Shown in pieces: positions 1 through 64,000 of a DNA stretch of 64,000 nt. This DNA is from Agelas oroides (Eukaryota; Porifera; Demospongiae; Agelasida; Agelasidae). Under the pieces are notes generated by a model. That model worked only from the letters and a program-made list of their open reading frames with translations, was not told where the DNA came from and did not search any database. The DNA is taken from the NCBI GenBank assembly GCA_949130485.1, contig OX422199.1, positions 4,760,402 through 4,824,401 on the forward strand, given 5' to 3'. The position numbers and the translations under genes are program-made. Every line of letters begins with the position of its first letter. Within the stretch, counting starts at the first letter, position 1.

Positions 1-591
1 TTTCAGGCACTGCTACTGTAAGTGGCTTCATTCTATCTAGTTCATCCTGTTTACGGTCCAAGGATTTCTTCACTGCACTCTGTGCTTTTCTCAGCTCTTT
101 CATGAGCGCGGAAACTTCAGCACCCATTTCTTTGGTAGCATTTACATATACTAGACGTAAACTTTCTGTTAACTCCATCATTCTTGTTTTATTGGATTCA
201 ACAGAAGAAAGAGTGTACATCGATCATCCATAGCACTCAAATAGACAGCCAACTCTTCTGCCTCCAATTCCAGCAAGTCACTTTTGTGCAGTGTCCATGA
301 AGCATTAATGACTCCTTGGATTGCAGATTTGTCCTGCAGCTTGTGCCTCGCTGTCTTGTCCTGGCACAGTTCAGATGCCTTTGCATTGTTTATACTGCTT
401 GTCAAGCCCACTTGATTCATCAATGTCCTTCGTTGTGTACGTTTTTAGTCCAAGATATTCAGGTGTGAAGTCAACAGTCTGGGTTTGGAAGTTCCACCAC
501 TCTTGAAGAACATATGTAGTGTGCTTTGACTGGATGAGCAGGGTTGTTTCCTTGCTGGTGGGGTTAGCTCACTAGATGCTCTTTTAGACAT
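1..591 (-). pseudogene. Broken coding remnant of unknown family, running off the window edge
   Basis: Reading the minus strand from an ATG at 591-589, a frame beginning MSKRASSELTPPARK runs through one in-frame TAA (near 450) and on to about 210. A one-base shift near 205 then leads into a lysine- and glutamate-rich, probably coiled-coil stretch that stays open to position 1 (it includes VSALMKELRKAQSAVKKSLD). The two frames read as one protein with a stop and a frameshift. I do not recognise the family. The Ser/Thr/Pro-rich basic start followed by a helical region would suit a transposon-encoded or nuclear protein. The remainder lies outside the window. An intron covering the TAA is an alternative to pseudogenisation. 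Confidence 0.35.
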
Positions 592-2260
592 CTTGAAGAC
601 TCAAGTCACCTTACTTTTAGCCAAATTTGGTCAAGGACACTGCTACTATATAGACAATTATCAGCAGCTGGCTAGTGACTTACTTGTGAAACCCAATTAT
701 GATTAATATCACTATCAACTGATGATCTTGTATAACAATTATAAATTGTGTTCTGCTACAAACAAACACAGGGATGTTAATTTGTGTTATGTATAGGAGA
801 TGAACACTGCAAGTAGTCACTATAGTGTTTTGTAGCTGTAGGAAGCATCACTTGTACAGTAACTTATTGAAAATACGCCCACGGGAGCTCAAAGAGGGAG
901 GTGGGCGTATTTTCGAGAGCTGTGATATTTCTCTCAAAAATATGCTCACCTCACACCCACCTCACACGCAGTTAGTCTAGGTCTCGTTATGTACGCATGC
1001 AGTGATTCTGCAATGCTTCTTTTGTCATACACTTGCTTATGCAATAACAGCAAATGGTGTCTGCCTCTGTCACTTGTTAGTCCCTCCTTTGCACAGTGCC
1101 GCTTCTTGGGTGCTTAGTACTGCTCCTTAAATAGGTGGGCATACTTTCGAGAGAGAAAAGCACCCTTTGCAACAACTTCATTCCAAAAAGGGGGGGTTGG
1201 TTTATTTTCGAGAGTGGGCCTAATTTCGAGAGTTTACGGTACCAAGTGTCCAATAAGCTACTCTCTGAGAGAAACAAAGTTGTCATTGCCTTGGTTCCTT
1301 GACACCTTTACATCAGTGATTTACATCAGTAATTTAATGTCCATCAAATATCAGTTCATCAGTTTGGTCAAGTGTAACTCCCCCTGTCAGCACCAAAAAG
1401 TACAATTATCCTGTCTGGCTCCTGACTATGCCATATGGAGGGAGGGTGGGGAGGGTAGTAGCTCATCAGCTTTGGTATGCAAGAAATATTTCAACCATAA
1501 TTGGAACCAAGGAAGGAAGGCTATATTAGCCCAAGGTAGCACATTCTTTGTTTAGTCTTGTTCTCTTTTGTTTTGCTAATCTCATCTTTTGTAATGAACT
1601 GCTTAAAAAAACAACTCCCTTTGCACTGCATTATGTTTTTATATGTTCTCATCCATTACACTTCTTATACAAATGTGTGCACTTATGATGATCATATTAG
1701 CATTACGACTGTGGGTAAAATGCGTAACTGAATAAAAGTCAGTAGTACAGTATAGGCAAAAAATTAAAATAAACATATCTATTTGGAGACAATTGAATAG
1801 GTTGTGGAATGATGAATTAAAACCCACCATCCTCACCTACCGAGAGTGATTCCTTATCTACTGCCTTGTCTACAACATAGGTTAACAATTTAGTCTTTGC
1901 TGGTTCAACATACCTTCAGCAATTAAATATAACTCTTCACTTAATTTTAAATGTAAACTAACAAGTACTAATGAATAAAGAGCACGACATGCTTCATTCA
2001 TGTCCATAAGTGGTCATCTTGAAGAGGCTTTCTGCAAGTCCATTTCCATTCCAGCCTGGAGTTTCAATTACGTCGTCATCAAAACTGCACAAAAAAGAAA
2101 AAGAAAAGGTCACATACCTTCCTGTTTTAACCATGTCACCCTTATTTTATAAGTCCTGGGAAATATCTAATTTTACCTGTGTGAATACCCTGGTTGTTAC
2201 TTAGGATACAAGGTGAGTAGGATATGCAAACCCTTATGATAGAAAGGTCTTTACTACATA
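592..2260. other. Intergenic stretch without a supported gene
   Basis: No exon-like frame with recognisable domains was found on either strand. The only structure is a set of TTTCGAGAG motifs near 911, 1145, 1204 and 1224, together with the short inverted repeat at 870-913. This suggests remnants of a small repeat family. The rest is AT-rich unique-looking sequence. Confidence 0.4.
870..913. repeat. 13-bp perfect inverted repeat with 18-bp loop
   Basis: AAAATACGCCCAC at 870-882 is exactly complementary to GTGGGCGTATTTT at 901-913. The right arm runs directly into TTTTCGAGAG, a motif that recurs three times before 1240, so the hairpin is probably one end or core of a small dispersed repeat. 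No target-site duplication was found. Confidence 0.6.
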
Positions 2261-2269
2261 TTTGGGAAC

Positions 2270-2610
2270 CAACATTTTGTCCTTTATAGCGAGGTGTCCC
2301 TAACTCAGGGGCTTCCGGTGTATTTCCGGTAGGGTAAGCAGATGCTAGTACCACAAGTAACAGTGCTAATCTAATGTCAAGTTAACTACAGCAGCGATGG
2401 TGGACAATCTTGCTGAAAAGGTTGACAAGTGTCCGCTAAACCGGGATCGTTAAGCATATAATTGGAACGTTATATGGAGTAGCAGGGTGTCCGTTATTCA
2501 GGGGCTTGTTTAAGTATTGAAGTGAATGAAAACACAGTCAGGACTTTCAGAATTGTCTGTTATACCGTGGGTGTCCGCTGTTGAGGGTGTCCATTGGTTT
2601 CCACTGTATT
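2270..2610. repeat. Degenerate repeats containing GGTGTCC
   Basis: Four or five related segments of the form GGTGTCC followed by a short A/T-rich stretch and CAGGGGCTT or an equivalent occur near 2290, 2430, 2488, 2565 and 2586. They look like diverged copies of a short unit. No gene was seen here. Confidence 0.35.
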
Positions 2611-2639
2611 ACAACCCCATGGACATAATCATACTTACA

Positions 2640-3345
2640 GAGTTTATTCCTTGACTCAAGTCAAAATTCTGGCAATACACCCCCTGAACCACTTCTACCC
2701 CCCTTGACACTAATCATACTTCTGGCAACACTGGCCCCCCAGACATAATCCTACTTAATTTACCCCCCTTGACACAAATCATAATTCTGACAATCCCCCC
2801 CCCTTATTTCATTAAGATTAACCACCTTGACACAAATCACAATTCTGACAATACCCCCCCCCCCCCCCCCCCCCCTATTTAATTGTGGCAGTCCCGTGTA
2901 GAAATCGAAGGTTATTCCGTCGCGTATTTCGATCGCATCGCTGCGTTCAAAGCGCCGTATCATCTGAACTTCCGTGAAGGGCGGCACTTATACGCGCTTC
3001 GTAAACTCATTAGATATTCATGCATCGACAAAGCAAGTATGAGCCCCGCCCTTAACGGAAGTTCAGATGATACGGCGCTTTGAACGCAGCGATGCGATCG
3101 AAATACGCGACGGAATAACCTTCGATTTCTACACGGGACTGCCACAATTAAGATTAACCACCTTGTCACTAATCATACTTCTGACAACACTGGCCCCCCA
3201 GACATAATCCTACTTAATTTACCCCCCTTGACACAAATCACAATTCTGACAATACCCCCCTATTTAATTAAGATTAACCACTTCTACCCCCCTTGACACA
3301 AATCACAATTCTGACAATAGACCCCCCTCGACATAATTAAAGCTC
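2640..3345. repeat. C-rich tandem repeat array
   Basis: Repeated units of the form TTGACACAAATCA-CAATTCTGACAATA followed by a C tract and TTTAATTAAGATTAACCAC fill this interval, with length-variable runs of C (longest about 2857-2875). The array is split by the foldback element at 2885-3145. Units on both sides of that insertion remain alignable, so the array is older than the insertion. No coding content. Confidence 0.75.
2885..3145. mobile_element. Foldback MITE with AATT target duplication
   Basis: Two 100-bp arms, 2885-2984 and 3046-3145, are inverted copies with a single mismatch and end in GTGGCAGTCCCG. They flank a 61-bp centre. AATT lies immediately outside both ends (2881-2884 and 3146-3149). 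A neighbouring repeat unit near 3258-3275 shows the uninterrupted sequence with a single AATT, which is the empty site. The element has no coding capacity and is GC-richer than its surroundings. Near identity of the arms points to a recent insertion. I do not recognise its superfamily; the 4-bp duplication limits the options. Confidence 0.85.
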
Positions 3346-3485
3346 ATCCACAGGGGGTGTATGCTTATTAAATGGAATAGCCCAATACTGTAAGACTCTG
3401 TTCATTATGTAAGATTGTGTGTCCCAAAGCAACAGACCTATGAAACAACAATAGCCATTCATGTACAAAAGTTAATGCTATATTT

Positions 3486-4655
3486 CTACAAGCATGAGCA
3501 ATTACGAACTACCTCTCCTTCCCCTGATGTTAAACAGCTGCGTGCAATTAGGGTAGGAATTAACATGCAACAATGTCTTGAATGTATAATTATGGTAACA
3601 TCTGGATCACCAGATGTGTGCAGCTGAACAGCTGCTGGTGCCCCATGTGGTTTTGAAGTACTCAGCAACATCTCCCATGCCAACAATGTCTGGCATAAAC
3701 TCACACACCTATATAACCATAGGAAATGTAACATTAGGACACATGACTATAGGCGTATTTTAGAGAAGCAGTATTCAGATCGAAATTGCGTGTACTTACC
3801 AGTTCCGCTACTGCAAGGATCAGTGCGTATCATTTCTACACCTGATAGTGAACAGTGGGCAGATGTTTGCAAACGTACGGGAGTATTGATGTGTCGCTGC
3901 CTGTCTGCAGACACCAGCTCCTTCCCAAGTAAGATGATATGGCCCATGCTGGTGGAAGCCATGGTGCATGCTGCTCTCATCTTCATCTCATTCTCCACTT
4001 GTAAGGTTAGGGGAAGACGGCTCTCGGGGTGGATATAATGGGAAGTGGATGATGCACTGTGTGTTTGTAGAAGTAGACCAAATATTTTGATGTGTACAGA
4101 TGCAAAGACTATTTCTAGTCCTACGAGAAAATTGAAGGCTTCTTCTACATGATAACATCCATCGGTGTCACAAATATGTATGACAGAATTGACATATACC
4201 TCTGATTGTCCCAGTAAGGCTGGTGATGTCACTATAATCGTTGTTGGCTTTTGACTGCCTTTTGAGCATGTGCTGTGCAAAAACCCATTAAAAACTGGAC
4301 CGCTATGCCTTCTAGTCTTTTTGCACTCTTGATGTCGTCACTCCTAATTCAACAAATATAGAAGCACTTGTGAAATTCCTGAAGCTACCACAGACATACG
4401 TGCAGCTGGGATCAGAAACAAATACATACCAAGCGGAAATGTAGTAATAGCAGCCTGGTCGACCACAGCTGCAGAGTTTGTCTCTGGTCCATTAATTAAC
4501 CCTTTAAATACTAAATTATATTCCCTAAAGGTCTTGTGTAGACTAGTCCCACCTTTCACCTGTATTTCCACTTCTGCGAGGAGTAAGCCCGAGAAACTTG
4601 ATCCACAGCTTCCTTTAGAAGTTCTTTGCAGGTTCATGACCCTGACCACACCCAC
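3486..4655 (-). pseudogene. Possible coding remnants, family unknown
   Basis: Several minus-strand stretches read like protein: about 3605-3720 (contains CEFMPDIVGMGDVAEYFK), 3747-4280 (177 codons without a stop) and 4344-4655 (103 codons). They lie downstream of, and on the same strand as, the DUF3987-like remnant at 4929-6132, so they could be its 3' exons. I see no diagnostic motif, and frames change without clear splice sites. Chance open frames are a real alternative. Confidence 0.2.
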
Positions 4656-4928
4656 TCATTACCGAGCATTCAATAGTCAGGGCCCTCCGACCAGAGAACG
4701 CTCCTCCAGACTGAAAGCTGCCTAAAAAGCCAGAAATGGAGTCCCTACAAGGTGAAAGCTTGAGAAAGCTGCTGAGGAAGTTATTGTCGAGACATTCTCT
4801 TGCGGTACTCAGGAGATGCTTCAGTGGCTCAAGCTACAATAGTGCCTGAATTCGAATTCAAGTTGTTTCTGGCTCGTAGTGATGATGTACTCAAGTAACC
4901 TATAACCGCAGAAATCTTCTGTACTGTT

Positions 4929-6132
4929 CTATAACCATGCAGTTTTGCTGACAGTTGCAAAATTGAAGCCGGGGTGGACACGACTAGCTGCTTTTACGAA
5001 GGAGGCAATTGTATGAGTGTCGTCTGTGTTCACAAAACACTCCCTATAAGAAACAAGATTGTTATTGCATGAACACGCTGGGGCAATCAGATACATGTGG
5101 TAAAGTGTTGCTAGCCAATAAAGATGCTGCTCCACATCACTTACTCAGGGTCACCCCACAATGTTGTACATCTATACTAGCTCTTTACATTCAGGTGTCT
5201 TGCTCCATGCATTGTAATCCTTGCACAGTAACCTCTTGCTTTGGATAAATGCCTTCAGCATTTTCATGTCCACTGTTCAACTTTGTCAGACAAGTTTGTC
5301 ATGGATTTCACGGTAGGCTGAGTATGCATCACCTTCTAGAGTGTACTGTATTTGTTGTTGATGCAATGATGCAGAAGACTTGCTGAAGGTCAGGAGTGTC
5401 TGAAATGACATTGGAATGACAAGAAGCAGCTCATGCTCTGGAGGAAAGTCAAAGAGCTGACGGTTGTTGAGACCATCAGCATCAGGTGTGAGTGTGAGCA
5501 TTTTGTAGACAAATACAGGTTTAATGAACCCAGTGACATTGAAAGCTGTTTTTCCATTGTGCCTGTGTATGATTTGAAGTTCCTTGCCCAAGAGCCTCCT
5601 CCATTCAGGGTGAGTAGAGTTTTCCGATCGACTGTTGAGGAGTGCTTGTATAATTCTAGCGGTCCTTAGAAGCTGCTCATTTCGTCAAAGCAGCCAAGCA
5701 CCTGTGAACGATTTCTGCACATGATTGAATGAAGCTCTTCGAAACTGAAATGGTCATTGGTGTCTTCTTGCCACTCAGTCTTCAGTCGATTCTGAATGGC
5801 TTCAATTGGCTTGTGTATGCGCTTTAATGCAGTCCAGTTTTCTTTTCTCCTTTCTTGCAGCAATAACAAACCATATTATGCTTGGTTCCCACCATTCTTC
5901 ATTGATCTTCACCAAAGTATTGGTCCCCATGAAGGATGCGGTTGCAGTAAGGAGATCGAGGCCAGAGAATAAATTCTTGGGGCACACTAATTGCATTTGC
6001 GTGCTCATTCAAGACTTTCAGGAGATTGTTGCTGAAATTGCATTTATTAAGTGAAATCGAGCATTCTGGGCTTTTTGCAGCCTCGTGTTGAAGAGATGTA
6101 CATCAGTAGTTGACAGTTCGCTGAGAGACATG
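4929..6132 (-). pseudogene. DUF3987-like (primase/helicase-type ATPase) pseudogene
   Basis: Pieces in changing minus-strand frames line up in the order I know from DUF3987 proteins. They are an N-terminal EHANAISVPQEFI segment (about 5985-6030), FMGTNTLVKINEEWWEPSI (about 5890-5945), a degenerate nucleotide-binding loop, HKPIEAIQNRLKTEW, then CFDEMSSF followed by a stop (about 5666). After these come GGGSWARNF, the DADGLNNRQLFDFPP block (about 5450-5500) and a SKARGYCARI block near 5215-5245. At least three frameshifts and several stops separate them, so it cannot make the full protein. The first ATG that fits is at 6132. Domain assignment is by motif memory. Eukaryotic members of this family are often transposon-linked, so this is probably element debris. 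Confidence 0.6.
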
Positions 6133-7162
6133 ATGTTTGTTCAAGAAATTTCTGAAATGAATGAATAATATGCAGATTGAAAACGGAACATTGTAATAAT
6201 AATTTTATAAGTGATATAAAGCATAAGCATAATTTAAAGTGAACGTACCGTACCTTCTGCGGAAGCGGTTTGAAGAATTGTCAGAGTTGGAGTTGGAGTT
6301 GCTGGGAAGGAGTTGTTGTTATATTGAACTTCGATACTTTGAATGCTCGGTTGTTTTAAAATGGACGTAAGTACGTGTTATCCATAGGCATTGTTATAAA
6401 ATGTTTCTGGTTGATTGATGCTCGTAATACGCATATTGTGTTTGTTATGCATAAATGAATGTTTATTTATGGTTGGTTTATGTTTAATATACGAATTAAT
6501 AGGCAAATGGGAATCATTAATTTTGTCAATTTACACCCGTAATGTTAATAGGCAGTTAATGCATTCCCAACTTCTAGCTATATTGCTATCTCCATTTGTC
6601 ATGATTTCATCAGTAAATATTGATTGAATTGTTTGGCCAAGTGATAGGGCTGAGGCAGCAGCAATACCTAGTGCCTGCGCCTGGCTGGTACTAGGCATGC
6701 CATCCTATGCATGCGTGATTGGACCCAGTGTGCAGGATCCCGCTGGGAACTAGCCTGTGTGTTGGGCCTGATGTGTAGGATCCCGCTGGGGACCGCCCCA
6801 AGGTTTACCCCCCAAACAGGCCAAACACTCAACTCTGATTTACTGTTATCTGATGGGTGATGAAAAAACACTTAGGGCAGCTAGGGGCTTATGCCAAGTG
6901 AGCTTCCTCACTTAGCCTGCATTAAACACTACATAGCCTGCACCAATCTTAGACTGTATTCACTTATAAGGCTGTCCAAGTTTGTACTGCTGCCATGGTT
7001 ATTGAATCTGACTCATGCTTTATCCAATTATGTGCTTATGTAGGAAGTAACAACTTGTCAACTAATTATGAAACAAAAGCATCTGAAAAACATTACAACA
7101 GTGCCTGGTCAGCAAGTTCCTTGACCTTTGAGGCTGCCTGTGAGTGCTATCTAGCTACTAGA
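6133..7162. other. Intergenic, no gene seen
   Basis: AT-rich sequence with no convincing exon. Two imperfect copies of a GTGTAGGATCCCGCTGGG-like motif occur at about 6730-6745 and 6771-6790, within a short GC-richer patch. The interval ends at the target-site duplication of the large transposon. Confidence 0.4.
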
Positions 7163-7171
7163 GTGAGCAGG
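7163..7171. repeat. Left 9-bp target-site duplication of the helicase transposon
   Basis: GTGAGCAGG directly precedes the TAGCCTCG terminus and is repeated exactly at 13992-14000 after the opposite terminus. Confidence 0.9.
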
Positions 7172-7306
7172 TAGCCTCGTTCCCAGGCCCCGCCCAGCTC
7201 TCCATCGCTTGCAGTACGGAAAAGCGGGAGAGGGCCTGGAATAATTTATCACGTGAGTGACGTAGGGGTAGAGAGAAGGGTAGAGAGGACTTAATTGAGC
7301 GTGGGT
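7172..7306 (+). repeat. Left terminal inverted repeat
   Basis: The outer 17 bases match the right end exactly. Inner homology resumes at about 7240 and runs to GTGGGT at 7306. Bases 7172 to about 7216 also match one half of the 82-bp element at 54970-55051, so this end defines a repeat family. Confidence 0.85.
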
Positions 7307-8384
7307 AGTCCAAACTGAAAACAGTATCACGCCCACGCAGGTTGTGTCAGCAGCTCGCCATACTCAATGCACACAATCCGGACGCGTGTACGCAAGAAGC
7401 TTGACGAAAACCAGTGGATACTTCTTTCATCAGCGCTGTGAATCTCATCCGTTTTTCGAGGTAAGCGGGGGTTGCCTGTACCTCAGATCCGCGTACCTGT
7501 GCGTGTTATACTGTACTCTCCAGAAAAGGTCACTCAGTATGCAGCATCACACATAGTTCGCAAGGCCTTTCCAAATGCTGAAAGCAAGATTGCTGGCAAA
7601 TCTCGTACTAAGCATATCTTTGGGATAGCACCAGTGGAGACTGCAACTCTGGAGCGCAGTGCCAGTAGTACAATTCAAGCAGACGGGGTATCCAGTTGTA
7701 TTCCTACCCCTGTTGCTGTGTTGCTTGAGACTGAGCAGTTTCTTAATAAACAACTGATGGAAAGAATACAGCTCCTTGAGGCAAGGGTACAAGAACTTGA
7801 GAAGACGTCTCTTGTCACCCTCGTTCAACAAGCAGATCAACTGCAGCATGGCAGCCTAATTGTCTGTGGTCCAGACACCCCTGAGCACTTTCAAAATTTT
7901 TCTATTGACGGAGTAATTCAAGAGCTCCAGGAACAGGCACCTAACATGTACAAACTGTTCATGCAACTTTGTGATGTCCACCAAAATGTCCCTCCTGATA
8001 GTAGCACCAGCATCAAAGAGATCAAGGGTGTCACCTCTCTCTGCACAGTCCTGAATGCAAGATCTAACAGGGTGAAGGGAGTACAACTCCTCATAAACAT
8101 GATGCTAATAGCACGATCAACCAGCAAACAGGTACATGTAGTGAACATGCAGGACTAGATTTCTGTGCACCTATTCATTAGACCCTATACTAACTCTAGG
8201 CTATCACGGTCCTCAACCATACTGGGATTTGCATGTCATATATGTACCTCGACTTGGAATTACCTGCGGCAACTAACATCTCAGGCCAGGTATACTGACC
8301 TTGAAGAGTGGCCACTGGATTTGGGTATACGACAACCTGAACATGCATCAGCAGGTCCGTCATGAGCGTGAAGGTATATTGGTA

Positions 8385-8528
8385 TAGCCTTGTTTCTAGG
8401 CCTCCCCATTTTTTACTCTTTCTCACCTTCACAATAATACGCAGAAGCAGAAGAGCTCCTCCATTTCTGTGCAGTATGGTGGATGCAAACAAAAAATATA
8501 TAATGGGGGAGGCTTTAGAACGAGGCTA
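8385..8528. mobile_element. 144-bp TAGCCTNG-ended MITE in a transposase intron
   Basis: TAGCCTTGTTTCTAGGCCTCCCC at the left is matched by the inverted end GGGGGAGGCTTTAGAACGAGGCTA. The nine bases outside the ends (ATATTGGTA and ACCATGGTA) agree at six positions, compatible with an aged 9-bp duplication. It begins 11 bases after exon 2 of the DUF6589 gene. The termini resemble those of the host transposon, so it is probably a non-autonomous relative. Confidence 0.65.
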
Positions 8529-9622
8529 ACCATGGTATTTCGCCACATTAACTTCAATAGCTGCCACTTAAAGGTGGCACACAGGTGCGGTGTCAATAAA
8601 CATGGCTATGCAAGCATTTGAAAAACCCGGAATCATTAAAAGTAATGCTCTCACCTATGCTAGAACACCACTTGACCATGCTCAACCTCACAGCAAGAAT
8701 TGCAGTCAAGATGCAGAACCTGCCACCTTGGGATGTGGACTGGACAGACAGTCGGCCTCAGAGGCATCGTAGCAGCCTCACATGCGCAGACTTCCTGCCT
8801 GATGAAAAAGATGCTGCAGAGCTCCACAAACGGGCAGTCCTGTACATGATGGAGGTCTTGGTTACCGAATTCAGAAGCCTTAGCAGCCTTAAGCACCTAG
8901 TTCCATCACGAGAGTCTCCCCATCGCATACAGAAATCTGTTGCTGTCCCAATGAAGGTCCTGTTTAGGGATGAGAAGCAAAAAGCAGAAACCACTGAAAT
9001 CCTTAGTGACCTCACGAAGGATGCTGCACTGACTGGTAATCCCCAGGTAATTAATGAAGAAGATAATACATGTTTGCATTCACTCAGCCCTTTAATCGCT
9101 GCTTCTGATAGGCCATTGTTGGGGACCAACTGACGTGCAAAACAATCAGGGGCAGAAAGAGGTGGAGACTCATAGAGGAAAAACCTAAAGATCAACTGAG
9201 TTGGGCACATGAAGTACCTGGCAAGTACTGTAACATACAAACTACTCTGTTATATAGATATACAGTAAACATGAGTACATGTACTGCTAATACCTTGTAG
9301 GGGATTTTCATTTCCTCTGGGAATGTCTCTGGGTGATTTTCGTCATCTTCTGGGGTGATCCAAGTCTGCCTGGGTCACTCTGTAACATCAGAGAATACAT
9401 CAACCGCAAACAAGTTGACAAGGGCGTGAAGGTGTTTAATGTAGGAGACGAATTTATCACCCATGCCTTCAGAGCACATCTGATTGCTAGCATATGCTGC
9501 CACTTGAAGTTGAAATCACCAGATGATGAAATCAACCATGAAATCACTCAGCAGTGGCTTGAGAATACGGCAGAAGCAATAGTTGCAAAGGCTCTCTACT
9601 CTGAACCATCCAAGGATCCAGT

Positions 9623-10381
9623 TAGTCTCGGAGCCAGACCCTCGCACACGGAGGAGGGTCTGGTAAACTTGCATACATAAACTCTTTATGGGATATGGCC
9701 TCCTTACAGGCTTCCTATTCAATAATTGAAGGTGTTGATTGGGTGCAAATATACATGTGCTCAATTAGCTATTAAACTGTGAAGATACTAGTAATGAAGC
9801 GACCGTTTGATAGTACCTTGGAGAGCGCCACTGCTACTTTTTGGCAGTTTAAACAGCGAATAGCAGGGTAGCCCAGAACTGTGGTGTTGGCTAACGAAAT
9901 TTGCGTGACTTATGTCCATTGCCGTGAATGCCTCGGCTACATCAAGCATGAGCGCTTCCAGAGGGCTTACAATAACTAAGATGGACTTACGTCTGCTTCC
10001 GTGACTTCCATGCGCCAAAATTCGCCGATGAACGTAGACTACCGTAGCAGAGGGACTTTCACAGTTCCACTGCTCGGGTAGTGAAATCGAAGACTTCTAT
10101 CCCTTTCATAACAGCTTTCCAGCTGCTCGAGATTCGCTGGAGAATATCTAAGCTTGTTGAATGATGGTCGCTTCGATTCTTGTATCAATCGCTGGTCCGT
10201 CAATCAAATTCGCCATGTTGTTATTACACGAACACGTGCCTTCGTGGGCAGAAATGTAATTACACAGTCATCAACCAATCAGATTCATCCCGCCGAAATT
10301 CCGCTGACTTCAAATTTGTATGTATGCAAGTTTACCAGACCCTCCTCCTCCTCCACATGAGAGGGTCTGGTTCCGAGACTA
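9623..10381. mobile_element. 759-bp TIR element nested in the transposase exon
   Basis: The left end TAGTCTCGGAGCCAGACCCTC and its inverted counterpart at 10360-10381 delimit the element. A second matched block, GAGGGTCTGGTAAACTTGCATACATA, extends the inverted repeat to about 60 bp. A perfect 9-bp duplication, GGATCCAGT, flanks it (9614-9622 and 10382-10390). Removing the element and one repeat restores the open exon of the surrounding DUF6589 gene, which fixes the boundaries independently. Each end contains a small hairpin (9634-9643 with 9654-9663). Terminal sequence, hairpin ends and duplication length resemble the host transposon, so it looks like a sibling family. No convincing ORF was found inside. 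Confidence 0.85.
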
Positions 10382-11351
10382 GGATCCAGTATACCATTTT
10401 CATAAGTCCTTTGTAAACATGGCCTTTCTTTACTCCGATCTTAGAATGTCTATACGTTGGGAGGATGGTCCACATATCATTAGGCATTGGAAACTTTGGA
10501 TTCCTCACTTCATGGGAACTGGCATGAAAAACTATGCCTTAGAGGCTGCAAATCTCATTGCAAACCTCAAAGCAGATTTCCCAGCTCACATTTCATATAT
10601 CGTATCTAACAATAGCACTGTAAATATGCGAGGGAAGCCTGGAGAAGGGAAACCACTCGACCAACTTATAGAGCACTACAACTTGTGTGTCAAGTATTTA
10701 GCGCTATATGTAAATGTTATGTACCATGCATGCAAATTTCTTAACAGGGTGTGCATTAACAGGAGTAAGGTTTTCCTCTAAGGGAACCATGACTGTTTGC
10801 TTACTTCAATTGACTATATTCAGGGTGATGAAACAAACTCTGCGTTCTAGTGGTGCCAACGTCACTGCTACACACATTGAGGACGTATCACTGTCTGCTC
10901 TGCTCCTCTTGGAGGCAGCCAAAAAGACAGACAGAGAATTTAGTGTAACACCACAGTCTCGCAGACATACAATACGGGACTCAATCAAAGACATACAGAA
11001 AGTGGCACATCACCTTATTGAAAACATTGTGACTACAGAGATGCCAGGCAGAGTGATGCCCAAGTTCAGTCACCCAACAGAAGCAGGATGGAAAAGACTC
11101 AGTAGCTCTAATTGGCTAGAAGGAATTCTTTCAAGGTCCTTGGTAGAAGAGCTAGAAACTGCAACTGAAAGGGGAGAGGTAGACCTAGATTATGAACTAT
11201 ATGATATAATGTAAAAGTAACGTGAAACCATATTTAGTGGCCTCCTTTTTTTATTTACTTTCCTGTCAAAATTCAAAGAGGTAACTTGTTTCTCAGCAGT
11301 TTTATTTGTGACATAACGACAACAACAACAACAACAAAATACGCGAACATA

Positions 11352-13402
11352 TTAACACTTCCTCCGCCTCTTATAGGGAGGTGCATCCACTACAAAATTC
11401 ATCACTACACTATAGAAACGAGATCTGAGTTCTGGTCTGAGAAATGCAACATTTAAGTCATCTGAAGAGGTTATATATTTTGCCCTACTACATATTTCTT
11501 GTATAACAAAATCAGAACGTATATACTGTGAACCCAAAATGCGGTAACTTGGCTTCTCTGCTAATATCTTGTCGCGTTCTTGTTCTAATGCAACTTGAAG
11601 CTGTTTAGACAAGGACTCTGAAATCTCATGGACAGTAGCAGGCTTCTTGCGGTATTTTCTGGTCCCTGGTTGAAGAATATCCAACCTAGCACAAGGAACA
11701 CCACCAGTACAGCACACTGTACAACAGGCTGTGTTGTGCCTTACAACTGCAGAACTTCCCAACCCCCTTAGTAAGATGTCTCGTAAACAATTCTCTGTGT
11801 TCCCACTAGCACAAAAATGTTCCAAAATGGGGTCCAAGGGTTTCTTTTTCCTTGTGCTGTAGAGCAGGTGGGCTCTTGCTTGGCAGCCATCGCGACCAGC
11901 TCGCCCACAAAGCTATGTAACAGGAAATGAGCTTAGTGTAAATTACCTGTGCAAAACGTCTTATGGGTGGAGCTTCAGCTATTGAGGAGCTGTAGACATG
12001 TACCTGGTAAAATTGCGATGGAGTATCTGGAGTGCCGTATACGACTACTAATTCAATATCAGCAATGTCCATCCCCTGTGACAAACATGCGGGGACATGC
12101 TGTAACAAAGACTGTAGGGATCAGTGATGACCAAATGAAAATACATACCATCCCAAAGGCTACCGTAGCCACAAGGCATCTGAGGATGCAGGTTGAGGAC
12201 TGGAACTTCTCCTGTATCACCCTTTTGGTGTTTTGTGTCAGGGAAGCATGGAACATGCTGACGGACTCCTTACGATAAGCAGACCCTGAAAGGAACCTGT
12301 ATATTTTTACAGCTGCATCTTTACTCTGGCAAAAATTTATCATTTTAGGGACATCCATAGGTTCTTTTGCTCCTTTAAGAAGTAATGCTATGCCATCCAA
12401 ATCACTCTGGAAATAAAGTAAAGGTTACATATCACTTCCAAGGGTTCGTAAAGAAATCACTTGTATGAATACATGTACTTACATTTAAACCCCTGCTTTT
12501 GCTAGCAGAGAGGAAAATGTTGGGCCTGTCTAAGGTCTGAGATACCAATGCAGGTTCCCTCAGACAAAGAGACTCGCAGATGGTTTCCTTAATACCATGG
12601 GGAGCGGTAGCTGTAAGTGCTATAAATGGTGCATTAGTCATGGCTCTCAAGCCACCGATCCTCCTAAAGCATGTCCTGAAATCCCGACCCCTGGGTAAAA
12701 CAAATGAGGAATTATAATTTTCAACTATTAATTACTGCACAATTGGTCTAACCATTCAGAAATGCAGTGGGCCTCATCCACAGCAACTTCTGCCAACTTT
12801 TCCTTGAAAACAGGAGTTGAAAACAAATCTCTCCAAGGTGGAGCTACAGCAGTCTCAGGGGCCATAAACACTAAACAGAGATTCAAAATGACTTGCATTT
12901 ACATGGCATTGTTCGTTTCCTACTAAAATTGTGCACATGCGTACCAAAGCGAAAATTGCCTGCAGCCACAGCTGTAAACTCGACGTCACACCCTACACGT
13001 ACTGCTGTCACACCTACATCAGCCAGCTGTTTTACCTAATAGAAGGTGTGTTTGTTCACTTCAGTTGTTGTATTGGTGAATTATTTGTACCTGTTGGTCC
13101 ATCAGGGCATTCAAAGGGCTGATGACAACACCAATAGCTGAATTCCCAATAGCTAGAGGAGCCAGGAACAGGCAAAGAGACTTTCCTGCTCCTGTAGCCA
13201 TCCTGACAAACACGTCCCTCCCATGGACCAGGGGCAAGAGGGCATCCAACTGCCCTGGCCAGAAACTTTTAAACTTGAAATATTTCTGAAGAGCTGCTTC
13301 CAACCTGCTCCTCCAGACACACTCAACACTAGGAGCATTACACTCTCCCTTAGCAAAAGGGCAGCTACTGCAACACACTGTGCTACACATATGTTTACAC
13401 AA
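11352..13402 (-). CDS. RecQ-family ATP-dependent DNA helicase, intact, 539 aa
   Basis: Seven exons on the minus strand: 13402-13091, 13035-12945, 12870-12753, 12690-12483, 12406-12149, 12075-12004 and 11912-11352. All junctions are GT-AG and the total is 1,620 nt including the TAA stop, with no break. Motifs in order: a Cys-rich N-terminus, FWPGQLDAL, Walker A MATGAGKS, ISPLNALMDQQ, DEAH box VDEAHCISEW, FIALTATAP, ATVAFGMGMDIADIELVV and GRAGRDG, followed by a Cys cluster (CCTVCC..C) and a basic tail PPYKRRRKC. Known: RecQ enzymes are 3'-5' SF2 unwinding motors. It has the RecQ core and a short zinc-like module but no obvious winged-helix or HRDC extension. The ATG at 13402 is chosen because no upstream extension is needed. 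It ends 138 bp from the converging DUF6589 gene inside the same transposon, so its role is probably in transposition rather than host repair (inference). Confidence 0.88.
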
Positions 13403-13876
13403 GCACGATAGTAGTCGAGTAGTAGAGTAGTAACTGAACAGATTCAGAACTCAGCATGCGCGCGGTTACTTTTGAATTTTGACAGTGACATCAGCGAGTT
13501 GAGTCAGCACATCGACTAATAATAATAGTTAATAAGCTTACAGGAGGTCACGAAATACCATCTTTTACAGCACAAGAGTTCATACTATACTAAAATAATC
13601 CTTAATAACCCTTACGCTTACCCTATAGTTCTCCTTGGTGGCATGTCAGATATGCATAACTCCTCGCCATCAGTACTCCACGACATCTGGTCTCCAGTCA
13701 AGTTCGGCGTCCATTCACGCCTTTGCAGCGGGATTTTCTTCACTGTCTGTCTTGGAGGCCTTCAAAACTTGACTACAGACGGTTTGCTAAACTTACAGAT
13801 GGCACGACAAAAAGCGCCATCTTCCGGGAAAGAGCTTGCAAAACGAGTGGGCGGGCGGCGTGTTGAGCTTTAGCTC

Positions 13877-13991
13877 ACCCACGTGCAATTAAGTTCTCTC
13901 TACCTATGACGTTTCTCACGTGATAAATTTTACCAGGCTCTCCCCTTTCGGTTTTTCGTTCGCGCGCGGGGAGAGCCTGGGAACGAGGCTA
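13877..13991 (-). repeat. Right terminal inverted repeat
   Basis: The inverted counterpart of 7172-7306. It includes a perfect 13-bp hairpin, GGGGAGAGCCTGG against CCAGGCTCTCCCC, next to the terminus. Confidence 0.85.
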
Positions 13992-14000
13992 GTGAGCAGG
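13992..14000. repeat. Right 9-bp target-site duplication
   Basis: GTGAGCAGG, identical to 7163-7171. Confidence 0.9.
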
Positions 14001-14168
14001 CTGTTGACCTTTGAAGGTGTGCCTAGTGTAATCTTGAGGTCACTTTTTTTTTTCTTTTTTTTTCTTTTTTTTGGCATGGAAGGCATTAATAGAATGAAGG
14101 TACGGGTCACATAAGCATATGAATAACAACTGAATGACAGAAGTAACAGTGAACTTGCTCGTGTAATC

Positions 14169-15776
14169 CTATGATGCACAGAGTTTGCTGGTTAGACTTC
14201 TCAGTATCTTGTGCGGGGTACGTATGTAGCTGCGGTAGCAATCACTTGACCATCTACCCATGGCTTTGATGATCTTCATCGGGATTCCGGCTTCCGCTGC
14301 TGCCGTGGCTGACCCAATGCACAGGCTGTGGGTACCAAAGAGCTCCGCTGGGAGCTTGAGCGAATGCAATGTGTTGAGTACCATTGCTTGGAGTCTTGGT
14401 CTTGTAAGCAGAGAGCCGTCTTGGAGCCGGAATATTGCATCTGGTTTGTGTGCATGCTTCCTGAGGTGTAGGAACTGCTTTGTGATTTGCACTGGACAGA
14501 TGTTTTGTTTGCTTGGTCCGATAACGATAGTGGCCCCTCTCCTGAATTGATCTGTTTTGCTGCTTTTGAGTCGTAGCTGTACCGTGTTCTGGTGAATGAT
14601 GGTGTCCTTTATAGTTAGATGTTACTTGGGGTGGAAGGAGTGTGTAGATGGATATGAGACTTCACGTGCTCTTAGACATCCAAAGTATGCAATGCTGATG
14701 GCTGTTGCATAAAGGTATCAGTCATACTTACTCAGGTGTCTATTGCTCAGGATTGACTCAATCAGCTGCTGCAGCAGCTTTGGGTTGATTGGCAGCCTGG
14801 TTCTGGTCTTGGACTGTCTTTGAACACCACGTAGGAGCCAGGACAGCTGCTGAGTGGGTCCCCCAGCCCTCAGCTCATTTGCTCTGCTCGTACTGCTGCT
14901 ATGTAGAGTCTGATTGTTGCATGTTGCACTTGCTTGCCGCAAAATAGCACAGTGTAGTTGTGTGGTTGGGAATGGAGTGATGGAATACTTCCTGCAAAAT
15001 GACGTGTAGTGCTTTGTTCCTGTAGAGTAAGTTAGCAATCATCGGACGACAGGTATATTCGGACACTCACACATATTTGTGCGTTGAGTAGTTCTCGAGA
15101 TATTGGACGATATCATTTGAACTCACCTATTTATACTGCACATAAATCAACCAGCGTAGTTTATGGAAAGAAACATGAAATATATTTATATCTCGAGAAC
15201 TACTCAACGCACAAACTCCGGACAAGTACCAGCATGTAGCCAAGAGCCTGTAGATTCTACTGATACTAATATGGTGGAGACTTCAACTTGTTTGGAGACA
15301 ACACAGCAAGAAATGACAAATTTCACCGTCCGATATCGATCGAATCGGACTGGTCCATGTTCAGCTGCGCCCCTGAGTGTTCAAAGCAGCTACCGCTACC
15401 AAAATATAGTGCGAATTGGGGAGGTCTTGGGGCATCGTATCGATGCTAAAATCTCTCCAAAAGCAGCTTCAGAGGAGGCACAAACAACAGTGTCTGAAAA
15501 TACATACACTTTTCCGAATATTGATGTTTTTCGGACGGCCATTTTATCGCTTCTAGCGCCAACAGGAAACAATGCGCGGGCGTCATTTTTGGTACACCAG
15601 GTACCATGTACCTCAGCTACAGTCTTATGGTATCGCCGAATGTTTACGCAGTTTTCCCTCCGCGTTTGAGTGTCCGAATATACCTGTCGTCCGATGATTG
15701 CTAACTTACTCTAGCATATGCTCGTTTTGTTGCTGGGGAGAGTGCTGCTCTTTGTAGCTGTTGCATTCTGAGTGTC
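14169..15776 (-). pseudogene. Tyrosine recombinase of the DIRS/Ngaro-like element
   Basis: The N-terminus starts at an ATG at 15776 (MQQLQRAALSPATKRAYA). It is cut by the element at 15025-15711 and resumes with TGTKHYTSFCRKYSITPFP. The C-terminal catalytic half reads through SSKTDQFRRG, then GTHSLCIGSATAAAEAGIP and MGRWSSDCYRSYIRTP. The usual HSxRIG motif is HSLCIG here, so the second catalytic arginine is a cysteine. The nucleophile tyrosine context YIRTP is kept. The first half is also frame-broken near 14950-14960. It is inactive on these grounds. Confidence 0.75.
15025..15711. mobile_element. 687-bp TA-flanked TIR element (Tc1/mariner-type target)
   Basis: Inverted ends of about 42 bp begin GAGTAAGTTAGCAATCATCGG. 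They are flanked by TA at 15023-15024 and 15712-15713. Excising the element with one TA restores the continuous recombinase reading frame on the minus strand, so boundaries and target are certain. A second, internal inverted repeat pairs 15076-15103 with 15188-15215. A 168-codon plus-strand open frame inside resembles no transposase, so the element is probably non-autonomous. Confidence 0.85.
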
Positions 15777-15916
15777 AGAGCTTTGTCAGCCAGGCAGGGA
15801 TGCATGTTGCTTCTGCGTCTGCTTCTGGTGCAATCAGCTTGAAGTGATGTACCTGTTGGCAGGAGAGAGCATCAGCGATTTGGCTATCTGCCCCTGGGAG
15901 GTGTTTTAAAGAGATA

Positions 15917-17300
15917 TTAAAAGCTATTCTTAGCAGCCAGGATAAACAGTGTGCAGCATAGCTGAACTAGTGCCGAGTTTTTTGGACTTTTTGCTTGCCA
16001 CATGTGAACAATTGCCTGATTGTCACAGTAGACTACTATCTTCTTCCTCTGCCATTGGTTGCCCCATGTGGCCACTGCTGCGATGATTGCAAAAAGTTCT
16101 TTCCATTGGATCGACCTTGAGAGCTGCTCCTTTGAAATAAGCTCCGAAGCCCAGTGTACCAGATGCATCCGTGAATAGGTTCAGGTCTGCTGCGGTTTGC
16201 CAATCTGCTTGGAGCATCAGACTGACTCCATTCCATCCTGGAAGGAAGTCGTGCCACCATTGGATGTCTGCCCTGGCACCGGCTGTTAGAGTTATATGGT
16301 GGTGGAGCTTTTTGACTGAGGTGCTGAGATCTATCAGTCCCCTCAAGAAGATGCGACCGGCTGGGATGACTTTGGCTGCAAAGGATAACTTGCCAATTAG
16401 AGACAAAAGTTCTCTCTTTGTTGTTTTCTTCTTGGTGGTACTCCATTGTCGTAATAGCGATGTCAGTGCCTCTAAATTGTCACGGGGAAGGCGTAGTTCC
16501 ATCTTTACTGTATCCAGGAGGATGCCTAGGAAAGTTATCACGGTTGTTGGACCTTCTATCTTTCTTTCTGCTATTGGAAAGCCCAACTGTTTGCATATGT
16601 GTAGCATTTTCTGTAGTGCTATCTCACACTCGGCAGATGAAGGTTTCCCCACTATCAGAAAATCGCCAAGGTAGTGAATGATGTTTGAAATGAGATAGTT
16701 GTGACGAAGGATCCATTCCAGTGCCTCTGCATACTGGTTGAATATAAATGGGGCTGACCGAAGTCCGAAGGGAAGGCAGCAATCCACATAGTACTTTTGC
16801 CGCCAACATATGCCCAGCAGTTCTCTGTCTTCTACTCGTACTGGTAGGGTGCGAAAGACACTTTTAATGTCAATTTTAGCAAGTAAAGAACCGCTGCCCA
16901 GCCGATTTATCATTCCGACTGCGTCGTTGATAGTAGCGTAGCGGAGGGTGAATGCCTCTTTGTCTATGCCATCGTTAATACTGCCATCAGGAGGAGCCGA
17001 CAGGTGCATGATCATTCTCCAGCCCCCTGTTTTCTTTGGAATTACACCAACTCCAGAGCATTGCAGATTTGGGATTGGTAGTGTGTCGAAAGGCCCTACA
17101 ACTCTCCGAGCCCTGACTTCTTTGCCGAGCTCTTCATCTATTATCTGAGGATGTTGGGATGCGGAAGCCAAGTTTCTGGAGATGCGCTGGCACCTCGGTC
17201 CATAGTATCCGAGAGAGACACCTTTATCAATACCCTTTAGTAGTTCTTTCACCCAATTCGGGTCAGTGTGAGTCTTTAACTCTTCCTCAAATTGCCAGCG
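15917..17300 (-). pseudogene. Reverse transcriptase and RNase H of the DIRS/Ngaro-like element
   Basis: Long minus-strand frame with RT signatures: VIPKKTGGWRMI, KIDIKSVFRTLPV, LPFGLRSAPFIFN, the catalytic box and a TFLGILLDT thumb boundary. RNase H follows (LFTDASGTLGFGAYF), and after a frame change near 16100 so does KELFAIIAAVATWG with VVYCDNQAIVHMW. The catalytic box reads HYLGDF instead of HYLDDF (about 16661-16676), which removes one metal-binding aspartate. The neighbouring order gag, RT/RH, recombinase supports a tyrosine-recombinase retroelement. Confidence 0.8.
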
Positions 17301-18892
17301 TCGTAAGGGGGTGATTATCTGCTTAAGTGGGCTGCTGCTTGGAGGGGCACCTACTAGCTGGGTGTTCCCCTCCACAGCCTCTCTTGTTGCAAATGTGTTT
17401 GAACTTGCATGCCTCTCCTCTTGTACAGCCCCTGGTGGCATTAAAGCGGATGCAAATTTCGGCTCCTGTGGATGTGTGTGTGACGGTGTCTGTGGCTGGG
17501 CCAAGACGTGACAGAATGGCTGGCTGGTTTGCTGTTGCGAAAATAGTTGCGTGTTTCTGTGGCATTTCCCAATCCTGCGCTGGCTGGTTTGGGAGAGAAG
17601 CACCAGACAAATATGTCCTCTTTGTACTTATCCCAGGGGACTTTTTTGTCTTTCGCTGCAAGCTGTCTGAAACGGCAGTCATACTCAAATTATGCATGCC
17701 TCAGCTGGGTAATCCTGAAATGCCGTGGTGATCAGGGTCTGGTATTTAAGCATCTCTAAAGCTCTGGCAGGTTTTGTAGCCACAATTACCCCAGCAAATC
17801 GGTTCCAAGCTTCCAACCAGCTAGCTAAGCCGGTCACTGTCTTTCTTGGCTGCTTGAAAGATTGCTTGGAGAAATCTTGCCTTCTTTTTGTTATTGTTAA
17901 TTTGTCAAATGATACATACTCACCTTTGACAATTCTGGCTGCGTATCTTTCGGGGAGAGGGGGGCAACAGGGCACAGATAGGCTCTTCAACTTGGACTTT
18001 GTGTGTGAAGACAGACGGCCAGTCTGTCTTCGATGCTTACGCTTTGGATGTCTATGCCTGCGGCCTGAGCTTGAATCTGTGCTGAACTCCGATGAAGACT
18101 CAGTGTCGGTGCTTGTCGTACTCGAGCTGCTGCTGGAGGGTCGGGGGTGCTTGTGGTGTCTCTTCTTCTGGCTGGACGAAGTTCCGCGCTGGCGAGGTCT
18201 GTGTCTTCTCCGTGAGTAATGCTGGGGGCTTCTGGTAGCTCTTTCTCGGACCATACTACTGTCACTGTCCGAACTGCTCGATTGATATAGCCCCAGCGTG
18301 TATGGCAGGGCATCGGGGGGTTCGGTGTCGGAGCTGGCATGCTGAGTACGAGTGTGGCGGGAGTGTGGAGAGAACCTCAATGGGTCACGCTGGCGACCTT
18401 TGCTGCCCTCGCTCGGCCTTCTGGTCGAGATAGGCGAACGAGATCGTGAGCGAGAGCTCACGCTCGGGGAACCGCGCTGGCGGCTTTCGGTTTGATGTCG
18501 GCGCCGGCGGGGACTGGGTTCGCCACTGCCATACTTGCTCGCGCTGGCGAGCTGCTGCTGTGCTCCGCCGCTGCCGCGGCTTCTTGTGCGCTATGGTTCT
18601 GGGTTCGAGACTAGGGGATATATGGCGATTGTGGTCGGTTTTGCGTCGCTCGCACTGGCGAGCTTCGTGTAGGCGAGGATTCCTATCCATCTGCTTGGCT
18701 CGGTTGCTGGTGCCTGAGCGATCAAGGTGTGCACTCAGACGAACTGCGAGTGTCTTCTTGTTAGTACTTACCACTAGTAGGCAGTTTCTTTGCCTTGAGC
18801 TGTTGGCGTAAGCCATCCAAGGTCATACTGCCTACCTCTTGTGAGGTGGGTTGCTGCTCCTCGGACGCTTTAGCTTTTTTAGATGGCGGCAT
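17301..18892 (-). pseudogene. Gag-like region: SAP motif, SR-rich segment, CCCH knuckle
   Basis: It starts at an ATG at 18892 (MPPSKKAKASEEQQPT), followed by a SAP-like helix pair (MTLDGLRQQLKAKKLPT) broken by a frameshift near 18780. Next comes a long Arg/Ser-rich basic-acidic segment (18461-18000), then a conserved gag core (VTGLASWLEAWNRFAGVI). After another frame change near 17690 a zinc-knuckle-like array follows (CIRFNATRGCTRG, CKFKHIC, C..HPASRCP). Such proteins bind element RNA and nuclear nucleic acid (family knowledge). Two or three shifts make it non-functional as it stands. Confidence 0.7.
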
Positions 18893-19324
18893 CGTGTAGC
18901 TAATGTCTCCGCAGCTCGGGCAATTCTCCACAACTCACTGACTGAACACTGGCCACTTGATAGAAATGACTTACACGCAATATTACGTGAACATTGCTAA
19001 TTATACATACTTGTGGTGAAGTTTGACATTCATTAACAAAAGTTTACACATTTACCACATGCTGTAAACAATCCAGAAATACATTAATGTGAATACAAGT
19101 GAACTGTGTGCTATACAGAAATAAAGAAAAGTCAGTAGACAAGCTTCAGATATGTTGAAGAAGTATTTAAACATACGATTGATGATGTCACCTTTGAGAA
19201 CATATTTTTCAAAACGATTGTAAGAAGTGATGTGATCTTTGTTGTAAGAATGGGTGTATGACGATTTATTCCACGATGGATGATCATCTGTTCCACCAAC
19301 TCTAGAAGGATGTTGAACCATGAC
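18893..19324. other. AT-rich spacer without features
   Basis: No ORF with recognisable content and no repeat termini. The 5' terminal repeat of the retroelement would be expected here but was not identified. Confidence 0.4.
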
Positions 19325-19535
19325 AACAACCTTCATGTCAATAAGCCAAGAATCTTGGCACTCACTGAAGGTGGCAACAACCTTCATGTTGAAACCTTCA
19401 TGAAGTTGCGAATGTGTTTTAGTGTCAATAAGCCAAGAATCTTGGCATTCACTGAAGGTGGCAACAACCTTCATGTTGAAACCTTCATGAACGTGCGAAT
19501 GTGTTTTAGTGTCAATAAGCCAAGAATCTTATGAA
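19325..19535. repeat. Tandem repeat of about 87 bp, about 2.3 copies
   Basis: The unit starts GTCAATAAGCCAAGAATCTT at 19337, 19423 and 19511. It contains GGCAACAACCTTCATGTTGAA and TGCGAATGTGTTTTA. Copies are nearly identical, so the duplication is recent. The nested word CAACAACCTTCATGT also appears just upstream. Confidence 0.8.
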
Positions 19536-19799
19536 CAAATGTTGGTTCAAATCTACTTTGGAATAAGAATAAAGAGTGTTGTGGCTGTTTGAGAATTGAT
19601 CCATTCCGTCCAGCCAGTTGACTGTGATGGTGTATGATGTTGCAAGTAGTCATCTCACAGAGCATTCAACACCCACCCATGTTACCAGCAACGAATCTTT
19701 GAAGGTGGCAATGTATAGCGGTGATTGTAGTTGCTGAACATCTCCCAGTACAAAACAAGGACTTGAAAAGCAAAGCCCTGGACATTGCTTAAGGGTTAT

Positions 19800-20510
19800 G
19801 GCTGGGAATGTTCAAGGGATCAAACTGCTGACTATGGAGGTGGAAACACAGGTGGAATGTGGGGATGAGAAGGGGCACCAACACATCCCAGAGGGTGCCT
19901 GCTGACTACCAAGAGCAGCTGGCGCACTTCAGACACACAATCATTCGAGCCCGGGAGCTGTACAACCACGCTCTAAGCCACATTGCCAACATGGACCAAA
20001 CTATGGTCAAGTTTGACTCTCCTCCCAATTGTACAAACAACATCAAAGGCATGCGAAGTGTTTGCATTGCCACTACAGGAGCTCAGAAGCGAGGGTTTAC
20101 AGTGGCTCTCTGTCCATGTGCTGATGGGAGGAAACTGCCTGCCATGATTATCTTCAAAGAGAGAAATGGCCAGCTGGGGAAAAGGGTACGTGCTTCTCTC
20201 CAATGTCCAGACAATGTTAGGGTAACTGCAACCACTAATGGATGGATGACAGAAGAGAAACTATTATGGTGGATCCAGTACATCTGGAATAAGGCTGAAA
20301 ATGGGGAGTGTCGACTGTTAGTGCTGGACCACTACAAGCCGCATCATACAGCTGATGTGTAATCACTAGTAGAAAGCCTGAACACTGACCTGGTTTATAC
20401 CCAGCAGGCTGCACATCCATTTGTCAACCTATGGATGTCTCAGTCAATGTCCCATTTAAGCATTTAAGAAGAGAATAACTGACCTCTGGGTCAAATGGCG
20501 ACAACAACCA
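19800..20510 (+). pseudogene. Pogo/Tigger-type transposase remnant
   Basis: The fragment covers the end of a CENP-B-like helix-turn-helix (RRGTNTSQRVPADYQEQL) and a DDE domain. That domain has NMDQTMVKFD (first Asp), ARSVCIATTG-type strands, RKLPAMIIFKE and LLVLDHYKPHHTADV (second Asp) before a TAA at about 20360. Downstream pieces around 20395-20500 still match a PxDVSVNxPFK-like region, but in other frames. An in-frame stop also interrupts the upstream part near 19830. Members of this family are cut-and-paste transposases with TA targets. No terminal repeats were located. Confidence 0.7.
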
Positions 20511-20512
20511 CA

Positions 20513-20890
20513 TCATGGTAACGGTATCCTTTCTTTTGCCTCACCACCATACTGGTCGTAGCAGTAATTTGTCTGACATGTCGTATAGCGAAGGGTAACC
20601 ATGCATCGTGTAGCGTACAATATTACAGTAGGCTTATTGTGCATTTGTAGAACAGTATAGGATTTGAGGCAATTATTGACAGGAGGCCCAAGGAACATGG
20701 TGTGCGGGAAACCATGTGTATGTGTAGCAAGCCAGTGAAGCCACAGGATATCTTCTGGTGGAGTGCTGACTACAGGGTGTACATTCTCAGTTCTGAAGAT
20801 GGAATTAACCAGCAGCTTGATTTCAGGTGGGGTGATCTCTGTCTTTCGAGTCACATTCAAAATATTTGTGATGTACCGAAAGCATAGCAA
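20513..20890 (-). CDS. Hypothetical exon, family unknown
   Basis: A 125-codon minus-strand frame with protein-like composition, including EITPPEIKLLVNSIFR, LWLHWLATHTHGFP and NCLKSYTVLQMHNKPT. The pattern of Cys residues and the HNKPT stretch resemble N-terminal regions of some transposon proteins, but I cannot place it. It has no confirmed start or splice sites and could be a lone exon or debris. Confidence 0.25.
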   Translation of the reverse strand: MLCFRYITNILNVTRKTEITPPEIKLLVNSIFRTENVHPVVSTPPEDILWLHWLATHTHGFPHTMFLGPPVNNCLKSYTVLQMHNKPTVILYATRCMVTLRYTTCQTNYCYDQYGGEAKERIPLP

Positions 20891-21082
20891 TCGAAAGAAA
20901 CAGGTACAAGACGCAAAGACTGTAGTGGGAGGATGTAACCTAAGGCCTCGACAACATGTTGTGCACCTATAGAATTGTTATGATTGGTATATGTAAATAT
21001 CACATCTACCCCTGTGTATTCATTCTATCAATGGAACTAAAGATAGACTGAGCATGCAGTGAGTTTTAGTATACCTTCAGGC

Positions 21083-21265
21083 AGTGCTGTGAACAGCTTT
21101 TTTGACCACAGTAAATTTGAAGCTATGAAGTCGAGTGGTTGTGAAGCTGCGCGCTGTGATGAGCATCAATTTCGTGCTAAAATCAAGGTGAGTACTTGAG
21201 CCGTTTTCGAGTTATTGTTGTTTGAGAAAGTGGTCTGAACAAAGAAAAATGGCACTTTCACTACC
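21083..21265 (+). repeat. Copy 1 of a duplicated exon-like segment
   Basis: It encodes a short frame ending CEAARCDEHQFRAKIK directly before GTGAGTAC, a good splice donor. It matches the reverse complement of 33245-33460 across exon and intron flank (ACTTGAGCNGTTTTCGAGTTAT...GTGGTCTGAACAAAGAAA). Conservation on both sides of the donor implies a DNA-level duplication, probably part of a dispersed element. Function unknown. Confidence 0.6.
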
Positions 21266-22051
21266 ATATTTATCAAATCCTGCACACCTATGAACCCAGC
21301 ATACAGCAGCAGGCTCACTCGTGTAGCTCTCTGGAGTCAGAGGTGATGAAACTGTCACGCCCTATCGAAGGCATCACTGCAACTCAAACGCCAGGGTTTC
21401 TTTCAGGGAGGGGTTGGGGGGGGAGGTGCATTTGGCCCCCCTTGGCTTTGGCTTGCCCCCCCCCCCCCCCCCCTTGGATATGCTGAGAATTCTATTTTAC
21501 GTGTAAATCAATTATAAAAGGTTTAATGACACAATAAATGGTAAATTGTGTTTGTGCGAAAACAGTCCCAGATTCCATCAAATTGCGTCCAATAAAAGGG
21601 CCAAAATCAAAATTTCCCGGGGGAGCATGCCCCCAGACCCCCAAGTTTCCCACACGCTTTCCACACGGATACATACTTGCCCCCCCCAATAATCCATACA
21701 ATCTCATTTTGTCCCCCCCTTGGGCAAAAAGCTGAAAGAAAACCTGAACGCTGTCAATCCCAACTTCATCCAGTTCCATGCCCAGCTGCTGTCCGTTGCA
21801 CTAGCAGCTAGAGACACGATTTTCGAATTTGGACGCGGTTTTTACGGAAATACGTATATTTCCATGTTATCAGCATTGACTTTAAACCCTACTCTACGCA
21901 TGCATCATTATTACAACAGATATGCTGCACACGTACATGGAAATGTGAAAACCTCTACTATGGTAGCTTTGAATGGTAGCAGACCGCTCCTCATGGAGGG
22001 CATAAGAAGTTGCTCCTGCAGTTTCTCCAGGACCAACTCTCGGACTCCAGT
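21266..22051. other. C-rich repeat debris, no gene
   Basis: It contains a poly-C tract at about 21458-21475 and segments of the CCCGGGGGAGCATGCCCCC type (about 21615-21640) that recur in related form near 51240 and 61905. These look like fragments of non-autonomous elements. The final 200 bases hold recombinase C-terminal debris on the minus strand. Confidence 0.4.
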
Positions 22052-22828
22052 TTAGCTTAGGCCGCCGGAGGGGCGTAGGCGATATCCCTGTTTCGTGGAC
22101 GAAAGACCCCTAAAAAGCAGTTTGCTTGTGTCACCTTGGATATTGGCCAGACGGAAATAACGCTGGAGCATTGCGACTGGGCATATGTCAGAGTTTGTGC
22201 GTGTGATTGGTACCCAAGCTCCTTCCCTGAATTGGTCAGTCTTGCTAGACTCGACAAAAATCTCTACGTGTTCATCGTAAAAAACAACATCACATTCCCT
22301 CAGGGATGCCAATTCACTAAACCGGAAAAAGCCAGCATAACCTAGCAGACAGATCATCATTGTGCAAATGACAGGCAATTCCACAGCAGGTGTAACAAAT
22401 TTCACAAACATCCTATGGAGGATTTCAGGAGTAATGGGCTCCTTCTTCGTTGTTTTGTGAGCCAGGACTCGCTTGGCACTAGCCAAGATCTGTTTAACCA
22501 GCGGATGATCACCAGGATCTTCCACTACAGCCAGTTGGTGTGCCCAGAAAATGGAATTAACCGCCTCCTTGACCAATGCACTGGTCTTAGCAGACTGGAT
22601 CAAAAAGGCCAAATACAGGGCAAACTGAAAAGGCTTTGCCGGAAAGGCTTCGATGCTGGGCTTTGACCTAGCCCACTTCTTCCATCTACTGAAACCTCCA
22701 GAGTACTTCTTGACAGTAGCTGGTGCCCTGCTACAGAGAGCGAAAAGAGGGAAGGGATTTAGCCAACCCTTTTGACTCCGGGTCGTCAATTTTCTGCATC
22801 TCTGGCCAGATACCTTTAGAGAAGACAT
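22052..22828 (-). pseudogene. Tyrosine recombinase, truncated at the catalytic C-terminus
   Basis: A 258-codon minus-strand frame contains the SAM-like N-terminal domain (TVKKYSGGFSRWKKWA). The first half of the catalytic domain follows: LGYAGFFRFSELASLRECD with box I arginine, then SSKTDQFREGAWVPI with the beta-hairpin lysine. After the stop at 22052 the frame continues with VRELVLEKLQE and a PSMRSG stretch where HSxRxG is expected, then diverges. Box II histidine and the nucleophile tyrosine are therefore missing. The family is common in sponge genomes as Crypton-like or retroelement-derived copies. No reverse transcriptase lies next to it. Confidence 0.75.
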
Positions 22829-23124
22829 CTGGAAGAGTGCAATAAACAGATACAGTATTCGTAGTCATTATGAGAATAGTGTCTAATACTTCAAAACCGA
22901 GGGATGGAGCCAATTGCGCCACCAATACAGCTCCTGTAAGCTGATGGCAAATATAAACATAACGATAGTATTGCAAACACTACCATTGTGGTCCATGCAG
23001 CAGCACAAGGACCACCAAGGTCTCGTGGATTGACCGCTGAGGTCTCTAACATGCATCATATGCCTGTATTCCAAGTCAGCAAACTTGAATGACCACTGAG
23101 GCCAAAAGATGCTTACCAAAGTCA

Positions 23125-24010
23125 CAGACACACCAAGGTCAACAATATTACTGGAGTCACAGACACACTCAGACCACCGAGGTCAACAATATTACTGGAG
23201 TCACAGACACACTCAGACCACCGAGGTCAACAATATTACTGGAGTCACAGAGACACTCAGACCACCGAGGTCAACAATATTACTGGAGTCACAGACACAC
23301 TCAGGCCACCGAGGTCAACAATATTACTGGAGTCACAGACACACTCAGGCCACCGAGGTCAACAATATTACTGGAGTCACAGACACACTCAGACCACCGA
23401 GGTCAACAATATTACCAAAGTCACAGATACACTCAGACCACCGAGGTCAACAATATTGCTGGAGTCACAGACACACTCAGACCACCGAGGTCAACAATAT
23501 TACTGGAGTCACAGACACACTCAGACCACCGAGGTCAACAATATTACTGGAGTCACAGAGACACTCAGGCCACCGAGGTCAACAATATTACTGGAGTCAC
23601 AGACACACTCAGACCACCGAGGTCAACAATATTACTGGAGTCACAGACACACTCAGACCACCGAGGTCAACGATATTACTGGAGTCACAGAGACACTCAG
23701 GCCACCGAGGTCAACGATATTACTGGAGTCACAGATACACTCAGACCACCGAGGTCAACAATATTACTGGAGTCACAGACACACTCAGACCACCGAGGTC
23801 AACAATATTACTGGAGTCACAGACACACTCAGACCACCGAGGTCAACAATATTACTGGAGTCACAGATACACTCAGACCACCGAGGTCAACAATATTACT
23901 GGAGTCACAGATACACTCAGGCCACCGAGGTCAACAATATTACTGGAGTCACAGATACACCCAGACCACTGAGGTCAACATGACTACCAGGGCCACAGAT
24001 ATAATACGAC
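23125..24010. repeat. 44-bp minisatellite, about 20 copies
   Basis: The unit ACCGAGGTCAACAATATTACTGGAGTCACAGACACACTCAGACC is given here in words only as starting ACCGAGGTCAACAATATT. Copies differ at a handful of positions (GACCACC/GGCCACC, GACACAC/GATACAC). Degenerate copies extend to about 22985 and 24060. Because 44 is not a multiple of three and the unit lacks plus-strand stops, all three plus frames stay open over hundreds of codons. These are not evidence of a protein. Confidence 0.92.
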
Positions 24011-24200
24011 CACCGTGGTCAACATCCACAATCACCACTGAGGTGGGGCAAGATAGAAAACCATGCTGACAATACGGTGGATGGGCTTACAGGCGTAGTA
24101 CCAGCTAATGCAATCAAACCAGTTACTGAAACATAGCTATGCTTGCACCAGCATACCTAAAATATGATATTGTGGGTAATAGTGTGACACACATATGAAA

Positions 24201-25646
24201 TCACATAATCAAAATGTAAAAATGCAATACGAGACAGAACTGTGGGATAGCTGCCTCGTCTCCCTCTGGGCTTGACAGGTGACAGGCAGCCTCCGTTGAC
24301 GCCCTCTTTCTGACGTTTGTCGCCGTTATCAGGGTTAGACCATAGTTTTTTGCCAAGGTCCTGAAGCGTGTACTGAAATTTGTAAGTTGCTTTCCACCTT
24401 CTAGGCAGAGCAAAAATGGGTACCTTCCACTCGGGTCTTGGCTGGGCCTAACTATTGTAACATAGGCATGGAGTTATGAGAGATTGTCTGGTGGAATGAC
24501 AAGTTTGGCACTTCCGAAGAGACCTGTTTTGTGGTCAGCCACCCTTATGATTGTCACTGTCTCTCCCTCCTGCTGAATGTCTGTGCACTTCTTGTATTCT
24601 GCCAAGGTGGCATTCGCCACAGCACCTGGTCGCTGCCAGCTCCGAAAAGTGAGCAAGGCAGCGACCATGATGGTGCACGTGTCCATCTCACGTTTTGATG
24701 CTGGCAACTCCTTTCCCATCTTATCCACTATTTCATTAAAGTCCTTCCACATTGCCTCACTCTGGATGACGTCGTCAACTTCATCCAGACTGAGCTTAGA
24801 AGAGCACAACTCTTCCATTCTCTTCATTCGTCTCTTTGTCTTCTCCTTTCTCAACATGCACTTCCATCCCTTGATAGTGTCCGACATGAGCATTGCACAC
24901 TTGAAGATGGTGTTGTCGGGATCATCCTTACACAAACTACGTCGCAAAAAGGTAAGACCTGCATCTAACGCGTCCAGCTTCAATATCCACCCGTCAGCTT
25001 CAACTTTAAAATGCTTGCATTTGTCTATGTATGCTATAATTATATCTCTATCTAGTAAATTTCTCAATGCAGCCTGCCCACATGCGAATTTTAGAAATTT
25101 TGAGACATCAGTTGCGATCTCCCAGGCAACTTTTGCACTTCCTTGATTTCCATCTATATTTTGCAGAAAGGCATCAAATGACACGAGGGTAGTCTCTGAT
25201 CTCGAATAGCAGGGGAAGCTTCTTGTTCCAATCCCAGAATCCTCTCTCTCTACCTCCCCCTCCTCACTTGAAACTGGGGTTGGTGGATGGATCACTTGCT
25301 CCAATGTTAGCTGTCCTTTCCAAGTGCGGAGTACCACCCTGTTTTTCTCATACCTTGATATCTTCTTTGCCTCACCTATGTGTTTGGCACATTCCTTCCG
25401 TGTGAGGTTTTTATGGGCATTGACGAAGTGGTTTGAAAGTTTAACTTGTGGCTTTGACTTGCGGCCTGAAATTGGGCAGATCTTCCTGAAGTTCCTTTTA
25501 TCTTTCTTTCTTTTGGATTTGCCACTACTGCTTGCTTTTTGCTTGCCTCTCCCCTCTGTTGGATAAGTAATGGAAGTTTTAACTGAAGTGTTCACTTGAT
25601 AAAGGAGTGAACTCTTCAAATCTGGATATTTGTATACATATGCCAT
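24201..25646 (-). pseudogene. Crypton-like tyrosine recombinase with N-terminal zinc-finger-like motif
   Basis: It starts at an ATG at 25646 (MAYVYKYPDLKSSL). A basic linker leads into a C..S..H...H motif (CPISGRKSKPQVKLSNHFVN), then a long helical region and the recombinase core. That core has box I in LTFRSWQRPGAVANAT and the lysine strand VADHKTGLFG. A single in-frame TAA at 24474-24476 interrupts it. The same frame then continues through DPSGRYPFLLCLEGG and LITATNVRKRASTEA (box II position, with TNVR for HxxR). The histidine/tryptophan motif and the tyrosine region are not recognisable after EGDEAA, so the end is lost or spliced. Acidic mini-exons upstream may belong to the same transcript. 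Confidence 0.65.
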
Positions 25647-25979
25647 TCAGCCTGGTGTTGTTTTATGTAACTAAATATTAGTTACTAAAAGTAGCTGTAC
25701 ACATCTTAGAGTTAATACCATGAATAGTTAGTTGGGAGGTTAAATAGTTAACAAAGTTATTAAGTCTGCTGTTTGTCATTGTACATGTGTGATGTACATG
25801 TAATAAACTACATAAATTTTAATTAGTAGAAGTAGTGAATTAGTCCCTTTGGCTTAGATTATTAATCACCACAACTAGAAGTGTTAGTTAAAAGTAATTA
25901 AACTAAATTAGAAAAGACAAATCATATCAAAGATATTTCCTTTTGTATATGGTAATTTAACCTGCATAATTATTCTAAA

Positions 25980-27610
25980 CTCACAAATGTATAGATTCCC
26001 ACTTGTCTTACCTTGTATCATGGTGTCATCACTTGAATCTGTTGGATTAAGCACATGAGCAACTGCTGTGAACACTTACAAAAATGTTGATATAGCATGC
26101 AGTCGTAGTTTAAAATGTAGGAACACTAGGCAACAATTGTTAAAGGGACTTATGGTTTGTAAGGGGCTTGCTAGACATTATTTGAGAAACAAATTAGAAC
26201 TCAATCAATTCGCAAAATTTAATTTTTATGATGTGCTAACCTGCTAAGCTTTAGGCAACATACCGTGTTAAAATTGCCTACAAAAATCCTGCGATAGCAA
26301 CACATTTCTGCCAACAAATGTGGTAGCAAAAGTATATTGATGACAGTAACTTACACTGTTCATCATCACTCTCGTCAAACCAGCAAGCTCCTATCATAAA
26401 AACCAAGAGTGGGTCTTAGATGACTTGGTGAACAAAATCTAATGGTAAGCTCGTCACCACTTGGGTCTGGATTAATTCAGAACATCTCAAGTTGCATAAT
26501 TTAATTCCAGTAAAATGCTAACATGGTAGCTTAGGAAACATACTGTCAAAAAATTTCCAAAATCCAGACTATAATGTAACTGTGGCAACTAGTACAGCAT
26601 TCAATACCTTATGACAGCAACTTACTCGGCTCATCATCATTGCATGTTCTCTTCCTTCCTGCTGTGAAAGATAGCAATTTATGATGCTTCACTTCAATTT
26701 AAGCAACAGAATGTGTAGTAGGATCAGAATAAGGACTTATTGAGCACAGAAGTGCACAAAACGAGTTTCGACCAGCTGCATTTCCAGTTTAGAGGAAAAT
26801 ATAACTATTAACCAGATTAATGGAGTTAAATACAAATGACCTTGTAGTGAAGATAACAAAATTATGCAACATTTCCAGTATGATATTGAATGAGTACATA
26901 TATGTTTGCTAATGACTGCATGAATTAGTTTTACTGCCCAATTTGTGTGGCTTAATTTGGGTGTTTGGCACACTAACCTCCACGATTCTTGGCTGTTGAA
27001 CCAGAAAGAAGTATCTCCCCCTGGAAGTGCAGTTGATAAACCTTGAACATTTTTGGTGATGTGAGGTAATCATTACTTGGAAGGATGCTTTGTATGTGTA
27101 TTCTGTTATATGATTGTCATGTGAAGTACCGTTTCATCTTCCTCTTCACTGGAACACGTGAGTGGTCCCCTGTAGGGATGCTCCTCTACAGTCGCACCAC
27201 TGGAAGATCCTATCCATTCAAGCTGTAGTTGAGTAAAATTAATTACCAAACATCTACTGCAAGCAGGGGTTACATGTGTTGATCATTTGGCTTGACATGT
27301 TTATGCGGTTTACATGTTTATTCTGTTATATAATTCTCATTGCAAAGTGTACTTTCAGATCTTCCTCTTCACCGGAAGAATAGACGATTGCTCTCCTGCA
27401 GGGCCGCTCTTCTCTTGCACTGCATGTTCTCTTCCTGCTGTGAATGATAGCCAAGTAACAACTCAGGACGATGCTTCAATTCAATTTAAGCAACAGAATT
27501 GTGAAGTAGGATTGATCATTTCCTGTACGTTGGGATTGTATTCACTTCACACATGGCTTACCCTGTAAACTCTCTGTGGTGAGGTCATCATCACTTGGAT
27601 CTGCTGCAGA
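25980..27610 (-). other. Series of short acidic mini-exons
   Basis: On the minus strand, small segments bounded by AG and GT encode acidic serine-rich peptides. 27600-27562 gives DPSDDDLTTESLQ, about 26038-26012 gives DSSDDTMIQ, and about 26400-26350 gives FDESDDEQC. About 26660-26628 gives GRKRTCNDDEP, 27430-27352 gives RRAIVYSSGEEEDLK, and about 27200-27135 gives PLTCSSEEEDE. Several share the words ACAGCAGGAAGAGAACATGCA and GAAGAGGAAGATGAAA, so they look like exon duplications. They lie between a 153-bp exon (27882-28034) and the recombinase gene (24201-25646) on the same strand and may form its 5' part. No complete transcript can be proved. Confidence 0.4.
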
Positions 27611-27881
27611 AAGCACATAAACTAGTGAAGATTTACAAAGTTCTCGATACATAAACCTGGTGTGAGTAGGAACTTTAGGCAATGATCATTGTGATGTCTG
27701 CTAGGCATTGTTTGATGAAGTTCAAAAAGTAGATTTCAATGATGTGTTAACGTCACTGGTAGGCTTAGAAACAATGCCATCTAAAAATTGCCTAAAGTTG
27801 GTAAAAATTGTGATTACCACACTAGCAAAGGAACCTTCCAACTACATTAGCTGTCAGGTGACTATTTCTGACTGTACTTAC

Positions 27882-28034
27882 ACTGGTCATCTGATGAATC
27901 ATCACAGGACTGCGCAGCTGGCTTCACAGTAGGCCTCACACCACCTCTCTGCAACTGCACAGGCTTTAGTCTTGTCTTTCTAAGGTGCTCCAGGGACGGG
28001 CGTTCTGTCTCCGTGGGATCAGTGGGCTGCACAA
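27882..28034 (-). CDS. 153-bp exon, copy A of a duplicated pair
   Basis: A phase-1 to phase-1 exon with acceptor CCCCTCCAG and donor GTAAGTA. It encodes TERPSLEHLRKTRLKPVQL and GGVRPTVKPAAQSCDDSSDDQ, a basic patch followed by an acidic end like that of the mini-exons downstream. The same exon plus about 130 bp of upstream intron recurs at 32115-32410. Function unknown. Confidence 0.5.
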
Positions 28035-28938
28035 CTGGAGGGGGAGGAAAGAGAGGAAAGAAGGACATTCCTGTTGTCAAAGATAGCAAAATTGTGTATG
28101 AAAGATGAGTCAGTAAATAAAGAACAGGGATAACCCTGTGTGCTAACACTGGTACACTTAGAATCTATGCCATCGTACTTGAAGAATTGCTAGACTTTTT
28201 CCTGAATTTTCAGATTTTTCCAACCATTATTTGCTTTATAAATCTGTCAAGGTGCACAAACATGCATACAGGCATTGAGGAGCTTCATTCATATTTCGCA
28301 AAGTTGTGTTAAGTGTGAGCAGTTGAAACTTTTATTCATGCTTTCTAATATACAACTAAAAGGAGTGGCTGGTAAAAAATTACTGCTTTATATATCTGTC
28401 AAGGCACACAAACATGTGTGCAGGCATCGAGGAGCTTCAAAGAGCTGTAGCAACTCTTTTCCAACCTCAGACGGTACCGGAAAGAAATACTGGACTTTGC
28501 CCTAAATTGAAAAAAATTTCCAACAATTCTTAGCTTTTTATACATTATTATTATTAAATATACAACACACCAATATTAGGAGTAGTAAAAATACGTAAAT
28601 AACACTATTTAGCTACTAGTCACAAGAAATGGTACAGATAATCTGCTCAGAATCAGAGTTGGAGTCAGCAACTGATCAACGTAATGATCTAATCACAGCA
28701 GCACAAATGAAATCTTCAGGATAATACTACTTGATGTGACGACTGCCAAACATGGTATTATACCCACAGAAAGAGAAACAGTACAGAGAGGAATCATGAA
28801 AGACAGTACGAACGAACAGAGAAGGGCACTGGGTGGCAGCAAAGAGGAGAGATTTAGAACGGCGATAGATGACATTGAAGAGGCTGTGAAGATTAGCTGA
28901 GATTGTGATGAAGAAGATGACCAAGATGTGAGACAGTG

Positions 28939-30480
28939 TCAAGAAAAGGAAGTTGCTGACCACAAAAATAAAAGCAAGCAGAACAACAGGAAAGAGGAGA
29001 AACGTATCAACTGTGTCTTAGACGGATTAAACTTAAGGCCGCGAATAGTAGCAAAATTCTCACAACAGTCCAGCATGATCCTTAGGGCTGATGGAGAAGG
29101 TGCCAGAAGAACCAAATCATCTGCATAGCATAGAGCGCCAGCAAAAAGAGAGTCCCAGTGACACCCAACACCAAGCTTGCATAGGTCACCTAAGAGGTCA
29201 TCAATGTAGATGGTAAAAAGAATTGGAGAAAGTACACCACCTTGTCTGACACCATTTGAGACAGGAAAACTATCAGAGAAAGAGTTCCCCCACCTTACAC
29301 ACATGTGCTGCTCCTTGTACCATGATAAAAAGAAGTGAATAAGATGAGCAGGGAGCTCCCTGTCAAATAACCTTTCAAAGAGTATCTTGTGATTCACAAG
29401 ATCAAATGCTTTTGATGCATCAAGGAAGCAGGCAAAGACAGCAGAATTTTCGTGCAAGTAACGAGAGACAATATTCTTGATAGTGCCAGTGCAAAGAGTA
29501 GTTGACATTTTCTGCTTAAAGCCAAACTGAAGACCCGAGGTTAGAAAATGATCGGGATAAGAAAGAAGAATGCACCACTCAAGAGCTTTGCTCAGAATTG
29601 GAGCAAGAGCAATGGGACGATAGTTGTCAGATGAACTGGGATCTTTATTGCCTTTGGGAATGGGAACAATGGTACAGTCCCTAATTGGCTTAGGCATATA
29701 ACCATGTCTAAGAATAGCAGTGAACAAAGAAGCTAGTGATGAGCAGATGGCTGGTAGAGCATGGATAAGGTGGTCTGACATAAGTGTAGAACCATCAGAT
29801 TTGCCACGTTTGAGATGGGAAAAGGCGTCAACTACGCACTCTTCCGAGATAGAAACAGCTTTGAGGTCGTCAGCAGAAAGAGAGGATAGAAGAGAGGAGT
29901 GAAGTGAATCACACCAAGTGGATGGCTGAGAATTCAGGAGTCTTTCGAGCTTGGAGGAAAACAGCTGAGAAATGTGATTAGAACCAGAGACACCATCAAC
30001 GGAAGAGGCAGGAGGAGGCTTATTTGACTTATTAACACGGTGTACTTGTTGCCAAAAGCTTTTGGAGTTGGAGGAGGCAAGAGCAGCAGCCATTTTCTCA
30101 CGCCTAATGAACTCTTCACGGCGCTTCAGGCGCCTCACTTCGTACTTATAACGTGATCTGGAGGACTTTTTAATCTGATGAAGAACACCAGAGGAAGGAG
30201 ATCCAGCCTGCTTCCAAACAGCATGCCAAAAGTTAGCCTTTTCCTTGTACAAACGGGCAGCAGTATTCCAGCCTGGAACAGAGGAAGAGTGACACACTGT
30301 GGGCATGGTTGACACTGCACAATGATGAAGGCACAATGATAGTTGTTCACAAAACCAATCGAGAACATGAGTGTGTACTGTACACTGAGGATCACAACAG
30401 TCACAAATAGAATTAGGAAGTGACGGAAGATAATGAGAAACTAAATCACAATAGGACCTAATGAGGTCAGAATCTGCTGC
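28939..30480 (-). pseudogene. LINE reverse transcriptase
   Basis: Contains CTIVPIPKGNKDPSSSDNYRP, ACFLDASKAFDLVNHK, NGVRQGGVLSPILFT and the catalytic LCYADDLVLLAP (about 29115-29127), followed by FNPSKTQL. All RT core motifs are present and the YADD box is intact. The frame is continuous with the endonuclease except for one base in a homopolymer near 30523. The C-terminal end is frame-shifted after 28939. The sequence style (SNGVRQGGVLSP, WYKEQHMCVRW) is that of CR1/L2-like clades. Confidence 0.85.
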
Positions 30481-31256
30481 ATGCCAGGCAATACGGGTTT
30501 TAGTGGATTGAGTAGGAGCAGAGGAGGGGGGGTTACAGAGAGATCAACTTGAAGAGAGCAGGCTAGAGGTGAATGATCGGAAAGATTGGAGCCAAAGTCC
30601 ACATGACGGAAGTGAGAAAGATCAGGAGCAAGAGAGGTATCACAAATGAAGTGGTCAGGCCAGGAGGAAGCACTGCCATCATCTCTCATGTAGGTGAAAC
30701 AAATGGAGGAGTGGAATGGGAGATCAGCAGATACCAAATTAAGATCAGTCATAAAGTTACGGAGATGTTGTAAGGTCATGCTAGCGCGACAAAAATCAAC
30801 GTTAAAATCACCAGCAATAAGAATGTGATCAGAAGTATGACGATTAATAAAACCCTCAAGTTCACCCACAGCAATTAGATATTCATTGTGAGATGCAGAG
30901 GATCCATCATTGTGAGGGAGGTAAACACAGATCAGGAGGGTTGTGGTGCCACATCGATCACGCAACAAAACTGAACAAAACCGTTTGGAGAAGGAATCTA
31001 GACAAGATACAAAAGGGAGAAGAGATCTTCTGAAGAGGATGGCACAGCCACCAAAAGGCTGACCAAGAAGGAGGTCAGAGCTATCCATTCCACTCACCCC
31101 AGATGAAAGGAAGTTATTGTTAACATTGAGAAGACTGAGCTGCTCATGAAGAAGCCAATGTTCCTGAATCAGGCAAACATCACAAGATTGAAGTAAATCA
31201 CAAACAGCGTGTTGACCAGAGTTCCAGCCTCTGCAGTTGTAAGACACTAAACGCAA
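30441..31256 (-). pseudogene. LINE apurinic/apyrimidinic-type endonuclease
   Basis: Signature motifs in order: SYNCRGWNSG, LIQEHWLL (catalytic Glu), LIAGDFNVDF (Asp/Asn), SWPDHFICD and LSDHSPLAC (catalytic His). This domain nicks target DNA for target-primed reverse transcription. It starts at a TTG or spliced start overlapping the ORF1 stop and is followed by the RT after a one-base shift. Confidence 0.85.
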
Positions 31257-32110
31257 CGAATCAACAGAGGTAATTTCTGAGAGGGTTCAGCCGAAGTGGT
31301 CAACAGACCCAGATCAACTTGCTTAGAAAAAGGTGGGGACTCAGACCCAGAGGTGCTACGACAGGCGGCCAAATTTTCTCTACATTGTTGGCGAGCCTCA
31401 GGAGACAGATCTTCACGAACAAAAATACCCTTTCACACTGTAGTGTTTTAGATTAGAGCGATTCGCAAGAACAAGACGACGATCCCAGGGTGAAGCCAGC
31501 TTCAGGAGAATGGGTCTAGGACGTGAGGTGGTGGGCTCATCACCTCCAGGTTTCTTAAATCTACCAATGTGAAACATATCCTTCACTGGAGTGGGCCTAC
31601 CAGTCAAAAACTCCAACATACTCTTCACAGAGTCCATGGTCTCAGGGAGAGATCGAGATTCCCTGATACCAAACACTACCAAGTTCTCACACCGGTCAGG
31701 AAGAGCACTAGACAGCCTGGACCTGGTAGGAGGTTTGAAAGAAGAACCTGGGGGAGGAGATATGTCGTTGCCAGAGGCAATGGCATTGGAATGAGAAGGA
31801 AGGCCAGCAAGACACGACTCAATGTTGCCCATTTTAGAAGAAAAATTAGAAATCTCTATGCTTAGAGAGTCAAATTTATGCTCAATGGCCTCAAGGACAG
31901 AGTTATTACGCTGAACCAATTCAGTGCAGGAGTCAACAACAAGTGGAGGCAGCAATACTAGATCAACAGCTTCACAAAAGATCTCTGGCAGCTTGTCGAT
32001 TTCATCCAGCTTATCAAAAGCAACAAGGATGTCGTCCAAATCTGCAGCAGCTTGGGACCGTTTTTCTGACCCGCGACGTTGTTGAAAACTAAGGCCAGCT
32101 AGCCTAGACC
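31247..32110 (-). pseudogene. LINE ORF1, coiled coil and RRM-like region
   Basis: It has an N-terminal helical part (DDILVAFDKLDEIDKLPEIF, then FDSLSIEISNFSSKMGNIES). An RRM-like nucleic-acid-binding region follows, with NLVVFGIRESRS and RPRPILLKLASPWDRRLVL. A single extra base after SVKG near 31420 ends the frame early. The shifted frame continues IFVREDLSPEARQQCREN to the stop at 31247. Known ORF1 proteins of this type bind LINE RNA. Confidence 0.7.
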
Positions 32111-32114
32111 TTAC

Positions 32115-32267
32115 ACAGGTCATCTGATGAATCATCAAAGGACTGCACAGCTGTCTTCACAGTAGGCCTCACACCACATCTCTGCACCCGCACAGACTTC
32201 AGTCTTGTCTTTCCGAGTTGCTCCAGGGATGAGCGTTCTGTCTTCAGGGGATCAGAGGGTTGCACAA
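32115..32267 (-). CDS. 153-bp exon, copy B of a duplicated pair
   Basis: Same length, phase and splice signals as 27882-28034. It encodes TERSSLEQLGKTRLKSVRV and RPTVKTAVQSFDDSSDD. Homology continues into the upstream intron to about 32410. The LINE begins a few bases beyond its donor, so the two copies flank the LINE. Confidence 0.5.
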
Positions 32268-32424
32268 CTGGAGGGGAGGAAAGAGAGGAAAGAGAGAAAG
32301 GAAGGACCTTCTTGTTGTCAAAGGTAGCAGAATTGTGTACGAAAGATGACTCAGTAAATAAAGAACAGAGATAACTCTGTGTGCTAACACTGGTAAGCTT
32401 AGAATCCATGCAATGGCAGAGCAT

Positions 32425-33240
32425 TATGTAGCCTGGTTACTCAGTAATGAATTAGAGATTTTAAATATATTGGATGAGCAATCAAGCCCCAAATTGCATA
32501 TGGAACAATGTGTTCTCATCAACCTTTCTTAGTTGTCCACCCTAATGCCACCGTTTTGGCTTACATTCATGAGCAAAATTGTAAAGTGCAAAGAGATTAC
32601 TAGCCACATTACATACCACTCCCTTCCTCCATCGAACTTTCCAGGGTGTGAGTTTCTGGGACCTGAAGAATACGCAAAGTTTTGGACTGGTTGCCCATGT
32701 GACAGGCAAAGGACGGGTAAGCTGATGGCATTAACAGTGTGGAGGGATTCACCCACTTTTGAATCCCGCAGGGTGCAGTTGTTGGTGTGGGGATTGTCTC
32801 GCTGCTTTACTGTGTCAATCTATGGAGGATGGAAATGAGTATGTACAATCACGATTACAACATCAGCACTGTTCACACCTTCACACTCTGGTTAAGGTTA
32901 GGGGCGAGCATTCCTACATAAATTAATGTATGCTTACCATTTCTCCCAACTTTGCCCTCAGCTGATGAAATTCCTCATGCTGGCCAAATGCAATTTAGAA
33001 ATGAAATTGGTTGGTAGAGTGCAGCATGGATTATCAGAGAGTCGGTAGACTCTCTATGTAGGGATGGCGCCGACGCGCAATATATGCAATACTTAAGCAA
33101 AAGCCGTATAACTTCACCACAAACATGCTAAAAGCTCATTTAAGCGCCCAGGCTTCCTCTTTGAGTGCCTTTGTGATCAGCAAGACTCATACAAGTGGCC
33201 AAAAGCCACGCGGAAGACAGCTAAACGCAAAAGTGTGCGG
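32425..33240. other. No clear gene
   Basis: A 101-codon plus-strand open frame at 32533-32838 has ordinary composition but no motif. The remainder is unique-looking sequence. Confidence 0.3.
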
Positions 33241-33244
33241 TAGC

Positions 33245-33460
33245 AAAAGTGCCATTTTTCGTATTCTTCAATTTCTTCTTTCTTCTTTCTTCTTTCTTTG
33301 TTCAGACCACTTGTCAAACAACGATAACTCGAAAACAGCTCAAGTACTCACCTTGATTTTAGCACAAAACTGATGCTCATCACAGCGCGCAGCTTCCCAA
33401 CCACTCAGCGTCTTCATAACTTGACCCGAACCGATACCAGCTGTTCACAACACACTACAG
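33245..33460 (-). repeat. Copy 2 of the duplicated exon-like segment
   Basis: The minus strand encodes MKTLSGWEAARCDEHQFCAK up to a GTGAGTAC donor. It is the inverted counterpart of 21083-21265, with a TTCTTTCTTC microsatellite added in the intron part (about 33270-33300). Confidence 0.6.
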
Positions 33461-33862
33461 CTATAGTACCTGTTGCGTGGGACGCCATTTTTTTTAATGA
33501 CTTTATGCGCATGCGCGTATTTCCTTAGCAACATTGTGCCTTAGAGATTTTCGACTTTGACTTCGTGCGGAGGTCGTTCTTTCAATGACACAGGCTGTTT
33601 TCACTGCCAACACCATTGAAGATAAGTCAATTCTTCAGTCAGAATTATTTAGCCATTTCCAGTGTGCGTTAAAAAGATACATCTACTGCATTGTTTTACT
33701 AGTATTTGAAACCACGTTATACTGCAGTAGTCAGCCCATACATTTAATAACCCGGGTATTCTGCAACATTCAGCCTGTACATTTAACTTCTACATACACT
33801 ATTTTGCTGAAAATACTACTCATTGTGGTCTTTACGTAGAGCTAACCAATACTATTGCTACT

Positions 33863-35005
33863 GTGATGCGTTTTCTGCTCACGTGTTTGTGGGTATGGCT
33901 CATCATCTTACGCCTACCCCCAACCCACTACCATGATCCGTTGATGACAACTATCACTGGCGAATCCCCCGAGACAGTCAGGTTCGCATACCGTGTATTG
34001 CTTGATAGCTATGGAGTAGTTGTTGTTGACTGGAAAAGGATGAATTTGCTCAGACTTAAAACACGAGGTATATACAGGGTTCATCCATGAAGGCTGTACA
34101 GGGTTCATCGGCCAGCAGCAGTTATCATCACCCTGTTGCTGGCCTCTGGGGACATCGAAACCAACCCTGGCCCTGTACAGTATCCGTGTACTGTATGCGA
34201 AAAACCTGTGAAGGCAAACCAGCGTGGCATTATGTGTGATGGCTGTAGTCAGTGGACACACGCTCGTTGTGGCGGAGTGGAAGAGGCTGAATACCTGCTG
34301 CTTACTGCTCAGGAAAGTTGTGAATGGTTCTGTCCACTCTGCACACAAACAATTGCTAGCTTGAGCATTTCAGGTATTAACAACTCGTTGATGTCATTGC
34401 AACCCAAAATAGTTGAGGTTAACACAATCCAGACTGATGCCAAGCACCCTGGTGTGTGTGAGACAAGTCCTCATCATTCAGGAACACACAGTGAAGATCG
34501 TGCAAAGAAGCGGAGTGCTAAAAATAGAAAGTACTATGAAAGACCTAAAGCAAGAATTTTGTCAAAAAGAAAGCAGCAGTACCAGGAAAATGCTGAGGTA
34601 GTAAAGGCTGCCTCCCGTGTAGCGTCTAAAGTTAATTATGCAAGAAACCCAGAGCCCAAGAAAGATGCTGCACGTGTAGCGTCTAAAGTTAACTATGCAA
34701 GAAACCCTGAAGCTGCACGTGCAGCGTCTAAAGTTAATTATGCAAGAAACCCAGAGCCCAAGAAAGATACTGCACGTGTAGCGTCTAAAGTTAACTATGC
34801 AAGAAACCCTGAAGCTGCACGTGCAGCGTCTAAAGTTAATTACACAAGGAACCCAGAGCCCAAGAAACATGCTGCACGTGTAACGTCTAAAGTTAACTAC
34901 GCAAGAAACCCTGAAGCTGCACGTGCAGTGTCTAAAGTTAATTACACAAGGAACCCAGAGCCCAAGAAACATGCTGCACGTGTAGCGTCTAAAACCCAAA
35001 AGTGA
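33863..35005 (+). CDS. 2A-like peptide, PHD finger and lysine-rich repeat protein
   Basis: One frame runs from an ATG at 33863, with a single TGA at 34088-34090, to a TGA at 35003-35005. After the TGA a hydrophobic stretch (AAVITLLLASG) leads into the 2A-type motif GDIETNPGP (34148-34174). A C4HC3 PHD finger follows (YPCTVCEK, IMCDGCSQWTHARC, WFCPLC, to 34342). A basic region with seven or so repeats of ASKVNYARNPE comes next. The last codons shift by one base relative to the 1,015-codon frame that follows, and the reading SKNPKVKIGH joins them. PHD-bearing N-termini with 2A peptides are known from some invertebrate retroelements. Here it precedes a Helitron-like region. Confidence 0.65.
34148..34174 (+). 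other. 2A-like ribosome-skipping motif
   Basis: Encodes GDIETNPGP, matching the D-(V/I)-E-x-N-P-G-P consensus at which ribosomes release the upstream peptide at the final Gly-Pro bond. A hydrophobic stretch precedes it and the PHD finger follows seven codons later. Activity is not shown by sequence alone. Confidence 0.75.
34609..35000 (+). repeat. Coding minisatellite of about 102-bp units
   Basis: Repeats of GTAGCGTCTAAAGTTAA-containing units alternate between two lengths and encode ASKVNYARNPEPKKDAARV and ASKVNYARNPEAARA. The array stays in frame, and variation is mainly D/H, A/T and R/S. Confidence 0.85.
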
Positions 35006-38000
35006 AAATTGGGCACTCAACAAAATATTATGCAAAGAACAAACAAAGCATTGGTGCCAAAAAAAGGGACAAATATTCACTGTGTGAGCCAAAGCTTGCT
35101 AAAATAGAGATGTATCTGCAGGAAATAGAAGCCAATCTGTTGGAAAATTCAAAAGCAAGGCTTGCATTGATAAAAGCATTAAAGAAACAGCACCAAACAC
35201 TAGCAGAGCAAGCACGCGGTGTTTTGGGTAAAACTGCTTGTCGATTAGCCACTAAACGGCTACTCAACAAAGCTTTGCAAGTGCGCAAGGAGCATGCTGG
35301 GTGTTTGCTGAAGATGGCTAGATCAATTCAGAGTCTGGAGATCAAAGGACAAAAAGATTTTGGTGAAACTAGCCATACAGCTTCTACTGAGCCTTACTTT
35401 TATGATTCTGCTTACCAGCTTGTGAAAAGACCCAATGCTATACCAATTGATGAGAATGGGAAGTGCATAATTGCCAAGCAAGTTAAGAAGGAAAGTGGAT
35501 GGAAGCAATGGCAGTGTACCAATGAATGCAAAGGTATAACCCCAAGCGAAGAGCTCTCCATTATAATGTTCAAACAGTCATTTGAGTGCTCCATACAAGA
35601 GGTGCATCGTACTCTAGATAAATGTGATGAGTGTCCTCGTACACATTACACTAAAACCTCAGGGGGTTTCGCTATAGACCGTAAAGGTCACCCATTGATT
35701 TGTTCCATTGGTACTGGATGCAAAAGTAAACTTAGGATTTTGAGAGCAGCAGCTACTCACTATCCTTTGTTGCGAAAATTCTTACATGATGTACACACTG
35801 CTATCAGAAGTCATGTGTTTGTCCATGACATTGACCAAGCTCTGTGTGCTGGTGACTTCCGTGCACTGATGGAACTCACCGAGATGACAGACTTTGAAAC
35901 TATGTTGACAAATGATGTGGAATCAACGTACGAGCAGTGCACTGATTCCACTGTTGAGGCAGTGCTTCCACAACTAGAGTCACAGCTTGTGGTTACTCAT
36001 GCAAAGCTAATCAGTCAGCTAGAGAAAGAAATCAATGATTATCCAGAGCATGTTTGCTGCAGCTGTGAACAACTGCACCAAAGGAAATCTGTCACACGAG
36101 TGAACATTTCTGACAACCTTGGCAGTGAGGTTTGGGAAAGATTGAAGAGCTTTATTTTACAACAGAACCCAAGTGCGTGTGACATGTTTATGTGCAAGTA
36201 TTGTAAACCTCTCATTAGGAACAACAAGTTACCAGCACGTTGTGTCCTAAATGGTTTGCAATTAGACCCAGTACCCCCAGAGCTAGCTAAGCTCGACTCT
36301 TTGAGTAAGCAGCTCATTCAGCGAGCAAAATGTTATCAGACAGTTGTTAGGCTGGGAACATACACAGGTAAAGTACCTGTGTATAATTCCCTTAAAGCCT
36401 GTAAGGGTACCATGTTTTTTCTTCCACTGCCATTGAATAAAACACTTGAGACCCTTGACCAGGTACAGCCTACTAGCAATGTGAAGATTCCTCTGCCAAA
36501 TCCAGAGTTGTTTATCTTAGTAAATGGGAAGCCCACAAAAAGTAACACCGTTTGGCGGACCTTAGTGGATGTAAATGCTGTAAAGAGTGTGATACAAACA
36601 CTGAAACAAACAAACTGGCTATACGTAGATGTTGATGATGCATCTGTTGACGAGGCAGCTACAAAGGTTATAGAAGTTGTGAGGAATGCTAGTAGCACTA
36701 TGCTGGAGAAGGCAAGTGTAGACGATATCCAAGGCTTTCAAGCTTTCACCATCCGAAACTTAGACAACAAATTGTCTACGGATTCTGACTCCATCCAGTA
36801 TACGTCAGTGGATAAAATAGCAAAGGCAGCTCAAAGCCTGGGGGCAGGAACCTTAATGGCAAAGCTCGATGTGCGAGCGGCCTACAGACTGGTTCCGGTT
36901 CACCCAGACGACCGCGGTTTGATGGGTTTTCAATGGCGCGGGGCGCTCTACATCGATGGCATGCTGCCGTTCGGCCTCCGCTCGGCCCCCATAATCTTTA
37001 CCGCTGTTGCAGATGCCCTAGAGTGGATTTTCCGGCAGCAGGGCGTAGAAGAGATTGACCATTATTTGGACGATTTTATTACCATGGGACCTTCGGGTTC
37101 ACAAGTGTGTGGGCGTAACCTGGACGTTATTTTCCAGGCCTGCGAGGAGCTGGGAGTACCTCTAGCAATGGAAAAATTGGAGGGCCCGACTACACGTCTT
37201 ATATTTCTAGGCATAGAGATCGATACCACTTCCGGATCGATGCGCTTACCAGAAGAGAAGCTGGCTCGCCTCCACCAAGCACTGCAGTCATGGGTCGGAC
37301 GGAAGGCGTGTACAAGGCGTGAACTTGAGTCTCTGGTGGGTCTTCTTCACCATGCATGTCGTGTCATTCGTCCTGGGCGATCGTTCCTGCGGCGAATGAT
37401 CGACCTGCTCCGCATTCCCAGGCGTCAACATCATCGGCTCCGACTGAACCGACAGTTTCGCGCTGACCTCAGGTGGTGGCTCACCTTCGCATCGCATTGG
37501 AATGGAGTGGCGCTGTTTCCACCAACAACACCAGCCAAATTTCAAGTGACGTCTGACGCCTCCGGCTGGTGGGGGTGCGGTGCGTGGTTTCAGTCGAGCT
37601 GGTTTCAGTTTCAGTGGCCCACAGGTGCCGAACACCACCACATTGCCTTCAAGGAGCTCCTGGCAGTTGTTATGGCGTGCGCCATTTGGGGTGGAGACTG
37701 GTATGGGTCGCAAGTCAGTTGCAGATGCGATAACCAGGCAGCCGTCCAAGCCATCGCCTCTCGATCTTGCCGGGACCCGAGCATGATGCACCTGCTGCGA
37801 TGCCTGTTCTTCCTCGAAGCCCATTTCCAGTTGGAGGTTGTAGCAGCATATCTTCCTGGCATTCACAATTCTCTGGCCGATGATTTGTCGCGTAATCGGC
37901 TTCTCTCTTTTCGTTCTAAGGTGCCATCAGCGGACCCACTACCAGCTCCGATGCCCCTCCACCTACCAGATCTTCTGCTGGACACCAGCCAGGATTGGAC

Positions 38001-38049
38001 ATCTCCAGCCTGGACCCAATCGTTCTGCGATACTGTGAGAAAGCATTAG
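35002..38049 (+). CDS. Chimeric ORF: Helitron-like N-terminal region fused to RT and RNase H
   Basis: A 1,015-codon open frame. Residues 1 to about 595 match the N-terminal half of Helitron-like proteins. They have a helical start, Cys pairs (WKQWQCTNECKG, CDECPRTHY, CKYCK) and the block NNKLPARCVLNGLQLDP through LIQRAKCYQTVVRLGTYTG. From about residue 598 it becomes a tyrosine-recombinase-retroelement RT: QYTSVDKIAKAAQ, AKLDVRAAYRLVPVHP, LPFGLRSAPIIF, HYLDDFITM (residue about 687, box intact), then RNase H (TSDASGWWGCGAW, RCDNQAAVQAI, LADDLSRNRLL). RT fingers upstream of motif A are missing. Base composition changes abruptly to GC-rich near 36,840. No HUH nuclease or Pif1 helicase is present. 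I infer a retroelement joined to a Helitron-like element. Confidence 0.8.
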   Translation: MKIGHSTKYYAKNKQSIGAKKRDKYSLCEPKLAKIEMYLQEIEANLLENSKARLALIKALKKQHQTLAEQARGVLGKTACRLATKRLLNKALQVRKEHAGCLLKMARSIQSLEIKGQKDFGETSHTASTEPYFYDSAYQLVKRPNAIPIDENGKCIIAKQVKKESGWKQWQCTNECKGITPSEELSIIMFKQSFECSIQEVHRTLDKCDECPRTHYTKTSGGFAIDRKGHPLICSIGTGCKSKLRILRAAATHYPLLRKFLHDVHTAIRSHVFVHDIDQALCAGDFRALMELTEMTDFETMLTNDVESTYEQCTDSTVEAVLPQLESQLVVTHAKLISQLEKEINDYPEHVCCSCEQLHQRKSVTRVNISDNLGSEVWERLKSFILQQNPSACDMFMCKYCKPLIRNNKLPARCVLNGLQLDPVPPELAKLDSLSKQLIQRAKCYQTVVRLGTYTGKVPVYNSLKACKGTMFFLPLPLNKTLETLDQVQPTSNVKIPLPNPELFILVNGKPTKSNTVWRTLVDVNAVKSVIQTLKQTNWLYVDVDDASVDEAATKVIEVVRNASSTMLEKASVDDIQGFQAFTIRNLDNKLSTDSDSIQYTSVDKIAKAAQSLGAGTLMAKLDVRAAYRLVPVHPDDRGLMGFQWRGALYIDGMLPFGLRSAPIIFTAVADALEWIFRQQGVEEIDHYLDDFITMGPSGSQVCGRNLDVIFQACEELGVPLAMEKLEGPTTRLIFLGIEIDTTSGSMRLPEEKLARLHQALQSWVGRKACTRRELESLVGLLHHACRVIRPGRSFLRRMIDLLRIPRRQHHRLRLNRQFRADLRWWLTFASHWNGVALFPPTTPAKFQVTSDASGWWGCGAWFQSSWFQFQWPTGAEHHHIAFKELLAVVMACAIWGGDWYGSQVSCRCDNQAAVQAIASRSCRDPSMMHLLRCLFFLEAHFQLEVVAAYLPGIHNSLADDLSRNRLLSFRSKVPSADPLPAPMPLHLPDLLLDTSQDWTSPAWTQSFCDTVRKH

Positions 38050-38986
38050 CGAACTCCACACAAAAGACTTACAGAGCTGCAGTCAAGCGTTTCATGTCAT
38101 TTTGCCAGTCGTTTAATGTGTCAACACCATTTCCAGTTACTGAATCTCTATTGTGTTATTTTGTAGCCACGTTAGCTAACCAGGGACTAGCCCCCTCAAC
38201 CATAAAAACGTACCTGGCCGCAGTAAGACACGCGCAGATAACCAGATGTCTCCCTGAGCCCCGCCATGATTCATCCCTGCCACGCCTCCGCCTGCTTCAA
38301 ATGGGGGTACGCCGCGTGAGAGCGGAGGGTAACCTTCCCCTAGTCGTCCGCGATTGCCGATAACTCCCGACATTCTTCGCCAAATTGGATCCCAGTGGGC
38401 TTCGTCAGCATCAAGTTTTGACACTATTATGCTTTGGGCGGCGGCTGTCACTTGCTTCTTCGGTTTTTTTCGGGCGGGAGAGATTACTGTACCTTCGGCA
38501 GCTGCCTTTGATCCGTCTGTCCACCTGGCATGGGGCGACGTGGCCTGCGACTCCTTACAGCACCCCTCATCCATCCGGGTACACCTGAAGCGGTCGAAAT
38601 GTGACCAGTTTGGCAGAGGTGTGGCCGTATTCTTGGGTAGGACGGCAGACGCTTTGTGTCCAGTGACGGCGGTTATTGCATATGTGACGAGGAGAGGCAA
38701 CACCTCTGGACCTTTCTTCCGCTTTGAAAATGGAACACCACTGACAAAGACCCAGTTTGTGACCCGGATAAGGAGCGTCCTGCGGGAGGTTGGAATCCCT
38801 TACCAGAATTATTCGGGTCATAGCTTCCGAATAGGTGCCGCGACGGCGGCGGCTCGTGCCGGCATCCAGGATTCTACAATCCAGGCCCTAGGTAGATGGA
38901 GCAGCGATGCCTTTTTGACGTATATCAGGACGCCGAGGAACCAGTTAGCTCGTTTTTCTCGTGATATTGCACTGATTCATTGTTGA
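37995..38986 (+). pseudogene. Tyrosine recombinase with one frameshift
   Basis: The first frame (37995-38363) starts MDISSLDPIVLRYCEKALAN and carries the SAM-like N-terminal domain (TQKTYRAAVKRFMSFCQ, LAPSTIKTYLAAVRHAQ). The second frame (from about 38350 to 38986) carries the catalytic domain: FFGFFRAGEIT (box I Arg), LKRSKCDQFGRG (Lys), SGHSFRIGAATAAARAG (His-x-x-Arg), LGRWSSDAFLTYIRTP (Trp and Tyr). All catalytic residues are present, and only a one-base shift near 38350 separates the halves. It overlaps the end of the RT/RNase H frame by 55 bases, as usual in compact retroelements. Confidence 0.85.
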
Positions 38987-39103
38987 ACATATCATGCGCA
39001 TTCTCTAACTTATTAATAAATCTCTGCGGGGCATTGAGCAAGTAGGGAGGTGCTTGGGGGGAAGAAGAGGTGTGCTGTTGCTGACAACCCCCCTCTCTTC
39101 CTT

Positions 39104-39243
39104 GGGTGGGGGTGGAGCCTGGTTTGAAGGCTCCGCCCTGGTAAGTTAATTCCCCTCAAGCACCTCCACGTCGCATCACGCCCGGACGTTGGGCCAACAT
39201 ACGTAGATAGCAAATGCAGCTTGTGAGTAGTGTGGTGAGTTAA
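39104..39243 (+). repeat. Split direct repeat B1
   Basis: 140 bp starting GGGTGGGGGTGGAGCCTGG and ending GTGGTGAGTTAA. It matches 39481-39620 except for one C/T difference. Confidence 0.9.
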
Positions 39244-39480
39244 ATGTAGTTTAACCCTGGGTTAAACCAAGTTAACGAACGAATGCCTGGGTGTGCCCCT
39301 CTGCCCGCCAGGACTCTGTCCGCGCATGCGCACGCACATAGGCGCGATAGTCGTCAGTCAGCGAAGCGATCCAGTGAGGCTCAGTGCCAGTGCCATCGTT
39401 CACGATTTTTTTTTTTACTTGCTCACACGAGTTTTTTGTTCTTTTCGATTTTCTCCATCCAATCGGGGTGTGACAGGTCC

Positions 39481-39620
39481 GGGTGGGGGTGGAGCCTGGT
39501 TTGAAGGCTCCGCCCTGGTAAGTTAATTCCCCTCAAGCACCTCCACGTCGCATCACGCCTGGACGTTGGGCCAACATACGTAGATAGCAAATGCAGCTTG
39601 TGAGTAGTGTGGTGAGTTAA
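39481..39620 (+). repeat. Split direct repeat B2, 3' end of the retroelement
   Basis: The second copy of the 140-bp repeat. Unique host-like AT-rich sequence starts right after it. Confidence 0.9.
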
Positions 39621-42106
39621 CTTAACACATGCCCACTCAAATTATTTATGTTTCATTCGAATAAATACAGTAGAGTCTAAGTGTGTTACTCCAAGAACCG
39701 TCAGTGCACATAAAACTTGTGCCATTCGATCAGGACAGATTGTAATTCAGCTGGATGGTCACTTAAAATCCAACTTGCTGTATGGAGGGAGGGCAGTCTG
39801 ACCTAATTCCTTCCGTCAGAAATATGCACTATAGCTATACTATTAAATAAATACTTGGTACCATAAGATCGCCGATCTCATGCTAACTTAATTCTCTTCT
39901 TGCTAAATTGGATACAAATGAATGCAAGTCAACCTACGAACAGAGAGGATTATATTTGTCTGACATAATTTGATTCATTTAGTGATGTGGTGGTTGATAT
40001 AATAAATGTGGTGGTTCTGTTGGTACCAGCTCCTTTTAAACACAGCAGTGTGTGCATTTCAGTGACTATCATAAGTAGATACAGATAGGTTTCTCAACTA
40101 TGGTAATGGCATGATAGTCTCATAGTGGATCCTGTTATGCCAACTAGCTACATGGCATTGAACGATGAATGACAAGCTAGCTTTGCATTCAGAGGAAGTT
40201 GAGGAATCAGCAGTACATTTATAAATGTGGTGGTACATAGATTTCTCAATGTGACAGTACGTTAACTAATGTGGTTGTGGATTTATATGCAAATAACAAG
40301 TATAGATTTACAAATACATAGGGTGAAATAAACATGTATAAGGACAAGCCATAATTAAATACTTCATGTAGCCAGTTAACACTAAACAGATACCCACATC
40401 ATGTATGCTCAAATTGAACTGTACAAACACACGTATACAATCACTGGTCTTCATTGCTGTTGACAGTCACTGAACCACACCCATACCAGACACATCCTCA
40501 AATGCAGCATGTGCATTGTGGACTGCCTTATATAATTGTTGTGTGATGTATTGTTATAAATGTTATTTGCTGAAAGCTAGTATACCACTAACTCTTTCTC
40601 ATTTGTGTGAAGAAAGCATTGTAGAAAGGTTGGTGCTAGTGCCTGTATATTACCATGATGATATTTTCCTTCCAAATTGAAGACGTTGGTTTTGACTTGA
40701 CTGTTTGAAGATCAATGCCCAAAATTAATGTAAACAACTCAGACCATTAGTAGCAACAGTCATCGGTTTGAGAGCAAGACTACAGTAGACAAAGCTGATA
40801 GTTGCCAGGCACGTGGAAAAAAATGTGTAGCATACTTGAAACAATAGGCAAAATTATTCACTCAAGTCACCCATTTAATGTTGTATATGAGTATAGGTGA
40901 TACCTTCCAGGTAATAGCTACTGAGTGTGTATGCAAAGTGTATAGCTGTCATGGGGTTTTATAGTAAAGAGATTCAAAGTGCATTTCAAATTTCATCTAC
41001 TTCAATTCTAAGGATTAAATGTTCACAAAGACACTTCTGTGGTACAGAAGTAGAGAACAGAAGGAGCTCATCAACTTAGCATCACAAAAATTCGTGAAAA
41101 AGTACTTTCTTTGGTGTTTCTTCTGACACTGAGAGTTCTTCTCAAGCTTGGTGTTGCTCTCGTCACTACAACACCTAGCTGTACACACATGCACACTAAG
41201 GAAGGTAAAGGGTCACGGCTTAACCTGGTGGATGAAGTTCACAAATAGTTCATATTTTACAGTTGTTTACATTATCAAAGAGTGGTGGAAGCACAAGGGC
41301 TACAGGGCCAATGAGATCTTATCCCACATGCAATCAGAGTCATTGTGGATTAAAAGGGGTTGCCCTCTTCCACCTCCAACTTAATCTCTCATATGTCTAT
41401 CTTGAGGTAGCTATTGTTTTATCCAACTGGAAATCTTAGGTCATCACACAATGGCGACCCAAAACTCATCACGAACTGCAGGCCTATTCCCCTTTTTACA
41501 ATCCATCAAAATATTAATGTACAAAAAGCAAATTTTCATAAACAGGCAAATCTTCACTTGTTAGTTTTGGTTCAGACCACCCAAGAATTTTTAACAATCA
41601 GACCGCAGAGTTCTAACCATGAAACAATCTGGAGATAGTTCTATACAAGAAGTTCACATGGCTGCCACAAATGACTGGCAACTCCAAAATAAGGTTTCAT
41701 GCGAGCCTTTCAGAGCACTGCAGCTTGCAGAAATTGTCTTTTCACAATCATACTTTGAGAACACTTGCTGCAAGATTTGGATTATCACATTGAACTTCTG
41801 CATTTTGAGAATTGATACCACAAACTACCCCCAAGACTTAGTATACAAGAGCGCATGATAAACTAGAGCTCTGTAGAGCACATACCCCATGCACCACGTA
41901 GCTGTGCATGTGCTTCCTTGAAGGAACAAACCGTCATCTCACAAATGCACACTGTATGGTGAACCCTAGGGACACTGAAACCATTGTACAGGTGGCCAGG
42001 TATCTGGGTGTGGTTGGTAGGTGTGCCCACGATGCCAACTCAAAACGCAGGGGTATGTAGCACTAATATGGCGACCTAGATCTGGAGAACTGGCGTTTTT
42101 TGTGCC
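39621..42106. other. AT-rich, no supported gene
   Basis: No exon with recognisable domains on either strand. Words such as AATGTGGTGGTT recur loosely around 39985-40265. This is probably intergenic or intronic sequence. Confidence 0.4.

Positions 42107-42137
<31 letters not shown>
42107..42137. repeat. (GACA)n microsatellite
   Basis: Seven to eight uninterrupted GACA units. Confidence 0.95.
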
Positions 42138-42342
42138 GGACAACGATGACAGATGGACACGAATGATCACTTCAAAGGTTATGATACTGACCCACAAGGG
42201 CATCCAGATATAGAATAGTCTAAATATGTACAGTCCTGCATAAAATGTTTTCAGCAATATAAAAATATCTGAGTCTGAGGCTATGTCTACTAGCAACTGA
42301 GAGATTTTCACTGGGTCTTCTTGCACACGTATACATGGTCAT

Positions 42343-43615
42343 GTGGGTGGGCTTCCATCAGGTGGTGAAACAGTGATGAATCTAGTCCCTCTATGTCACA
42401 ATATATGGACATGGTTTGCTGCCAAAAGCAGGCTTAGTGATCTCAAAGAGCAGGACCTGGTCCCTCTCGATCCTTTGTCTAAGGTCACATTCCAGATCTT
42501 CATCCAACTTGTGACTTCCGCCACTTTGGCAACCATCTCGCTGCTCTGGTGGGTTGAAGAGTCTGGTTCCAGTCCTTGGCAATGATGGTCCTCTTTAACT
42601 CTCTTGCATCCACTTCACTGGCTTGTTGCAGAATCATGGATGTGAAGCTTGGTGCCACGTTTTCCTCCAGGTACCTGCACTCCAGGACAAGTTGGATTCT
42701 GTTGACATCCTCTGCCGCCAGAGCACTGGTTTGCACAGATGGCCATTGAAGGAGAACACGCACAGCTAGTGTTGAATGAAATCTAGAGAGTTTGAGGATC
42801 CGCCTTTCAATTTCTTCTTGAGAAGAGAATTGGGACCACACGTGTTTCAAGTATGGCTCTTCCTGACAACGGGTTCAAGGTCTCCTTGGAAAGCACCCAT
42901 TCCTCCAAAGAGGAAAAAGGCATGTCATGGCTTTCTTCACAGCTTCATCCACTGGTGTTTTTGCAGCAAGGTTCCAGGACCACCAGAATTCCAAACATTT
43001 TGCTGCATCCTTGGGGATCAGCTGTTGTTGATCAATGGAGCCCACAACTTTCTTTGGGTGTTTAGTCTGTGACATTACAACCACGTCACGCTTTTGAGGA
43101 TTGAGGGTTAGCCCATTTTCCTGAGTGAAGGAGAGGGTCAGGTTTATCTGCTGCTCCATGGACTGCTCGCTGGAGGTATAACTGTTCTGATGTCATTTGC
43201 ATGTGCAAATGCCCCTGCATACAAGCCATGTACTGTTGCCCCTAACCGGAGTTGTTGCATGGGGATTCATGACAATTAGGAATAAGGCAGGAGAGAGAAC
43301 TGAACCTTGTCGTACACCTCTCTCGATGACGAAGGAAGATGTGGTTCTTCCATCTACCTTGACCTTACACTTAGGTTGATGGTACCATGCCTTGATTAGC
43401 CTCCAGCACTTGCTATTGATTCCAGTTTCAAAGAAGAGTATTTTAAGTAAGATTGAATACTCCACAGAGTCATAAGCTTTGTGCAGGTCATACAAGCACA
43501 TGTAGACTTTGTCACCATCATTCACAAACTTCAAGTGTGGCAAAAATAGCATCTGCACATGAGTTTCCTTTGGTAGTTTGATTGATGTGGGGCAGATCCA
43601 GGTCTTCATTCATGG
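42343..43615 (-). pseudogene. LINE reverse-transcriptase fragment
   Basis: Minus-strand pieces in changing frames: KVYMCLYDLHKAYDSVEYS, RGVRQGSVLSPALFLIVMN (43193-43609), then AFAHANDIRT where YADD is expected. After these come ENGLTLNPQKRDVVVMS and a thumb/connection region down to about 42390. The catalytic YADD has become HAND and at least three frameshifts occur. The sequence differs from the LINE at 28.7-32.1 kb, so it is a different clade and older. Confidence 0.75.
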
Positions 43616-43796
43616 CTTAATTAAATGGGTGGGGCATTTATGGCAAAAATGAGTTACTGTTTTCTGGGGATGTACTCGAAAAACACTGGTCTTCACCTTA
43701 CAAAAAAGTCAATGGAAAAACTCCTCGGTCACAGTAACTCTTTCTTGGTGATTTTTTTTTACAAATTATGGCACCACTTGGTTCACATTTGTATTG

Positions 43797-44483
43797 GGCT
43801 GTCTATCACTGGACTGGATTACTGGACTGGACTTCTGGAATGGACTACTGGACTGACCTTTTTTGCACTAAAAATCATTTTTATGCCCTCTAACAAGATT
43901 TGTCTGCCTGTAGAATTGCATCCTAAGCTTTCCAACTGACTGCTTGCCAGCCTTGCCTCCAGCTCTTGCTGTCTTCTGTTTTTCGACCATATGTAGAAAG
44001 TGAGTCCAGCATCCATAATGTAAACTACTTGAGACAGTGGCTTCACTGGATTGATAAATGCAGGTCAGCTCCTGTTTGAGAAGATTGATCGTCCATGCTG
44101 CTTGTAGGTACCATAGCTTCACAGTACATTAATGAGTGATGAATATTAAGCATCTATTGGACACACTGTATCACTGCAAGTGTAATCTAGAACCAGAGCT
44201 GAACTGTGTCCTATTTATATGCTAGAACCTTCATGCAAGTTGGACACAGGTTGCCTCCTCAACATCTCAGGGAAGATAACCTGTAGCATTACATCACCCT
44301 TTGACTAATTATGCTTATTCTAAATGAGCCAGTTCCTGATTGAACTAAAACAGGATGCAGTTCTGCAGGTAAATGAATCTCATTTAGAGGCCATATAAAT
44401 GATTTTTAGTGCAAAAAAGGTCAGTCCAGTAGTCCATTCCAGTAGTCCATTCCAGCAGTCCAGTCCAGTGATTATAGACAGCC
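43797..44483. mobile_element. 687-bp TIR element with GGACT-rich subterminal repeats, copy 1
   Basis: Both ends start GGCTGTCTAT and continue through several ACTGGACTGGA-type units to CTGACC, then a conserved ACTAAAAATCATTT block, about 125 bp in inverted orientation. Related to the element at 46633-47376. The flanking nine bases do not match, so the duplication is lost or the copy has been rearranged. No ORF. Confidence 0.8.
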
Positions 44484-45019
44484 GTGCACTGTTAGCACTT
44501 CATATGCACATGCTTGTGCTACTTATGGCACAAATTAGTTATTGTATGGCTGCTCATGACACATGGCAAATATTCGCACAAGGGCCATACGGCCCACGTG
44601 CTTTGACATCACACAGTGCCAATAATTATTTGCTGTGTGGCACTCGCAACTGTACAATAACAAAGCAAACTTGTTGTTTCAGCAAAGTATCATGTACTAC
44701 AGTGTGAGAATTGAGTAATTTCTCAAGCATCCCACATACAAGCCGGCAGTACTTTCTTTGAATTACTACCTACCAATGCAGTTGCTACAGACCTCTCTCT
44801 GCTGAAAATGAGTAAATTTCACTAGCCTTCATATAAGCACTACATTTTTAAGTTAGCATGGGATGGATAGTCACATGTAACTGTTACTTGCTAAGCACTT
44901 TGCTGACGCAACAAACTTGTTTTTGCAGTATATGCATGGATCAAAAATAGTATTGTAAGAGCTAGACCAGTCGTATGTATATAGACAGTTGGTGTGAGAA
45001 ATATGGTCATGGAATGAGA
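44484..45019. other. No gene seen
   Basis: Unique-looking sequence between a TIR element and a minisatellite, with no recognisable coding or structural signal. Confidence 0.4.
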
Positions 45020-45560
45020 ATAGCATTGCACGACCAAGTAAGGCCGTGCACGACCAAGTAAGACCATGCACGACCAAGTAAGACCATGCACGACCAAGTA
45101 AGGCCATGCACGACCAAGTAAGACCGTGCACGACCAAGGCCATGCACGACCAAGTAAGGCCGTGCACGACCAAGGCCATGCATGACCAGTAAGACCATGC
45201 ACAACCAAGTAAGACCATGCACAACCAAGTAAGGCCATGAACGACCAAGTAAGACCATGCACGACCAAGTAAGGCCGTGCACGACCAAGTAAGGCCATGC
45301 ACGACCAAGGCCATGCACGACCAAGGCCTTGCACGACCAAGTAAGACCATGCACGACCAAGTAAGGCCGTGCACGACCAAGTAAGACCATGCACGACCAA
45401 GGCCGTGCACAACCAAGTAAGACCATGCACGACCAAGGCCATGCATGACCAAGTAAGACCATGCTGACCAAAGCCAAGACCATGCATGACCAAGTTAGGC
45501 CATGCATGACCAAGTAAGACCATGCTGACCAAAGCCAAGACCATGCATGACCAAGTTAGG
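45020..45560. repeat. 20/16-bp minisatellite
   Basis: Units of GCACGACCAAGTAAGACCAT (20 bp) alternate with a 16-bp version lacking GTAA. The right end has diverged TGCTGACCAAAGCCAAGACC units. Minus-strand frames stay open for up to 217 codons of HGLTWSCMV-type repeats, an effect of the unit lacking stops in that direction. Confidence 0.92.
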
Positions 45561-45864
45561 CCATGCTTCTTTGATATGGATAGTAGGAATTTTCACTACT
45601 ATGGCTTCACTCCTTGGTGGGAATGGGGCGTATATGGCTTAGCCCATGGTAGGAACATGGATAAATAGCTGCATGTGTAGTCAGGCTGGTATGGTCTGCT
45701 TTTTGTGATTGCTCGGTGTGACCATGTACTGTACTCAAAATGTGCATAATATATATGTAAGCAGACTCGCTCCCACAATGTCCTGCATTTGTCTAGTATT
45801 TTTTTGTTGCGGTCTATCTAGCTATACAGATGAGAAAATATCATGACATTAGCTACATTACATT
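45561..45864. other. Upstream spacer of the receptor-like locus
   Basis: About 300 bases without a confident exon. They end in the sequence directly before the first recognisable beta-helix codons. A signal-peptide exon would be expected upstream but was not identified. Confidence 0.3.
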
Positions 45865-46632
45865 TTGATCTGCCTTCTACCAACTACGGATTTTATCCTC
45901 ATTGAACACATAAGCAATTTTTCCTTAATAGGCGATGTCACTTTCACACCTAATGTACCTCAATCCGGCAGCAAAATCCAGTGCAATGGACAAGGTGGAT
46001 TCAGATTTTCAGCTGTAGAGAATCTCCTCATACGGAATCTTCACTTCAGCAATTGTGGAGCTTATCATAATGCTGCTGTAATTGCAACATTACTTTTCCA
46101 GTCAGTAACCAACCTCACAATATCTGGTGCTGCAGTGTACAACTCAACAGGCATTGGGCTGTATGCAGAGAATGTCGTCGGGAGTTCAATCATATCAAAC
46201 TCTTCATTCTTCTTCAATCGTGCATCTACTGAGCCAGTTGGAGGTAATCTGAGGCTTTTGTGGTCTATGGAATGCACTCGCAGTGTAGAACCACCAGCAT
46301 TTGTCATTGAAAACTCAACGTTTGCATATGGTCACAACAGGCAGGGTGCATCTGGGGGTATCCAGACTGATCTTAGCTTGTGTGAAAAGGTAAAGCTGTT
46401 CATTAGGCACTGTGTGATTCTAGGAAACTCAGGCGGTGCTGGCGGTAATCTGGGTATCACAATCTTAGATCACAGAAACTGGCATAAGCAAAAGGTAGAC
46501 ATTATCATTGAGGATACTAGCATACAACATGGAATGGCAGAAACTGGTGGTGGAATTGCTCTTGTTCTTAATAGCCAAGATGAGAAACTGGGTAATCACA
46601 CCGCAGTGCAAAAGAAGTATAAAGTAATCATC

Positions 46633-47376
46633 GGCCGTCTACAATCACTGGACTGGACTAGTGGACTGGACTGGTGGACTGGACTGGTGGACTGACATTA
46701 AAAATCATTTTTATGCTTTCTAATGAGACTCACTCGCCTGTAGGGTTGCATGATGCATAATATTACCCCCAAAACAGCTTTCTTCTTGGACAGACCTTTA
46801 TGCCAAAGTAGTAAATTTTTGATGGCAATAACCACTACATAACCTGGGCTTCATTTCCAAAAATTGTCAGGGTAGGGGAGGAGCAAAAGTGATCTAACGG
46901 TTAGTTAAAGATTTGAGGGAGCAACATCCTATGTTGTTGGTCCTCACAGGACAACTGACATTTGGTAGTCTAGATGATGCTTGTACGAAGGAACAAGTAT
47001 TGCACCGAGCATGCGATCAGATTGCTCACTGTATATATACACTTGTTACAATGTACAGTATGGTGTAATGACAACTAAAAACATTTACCAAACTACCAAA
47101 CCTCATCTGAAGTCTTAGGAACTGATGTCAGGTTCTGATTGTCTACACTACATCATAGAGGAGAAAAACATTACACACTGGGTACAAAGACCCTCATGAA
47201 TACTGTATGGGTAGTGAGTTATTTGCTCTGGGACCATGTATGTAGCTAGAAACAAACCTGCAGGGCTTCCACACAATCCAACAGGTGAGTGAGTGTCATT
47301 GGAAAGCATAAAAATGATTTTTAGTGTCAGTCCACCAGTCCAGTCCACTAGTCCAGTCCAGTGATTGTAGACGGCC
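46633..47376. mobile_element. 744-bp TIR element, copy 2, with 9-bp duplication
   Basis: Inverted ends of about 110 bp start GGCCGTCTACAATCACTGG. The left end has one extra 13-bp GGACTGGTGGACT unit. Perfect flanking duplication GTAATCATC (46624-46632 and 47377-47385). It interrupts the beta-helix coding region, which resumes in ISNSTF-type sequence to the right. No transposase inside. Superfamily not recognised; 9-bp duplications occur in Mutator-, Merlin- and AcademH-type elements. Confidence 0.88.
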
Positions 47377-47423
47377 GTAATCATCTCAAACTCTACCTTC
47401 ACATCCAACAGAGCTTATCATCA

Positions 47424-47454
47424 TGGTGGTGGTGGTGGTGGTGGTGGTGGTGGT
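47424..47454. repeat. (GGT)n microsatellite coding polyglycine
   Basis: About ten GGT units within the beta-helix frame, giving a glycine run where a natural GGG motif of the repeats would sit. Confidence 0.9.
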
Positions 47455-49409
47455 GTATTTGTGGCAGCAGATTTTTCCATTCTTAGACTGGAGGTTTCCG
47501 ATACAACTTTCCTACACAATTCAGCGTTAGGTAGCACTGGTGGAGGTGTTTCAATTGTGACAAAATGTAGCCATTTCTATAGCTTTGAGCCAGAACTAGC
47601 AACTTTGCTCATTTCAGATTCTGTTTTTGCTAACAACACTGCAATACATGGAGGGGGGCTCAACATTAGATCCGAGCACTCTTATGTCATTACTTGTGTC
47701 AAGAGTCGTTTCACCACTGTAATACAAGATACAGCATTCACTGACAATGCTGCCATATACAGTAGTTCAGCCATGAGCTTTTCAATTAGCTCAATACAGA
47801 CACCAAATTACAAAAAATGTACACTTTCTCAGAAATCGAATAAATGTGATAATTTCGCCTTTTTCTTACGAACATTCGGACAGGTTGGGGGGTTTTGCGA
47901 CTGTCAGTATAGTAAATGTTACAATAACAAACTGCTCATATTGTGAAAATCTGGGCACAGCTTTGGTAACAGTTGGTAGCAACATCCTTTTCACTGGTAA
48001 TAGCAGCTTCACAAACAACACTAGCAACAGAGGTGGAGGTATGGCAATGTCTTCCAGCTACATGGTTCTCTCACTTCATTCACGTCTTTGGTTTCAGAAC
48101 AATTGTGCACTTTTTGGAGGTGCTATTTACATTCAAGAACAGGAGTTGTTTAGTTTCAATGAACCTTGCTTTTTTGTACCCACTTATCTTAGCAATGGAA
48201 CAGTGTCTGAACCAAGTGTGAAGCACTTATACTTTGAGGGTAACACTGCTCAATATGCAGGTGACGTCTTGTTTGGTGGAAGAATAGATACATGCACCTT
48301 ACTTTCAAATGGTAACAATCAGTTCACTGGTGCTTCCTTTGATACACTTTCTAGTCTTGCTAGCCAAGTTGGTGATTCTGTGGTAGAAATATAGGGTACT
48401 GGGATATCAGGCATATATCTTTGATCATATTTGCTTGTTGCATCATTCTTCTACATTTCGTTCTGCTTTCTCTATTGCTGTTTATTCAGCGTTTGCAGCG
48501 ATCCTCACACCTCAAGTGTATGTCATGGGTTTCGAGGTTTAAGCCTTACTTTGATGCATACACTGCCCCACACAAGGATAGGTATCGTTTCTGGACTGGA
48601 TTATTATTACTATTTCGAAGCATCCTGTTTGTATTCAGCCTATTTAGTCCCACTTTTAGTCTTTTTGCAATTGTGCTAGGTGCTTGTTGCCTTCTGATGT
48701 TGGGATGGTGTTTTGGTGGAGTACACAAACATAATGTGCTAAATGTCTTGGAACCATTCCTTCTTCTGAACTTGGTTTTCATCGCTGTGTTTACAATCTA
48801 TGCCCAAAGCAGTGGGAGCCAGTGGATGAGAATTTCCATGGTCTATACTTCTGTTGGTACAGTGTTTATTTTGTTCCTCACAATCACAATCTACCAAATT
48901 GTTTCTTCCAACCCTGGGATCAAAAGATGCATATGTCGTTTTAGACAATGAATCAGTAATTGCAAGTGTTGTTGCCAGCACCAGAGGGAGCTGAGTACCA
49001 TTGGGTCTCCTGTTCCACATTCAAGTCATCTATTGAAGCCACTAACCCTCACATTTGACAAAGATTCAGAAGCTGTATTGATAGAAGAAAACAATAGCCA
49101 GGCAAGGATTCAGCGAGTCATCATGGATGAAGATGGTGAACTCACACTGATGGTTGAAGATTGTGAGAGCCAGTCCGGAATGTCAACATGGAAACAAACT
49201 GATTCAGATGAACCCACACTGGTAGAGGAGGACGAGAGCTTTCAAGCTACAATAAGCACTCAGAGAGTTACCGAAGAAACCATAGTTGAATTCATACAGT
49301 CATGCGACAATTCACCAACCAACTTTGTTGGAAGACAGTTGTGAATCTGATATTGACAGCAGTGTTGATGTGTTAAAGTTACAATGAAGGGAATGAAATG
49401 AACCTGGGC

Positions 49410-52349
49410 AAAAGACTAAGCCGATTGAAAGTGACAGATCTAATGAAGTATTCAATCCATCACTTGTAGCTGCCAATGAGCATCATCCATTTACTCACAT
49501 GCGACCATTGACACTCACACTGTATAACCATAATGAGGCTTCTGCTCTCAGCAAGGTTCATGAACCAGGCTTTGGTAATGTACAGCATTCGATTCTGCAG
49601 CAACATTCAGGTAAACTTACATATGTACACAATTTCTATAATTTCCTTTAACTGTTCAACTGCTATCTTTGTTGGTGCTTGCACATTATTCTTCGTTTGC
49701 CTTGTTTCTGTATTCTCACTCTTTGTTTTGGGCAGCCTTTATATTAGCCGCATGGCTAGGTGGCTTCACCCTTGTATACACTCCTGGTGTTGTACAGAAC
49801 TTGTATAAAGGAAAAAAATTTAATATTTCTTTTTTCTCCAGCTGCTACCTCAACTGACTCAGGTCTGACTCATACGTCATCTGAACTGACTCAAACCTCA
49901 TCAGAACTCACTTTACAGCTTCCTCCAGTAGTTCCATATTTAGACCCAATCGAGGTAATCACGTTTGACCATAGTGGTGGAGAGTACATAAATAAAGCAC
50001 ACAGCATCATCATTAGGGTTCCTCGAGGTGCTATTCCCAAAGGTGTTAAGGTCGGTATTGAGGTTGGTGTCACATTGCATGGTCCCTTCAGCTTCCCTCA
50101 GAATACAAAACCAGTATCTCCCATTGTATGGCTTTGCATGCAGCAAGATGTTCATTTGAGAAAGCCAGTAGAAGTAGTCCTACCCCATTGTATCCGTGGG
50201 CTTAAAGAAGGAGAGCATGATGACCTTGAACTGAGATTCCTGAAAGCGAACCATCATGAAGATGTCGTTACAAGTGAAGGGCAATGTGCTTACCACTTTC
50301 TTCCTCTGGAAGGAGAGGCCACATTCACACCTAGCTGTGGAACTGTTTACACACAACACTTTTGCTTCCTCTGTATAAGTGCTAAAAAAATCACGTGAAG
50401 TTGTTCAAAGGTCAGGCTACTGCTTGTCTTGTGTGATCCCTCATCCATGGCCAGCATCACAATCACAGATGTTCATCTACTTCTGTGTAACATACTTCAC
50501 GAAAACATGCCTTAAAGTAAGTTGTCCTACTCCTAAATCAATTTTGTTCATAATCTACTTGCATGTATTTTAATGTTTGCATTTTGCAGATGATTGAGAG
50601 ACAGTATTCCACAGGATTCCGGATTGAAAGACGAGAGTTTTACTTTGCCTCAGCTACAGACATATCAGCATTGAGTGAGACATTCCCAAGGGATGGTTTG
50701 CAATTCTCTGAGGTAGCTATAAGTGATTTTATCATGCCTGTGTTTCATCATGATTGCAGCAAGAGGTTGGGCAGGTTGGGTTTTGGACCACATGGACCCA
50801 GCTTGCACATGCACACAAGTAGAGTGAATATGATAAGCTGGGCCATCCCCAAAACTGACAAAAGCAATGCTGCACCAGGCTTTTGGGCTGTTTAACAGCC
50901 ATTTAGGTTCACTCAATAGCCACTCCTTCAATGCAACAAAGCAAACTTAGTTGCATGTATAGGCTACAGCTGGACAAAAAAGTGTGATATTACTAGATCT
51001 ATTTATCTCAAGGTGGTCATCTAGTGAATCAGAATCCTGCTTCCCAAAAGACATTGATAAAAAGGAGCATGCCATAGACACCTCCTGCTGTGTGCACTAA
51101 GTGATCATCACCTCACAATGTGGATATGTAGTTAGCAACTATTGAAATCCTGCTGACCAAGAACTATAGAAAATATGATGTTTTTGGTCCAAAAATGTCC
51201 TTAGCAGTGACGTCTTAAATTTTGTAACATTTTCCTGGGGGAGTACCCCCCAGGACCCCACTACCTGCTGCGTGCTTACCACTTTGGCCACACCACCTTT
51301 AAATAGCTATATGGCTTTGTTCATTATGTATTCAACAGTCTGTATGGGATGCTATTCATTTTATACCTGCTTCTTACCTCATGATCTGGGTATATTACTC
51401 ACTCCCTGTGTCATTATTAAGCTGTTCATTGTGATATTACCATTTGCAATTAATGATCAAATCCATAATGATTCAATGCATGAGATTCCTATATATCTAC
51501 ATGTGTGATTCTGTTGCTGAAAATAAGGGGGCTAAGGTGAAACATCAAAATTTTATGCTGATCTTCTTATAGTATTATTGCAGGTACTTTTATTAGTTAC
51601 TGCATATACACATAAAGATCTCAAAATATGTAGCCATCTTATCTTTTGCCAGATGATTGAGGCACATGAAGTTGACTTTTGGGATAGAGATGCTGAACAA
51701 CTGGAGTTGATGGAAGAGAGGAGACCACTCTTCACTGTGTGTGTGACAGGTAGCACTGCTACAGGACCCTCATCTCTCCAAGTGAAATTTGCAGGCAGTC
51801 AACAAAAGCTGAATACAGAAATTATGCTACCATATGTACAAAGAGAAGGTACATAATGTGTGGATACTATTTAATGTGGGAGAAGAGAGCCATCTTCTCT
51901 ACTAAAACGCAATTTTACTTTTTCAAACATACACGGGTCTGAATGATTCAAGACTTACAAATACCTTGTGGAAAAATGAAGGTGCGCATTTGTGATAGCA
52001 CTTGTATGTATATACGTCACTTGATCAAATTATGATGTTCTGTTTTGTTTCAGATGTTGGTGTGGGTCTACCCTATGCTCCTTCCGACCAAGACCTCATG
52101 AACTATGTGGTAGCAAATATCCCCACCAAGTGGAAAGAAGTTGGTGTTCAGTTAGGGCTAGCCCACGAGTGTCTGGAACGAACGGAAGCTGAGAACAGAA
52201 ATCAGCAGTATTGTTTCTTTGATGTTCTCAATAAATGGAAAAAGAATGCATCGCCACCTTATACATGGGCCACACTCATTGATGGACTGCTGCAACCATC
52301 TGTTAATCAAAAACTACTGGCACAGACATTGAGTAAAAAATTTAGTTGA
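49410..52349 (+). CDS. ZU5 and death-domain cytoplasmic region
   Basis: Exons: about 49410-49610 (ESDRSNEVFNPS to ILQQHS), 49842-50516, 50590-50710, 51653-51848 and 52054-52349, with consistent GT-AG junctions and phases. The ZU5 domain spans about 49930-50390 (SGGEYINKAHSIIIRVPRG, IPKGVKVGIEVGV). A UPA-like linker follows (YCLSCVIPHPWP, FRIERREFYFAS, EVDFWDRDAEQLELMEE). The C-terminal death domain, 52054-52346, includes IPTKWKEVGVQLGLAHECLE. ZU5-UPA-death is the order in UNC5, ankyrin and PIDD proteins, which signal through death-domain assembly (known). A run of seven A at about 50382-50388 shifts the frame by one. Losing one A would rejoin ISAK to SREVV, so this may be a sequencing error. 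The region probably forms the cytoplasmic part of the upstream membrane protein (inference). Confidence 0.7.
50711..51652. other. Long intron with repeat debris
   Basis: Intron between two exons that both begin ATGATTGAG. It contains a TTTTCCTGGGGGAGTACCCCCCAGGA palindrome-like block (about 51230-51256, given only in part here) related to the C-rich debris at 21.6 kb and 61.9 kb, suggesting a small inserted element. Confidence 0.4.
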
Positions 52350-54816
52350 ATTGTGGCAATAATTTTGTGTATTTGGCTGTGAGATAGTGTTGCAACAACA
52401 CAATTAAAAATATGGTATATTTTGGACCAGCACTAATTATGTAAACTCGTTAGCAAGGTGGGACGGGGAAGAACCTACAGAAGTGATTGGCAGAACACAG
52501 GGCAGCAGGAAGTAGAGGAGATAGACATAATGAGAGTACATGCATCAGACCACAAGAATAGACTGGGAAGGAACCAGGGTCCTGGAACAGGGACAAGAGT
52601 CTCACTGCTTGGAGAGGAGGGCCTTGCAGGCCATGCACATACAGATCCCACCTAGCTAAGAGACTAGCTACAACATACATTCAATACTTGTGATTATATT
52701 ATTGTAGCTACAAACATTTGCACTTTAGGTTGTAAAGTTTGTGCTTAGAATTATAAGTTAGAGTTTGGGTCTCCATCACGTGTGTTTATTGCTAGCAATT
52801 CTGCTTGAATCCAGTGATTTTTTTTTTTTTTGGCTATCTGTATTTTTTCGTTGCATGAAGTAGAAATCAGTGAAAGATGATGCAGTCTGTAATCACTGGC
52901 TGAATGAGGCAATCACTTCTAGCTGGCACTCTTCTATTGAAAAAGCGCATATTGGGACGCCCTCCTTCCTCATATATGCAGGGAGTGATTGGATAACCCT
53001 CGTACTGCAGTCCTCTACAATCACACTGATCCTGGAGGACATGAAAGATTCCAGCAGAGATTCCCCCTATTAGTTTCATGGCTTGAGTGCACAACAAGAA
53101 AAAACCCCAAAAAACAAACAACAAAAGAACAACAAAAAAAAGAAAATACTACAGTCATAGTAGTTGCCTTGGCAGAATGAATGGCTACATTGTGTTGCCT
53201 TTGAGAAGCTTAAAAATTTTACTCAGGCTTGCCATCACAAATAAATGATACTCTGAGAGGAGTGCTAGGGGATAGTTTGTGCAGTCTGACACTGTCTCAT
53301 ACAAATGAACCTTGGGAACAAGGCTAAAGCTATATAGCTCAAAAAGTACGGGTAGTGGTTACAAACCTAGTTCCCCCTCAAATGATCCTTTTCAAATTAT
53401 CCTCTTTACTGTAATGTTGTTTGCCCACCACCCCAGTACAACTATGCCATAGGTTGGTAATACACATATCATGATGTATTTGTAAGGTTTCTTGCATGTT
53501 GAAGACACACTGACCATCGAGGGAAATTTTGTGAGTTTCAGGGTGCAGCTGAAAGGACAGACAAAACTGTAGATCAAGTCAACCATGTTTGTGAAAAACA
53601 CATGAGCTATGAATATGTATATTTGAAGTGACACAATAACAGCTGTGGTATTTTGGATATTTATTCCCAAATACCACAGTAATGTCAGATTGGGCTAGAA
53701 TTAGATAGATTTCTACTAATTTCATTTGCAAGTGCATTTCAGACAAAATCGGAACATTTTATATGGCTACAGTCTGAGTGGGTTGTAACATTCTGAAGGT
53801 AGTACTAAACATGATATCTACAAAGCATGCATGACAACTACATGTAGCATATAATACTATAGAGCGACACTGGGGTTCTTCGTTGTTTCTTGATTCTCAC
53901 AATAGTAACAACAGTTTCAATGCAACAACTTCTATAATGTTTGTGGCAACACATGTAAATAATGAGACCATTTTCACAGAAAATAGTGATATCACATAAA
54001 AGATTGGTATGATTACAGAAATGGAGTACAACATAGTTTGTTTAAGGCTCAGAAATGTCAGACTTTTACTTCCTGTTTAGACAACAAATCTGGCTCTCCA
54101 ACTCGGAGATGATCTTTCGAGCTTACATTATTAGATATCAGCTCGTGAAATTCCGACCTGCAATTAAGAGTGAACAGTTTGTCCTATATAATTGTATTAC
54201 ATATATTATTAGGTTTCAGTAGTGTGCAGAGGTGTCAGAAACATTTGAAAGTGGCGCGGCCAGGGCAGTGCCATTTTTGAAAAAGGCTCTAAGTTTCAAC
54301 AAATTGGATCCTAGCTTGGGACAATGTCAGAGGTGGATCTGCTTGGTTCTTCTGTTCTTTACCTACACAACAGGCTACCGTTGATCTTCATTTAAGATTA
54401 CTTCAATGTTCATCATAACTGTCTGTCTGTATCCACTTATTAAGTAAATAAAATGACTACAGTGTTCAAAGGGGAGCTGAAATCAACAATAGTTATGAAT
54501 ACTTATTAACATGCCAGCTTTGGTGGGAATTAAACTAACAAGATATCAAAGCTTCTCCCAGCCCCTGTTAATAATTTTAGCACGATGGCAACACATAATC
54601 ATTTGGTTCCAAATCTCTATTGCACTGTAATGTAACCAGCCATGGGGTATGCTGACCATGTCATATGTCCATAAAAGCAGTGTGATGAGGGTAGCATAGT
54701 TGTGGTAGCAGGTCTGGTACTAAGAGAACAAACACTATTTCTATGCCCGTTTCATTCTAGTATTACATACAGCAAAAATAATTTGCAATTATGAAGCACT
54801 CATGAAGCATAGAAAC
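52350..54816. other. Intergenic, no gene identified
   Basis: A 65-codon plus-strand frame at 52458-52655 has no motif. A CCTTGGGAACAAGGCTA word at about 53311 resembles one end of the TAGCCTCG family but has no partner. A T-run and an A-rich stretch (about 52819, 53097-53145) are low complexity. Confidence 0.4.
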
Positions 54817-57693
54817 CTACACTGGAGTAGCGTTCCTCCTCAGTTTGTACATAACACAGATGGCCACACACAGCAGAGCAATGATGATTATTAGCACACC
54901 AGTAGATACAAGCGTGGCTGGGAGAATCAGACCTGGTAAAACAAAGACAGTCACATGCGATAAATATACTAGCCTCATTCCCAGGCTCTCCCCGCACGTG
55001 AACGAAAACTGCAAGCGATGGAAAGCTAGGCAGGGCCTGGGAACAAGGCTAGCAATAAGCATTGTCATAATTATGTTGACCACATCACTACAATATTGTT
55101 TCTTTGGCCATCTCAAAAGTGATAAAAGACTTTTTAGGCAATTTGTGGTGCTGGGTGATAACTGAATATGCATCCTCTTTTGCTATGAACTATTATACAG
55201 TGGCGGATCTAGAAATTTAGAAAGGGGGGTTGAGTCACAGGCGCGCGAAGCGCGCCGGGAAATTTTTTGGGTTGCCACGCCCACTTTCGGTCACGTGAAC
55301 GTATTCATACAATATAGCTGGAAAGCCGAACCGAGGGGTCCGTCACAAAAGAAATCTCGTACACTGTCCGACAGTGTTGTTTTAGTTAACTATAACTTTA
55401 ACTAAATACATTTTAGTATGGCCTTTTTAAAATTTAGTTAACCAAAATTACAACTAACTAAAAATTTTTGCTAAGCTGGGAACTATAACCAAGAACATAC
55501 AAGAAGAAACCTGTCGGCAGAAATCCAAACTGAAATCCAGAAATCCAAACTGAAATCCAGAAATCCACTGTGAAGTCCAGAAATCCACTCTGAAATCCGA
55601 AATCCACGTGAAATCCAGTGGCTGATTTCGAAATCTCGTACGCCGAGGCGCGCCGTGGCGGACCCCTCGGGCCGAACTGAATTTCTCGAAGCAACTCTAG
55701 GCCTAGTCAAACGTCTGGAGATCAGTAAAGAACTGACACGTGAGTGTGTAACTGTGCCTGGTTGTTGTTGCTGCATGCCACTGCTGCATAATCATTTGAT
55801 GGACTCGTGCAGTTATGTACGCAAAATACATTACTAGCCGCCAAAGGGGGGTGCATTTGCACCCCCCTTACCCCCCCTAAATCCGCCACTGTTATACCTG
55901 TACACTCTCTGCCGTCTCCAATGTAACCTACGAAGCAGGAGCAGTTGAAACTTCCCTCAGTGTTAATGCACTGTGCATTTTTGTTACATTTGTTTAAGTT
56001 GTCACTCAAACACTCATCAATATCTGCATGATAAAACAAAATGGGTCAATGTTTCCATGGCTACAGCTGCAACTGTTATATGTTGTAATGAATTATTGAT
56101 CCAGGAACTCTCTCATCACTGCAAGTCAATAGTTGTTTACCTGTACAAGTGAATCCATCTCCTCCAAAGCCTTCACCACATGTGCACTTGAAGCTACCAA
56201 TGGTGTCAGTACAGTTGGCATTGGAATGGCATGTATGTAACTCCAATTCACACTCATTGATATCTGCAGGTTGAATGAATGGAGTTAGCGCATGCAATGA
56301 CCATATATAGATAAAGTGCGCAGATGACTTTTCACTACTATTTTACATACTTGTGCAGATGACTCCATCTCCAGTATAGCCGGGGTTGCAAGAACAGCTG
56401 AAACTTCCCTCTGTGTTAGTGCACTGTGCGTTCTCATGACAGTTGTTGTCCTTGTCACTCTCACACTCTTTGAAGTCTGCATGTAAAGGCAGAAATGCAT
56501 GGATATGAACTCAAGGTTTCCCTAGCTACACCCTAGTGGAGACTAACATGGCATTATGTTATCTATCAATTAATAACTAACTTGTGCAGGTGACTCCATC
56601 TCCAGTGTAGCCAGGGTTGCAGGAACAGTTGAAACTCCCTTCTGTGTTAGTGCACCGTGCATTCTCATGACAGTTGTTCAAGTCATCACTCTCACAATCA
56701 TCAATGTCTGCAAAACAAAGGAAATGGCTTCTCATAGTTCTGTAGAGCTACAGCTATGTCATTTTGTAACTATAGCTAGTCAATCTATGCACATGTACCA
56801 CTGCAGTTCAATCCATTTTCATCCAGCTGGTACCCGGTGTCACAGCTGCAGATGAAGCTCCCAACGGTGTTAGTACAACTGCATTCACAGCCCCCATTTG
56901 CAGTGTTGCATTCATTGATATCTATAGATATACATGGCAGCAAAACATTAAAAAGTATTGTAACATGTATCACTGTTAAAATTTGGATGGGGGAGCATTG
57001 TGAAAGGAAGGGTCCAGTTACATACCTGTACAGTTGAAGCCATCTCCTTCAAAGCCTTCCCTACATGTACAGTTGAAGCTGCCATCTCTGTCAACACAGT
57101 TAGCATTGGGACTGCATGGATATATCTCCAGTTGACATTCATTGACATCTGTCAAAATGGAAGAGAATTGTGCGAGAATGTTTCCAGTTCACACTAACAC
57201 ATTATGAGATGATAATACAACTGTGATCGTACTCTGAAGCTGAACACTCTTCTTACGTACTTATGCAATTGACTCCATTTCCAGTGTAGCCAGGATTGCA
57301 TGAGCAAGTATAGTTTCCCTCTGTGTTAATGCACTGTGCATTCTCATGACAGTTGTTCAATGCATCACTCAAACACTCATCGATATCTGCATAAAAGAAG
57401 AAATGGCTCGGGGTCTTTCCATTTATATATCTGTTATTTGTTAAACAAACTAGCTATTGCACACTGATTTGGTTGTACTAAGCCTCCTTCAGATACAACA
57501 TAAAGAAACTACAGCTGATGTGAACATAGCTTGTATGTGTGTGCATACGTGTGTGTGTGAGTGAGTGTGTGTGTGTGTGTGTGTGTGCATGTACAGTGTG
57601 TATGTGCGTGTGTGAGTGTGTGTGTGTGTGTGCATGTACAGTGTGTATGTGTGTGCATGTGTAGTGTGTATGTGTGTGTGTGGGTGTGTGTGT

Positions 57694-57729
<36 letters not shown>

Positions 57730-57961
57730 AGTGTGTACCAGTGACACATGAAACGGGAGATGTCCTGCCGAAATAATCAGCATCAGATCGTCTCTGCTTA
57801 TAGCAGAGATAGAAGGTGCAGTTTGTCCCTAGTTGTAGTGTCTGTTGTACAGTCGCATTGAATGCTGGGTTACTTTCATCTTTTACATCAAAGAAAGTAT
57901 GCAGTCTTGTAACATTGATCCTTCTATCTCTATAGTCTGTCGTCCATGGTGTTCCTCTAAT
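54817..57961 (-). CDS. Type I membrane protein with seven EGF domains, 5' incomplete
   Basis: Minus-strand exons: an N-terminal exon (57961 to about 57741, with [18 protein letters not shown] and [11 protein letters not shown]). Seven single-EGF exons follow near 57388-57262, 57150-57026, 56925-56800, 56712-56583, 56478-56352, 56263-56140 and 56023-55898. The last is a membrane exon (54932-54817: [20 protein letters not shown] and a ten-residue tail ending at TAG). Six EGFs have D-(I/V)-(D/N)-E-C starts and C-x-(N/D)-x4-F/Y-x-C, the calcium-binding signature. All EGF exons are in phase 1, which allows duplication. Such proteins act in adhesion or matrix contact (family inference). Upstream exons and a signal peptide were not found. 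Confidence 0.82.
54970..55051. mobile_element. 82-bp fused-end MITE of the helicase transposon family
   Basis: Ends TAGCCTCATTCCCAGGC and, inverted, TAGCCTTGTTCCCAGGC. Read on the minus strand, its first about 45 bases match the left end of the 7172-13991 transposon through CCATCGCTTGCAG. Its last about 37 bases match the right end (TTTTCGTTC..GGGGAGAGCCTGG). It is therefore an internal deletion product carrying both ends. It lies in the EGF gene intron next to the membrane exon. The flanking nine bases agree at only five positions. Confidence 0.8.
55198..55891. mobile_element. 694-bp TIR element with 5-bp duplication, at a splice donor
   Basis: Ends CAGTGGCGGAT and inverted ATCCGCCACTG, with C-rich runs just inside. 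TTATA duplicates flank it (55193-55197 and 55892-55896). On the minus strand the element starts seven bases after the last EGF exon (which ends at 55898), so the duplicated TTATA forms part of the donor GTATAAC. It contains a short tandem array at 55500-55620 and an inverted pair CCGAGGGGTCCG / CGGACCCCTCGG near 55331 and 55659. hAT-like termini; no transposase. Confidence 0.8.
55500..55620. repeat. Short tandem repeats of GAAATCCA type
   Basis: Five or so copies of an 18-20 bp unit GAAATCCAGAAATCCAAACT with variants, inside the TIR element. Confidence 0.8.
57535..57735. repeat. (TG)n microsatellite
   Basis: Long imperfect TG runs interrupted by GTGTGTATGTGTGCATGTACAG-like spacers in an intron of the EGF gene. 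The open frames of His-Thr repeats on the minus strand are artefacts. Confidence 0.95.
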
Positions 57962-59112
57962 CTGCAGAAACAATCAACTTGGAGAGATGCTGTATAACAC
58001 ATTCAAAGAGAGATCTAACAACTGCAGACTACGTATGTACAATATATGACCTTCACTAACTACAATCATTACCAACTGAAATGCGTGTGTTGTGAATGGA
58101 GGCTATTGTATGTCTAGTCCACTTGTATATTCTCACAAGAGCTTTCTGTAAGTTACCTCAACAAAGAACTATGCATGACAGACAGATGAGGACGATTATG
58201 GAAAGCAGAGGGTCTATGTAGTCCAAGAAATTATATTCCAAGAATTTGTGGTGGATCTAACTTGGCACAGCCAGCACTACATAATTTGGGTTTGATCCAA
58301 GTTAGCACAATCCCAGGAATGAAGTGTCTCAGTTGTTATCATACTCAGAAATTCAATACTGGGAATTTCTGTTGGATCTAAGTTGGCATGTGGCCCTACA
58401 AAGTAATTTAGGTTAGAACAATACCAGGAATGAAACCTCCCAGTTGTCATAGCCAGTTTATTTTAAGCATCACCAAGACAGTGTATATACCTTTAGAAAA
58501 GCTTCTGGCAGATACTAGCTACTAAGGTGTCAAGAACCTCTCCTTGAACACAATAAATCTGAGAATGAGAACTGAAGACCAGTAACTGGTTTGCGTTCAC
58601 TTGTTTTTAAAACCACTACAGCAACATAATTTTTCATTCCAGTTCAGCTCATGATCTGATCTAATGCATAAAGTTCAATGAGTGGATCTAATTTTCAAGT
58701 TGGTCTCATCCCCAGAACAATTTTTATTTTTCACATGCACCATGTGGCCTTGTCAAAAAATAGGGTAAGGACATCTTCACTGGGAAAACTGGGGCCTAAT
58801 ATAAAGCACATCAGTATTTTGTTGCACCAATCAGATTGCTTGGGGAAGTAAATTATGTTTATACGTCATCATAGATATCTAGTTTGTAGATTCTTAGGCA
58901 CCAATGGTAGTAACTGATAATGTAATTAACACCTGCAATTACTGACCTCAGTAAGTTAGCTGGCCTATGCTGTTTCCTATTGAAAGTATTCTTCAATGAG
59001 GCTGCAGGGTACATGCGTCTGGGGACGAGACTAGGAATTTTTGGGAGGATCTAACACAAGCATGTACTTTTTGGGTTGGTGCAATACCAGGAATGAAGCC
59101 TCTCAGCTGGTA
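57962..59112. other. No gene; degenerate copies of a downstream repeat
   Basis: Diverged versions of the 54-bp unit found at 59113-59400 (words such as CAATACCAGGAATGAA and TTGGATCTAAGTTGGC) occur around 58230-58450 and 59030-59100. No exon of the EGF gene was recognised. Confidence 0.4.
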
Positions 59113-59400
59113 CTATATTAGCTGAGAGGCTTCATTCCTGGTATTGGACCAACCCAAAACTGAATATAGTACTAGCTGAGAGGCTTCATTCCTGGTATTG
59201 GACCAACCCAAAACTGAATATAGTACTAGCTGAGAGGCTTCATTCCTGGTATTGGACCAACCCAAAACTGAATATAGCACTAGCTGAGAGGCTTCATTCC
59301 TGGTATTGGACCAACCCAAAACTGAATATAGCACTAGCTGAGAGGCTTCATTCCTGGTATTGGACCAACCCAAAACTGAATATAGCACTAGCATGCTGAC
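59113..59400 (-). repeat. 54-bp tandem repeat coding an 18-residue unit
   Basis: Five near-identical 54-bp copies encode LVLYSVLGWSNTRNEASQ in frame with the integrase remnant to the right. The period is a multiple of three, so the frame is kept. The unit has no transposon-protein similarity that I recognise. Confidence 0.9.
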
Positions 59401-61012
59401 ATTCTTCTCGGCTAATCTATTAGTGGCAGGGTGATAAGGGGGTGACTTCTGGTGAGAAACTCGATTCCTCTTCAAAAAGTTCTCGAATTCCACAGCTGTG
59501 AACTGTGGCCCATTGTCTGACACTATAGGAGTCTCGGAAACCCATGAGTTGCAAAAACATCCTCAAGAACTTCTATAGTGCGCCCAGCTGTTGTTGATGA
59601 TGGCATATGTTGAACCTCAGGCCATTTACTAAAGGCATCCACCACAACTAGGAAGTGCTTTTGATTCCATTCCCCAAAGTCAACATGTATTCTGTCCCAG
59701 GGAGAATTGGGGTGTTGCCATGGGTGCCGGGGCGCTGTGGCTGGGATGGATGCTGTCAATTTGCACTTGTCACACTTCGCAGCTACCACTTCAATGTCTT
59801 GGTCCAGCCCAGGCCACCACACAAAACTTCTTGCTAAAGCCTTCATACGGCACACACCCACATGACCCTCGTGCAGTTCTGCCAACAACTGGTCACGCAG
59901 TCGCTTTGGAATGATGACTCGTTGGCCCCACAGTAAGCAGCCATCATGACAACTCAACTCCATCCGTCTCCTGTTGAAGGGAACCAGGTCATCACTGGGC
60001 TGTACTGGCCAATGCCCAAGGTGCACTTGTTGGAGCGCTGCTGCTAAGGTGCTATCCCACTTCGTTGCTCTTGCTATGTCTTCAGCTGACACAGGCAACT
60101 TGGACACATCCATCTCTTGAATCATGCTTGTTTTCTCAGCACTGTCTCTAGCTGTGGATGCGGCAGGCAATCGTGATAAGCAGTCAGCACACTGGTTCTG
60201 GCTCCCTGGTTTGTATTCAATCGTGTATGAGTATGCACTCAAAATAAGCGCCCACTGCTGCATCCGAGCTGCTGCCAGTGTTGGCACTCCTTGGTTGTGA
60301 CCTAGGATCTTGCAGAGTGGTCAGTAGTCCGTGACTAGTGTGAAGGGACTGCCACACAAGTACTGATGAAATTTCTTTACGGCAAATACGATTGCCAATG
60401 CTTCTCGTTCAATTTGTGCATAGTTGATTTCTGCTTGAGTCAACACCCGGGAAGCGTATGCCACAGGTTTTTCCTGCCCTCCAATGACGTGCATCAGGGA
60501 TGCTCCCAGCCCATATGATGACGCATCACAGTTAAGCTTGATTGGGGAGTCAACACTGTAGTGGGCCAAGACAGGTGCCTTACTGACTAGCTCTTTTGCC
60601 TTTTTGAAGGCATGCTTGTGCTTCTTCCCCCATGACCATCTTGCATTCTTCCTCAGCAAGCTGTACAGTGGGTGTAACACACGGGTAGGAATTTCACATT
60701 GTAGGTCATCAAGCCTATGAATGACTTGAGCTCCATCTTGTTTCTTGGACTCTTTGCAGACAGTAAATTGTCCACCCTTTCCTTTGTCGGCCTGACTCCT
60801 TCTCGTGAGATTGTGTGCCCCAAAAATTCCAGTTCATCCTGGAAGAATCGGCACTTCGACAGCTTCACTCGTATACCGTACTGTTTCAGGCGTCGAAACA
60901 CTTGACGCAGATTCTCCTCGTGTTCACTTCTTGTCTTCCCTGTTACAAGGATGGCATCGATGTAGCATATAGTTCCTTGACACCCTTGCAGCACGACAGA
61001 CATTGCCTTCTG
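59401..61012 (-). pseudogene. Ty3/gypsy pol: RT end, RNase H, integrase
   Basis: From 61012 downward: RT palm end with YIDAILVTG (YxDD changed to YIDA), LSKCRFFQDELEFLGHTIS, then RNase H (KLNCDASSYGLGASL, INYAQIEREALAIVF), then a TGA after LVTDY near 60321. The frame continues through the RNase H end (AARMQQWALILSAY, NQCADCLSRLP). Integrase follows: ELHEGHVGVCRMKALAR zinc finger, CDKCK, the core IHVDFGEWN, VVDAFSKWPEV, and after a frame break at 59523 SDNGPQFTAVEFE. The RT N-terminus, protease, gag and LTRs are absent. The lost catalytic aspartate and stop show it is dead. Confidence 0.88.
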
Positions 61013-61810
61013 CCAGATTGCAGGTCGGCATCGCCATCCAATAATCAGTTTATAATTGATGTGGTCTGGCGGAACCCCTCATGTGGTGGTTGGAACTTTG
61101 AATATAAGCTTAGATCAACTTAAAAAAAAAAGAAGAGTTTAGTAGAGTGCTGTAGTGTCAGTAGCTGTGAGTAGTGCGTAATGCCTGCTTGTGAAAGCAA
61201 GCTTGTGTCTAGAAGCAGCAGAAAGGCTACAGTGGCCAAGACTGTACTCATTGAGTCGGCCCAGGTCTCGCGATCGTAGGCCAATAGCGAGTCCAAATGA
61301 TATTCATAACAGTTAAAAATTGCGTAACCCTTTTCTGAGCGGAAGTGCCATATTGAATGCGGCACTGTTGTCTACGTGTCTTGCAAAAACCCGCATCCAC
61401 AGTCGAAATTTCGGCCAATAGCCTTACAACGCATATCAAATTGAAGCGCTTTCGTTCTTCTTTTCAATTCTGCTGGTAAGAACAATCATTCTACATATTT
61501 CACTGGACTTCTAAGGTATATGTAACCCTTACCTTGGGAAATAGGTTTCTTGGGGTGCAGATTTCAATTATTTGGGTTGTATTTTCCGTCAAAACAGTCA
61601 CACTACTGTGGCAAGTGTCAGTCCAGTACAGTCATTTGCTGCTGCAACTTACTTTATTCCCGTTAGGATTACCAAAGGACCTCAGCTGATCTCAAAAACA
61701 AACATTCCACTCCTGATACCTGAGTGGTGGAGGCTGTGTACTGACATAAGAACTGCACATGTGTGTGGCAACGAGTCTGTTCATGTATAATAGAGCTAAA
61801 GAGTGTATGA
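61013..61810. other. No supported gene
   Basis: A 72-codon plus-strand open frame at 61572-61790 lacks motifs. The left edge is the 5' truncation of the gypsy remnant. Confidence 0.35.
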
Positions 61811-61815
61811 AATCC

Positions 61816-62395
61816 CAGGCCCGTAGCCAGGATTTGTAGAAGGGGGGTTACATGGATGTCTGATTTGTATGTATATGTGTGCATAAGCATGCAAGACTAG
61901 GGGGGTCTGGGGGCATGGTCCCCCAGGAAATTTTAGAAATTTGATGCTCTGAGATTGCTTCTGAGGCCATTTTGGGACAGAAGCAGAGCCGTAGTAGCCA
62001 CGTGGCTCGCGGAGTACATGCATTTGCTAAGCCAGCTGACTTCGAATTCCACGACAGAAGGTACTAAGTTTGGCAGAACAGCAGGTGGGGTGACATCACT
62101 AGAAGGACAACTCTCGAGCGCCTGAACTAGCGATTTATTTACGCACGTATTTACGCGGGCGTCCTTTCATCACAGCGGCGTAAACAGCTTACGCGCGCGT
62201 TCCGCGCTGGTCCTCCATAAACAAACTCGCATAGCTGCAACCAGACACGTTTGGACAGCGGTAATTCTCAACAGCAGCGAGACTAGTGGAACACTTTCAA
62301 ACAGTAGGACACTTAAAATGTACAGTTAAAGTGGTGTATATAAAATCTTTAGGAAGTCGAAAGGTGGGTTCGAACCCCCCCTGCCTACGGGCCTG
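61816..62395. mobile_element. 580-bp TIR element with AATCC duplication
   Basis: Ends CAGGCCCGTAGCCAGGATTT and inverted CCCTGCCTACGGGCCTG, with runs of G and C just inside. The perfect 5-bp duplication AATCC lies at 61811-61815 and 62396-62400. It includes GGGGGCATGGTCCCCCAGG-type sequence, similar to debris at 21.6 and 51.2 kb. No transposase. Confidence 0.82.
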
Positions 62396-62753
62396 AATCC
62401 ATAGCTGTAGTTGCTGGGAGATACAGTGGGCCCACAGAATGATGAAGGAGACAAGGGAGTGTTTGCAGTTGCAAAGAAGATGGACTATTAGAAGAGATGC
62501 ACAAACAAGAATGTGATGGTGAATGACCAGTGACTGGGTTGAAGGGAATAGGTGGACAAGCCGTAGTCCCTTCCTAGAGACTCCATGCAGGCACTAAGGT
62601 GCAGATTATGATGACCATGCATGTTCTGTCTGCAGGTTTGGGGACTCACTGGTAGCTACACTTAGACTCATTAGCCAAAACAGATGTCATTTTCATCATC
62701 TATGGAGCGTTATTAGTGCCAAAATAGGCGCTCTCTTATTCGAGTGATCACAA

Positions 62754-63098
62754 TTGGAAGTACTACGGTTTATCTCGCGAGGGCGCTGTAAGAAAACGGT
62801 TTTTACGCGTAGAACGGTTCCACAGAGGGCGCTTTTTATTCGGAAAGCGGTTCGAAAGTGGACTGTATCCACAGCGGAGAGGCAGCTTACTTATCCAGAA
62901 GAGAAGACAGTCCAAAAGACAACGATACTTACGCGGAGGACGGTAGCGCAGCGGACGATATCGATGCGGAGGACGGTAGCACAGAGGACGTTATCGACAT
63001 GGAGGTCGGTAGTGAAAGAGCACGGTCTCGATACGGAGGGCGGTGGTAAAGAGGGCGGTAGTGGAGAGGACGGTGGTAGAGCCTGGGAACGAAGCTAT
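62754..63098 (+). other. GGACGGTAG-rich low-complexity segment
   Basis: Loose repeats of GCGGAGGACGGTAGC give a 119-codon open frame of Arg/Thr-rich sequence with no motif. The segment ends with GAGCCTGGGAACGAAGCTA (63080-63098), a remnant of the right terminus of the TAGCCTCG family. Confidence 0.45.
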
Positions 63099-63106
63099 TT
63101 GCTTCT

Positions 63107-63397
63107 ATGCTAGCATATGTACCCACATTAAATGATCGTAGGCTGTACCTCAAACTTGCTACCATGTATAAAATTGTATATGACCTCCTTGTTTTCCCTC
63201 CCGTTTTTGTACATCGTAGTACTAGGGCATATGTAAATAGTAATAGTTTTATTCAACCGTATGAGCATACCAACAGTTTCTTGTACTCATTTGTTCCACA
63301 TTCTATTTCACTTTGGAATTCATTACCTAATAGTATTACTAATGCACATTCACTCACTTCCTTTAAGTCACAGTTAAATACTCATCTTTTATTATAA
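63107..63397 (+). pseudogene. LINE reverse-transcriptase C-terminal fragment
   Basis: Encodes LNDRRLYLKLATMYKIVYD, then FVPHSISLWNSLPNSITN and SLTSFKSQLNTHL to a stop. This matches the C-terminal tail of CR1/L2-type LINE proteins (RR..LKL..MYKI, S..LWNSLP..I, FK..L..HL). Only the last about 96 codons are present, as in strongly 5'-truncated copies. Confidence 0.75.
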
Positions 63398-63690
63398 TAG
63401 TTAAATACTCACTTGTAATACGGGTGCATCTTTTATTAGCTTACTGCTACTGTTGTACCCTTTGCATATTGCATAAATTTATTATAGAAAAAAAAATATA
63501 TGTAGCCAGTGAATTTTACTTCCTGGAGACAACTTTGGAGATTGTAGAAGTACAGGAGTAAGCACAATTTAAAAACCATGCTGAGACTAAAGGCTGCCAA
63601 TGCACCATAATACCAGCCTGCTAACAAACAAAAGTCTCAGCTAAATGGCCTACAGATTGAGCTTCATCCTCTATTATTTACAGTGAGAGC
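63398..63690. other. Short AT-rich spacer
   Basis: Nothing recognisable apart from an A-run at about 63487-63498, possibly part of the LINE 3' end. Confidence 0.3.
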
Positions 63691-63693
63691 TCC

Positions 63694-64000
63694 AGTGGCG
63701 TAGCCAGGATGAGCAAGTTACGTGGGCACAGCATGGGCACACCCAGTGCGTGTGTAATACGCGTGCGTCTGCTAGGAAATCTGGGGCACGCTCCCACCAC
63801 GAAAAATTTTCAAATTATACACTTTGAAATTGCTTCTGAGGCCGTTTTCGGCCACAAATACGATTCATTCAGTCTTACCTGAATGCTCACTTCACGTCCA
63901 CATGAAACTTGCGATCGCACATGCTAATACCTGATCTTTGACCTTAGCTTTCCCGGGCACCAGCGAATTTTACGTGGGCACAGGCCCGGGTATGCCCGGG
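63694..64000. mobile_element. Partial TIR element at the window edge
   Basis: Starts CAGTGGCGTAGCCAGGATGA, a terminus of the same kind as those at 55198 and 61816. It includes GGGCACGCTCCCACCACGAAAA-like sequence and runs into the end of the window, so the right end cannot be seen. Confidence 0.55.

Follow-up and report, generated by a model that had tools for sequence, protein, structure and literature searches.

The window analysed here, a stretch of 64,000 nucleotides from the sponge Agelas oroides, contains a 6,820-bp insertion at positions 7172-13991 that is delimited by inverted ends TAGCCTCG. The first 15 bases of the two ends are identical in inverted orientation (TAGCCTCGTTCCCAG), and the similarity continues in blocks to approximately 135 bp. 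The element lies between two identical 9-bp copies of GTGAGCAGG in direct orientation. When the flanks were joined at GTGAGCAGG and compared with the same genome, they matched C2:10684665-10684795 with 96% identity across all 131 bases, and two more places matched at 88%. Two paralogous empty sites (L085 and L086) have a single GTGAGCAGG, and their sequence runs uninterrupted through the junction; a 10-base gap in L086 lies in the left flank, away from the junction. The occurrence elsewhere of an uninterrupted target with a single GTGAGCAGG is direct evidence that a mobile element inserted here, into a target that is itself repeated.

Two genes are located between the ends (Table 1). Five of the six plus-strand frames match the Pfam family PF20231 (DUF6589), two of them over the cut-off (E 4.6e-18 and 4.2e-10) and three under it (two at about 0.001-0.002, the third no better than 0.059). 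The N-terminal frame is without a match to this family. On the minus strand, DEAD and Helicase_C are matched over the Pfam cut-off, and three helicase frames match the RecQ family model TIGR00614 (E 9.7e-18, 1.1e-12 and 3.6e-6), all under its full-length cut-off. In L053, a relative in better condition, Pfam identifies DEAD, Helicase_C, and RecQ_Zn_bind. The stops of the two genes, at 11214 (+) and 11352 (-), face each other with 137 bases between them. The sequence-only reading had described inverted termini with an exact 9-bp duplication and, between them, a DUF6589 gene with the Asp motifs YDN and GDQ convergent with a RecQ-like helicase gene. The comparison of the ends, the two empty sites, the domain matches, and the facing stops bear this description out, and the motifs were located as VYDNLN and VGDQLT.

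Table 1. Features of the transposon and its borders, in window coordinates.
Feature	Position	Strand	Basis or remark
Left 9-bp target-site duplication copy, GTGAGCAGG	7163..7171	.	Repeat comparison, empty sites L085/L086
Left terminal region, begins TAGCCTCGTTCCCAG	7172..7306	+	At least 41 genome matches including itself
N-terminal coding exon(s), DUF6589 gene	7514..8146	+	Homology to L051; no Pfam match over cut-off
Exon part, first acidic motif VYDNLN, D codon 8331	8301..8378	+	Homology to relatives
Short MITE-like insert, ends TAGCCTTG...AACGAGGCTA	8385..8528	.	No clear duplication
DUF6589 exon, Pfam domain start	8657..9049	+	Pfam, homology
DUF6589 exon, second acidic motif VGDQLT, D codon 9124	9115..9222	+	Pfam, homology
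DUF6589 exon, left part of split exon (nested element)	9300..9605	+	Pfam, homology
Nested MITE-like element, 759 bp, ends TAGTCTCGG, 9-bp duplication GGATCCAGT	9623..10381	.	In DUF6589 exon
DUF6589 exon, right part, third motif LDQLIEHYN, E codon 10671	10383..10706	+	Pfam, homology
C-terminal exon, DUF6589 gene	10810..11214	+	Pfam, homology, stop 11214
Helicase C-terminal exon (CGRAGRDG)	11352..11912	-	TIGR00614, homology
Helicase exons, six homology blocks	11986..13390	-	Pfam, TIGR00614, homology
Helicase blocks, first three	~13390-13085 (DEAD, GAGKS), 13038-12943, 12898-12743	-	Homology
Helicase blocks, last three	12698-12477, 12367-12125 (Helicase_C), 12075-11986	-	Homology
Right terminal region, inverted copy of left end	13857..13991	-	
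Right 9-bp target-site duplication copy, GTGAGCAGG	13992..14000	.	Empty sites L085/L086

The ends of this copy are complete, but its putative transposase gene is broken, so that the earlier description of a complete transposon holds for the ends and fails for the coding part. Homology to L051 and L052 gives one continuous frame across the site of the 759-bp insert, and the frame changes near 8300, where L049, L050, and L051 keep one frame. The window copy is dead because another transposon interrupts its transposase exon. In the predicted exons of the helicase gene, no break like that in the DUF6589 gene was noticed. The 759-bp nested element was scored at about 40 places in the genome, itself included, with 88-100% identity. 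Its own ends and 9-bp duplication suggest that it is mobilised by another family of the AcademH type, the type to which the window element is assigned below.

Elsewhere in the window, frames resembling a reverse transcriptase and a tyrosine recombinase can be recognised by eye at 14172-18590 and 34091-38986, and 14172-14621 matches Pfam Phage_integrase at E 0.0079, under the cut-off. These regions are possible DIRS-like retroelements, one of which would directly adjoin the transposon. Non-LTR retrotransposon frames (endonuclease, reverse transcriptase) and Gypsy-like polyprotein frames are seen by eye at 28939-31286 and 59523-60833. At 23089-24069 and 44871-45592, frames are open in several phases over apparent tandem repeats.

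The host genome (259 Mb) gave 118 DUF6589 matches, which were grouped into 84 places, the window included. An opposite-strand helicase piece was found within 1.5 kb in 27 of the 30 best-scoring DUF6589 loci (L009-L038), a set that includes the near-identical pairs L011/L012, L013/L014, and L017/L019 and in which some helicase queries were drawn from two of the scored places themselves (L009 with L052, L025 with L053). The three loci without such a piece are L010, L021, and L038. As a control, identical helicase queries were run on 38 other loci and matched none; 20 of these loci are less than 0.8 kb long. Five longer loci (L049-L053) were picked as close or well-preserved relatives, and helicase exons are present in all five. 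The search for other copies that the sequence-only reading had called for succeeded in four of them, where both genes lie between TAGCCTCG ends flanked by perfect duplications, which measure 9 bp in L051, L052, and L053 and 8 bp in L049; in L050, the ends were looked for and not found. The left side of L053, an AcademH-type element, also carries a zf-AD zinc finger (L053:1867-2301, Pfam E 1.6e-9), possibly the DNA-binding N-terminus of the L053 transposase.

The coding part 10383-11264 is matched at 100% in the genome only at the window, and nine other matches are 68-76% identical; thus, no close sister of the window element was found. At least 41 places in the genome, itself included, match the left end, with 96-100% identity among the best candidates scored. 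Of 28 left-end loci inspected, one is the window, seven have one end only in the stretch examined, and 20 are short copies with both ends. A perfect 9-bp duplication flanks 16 of these 20 (L065 and L066 have an identical one). Among the other four, L074 is without a duplication, two have nine bases with a single mismatch, and the last has 8 bp. The 9-bp duplications of the short copies are of varied sequence.

DNA transposons of the AcademH group, with a transposase and a helicase in one element, were reportedly published by Kojima in 2020 (Mob DNA 11:15). The Kojima paper appears in the reference lists of PMC10799480, PMC10045372, PMC12210899, PMC9970103, and PMC8290104. The passage on these groups in PMC10045372 gives duplications of 9 or 10 bp for AcademH and of 3 or 4 bp for AcademX and relates the difference to the presence of a helicase versus a nuclease. 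The window element has a 9-bp duplication and an SF2 helicase gene inside it, and it shares with AcademH the RecQ-type SF2 helicase, the transposase candidate, and the 9-bp duplications. What sets this copy apart is the nested element that interrupts it and its frameshift. Both the gene set and the duplication length agree with the AcademH kinship to which the sequence-only reading had pointed, and the window element very probably is a transposon of this already known kind.

Kolobok elements have TTAA as their target and duplication, and thus differ from the window element in both duplication length and target. The reading of the window element as a RecQ-bearing, KolobokH-like Kolobok element, not an Academ, was rejected as extremely unlikely, since the duplications consist of nine varied bases, not TTAA, and their length fits AcademH. 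The two have in common a RecQ helicase adjoining a DDD/E transposase, a candidate one in the window element; for KolobokH, this arrangement is described in PMC9587614.

The same genome holds a second type of DUF6589 element. L054 and L056 are identical over 6,729 bases, with ends CAGTCGTTCCGCA and the duplications TTGA and TGCT, and this type looks recently active. A third genome place, C2:19766780, has a score equal to that of the L054 element (L054:830-7558). Because their 4-bp duplications fall within the 3 or 4 bp of AcademX, L054 and L056 fit this group. L054 has a single intronless frame of 1,900 aa with DUF6589 mid-protein (E 6.1e-17), and the helicase queries gave no match in it. By eye, its C-terminal stretch resembles XPG/FEN nucleases (SPDTDVY, TGCDY...IGKATFL); Pfam gave no XPG domain match toward the C-terminus of either L054 or L055, and L054 had two chance-level matches only among solved-structure sequences (E 0.7 and 0.93). 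A cysteine-rich C-terminus is also apparent by eye in the L054 frame. AcademX fits these elements, with their DUF6589 core, inverted termini, 4-bp duplications, and a stretch that by eye looks like XPG/FEN. The window element differs from this group by its helicase gene and its 9-bp duplication. In both types, DUF6589 has conserved D/D/E motifs. An hhalign comparison of the two cores gave 91.8% (E 7e-7, 378 columns, with the first motif outside the alignment), and the AcademH-type and AcademX-type elements of this genome appear to have one common transposase core.

The second type also bears on the question of which protein moves the element. The helicase itself might mobilise it by a rolling-circle, Helitron-like process with DUF6589 as a passenger, as the linkage of a helicase piece to 27 of the 30 best-scoring loci would allow. 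Helitrons are not known to make target-site duplications or to have inverted ends, whereas the inverted ends, 9-bp duplications, and clean empty sites found here point to staggered cuts. Moreover, elements of the L054 type have moved with a DUF6589 protein although they gave no helicase match. The rolling-circle reading was rejected on the inverted ends and 9-bp duplications, and it retains next to no probability.

Academ is listed among the superfamilies with a DDD/E transposase in the corresponding part of PMC9587614. With high probability, the window element belongs to the AcademH type of DNA transposon, with DUF6589 as its DDD/E transposase and the RecQ-like helicase as the accessory enzyme. 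DUF6589 is by far the best-supported candidate for the transposase because it recurs with the ends and duplications, carries the D/D/E motifs, and also occurs in elements of the AcademX type, where no helicase is matched; judged from these sequence features, it is most likely the Academ transposase core. The recurrence, ends, and motifs thus favour the transposase role claimed for DUF6589 at the outset. Low-confidence structure models suggest an RNase H fold. The top-ranked solved structure for both DUF6589 models is Hermes (hAT), with an alignment identity of 7-8%. The element order of the A1 model (D strand, D strand, long helical stretch, E helix) resembles that of Hermes. Foldseek found no match for the A1 model among solved structures at E<=0.001, and profile A2 had no match among solved-structure sequences. 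The duplications of hAT elements are 8 bp.

The weakness of the structure models, and the fact that the activity of DUF6589 is a prediction, leave some room for DUF6589 as an accessory DNA-binding protein, with the transposase supplied in trans by a different, unseen protein. Nevertheless, this is very unlikely: DUF6589 is the sole Pfam family common to the 9-bp and 4-bp element types here, the D/D/E motifs are conserved in both, and their cores are related. With DUF6589 as the transposase, the protein would bind the TAGCCTCG ends and then cut, and it would join the ends to target strands 9 bp apart. Repair of joints with this spacing would produce the 9-bp duplication. The RecQ-like helicase would most likely unwind the ends or process joint molecules and gaps. 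A broader and distinctly tentative proposal is that DUF6589 is the catalytic core throughout the Academ superfamily and forms a distant branch of the Hermes/hAT-like RNase H transposases, with a single core producing a 9-bp stagger beside a RecQ helicase and a 4-bp one as a fusion with an XPG-like nuclease.

PF20231 is still labelled as a family of unknown function in Pfam (newest models 2025). The names DUF6589 and PF20231 led to no relevant paper in the literature searched, a search that Kojima's AcademH paper lay outside. That paper may well cover the same proteins under another name, and for this reason, no priority is claimed. The window element is ordinary in kind and well demonstrated, and the useful gain is an annotation label for DUF6589. 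Within the A. oroides genome, two related cores that differ in accessory parts and duplication lengths lend themselves to a natural comparison. DUF6589 genes occur in animals and fungi. If PF20231 is indeed the Academ transposase, its recognition as such would give a testable catalytic core, and DUF6589 genes would be transposon genes that should not be annotated as host genes.
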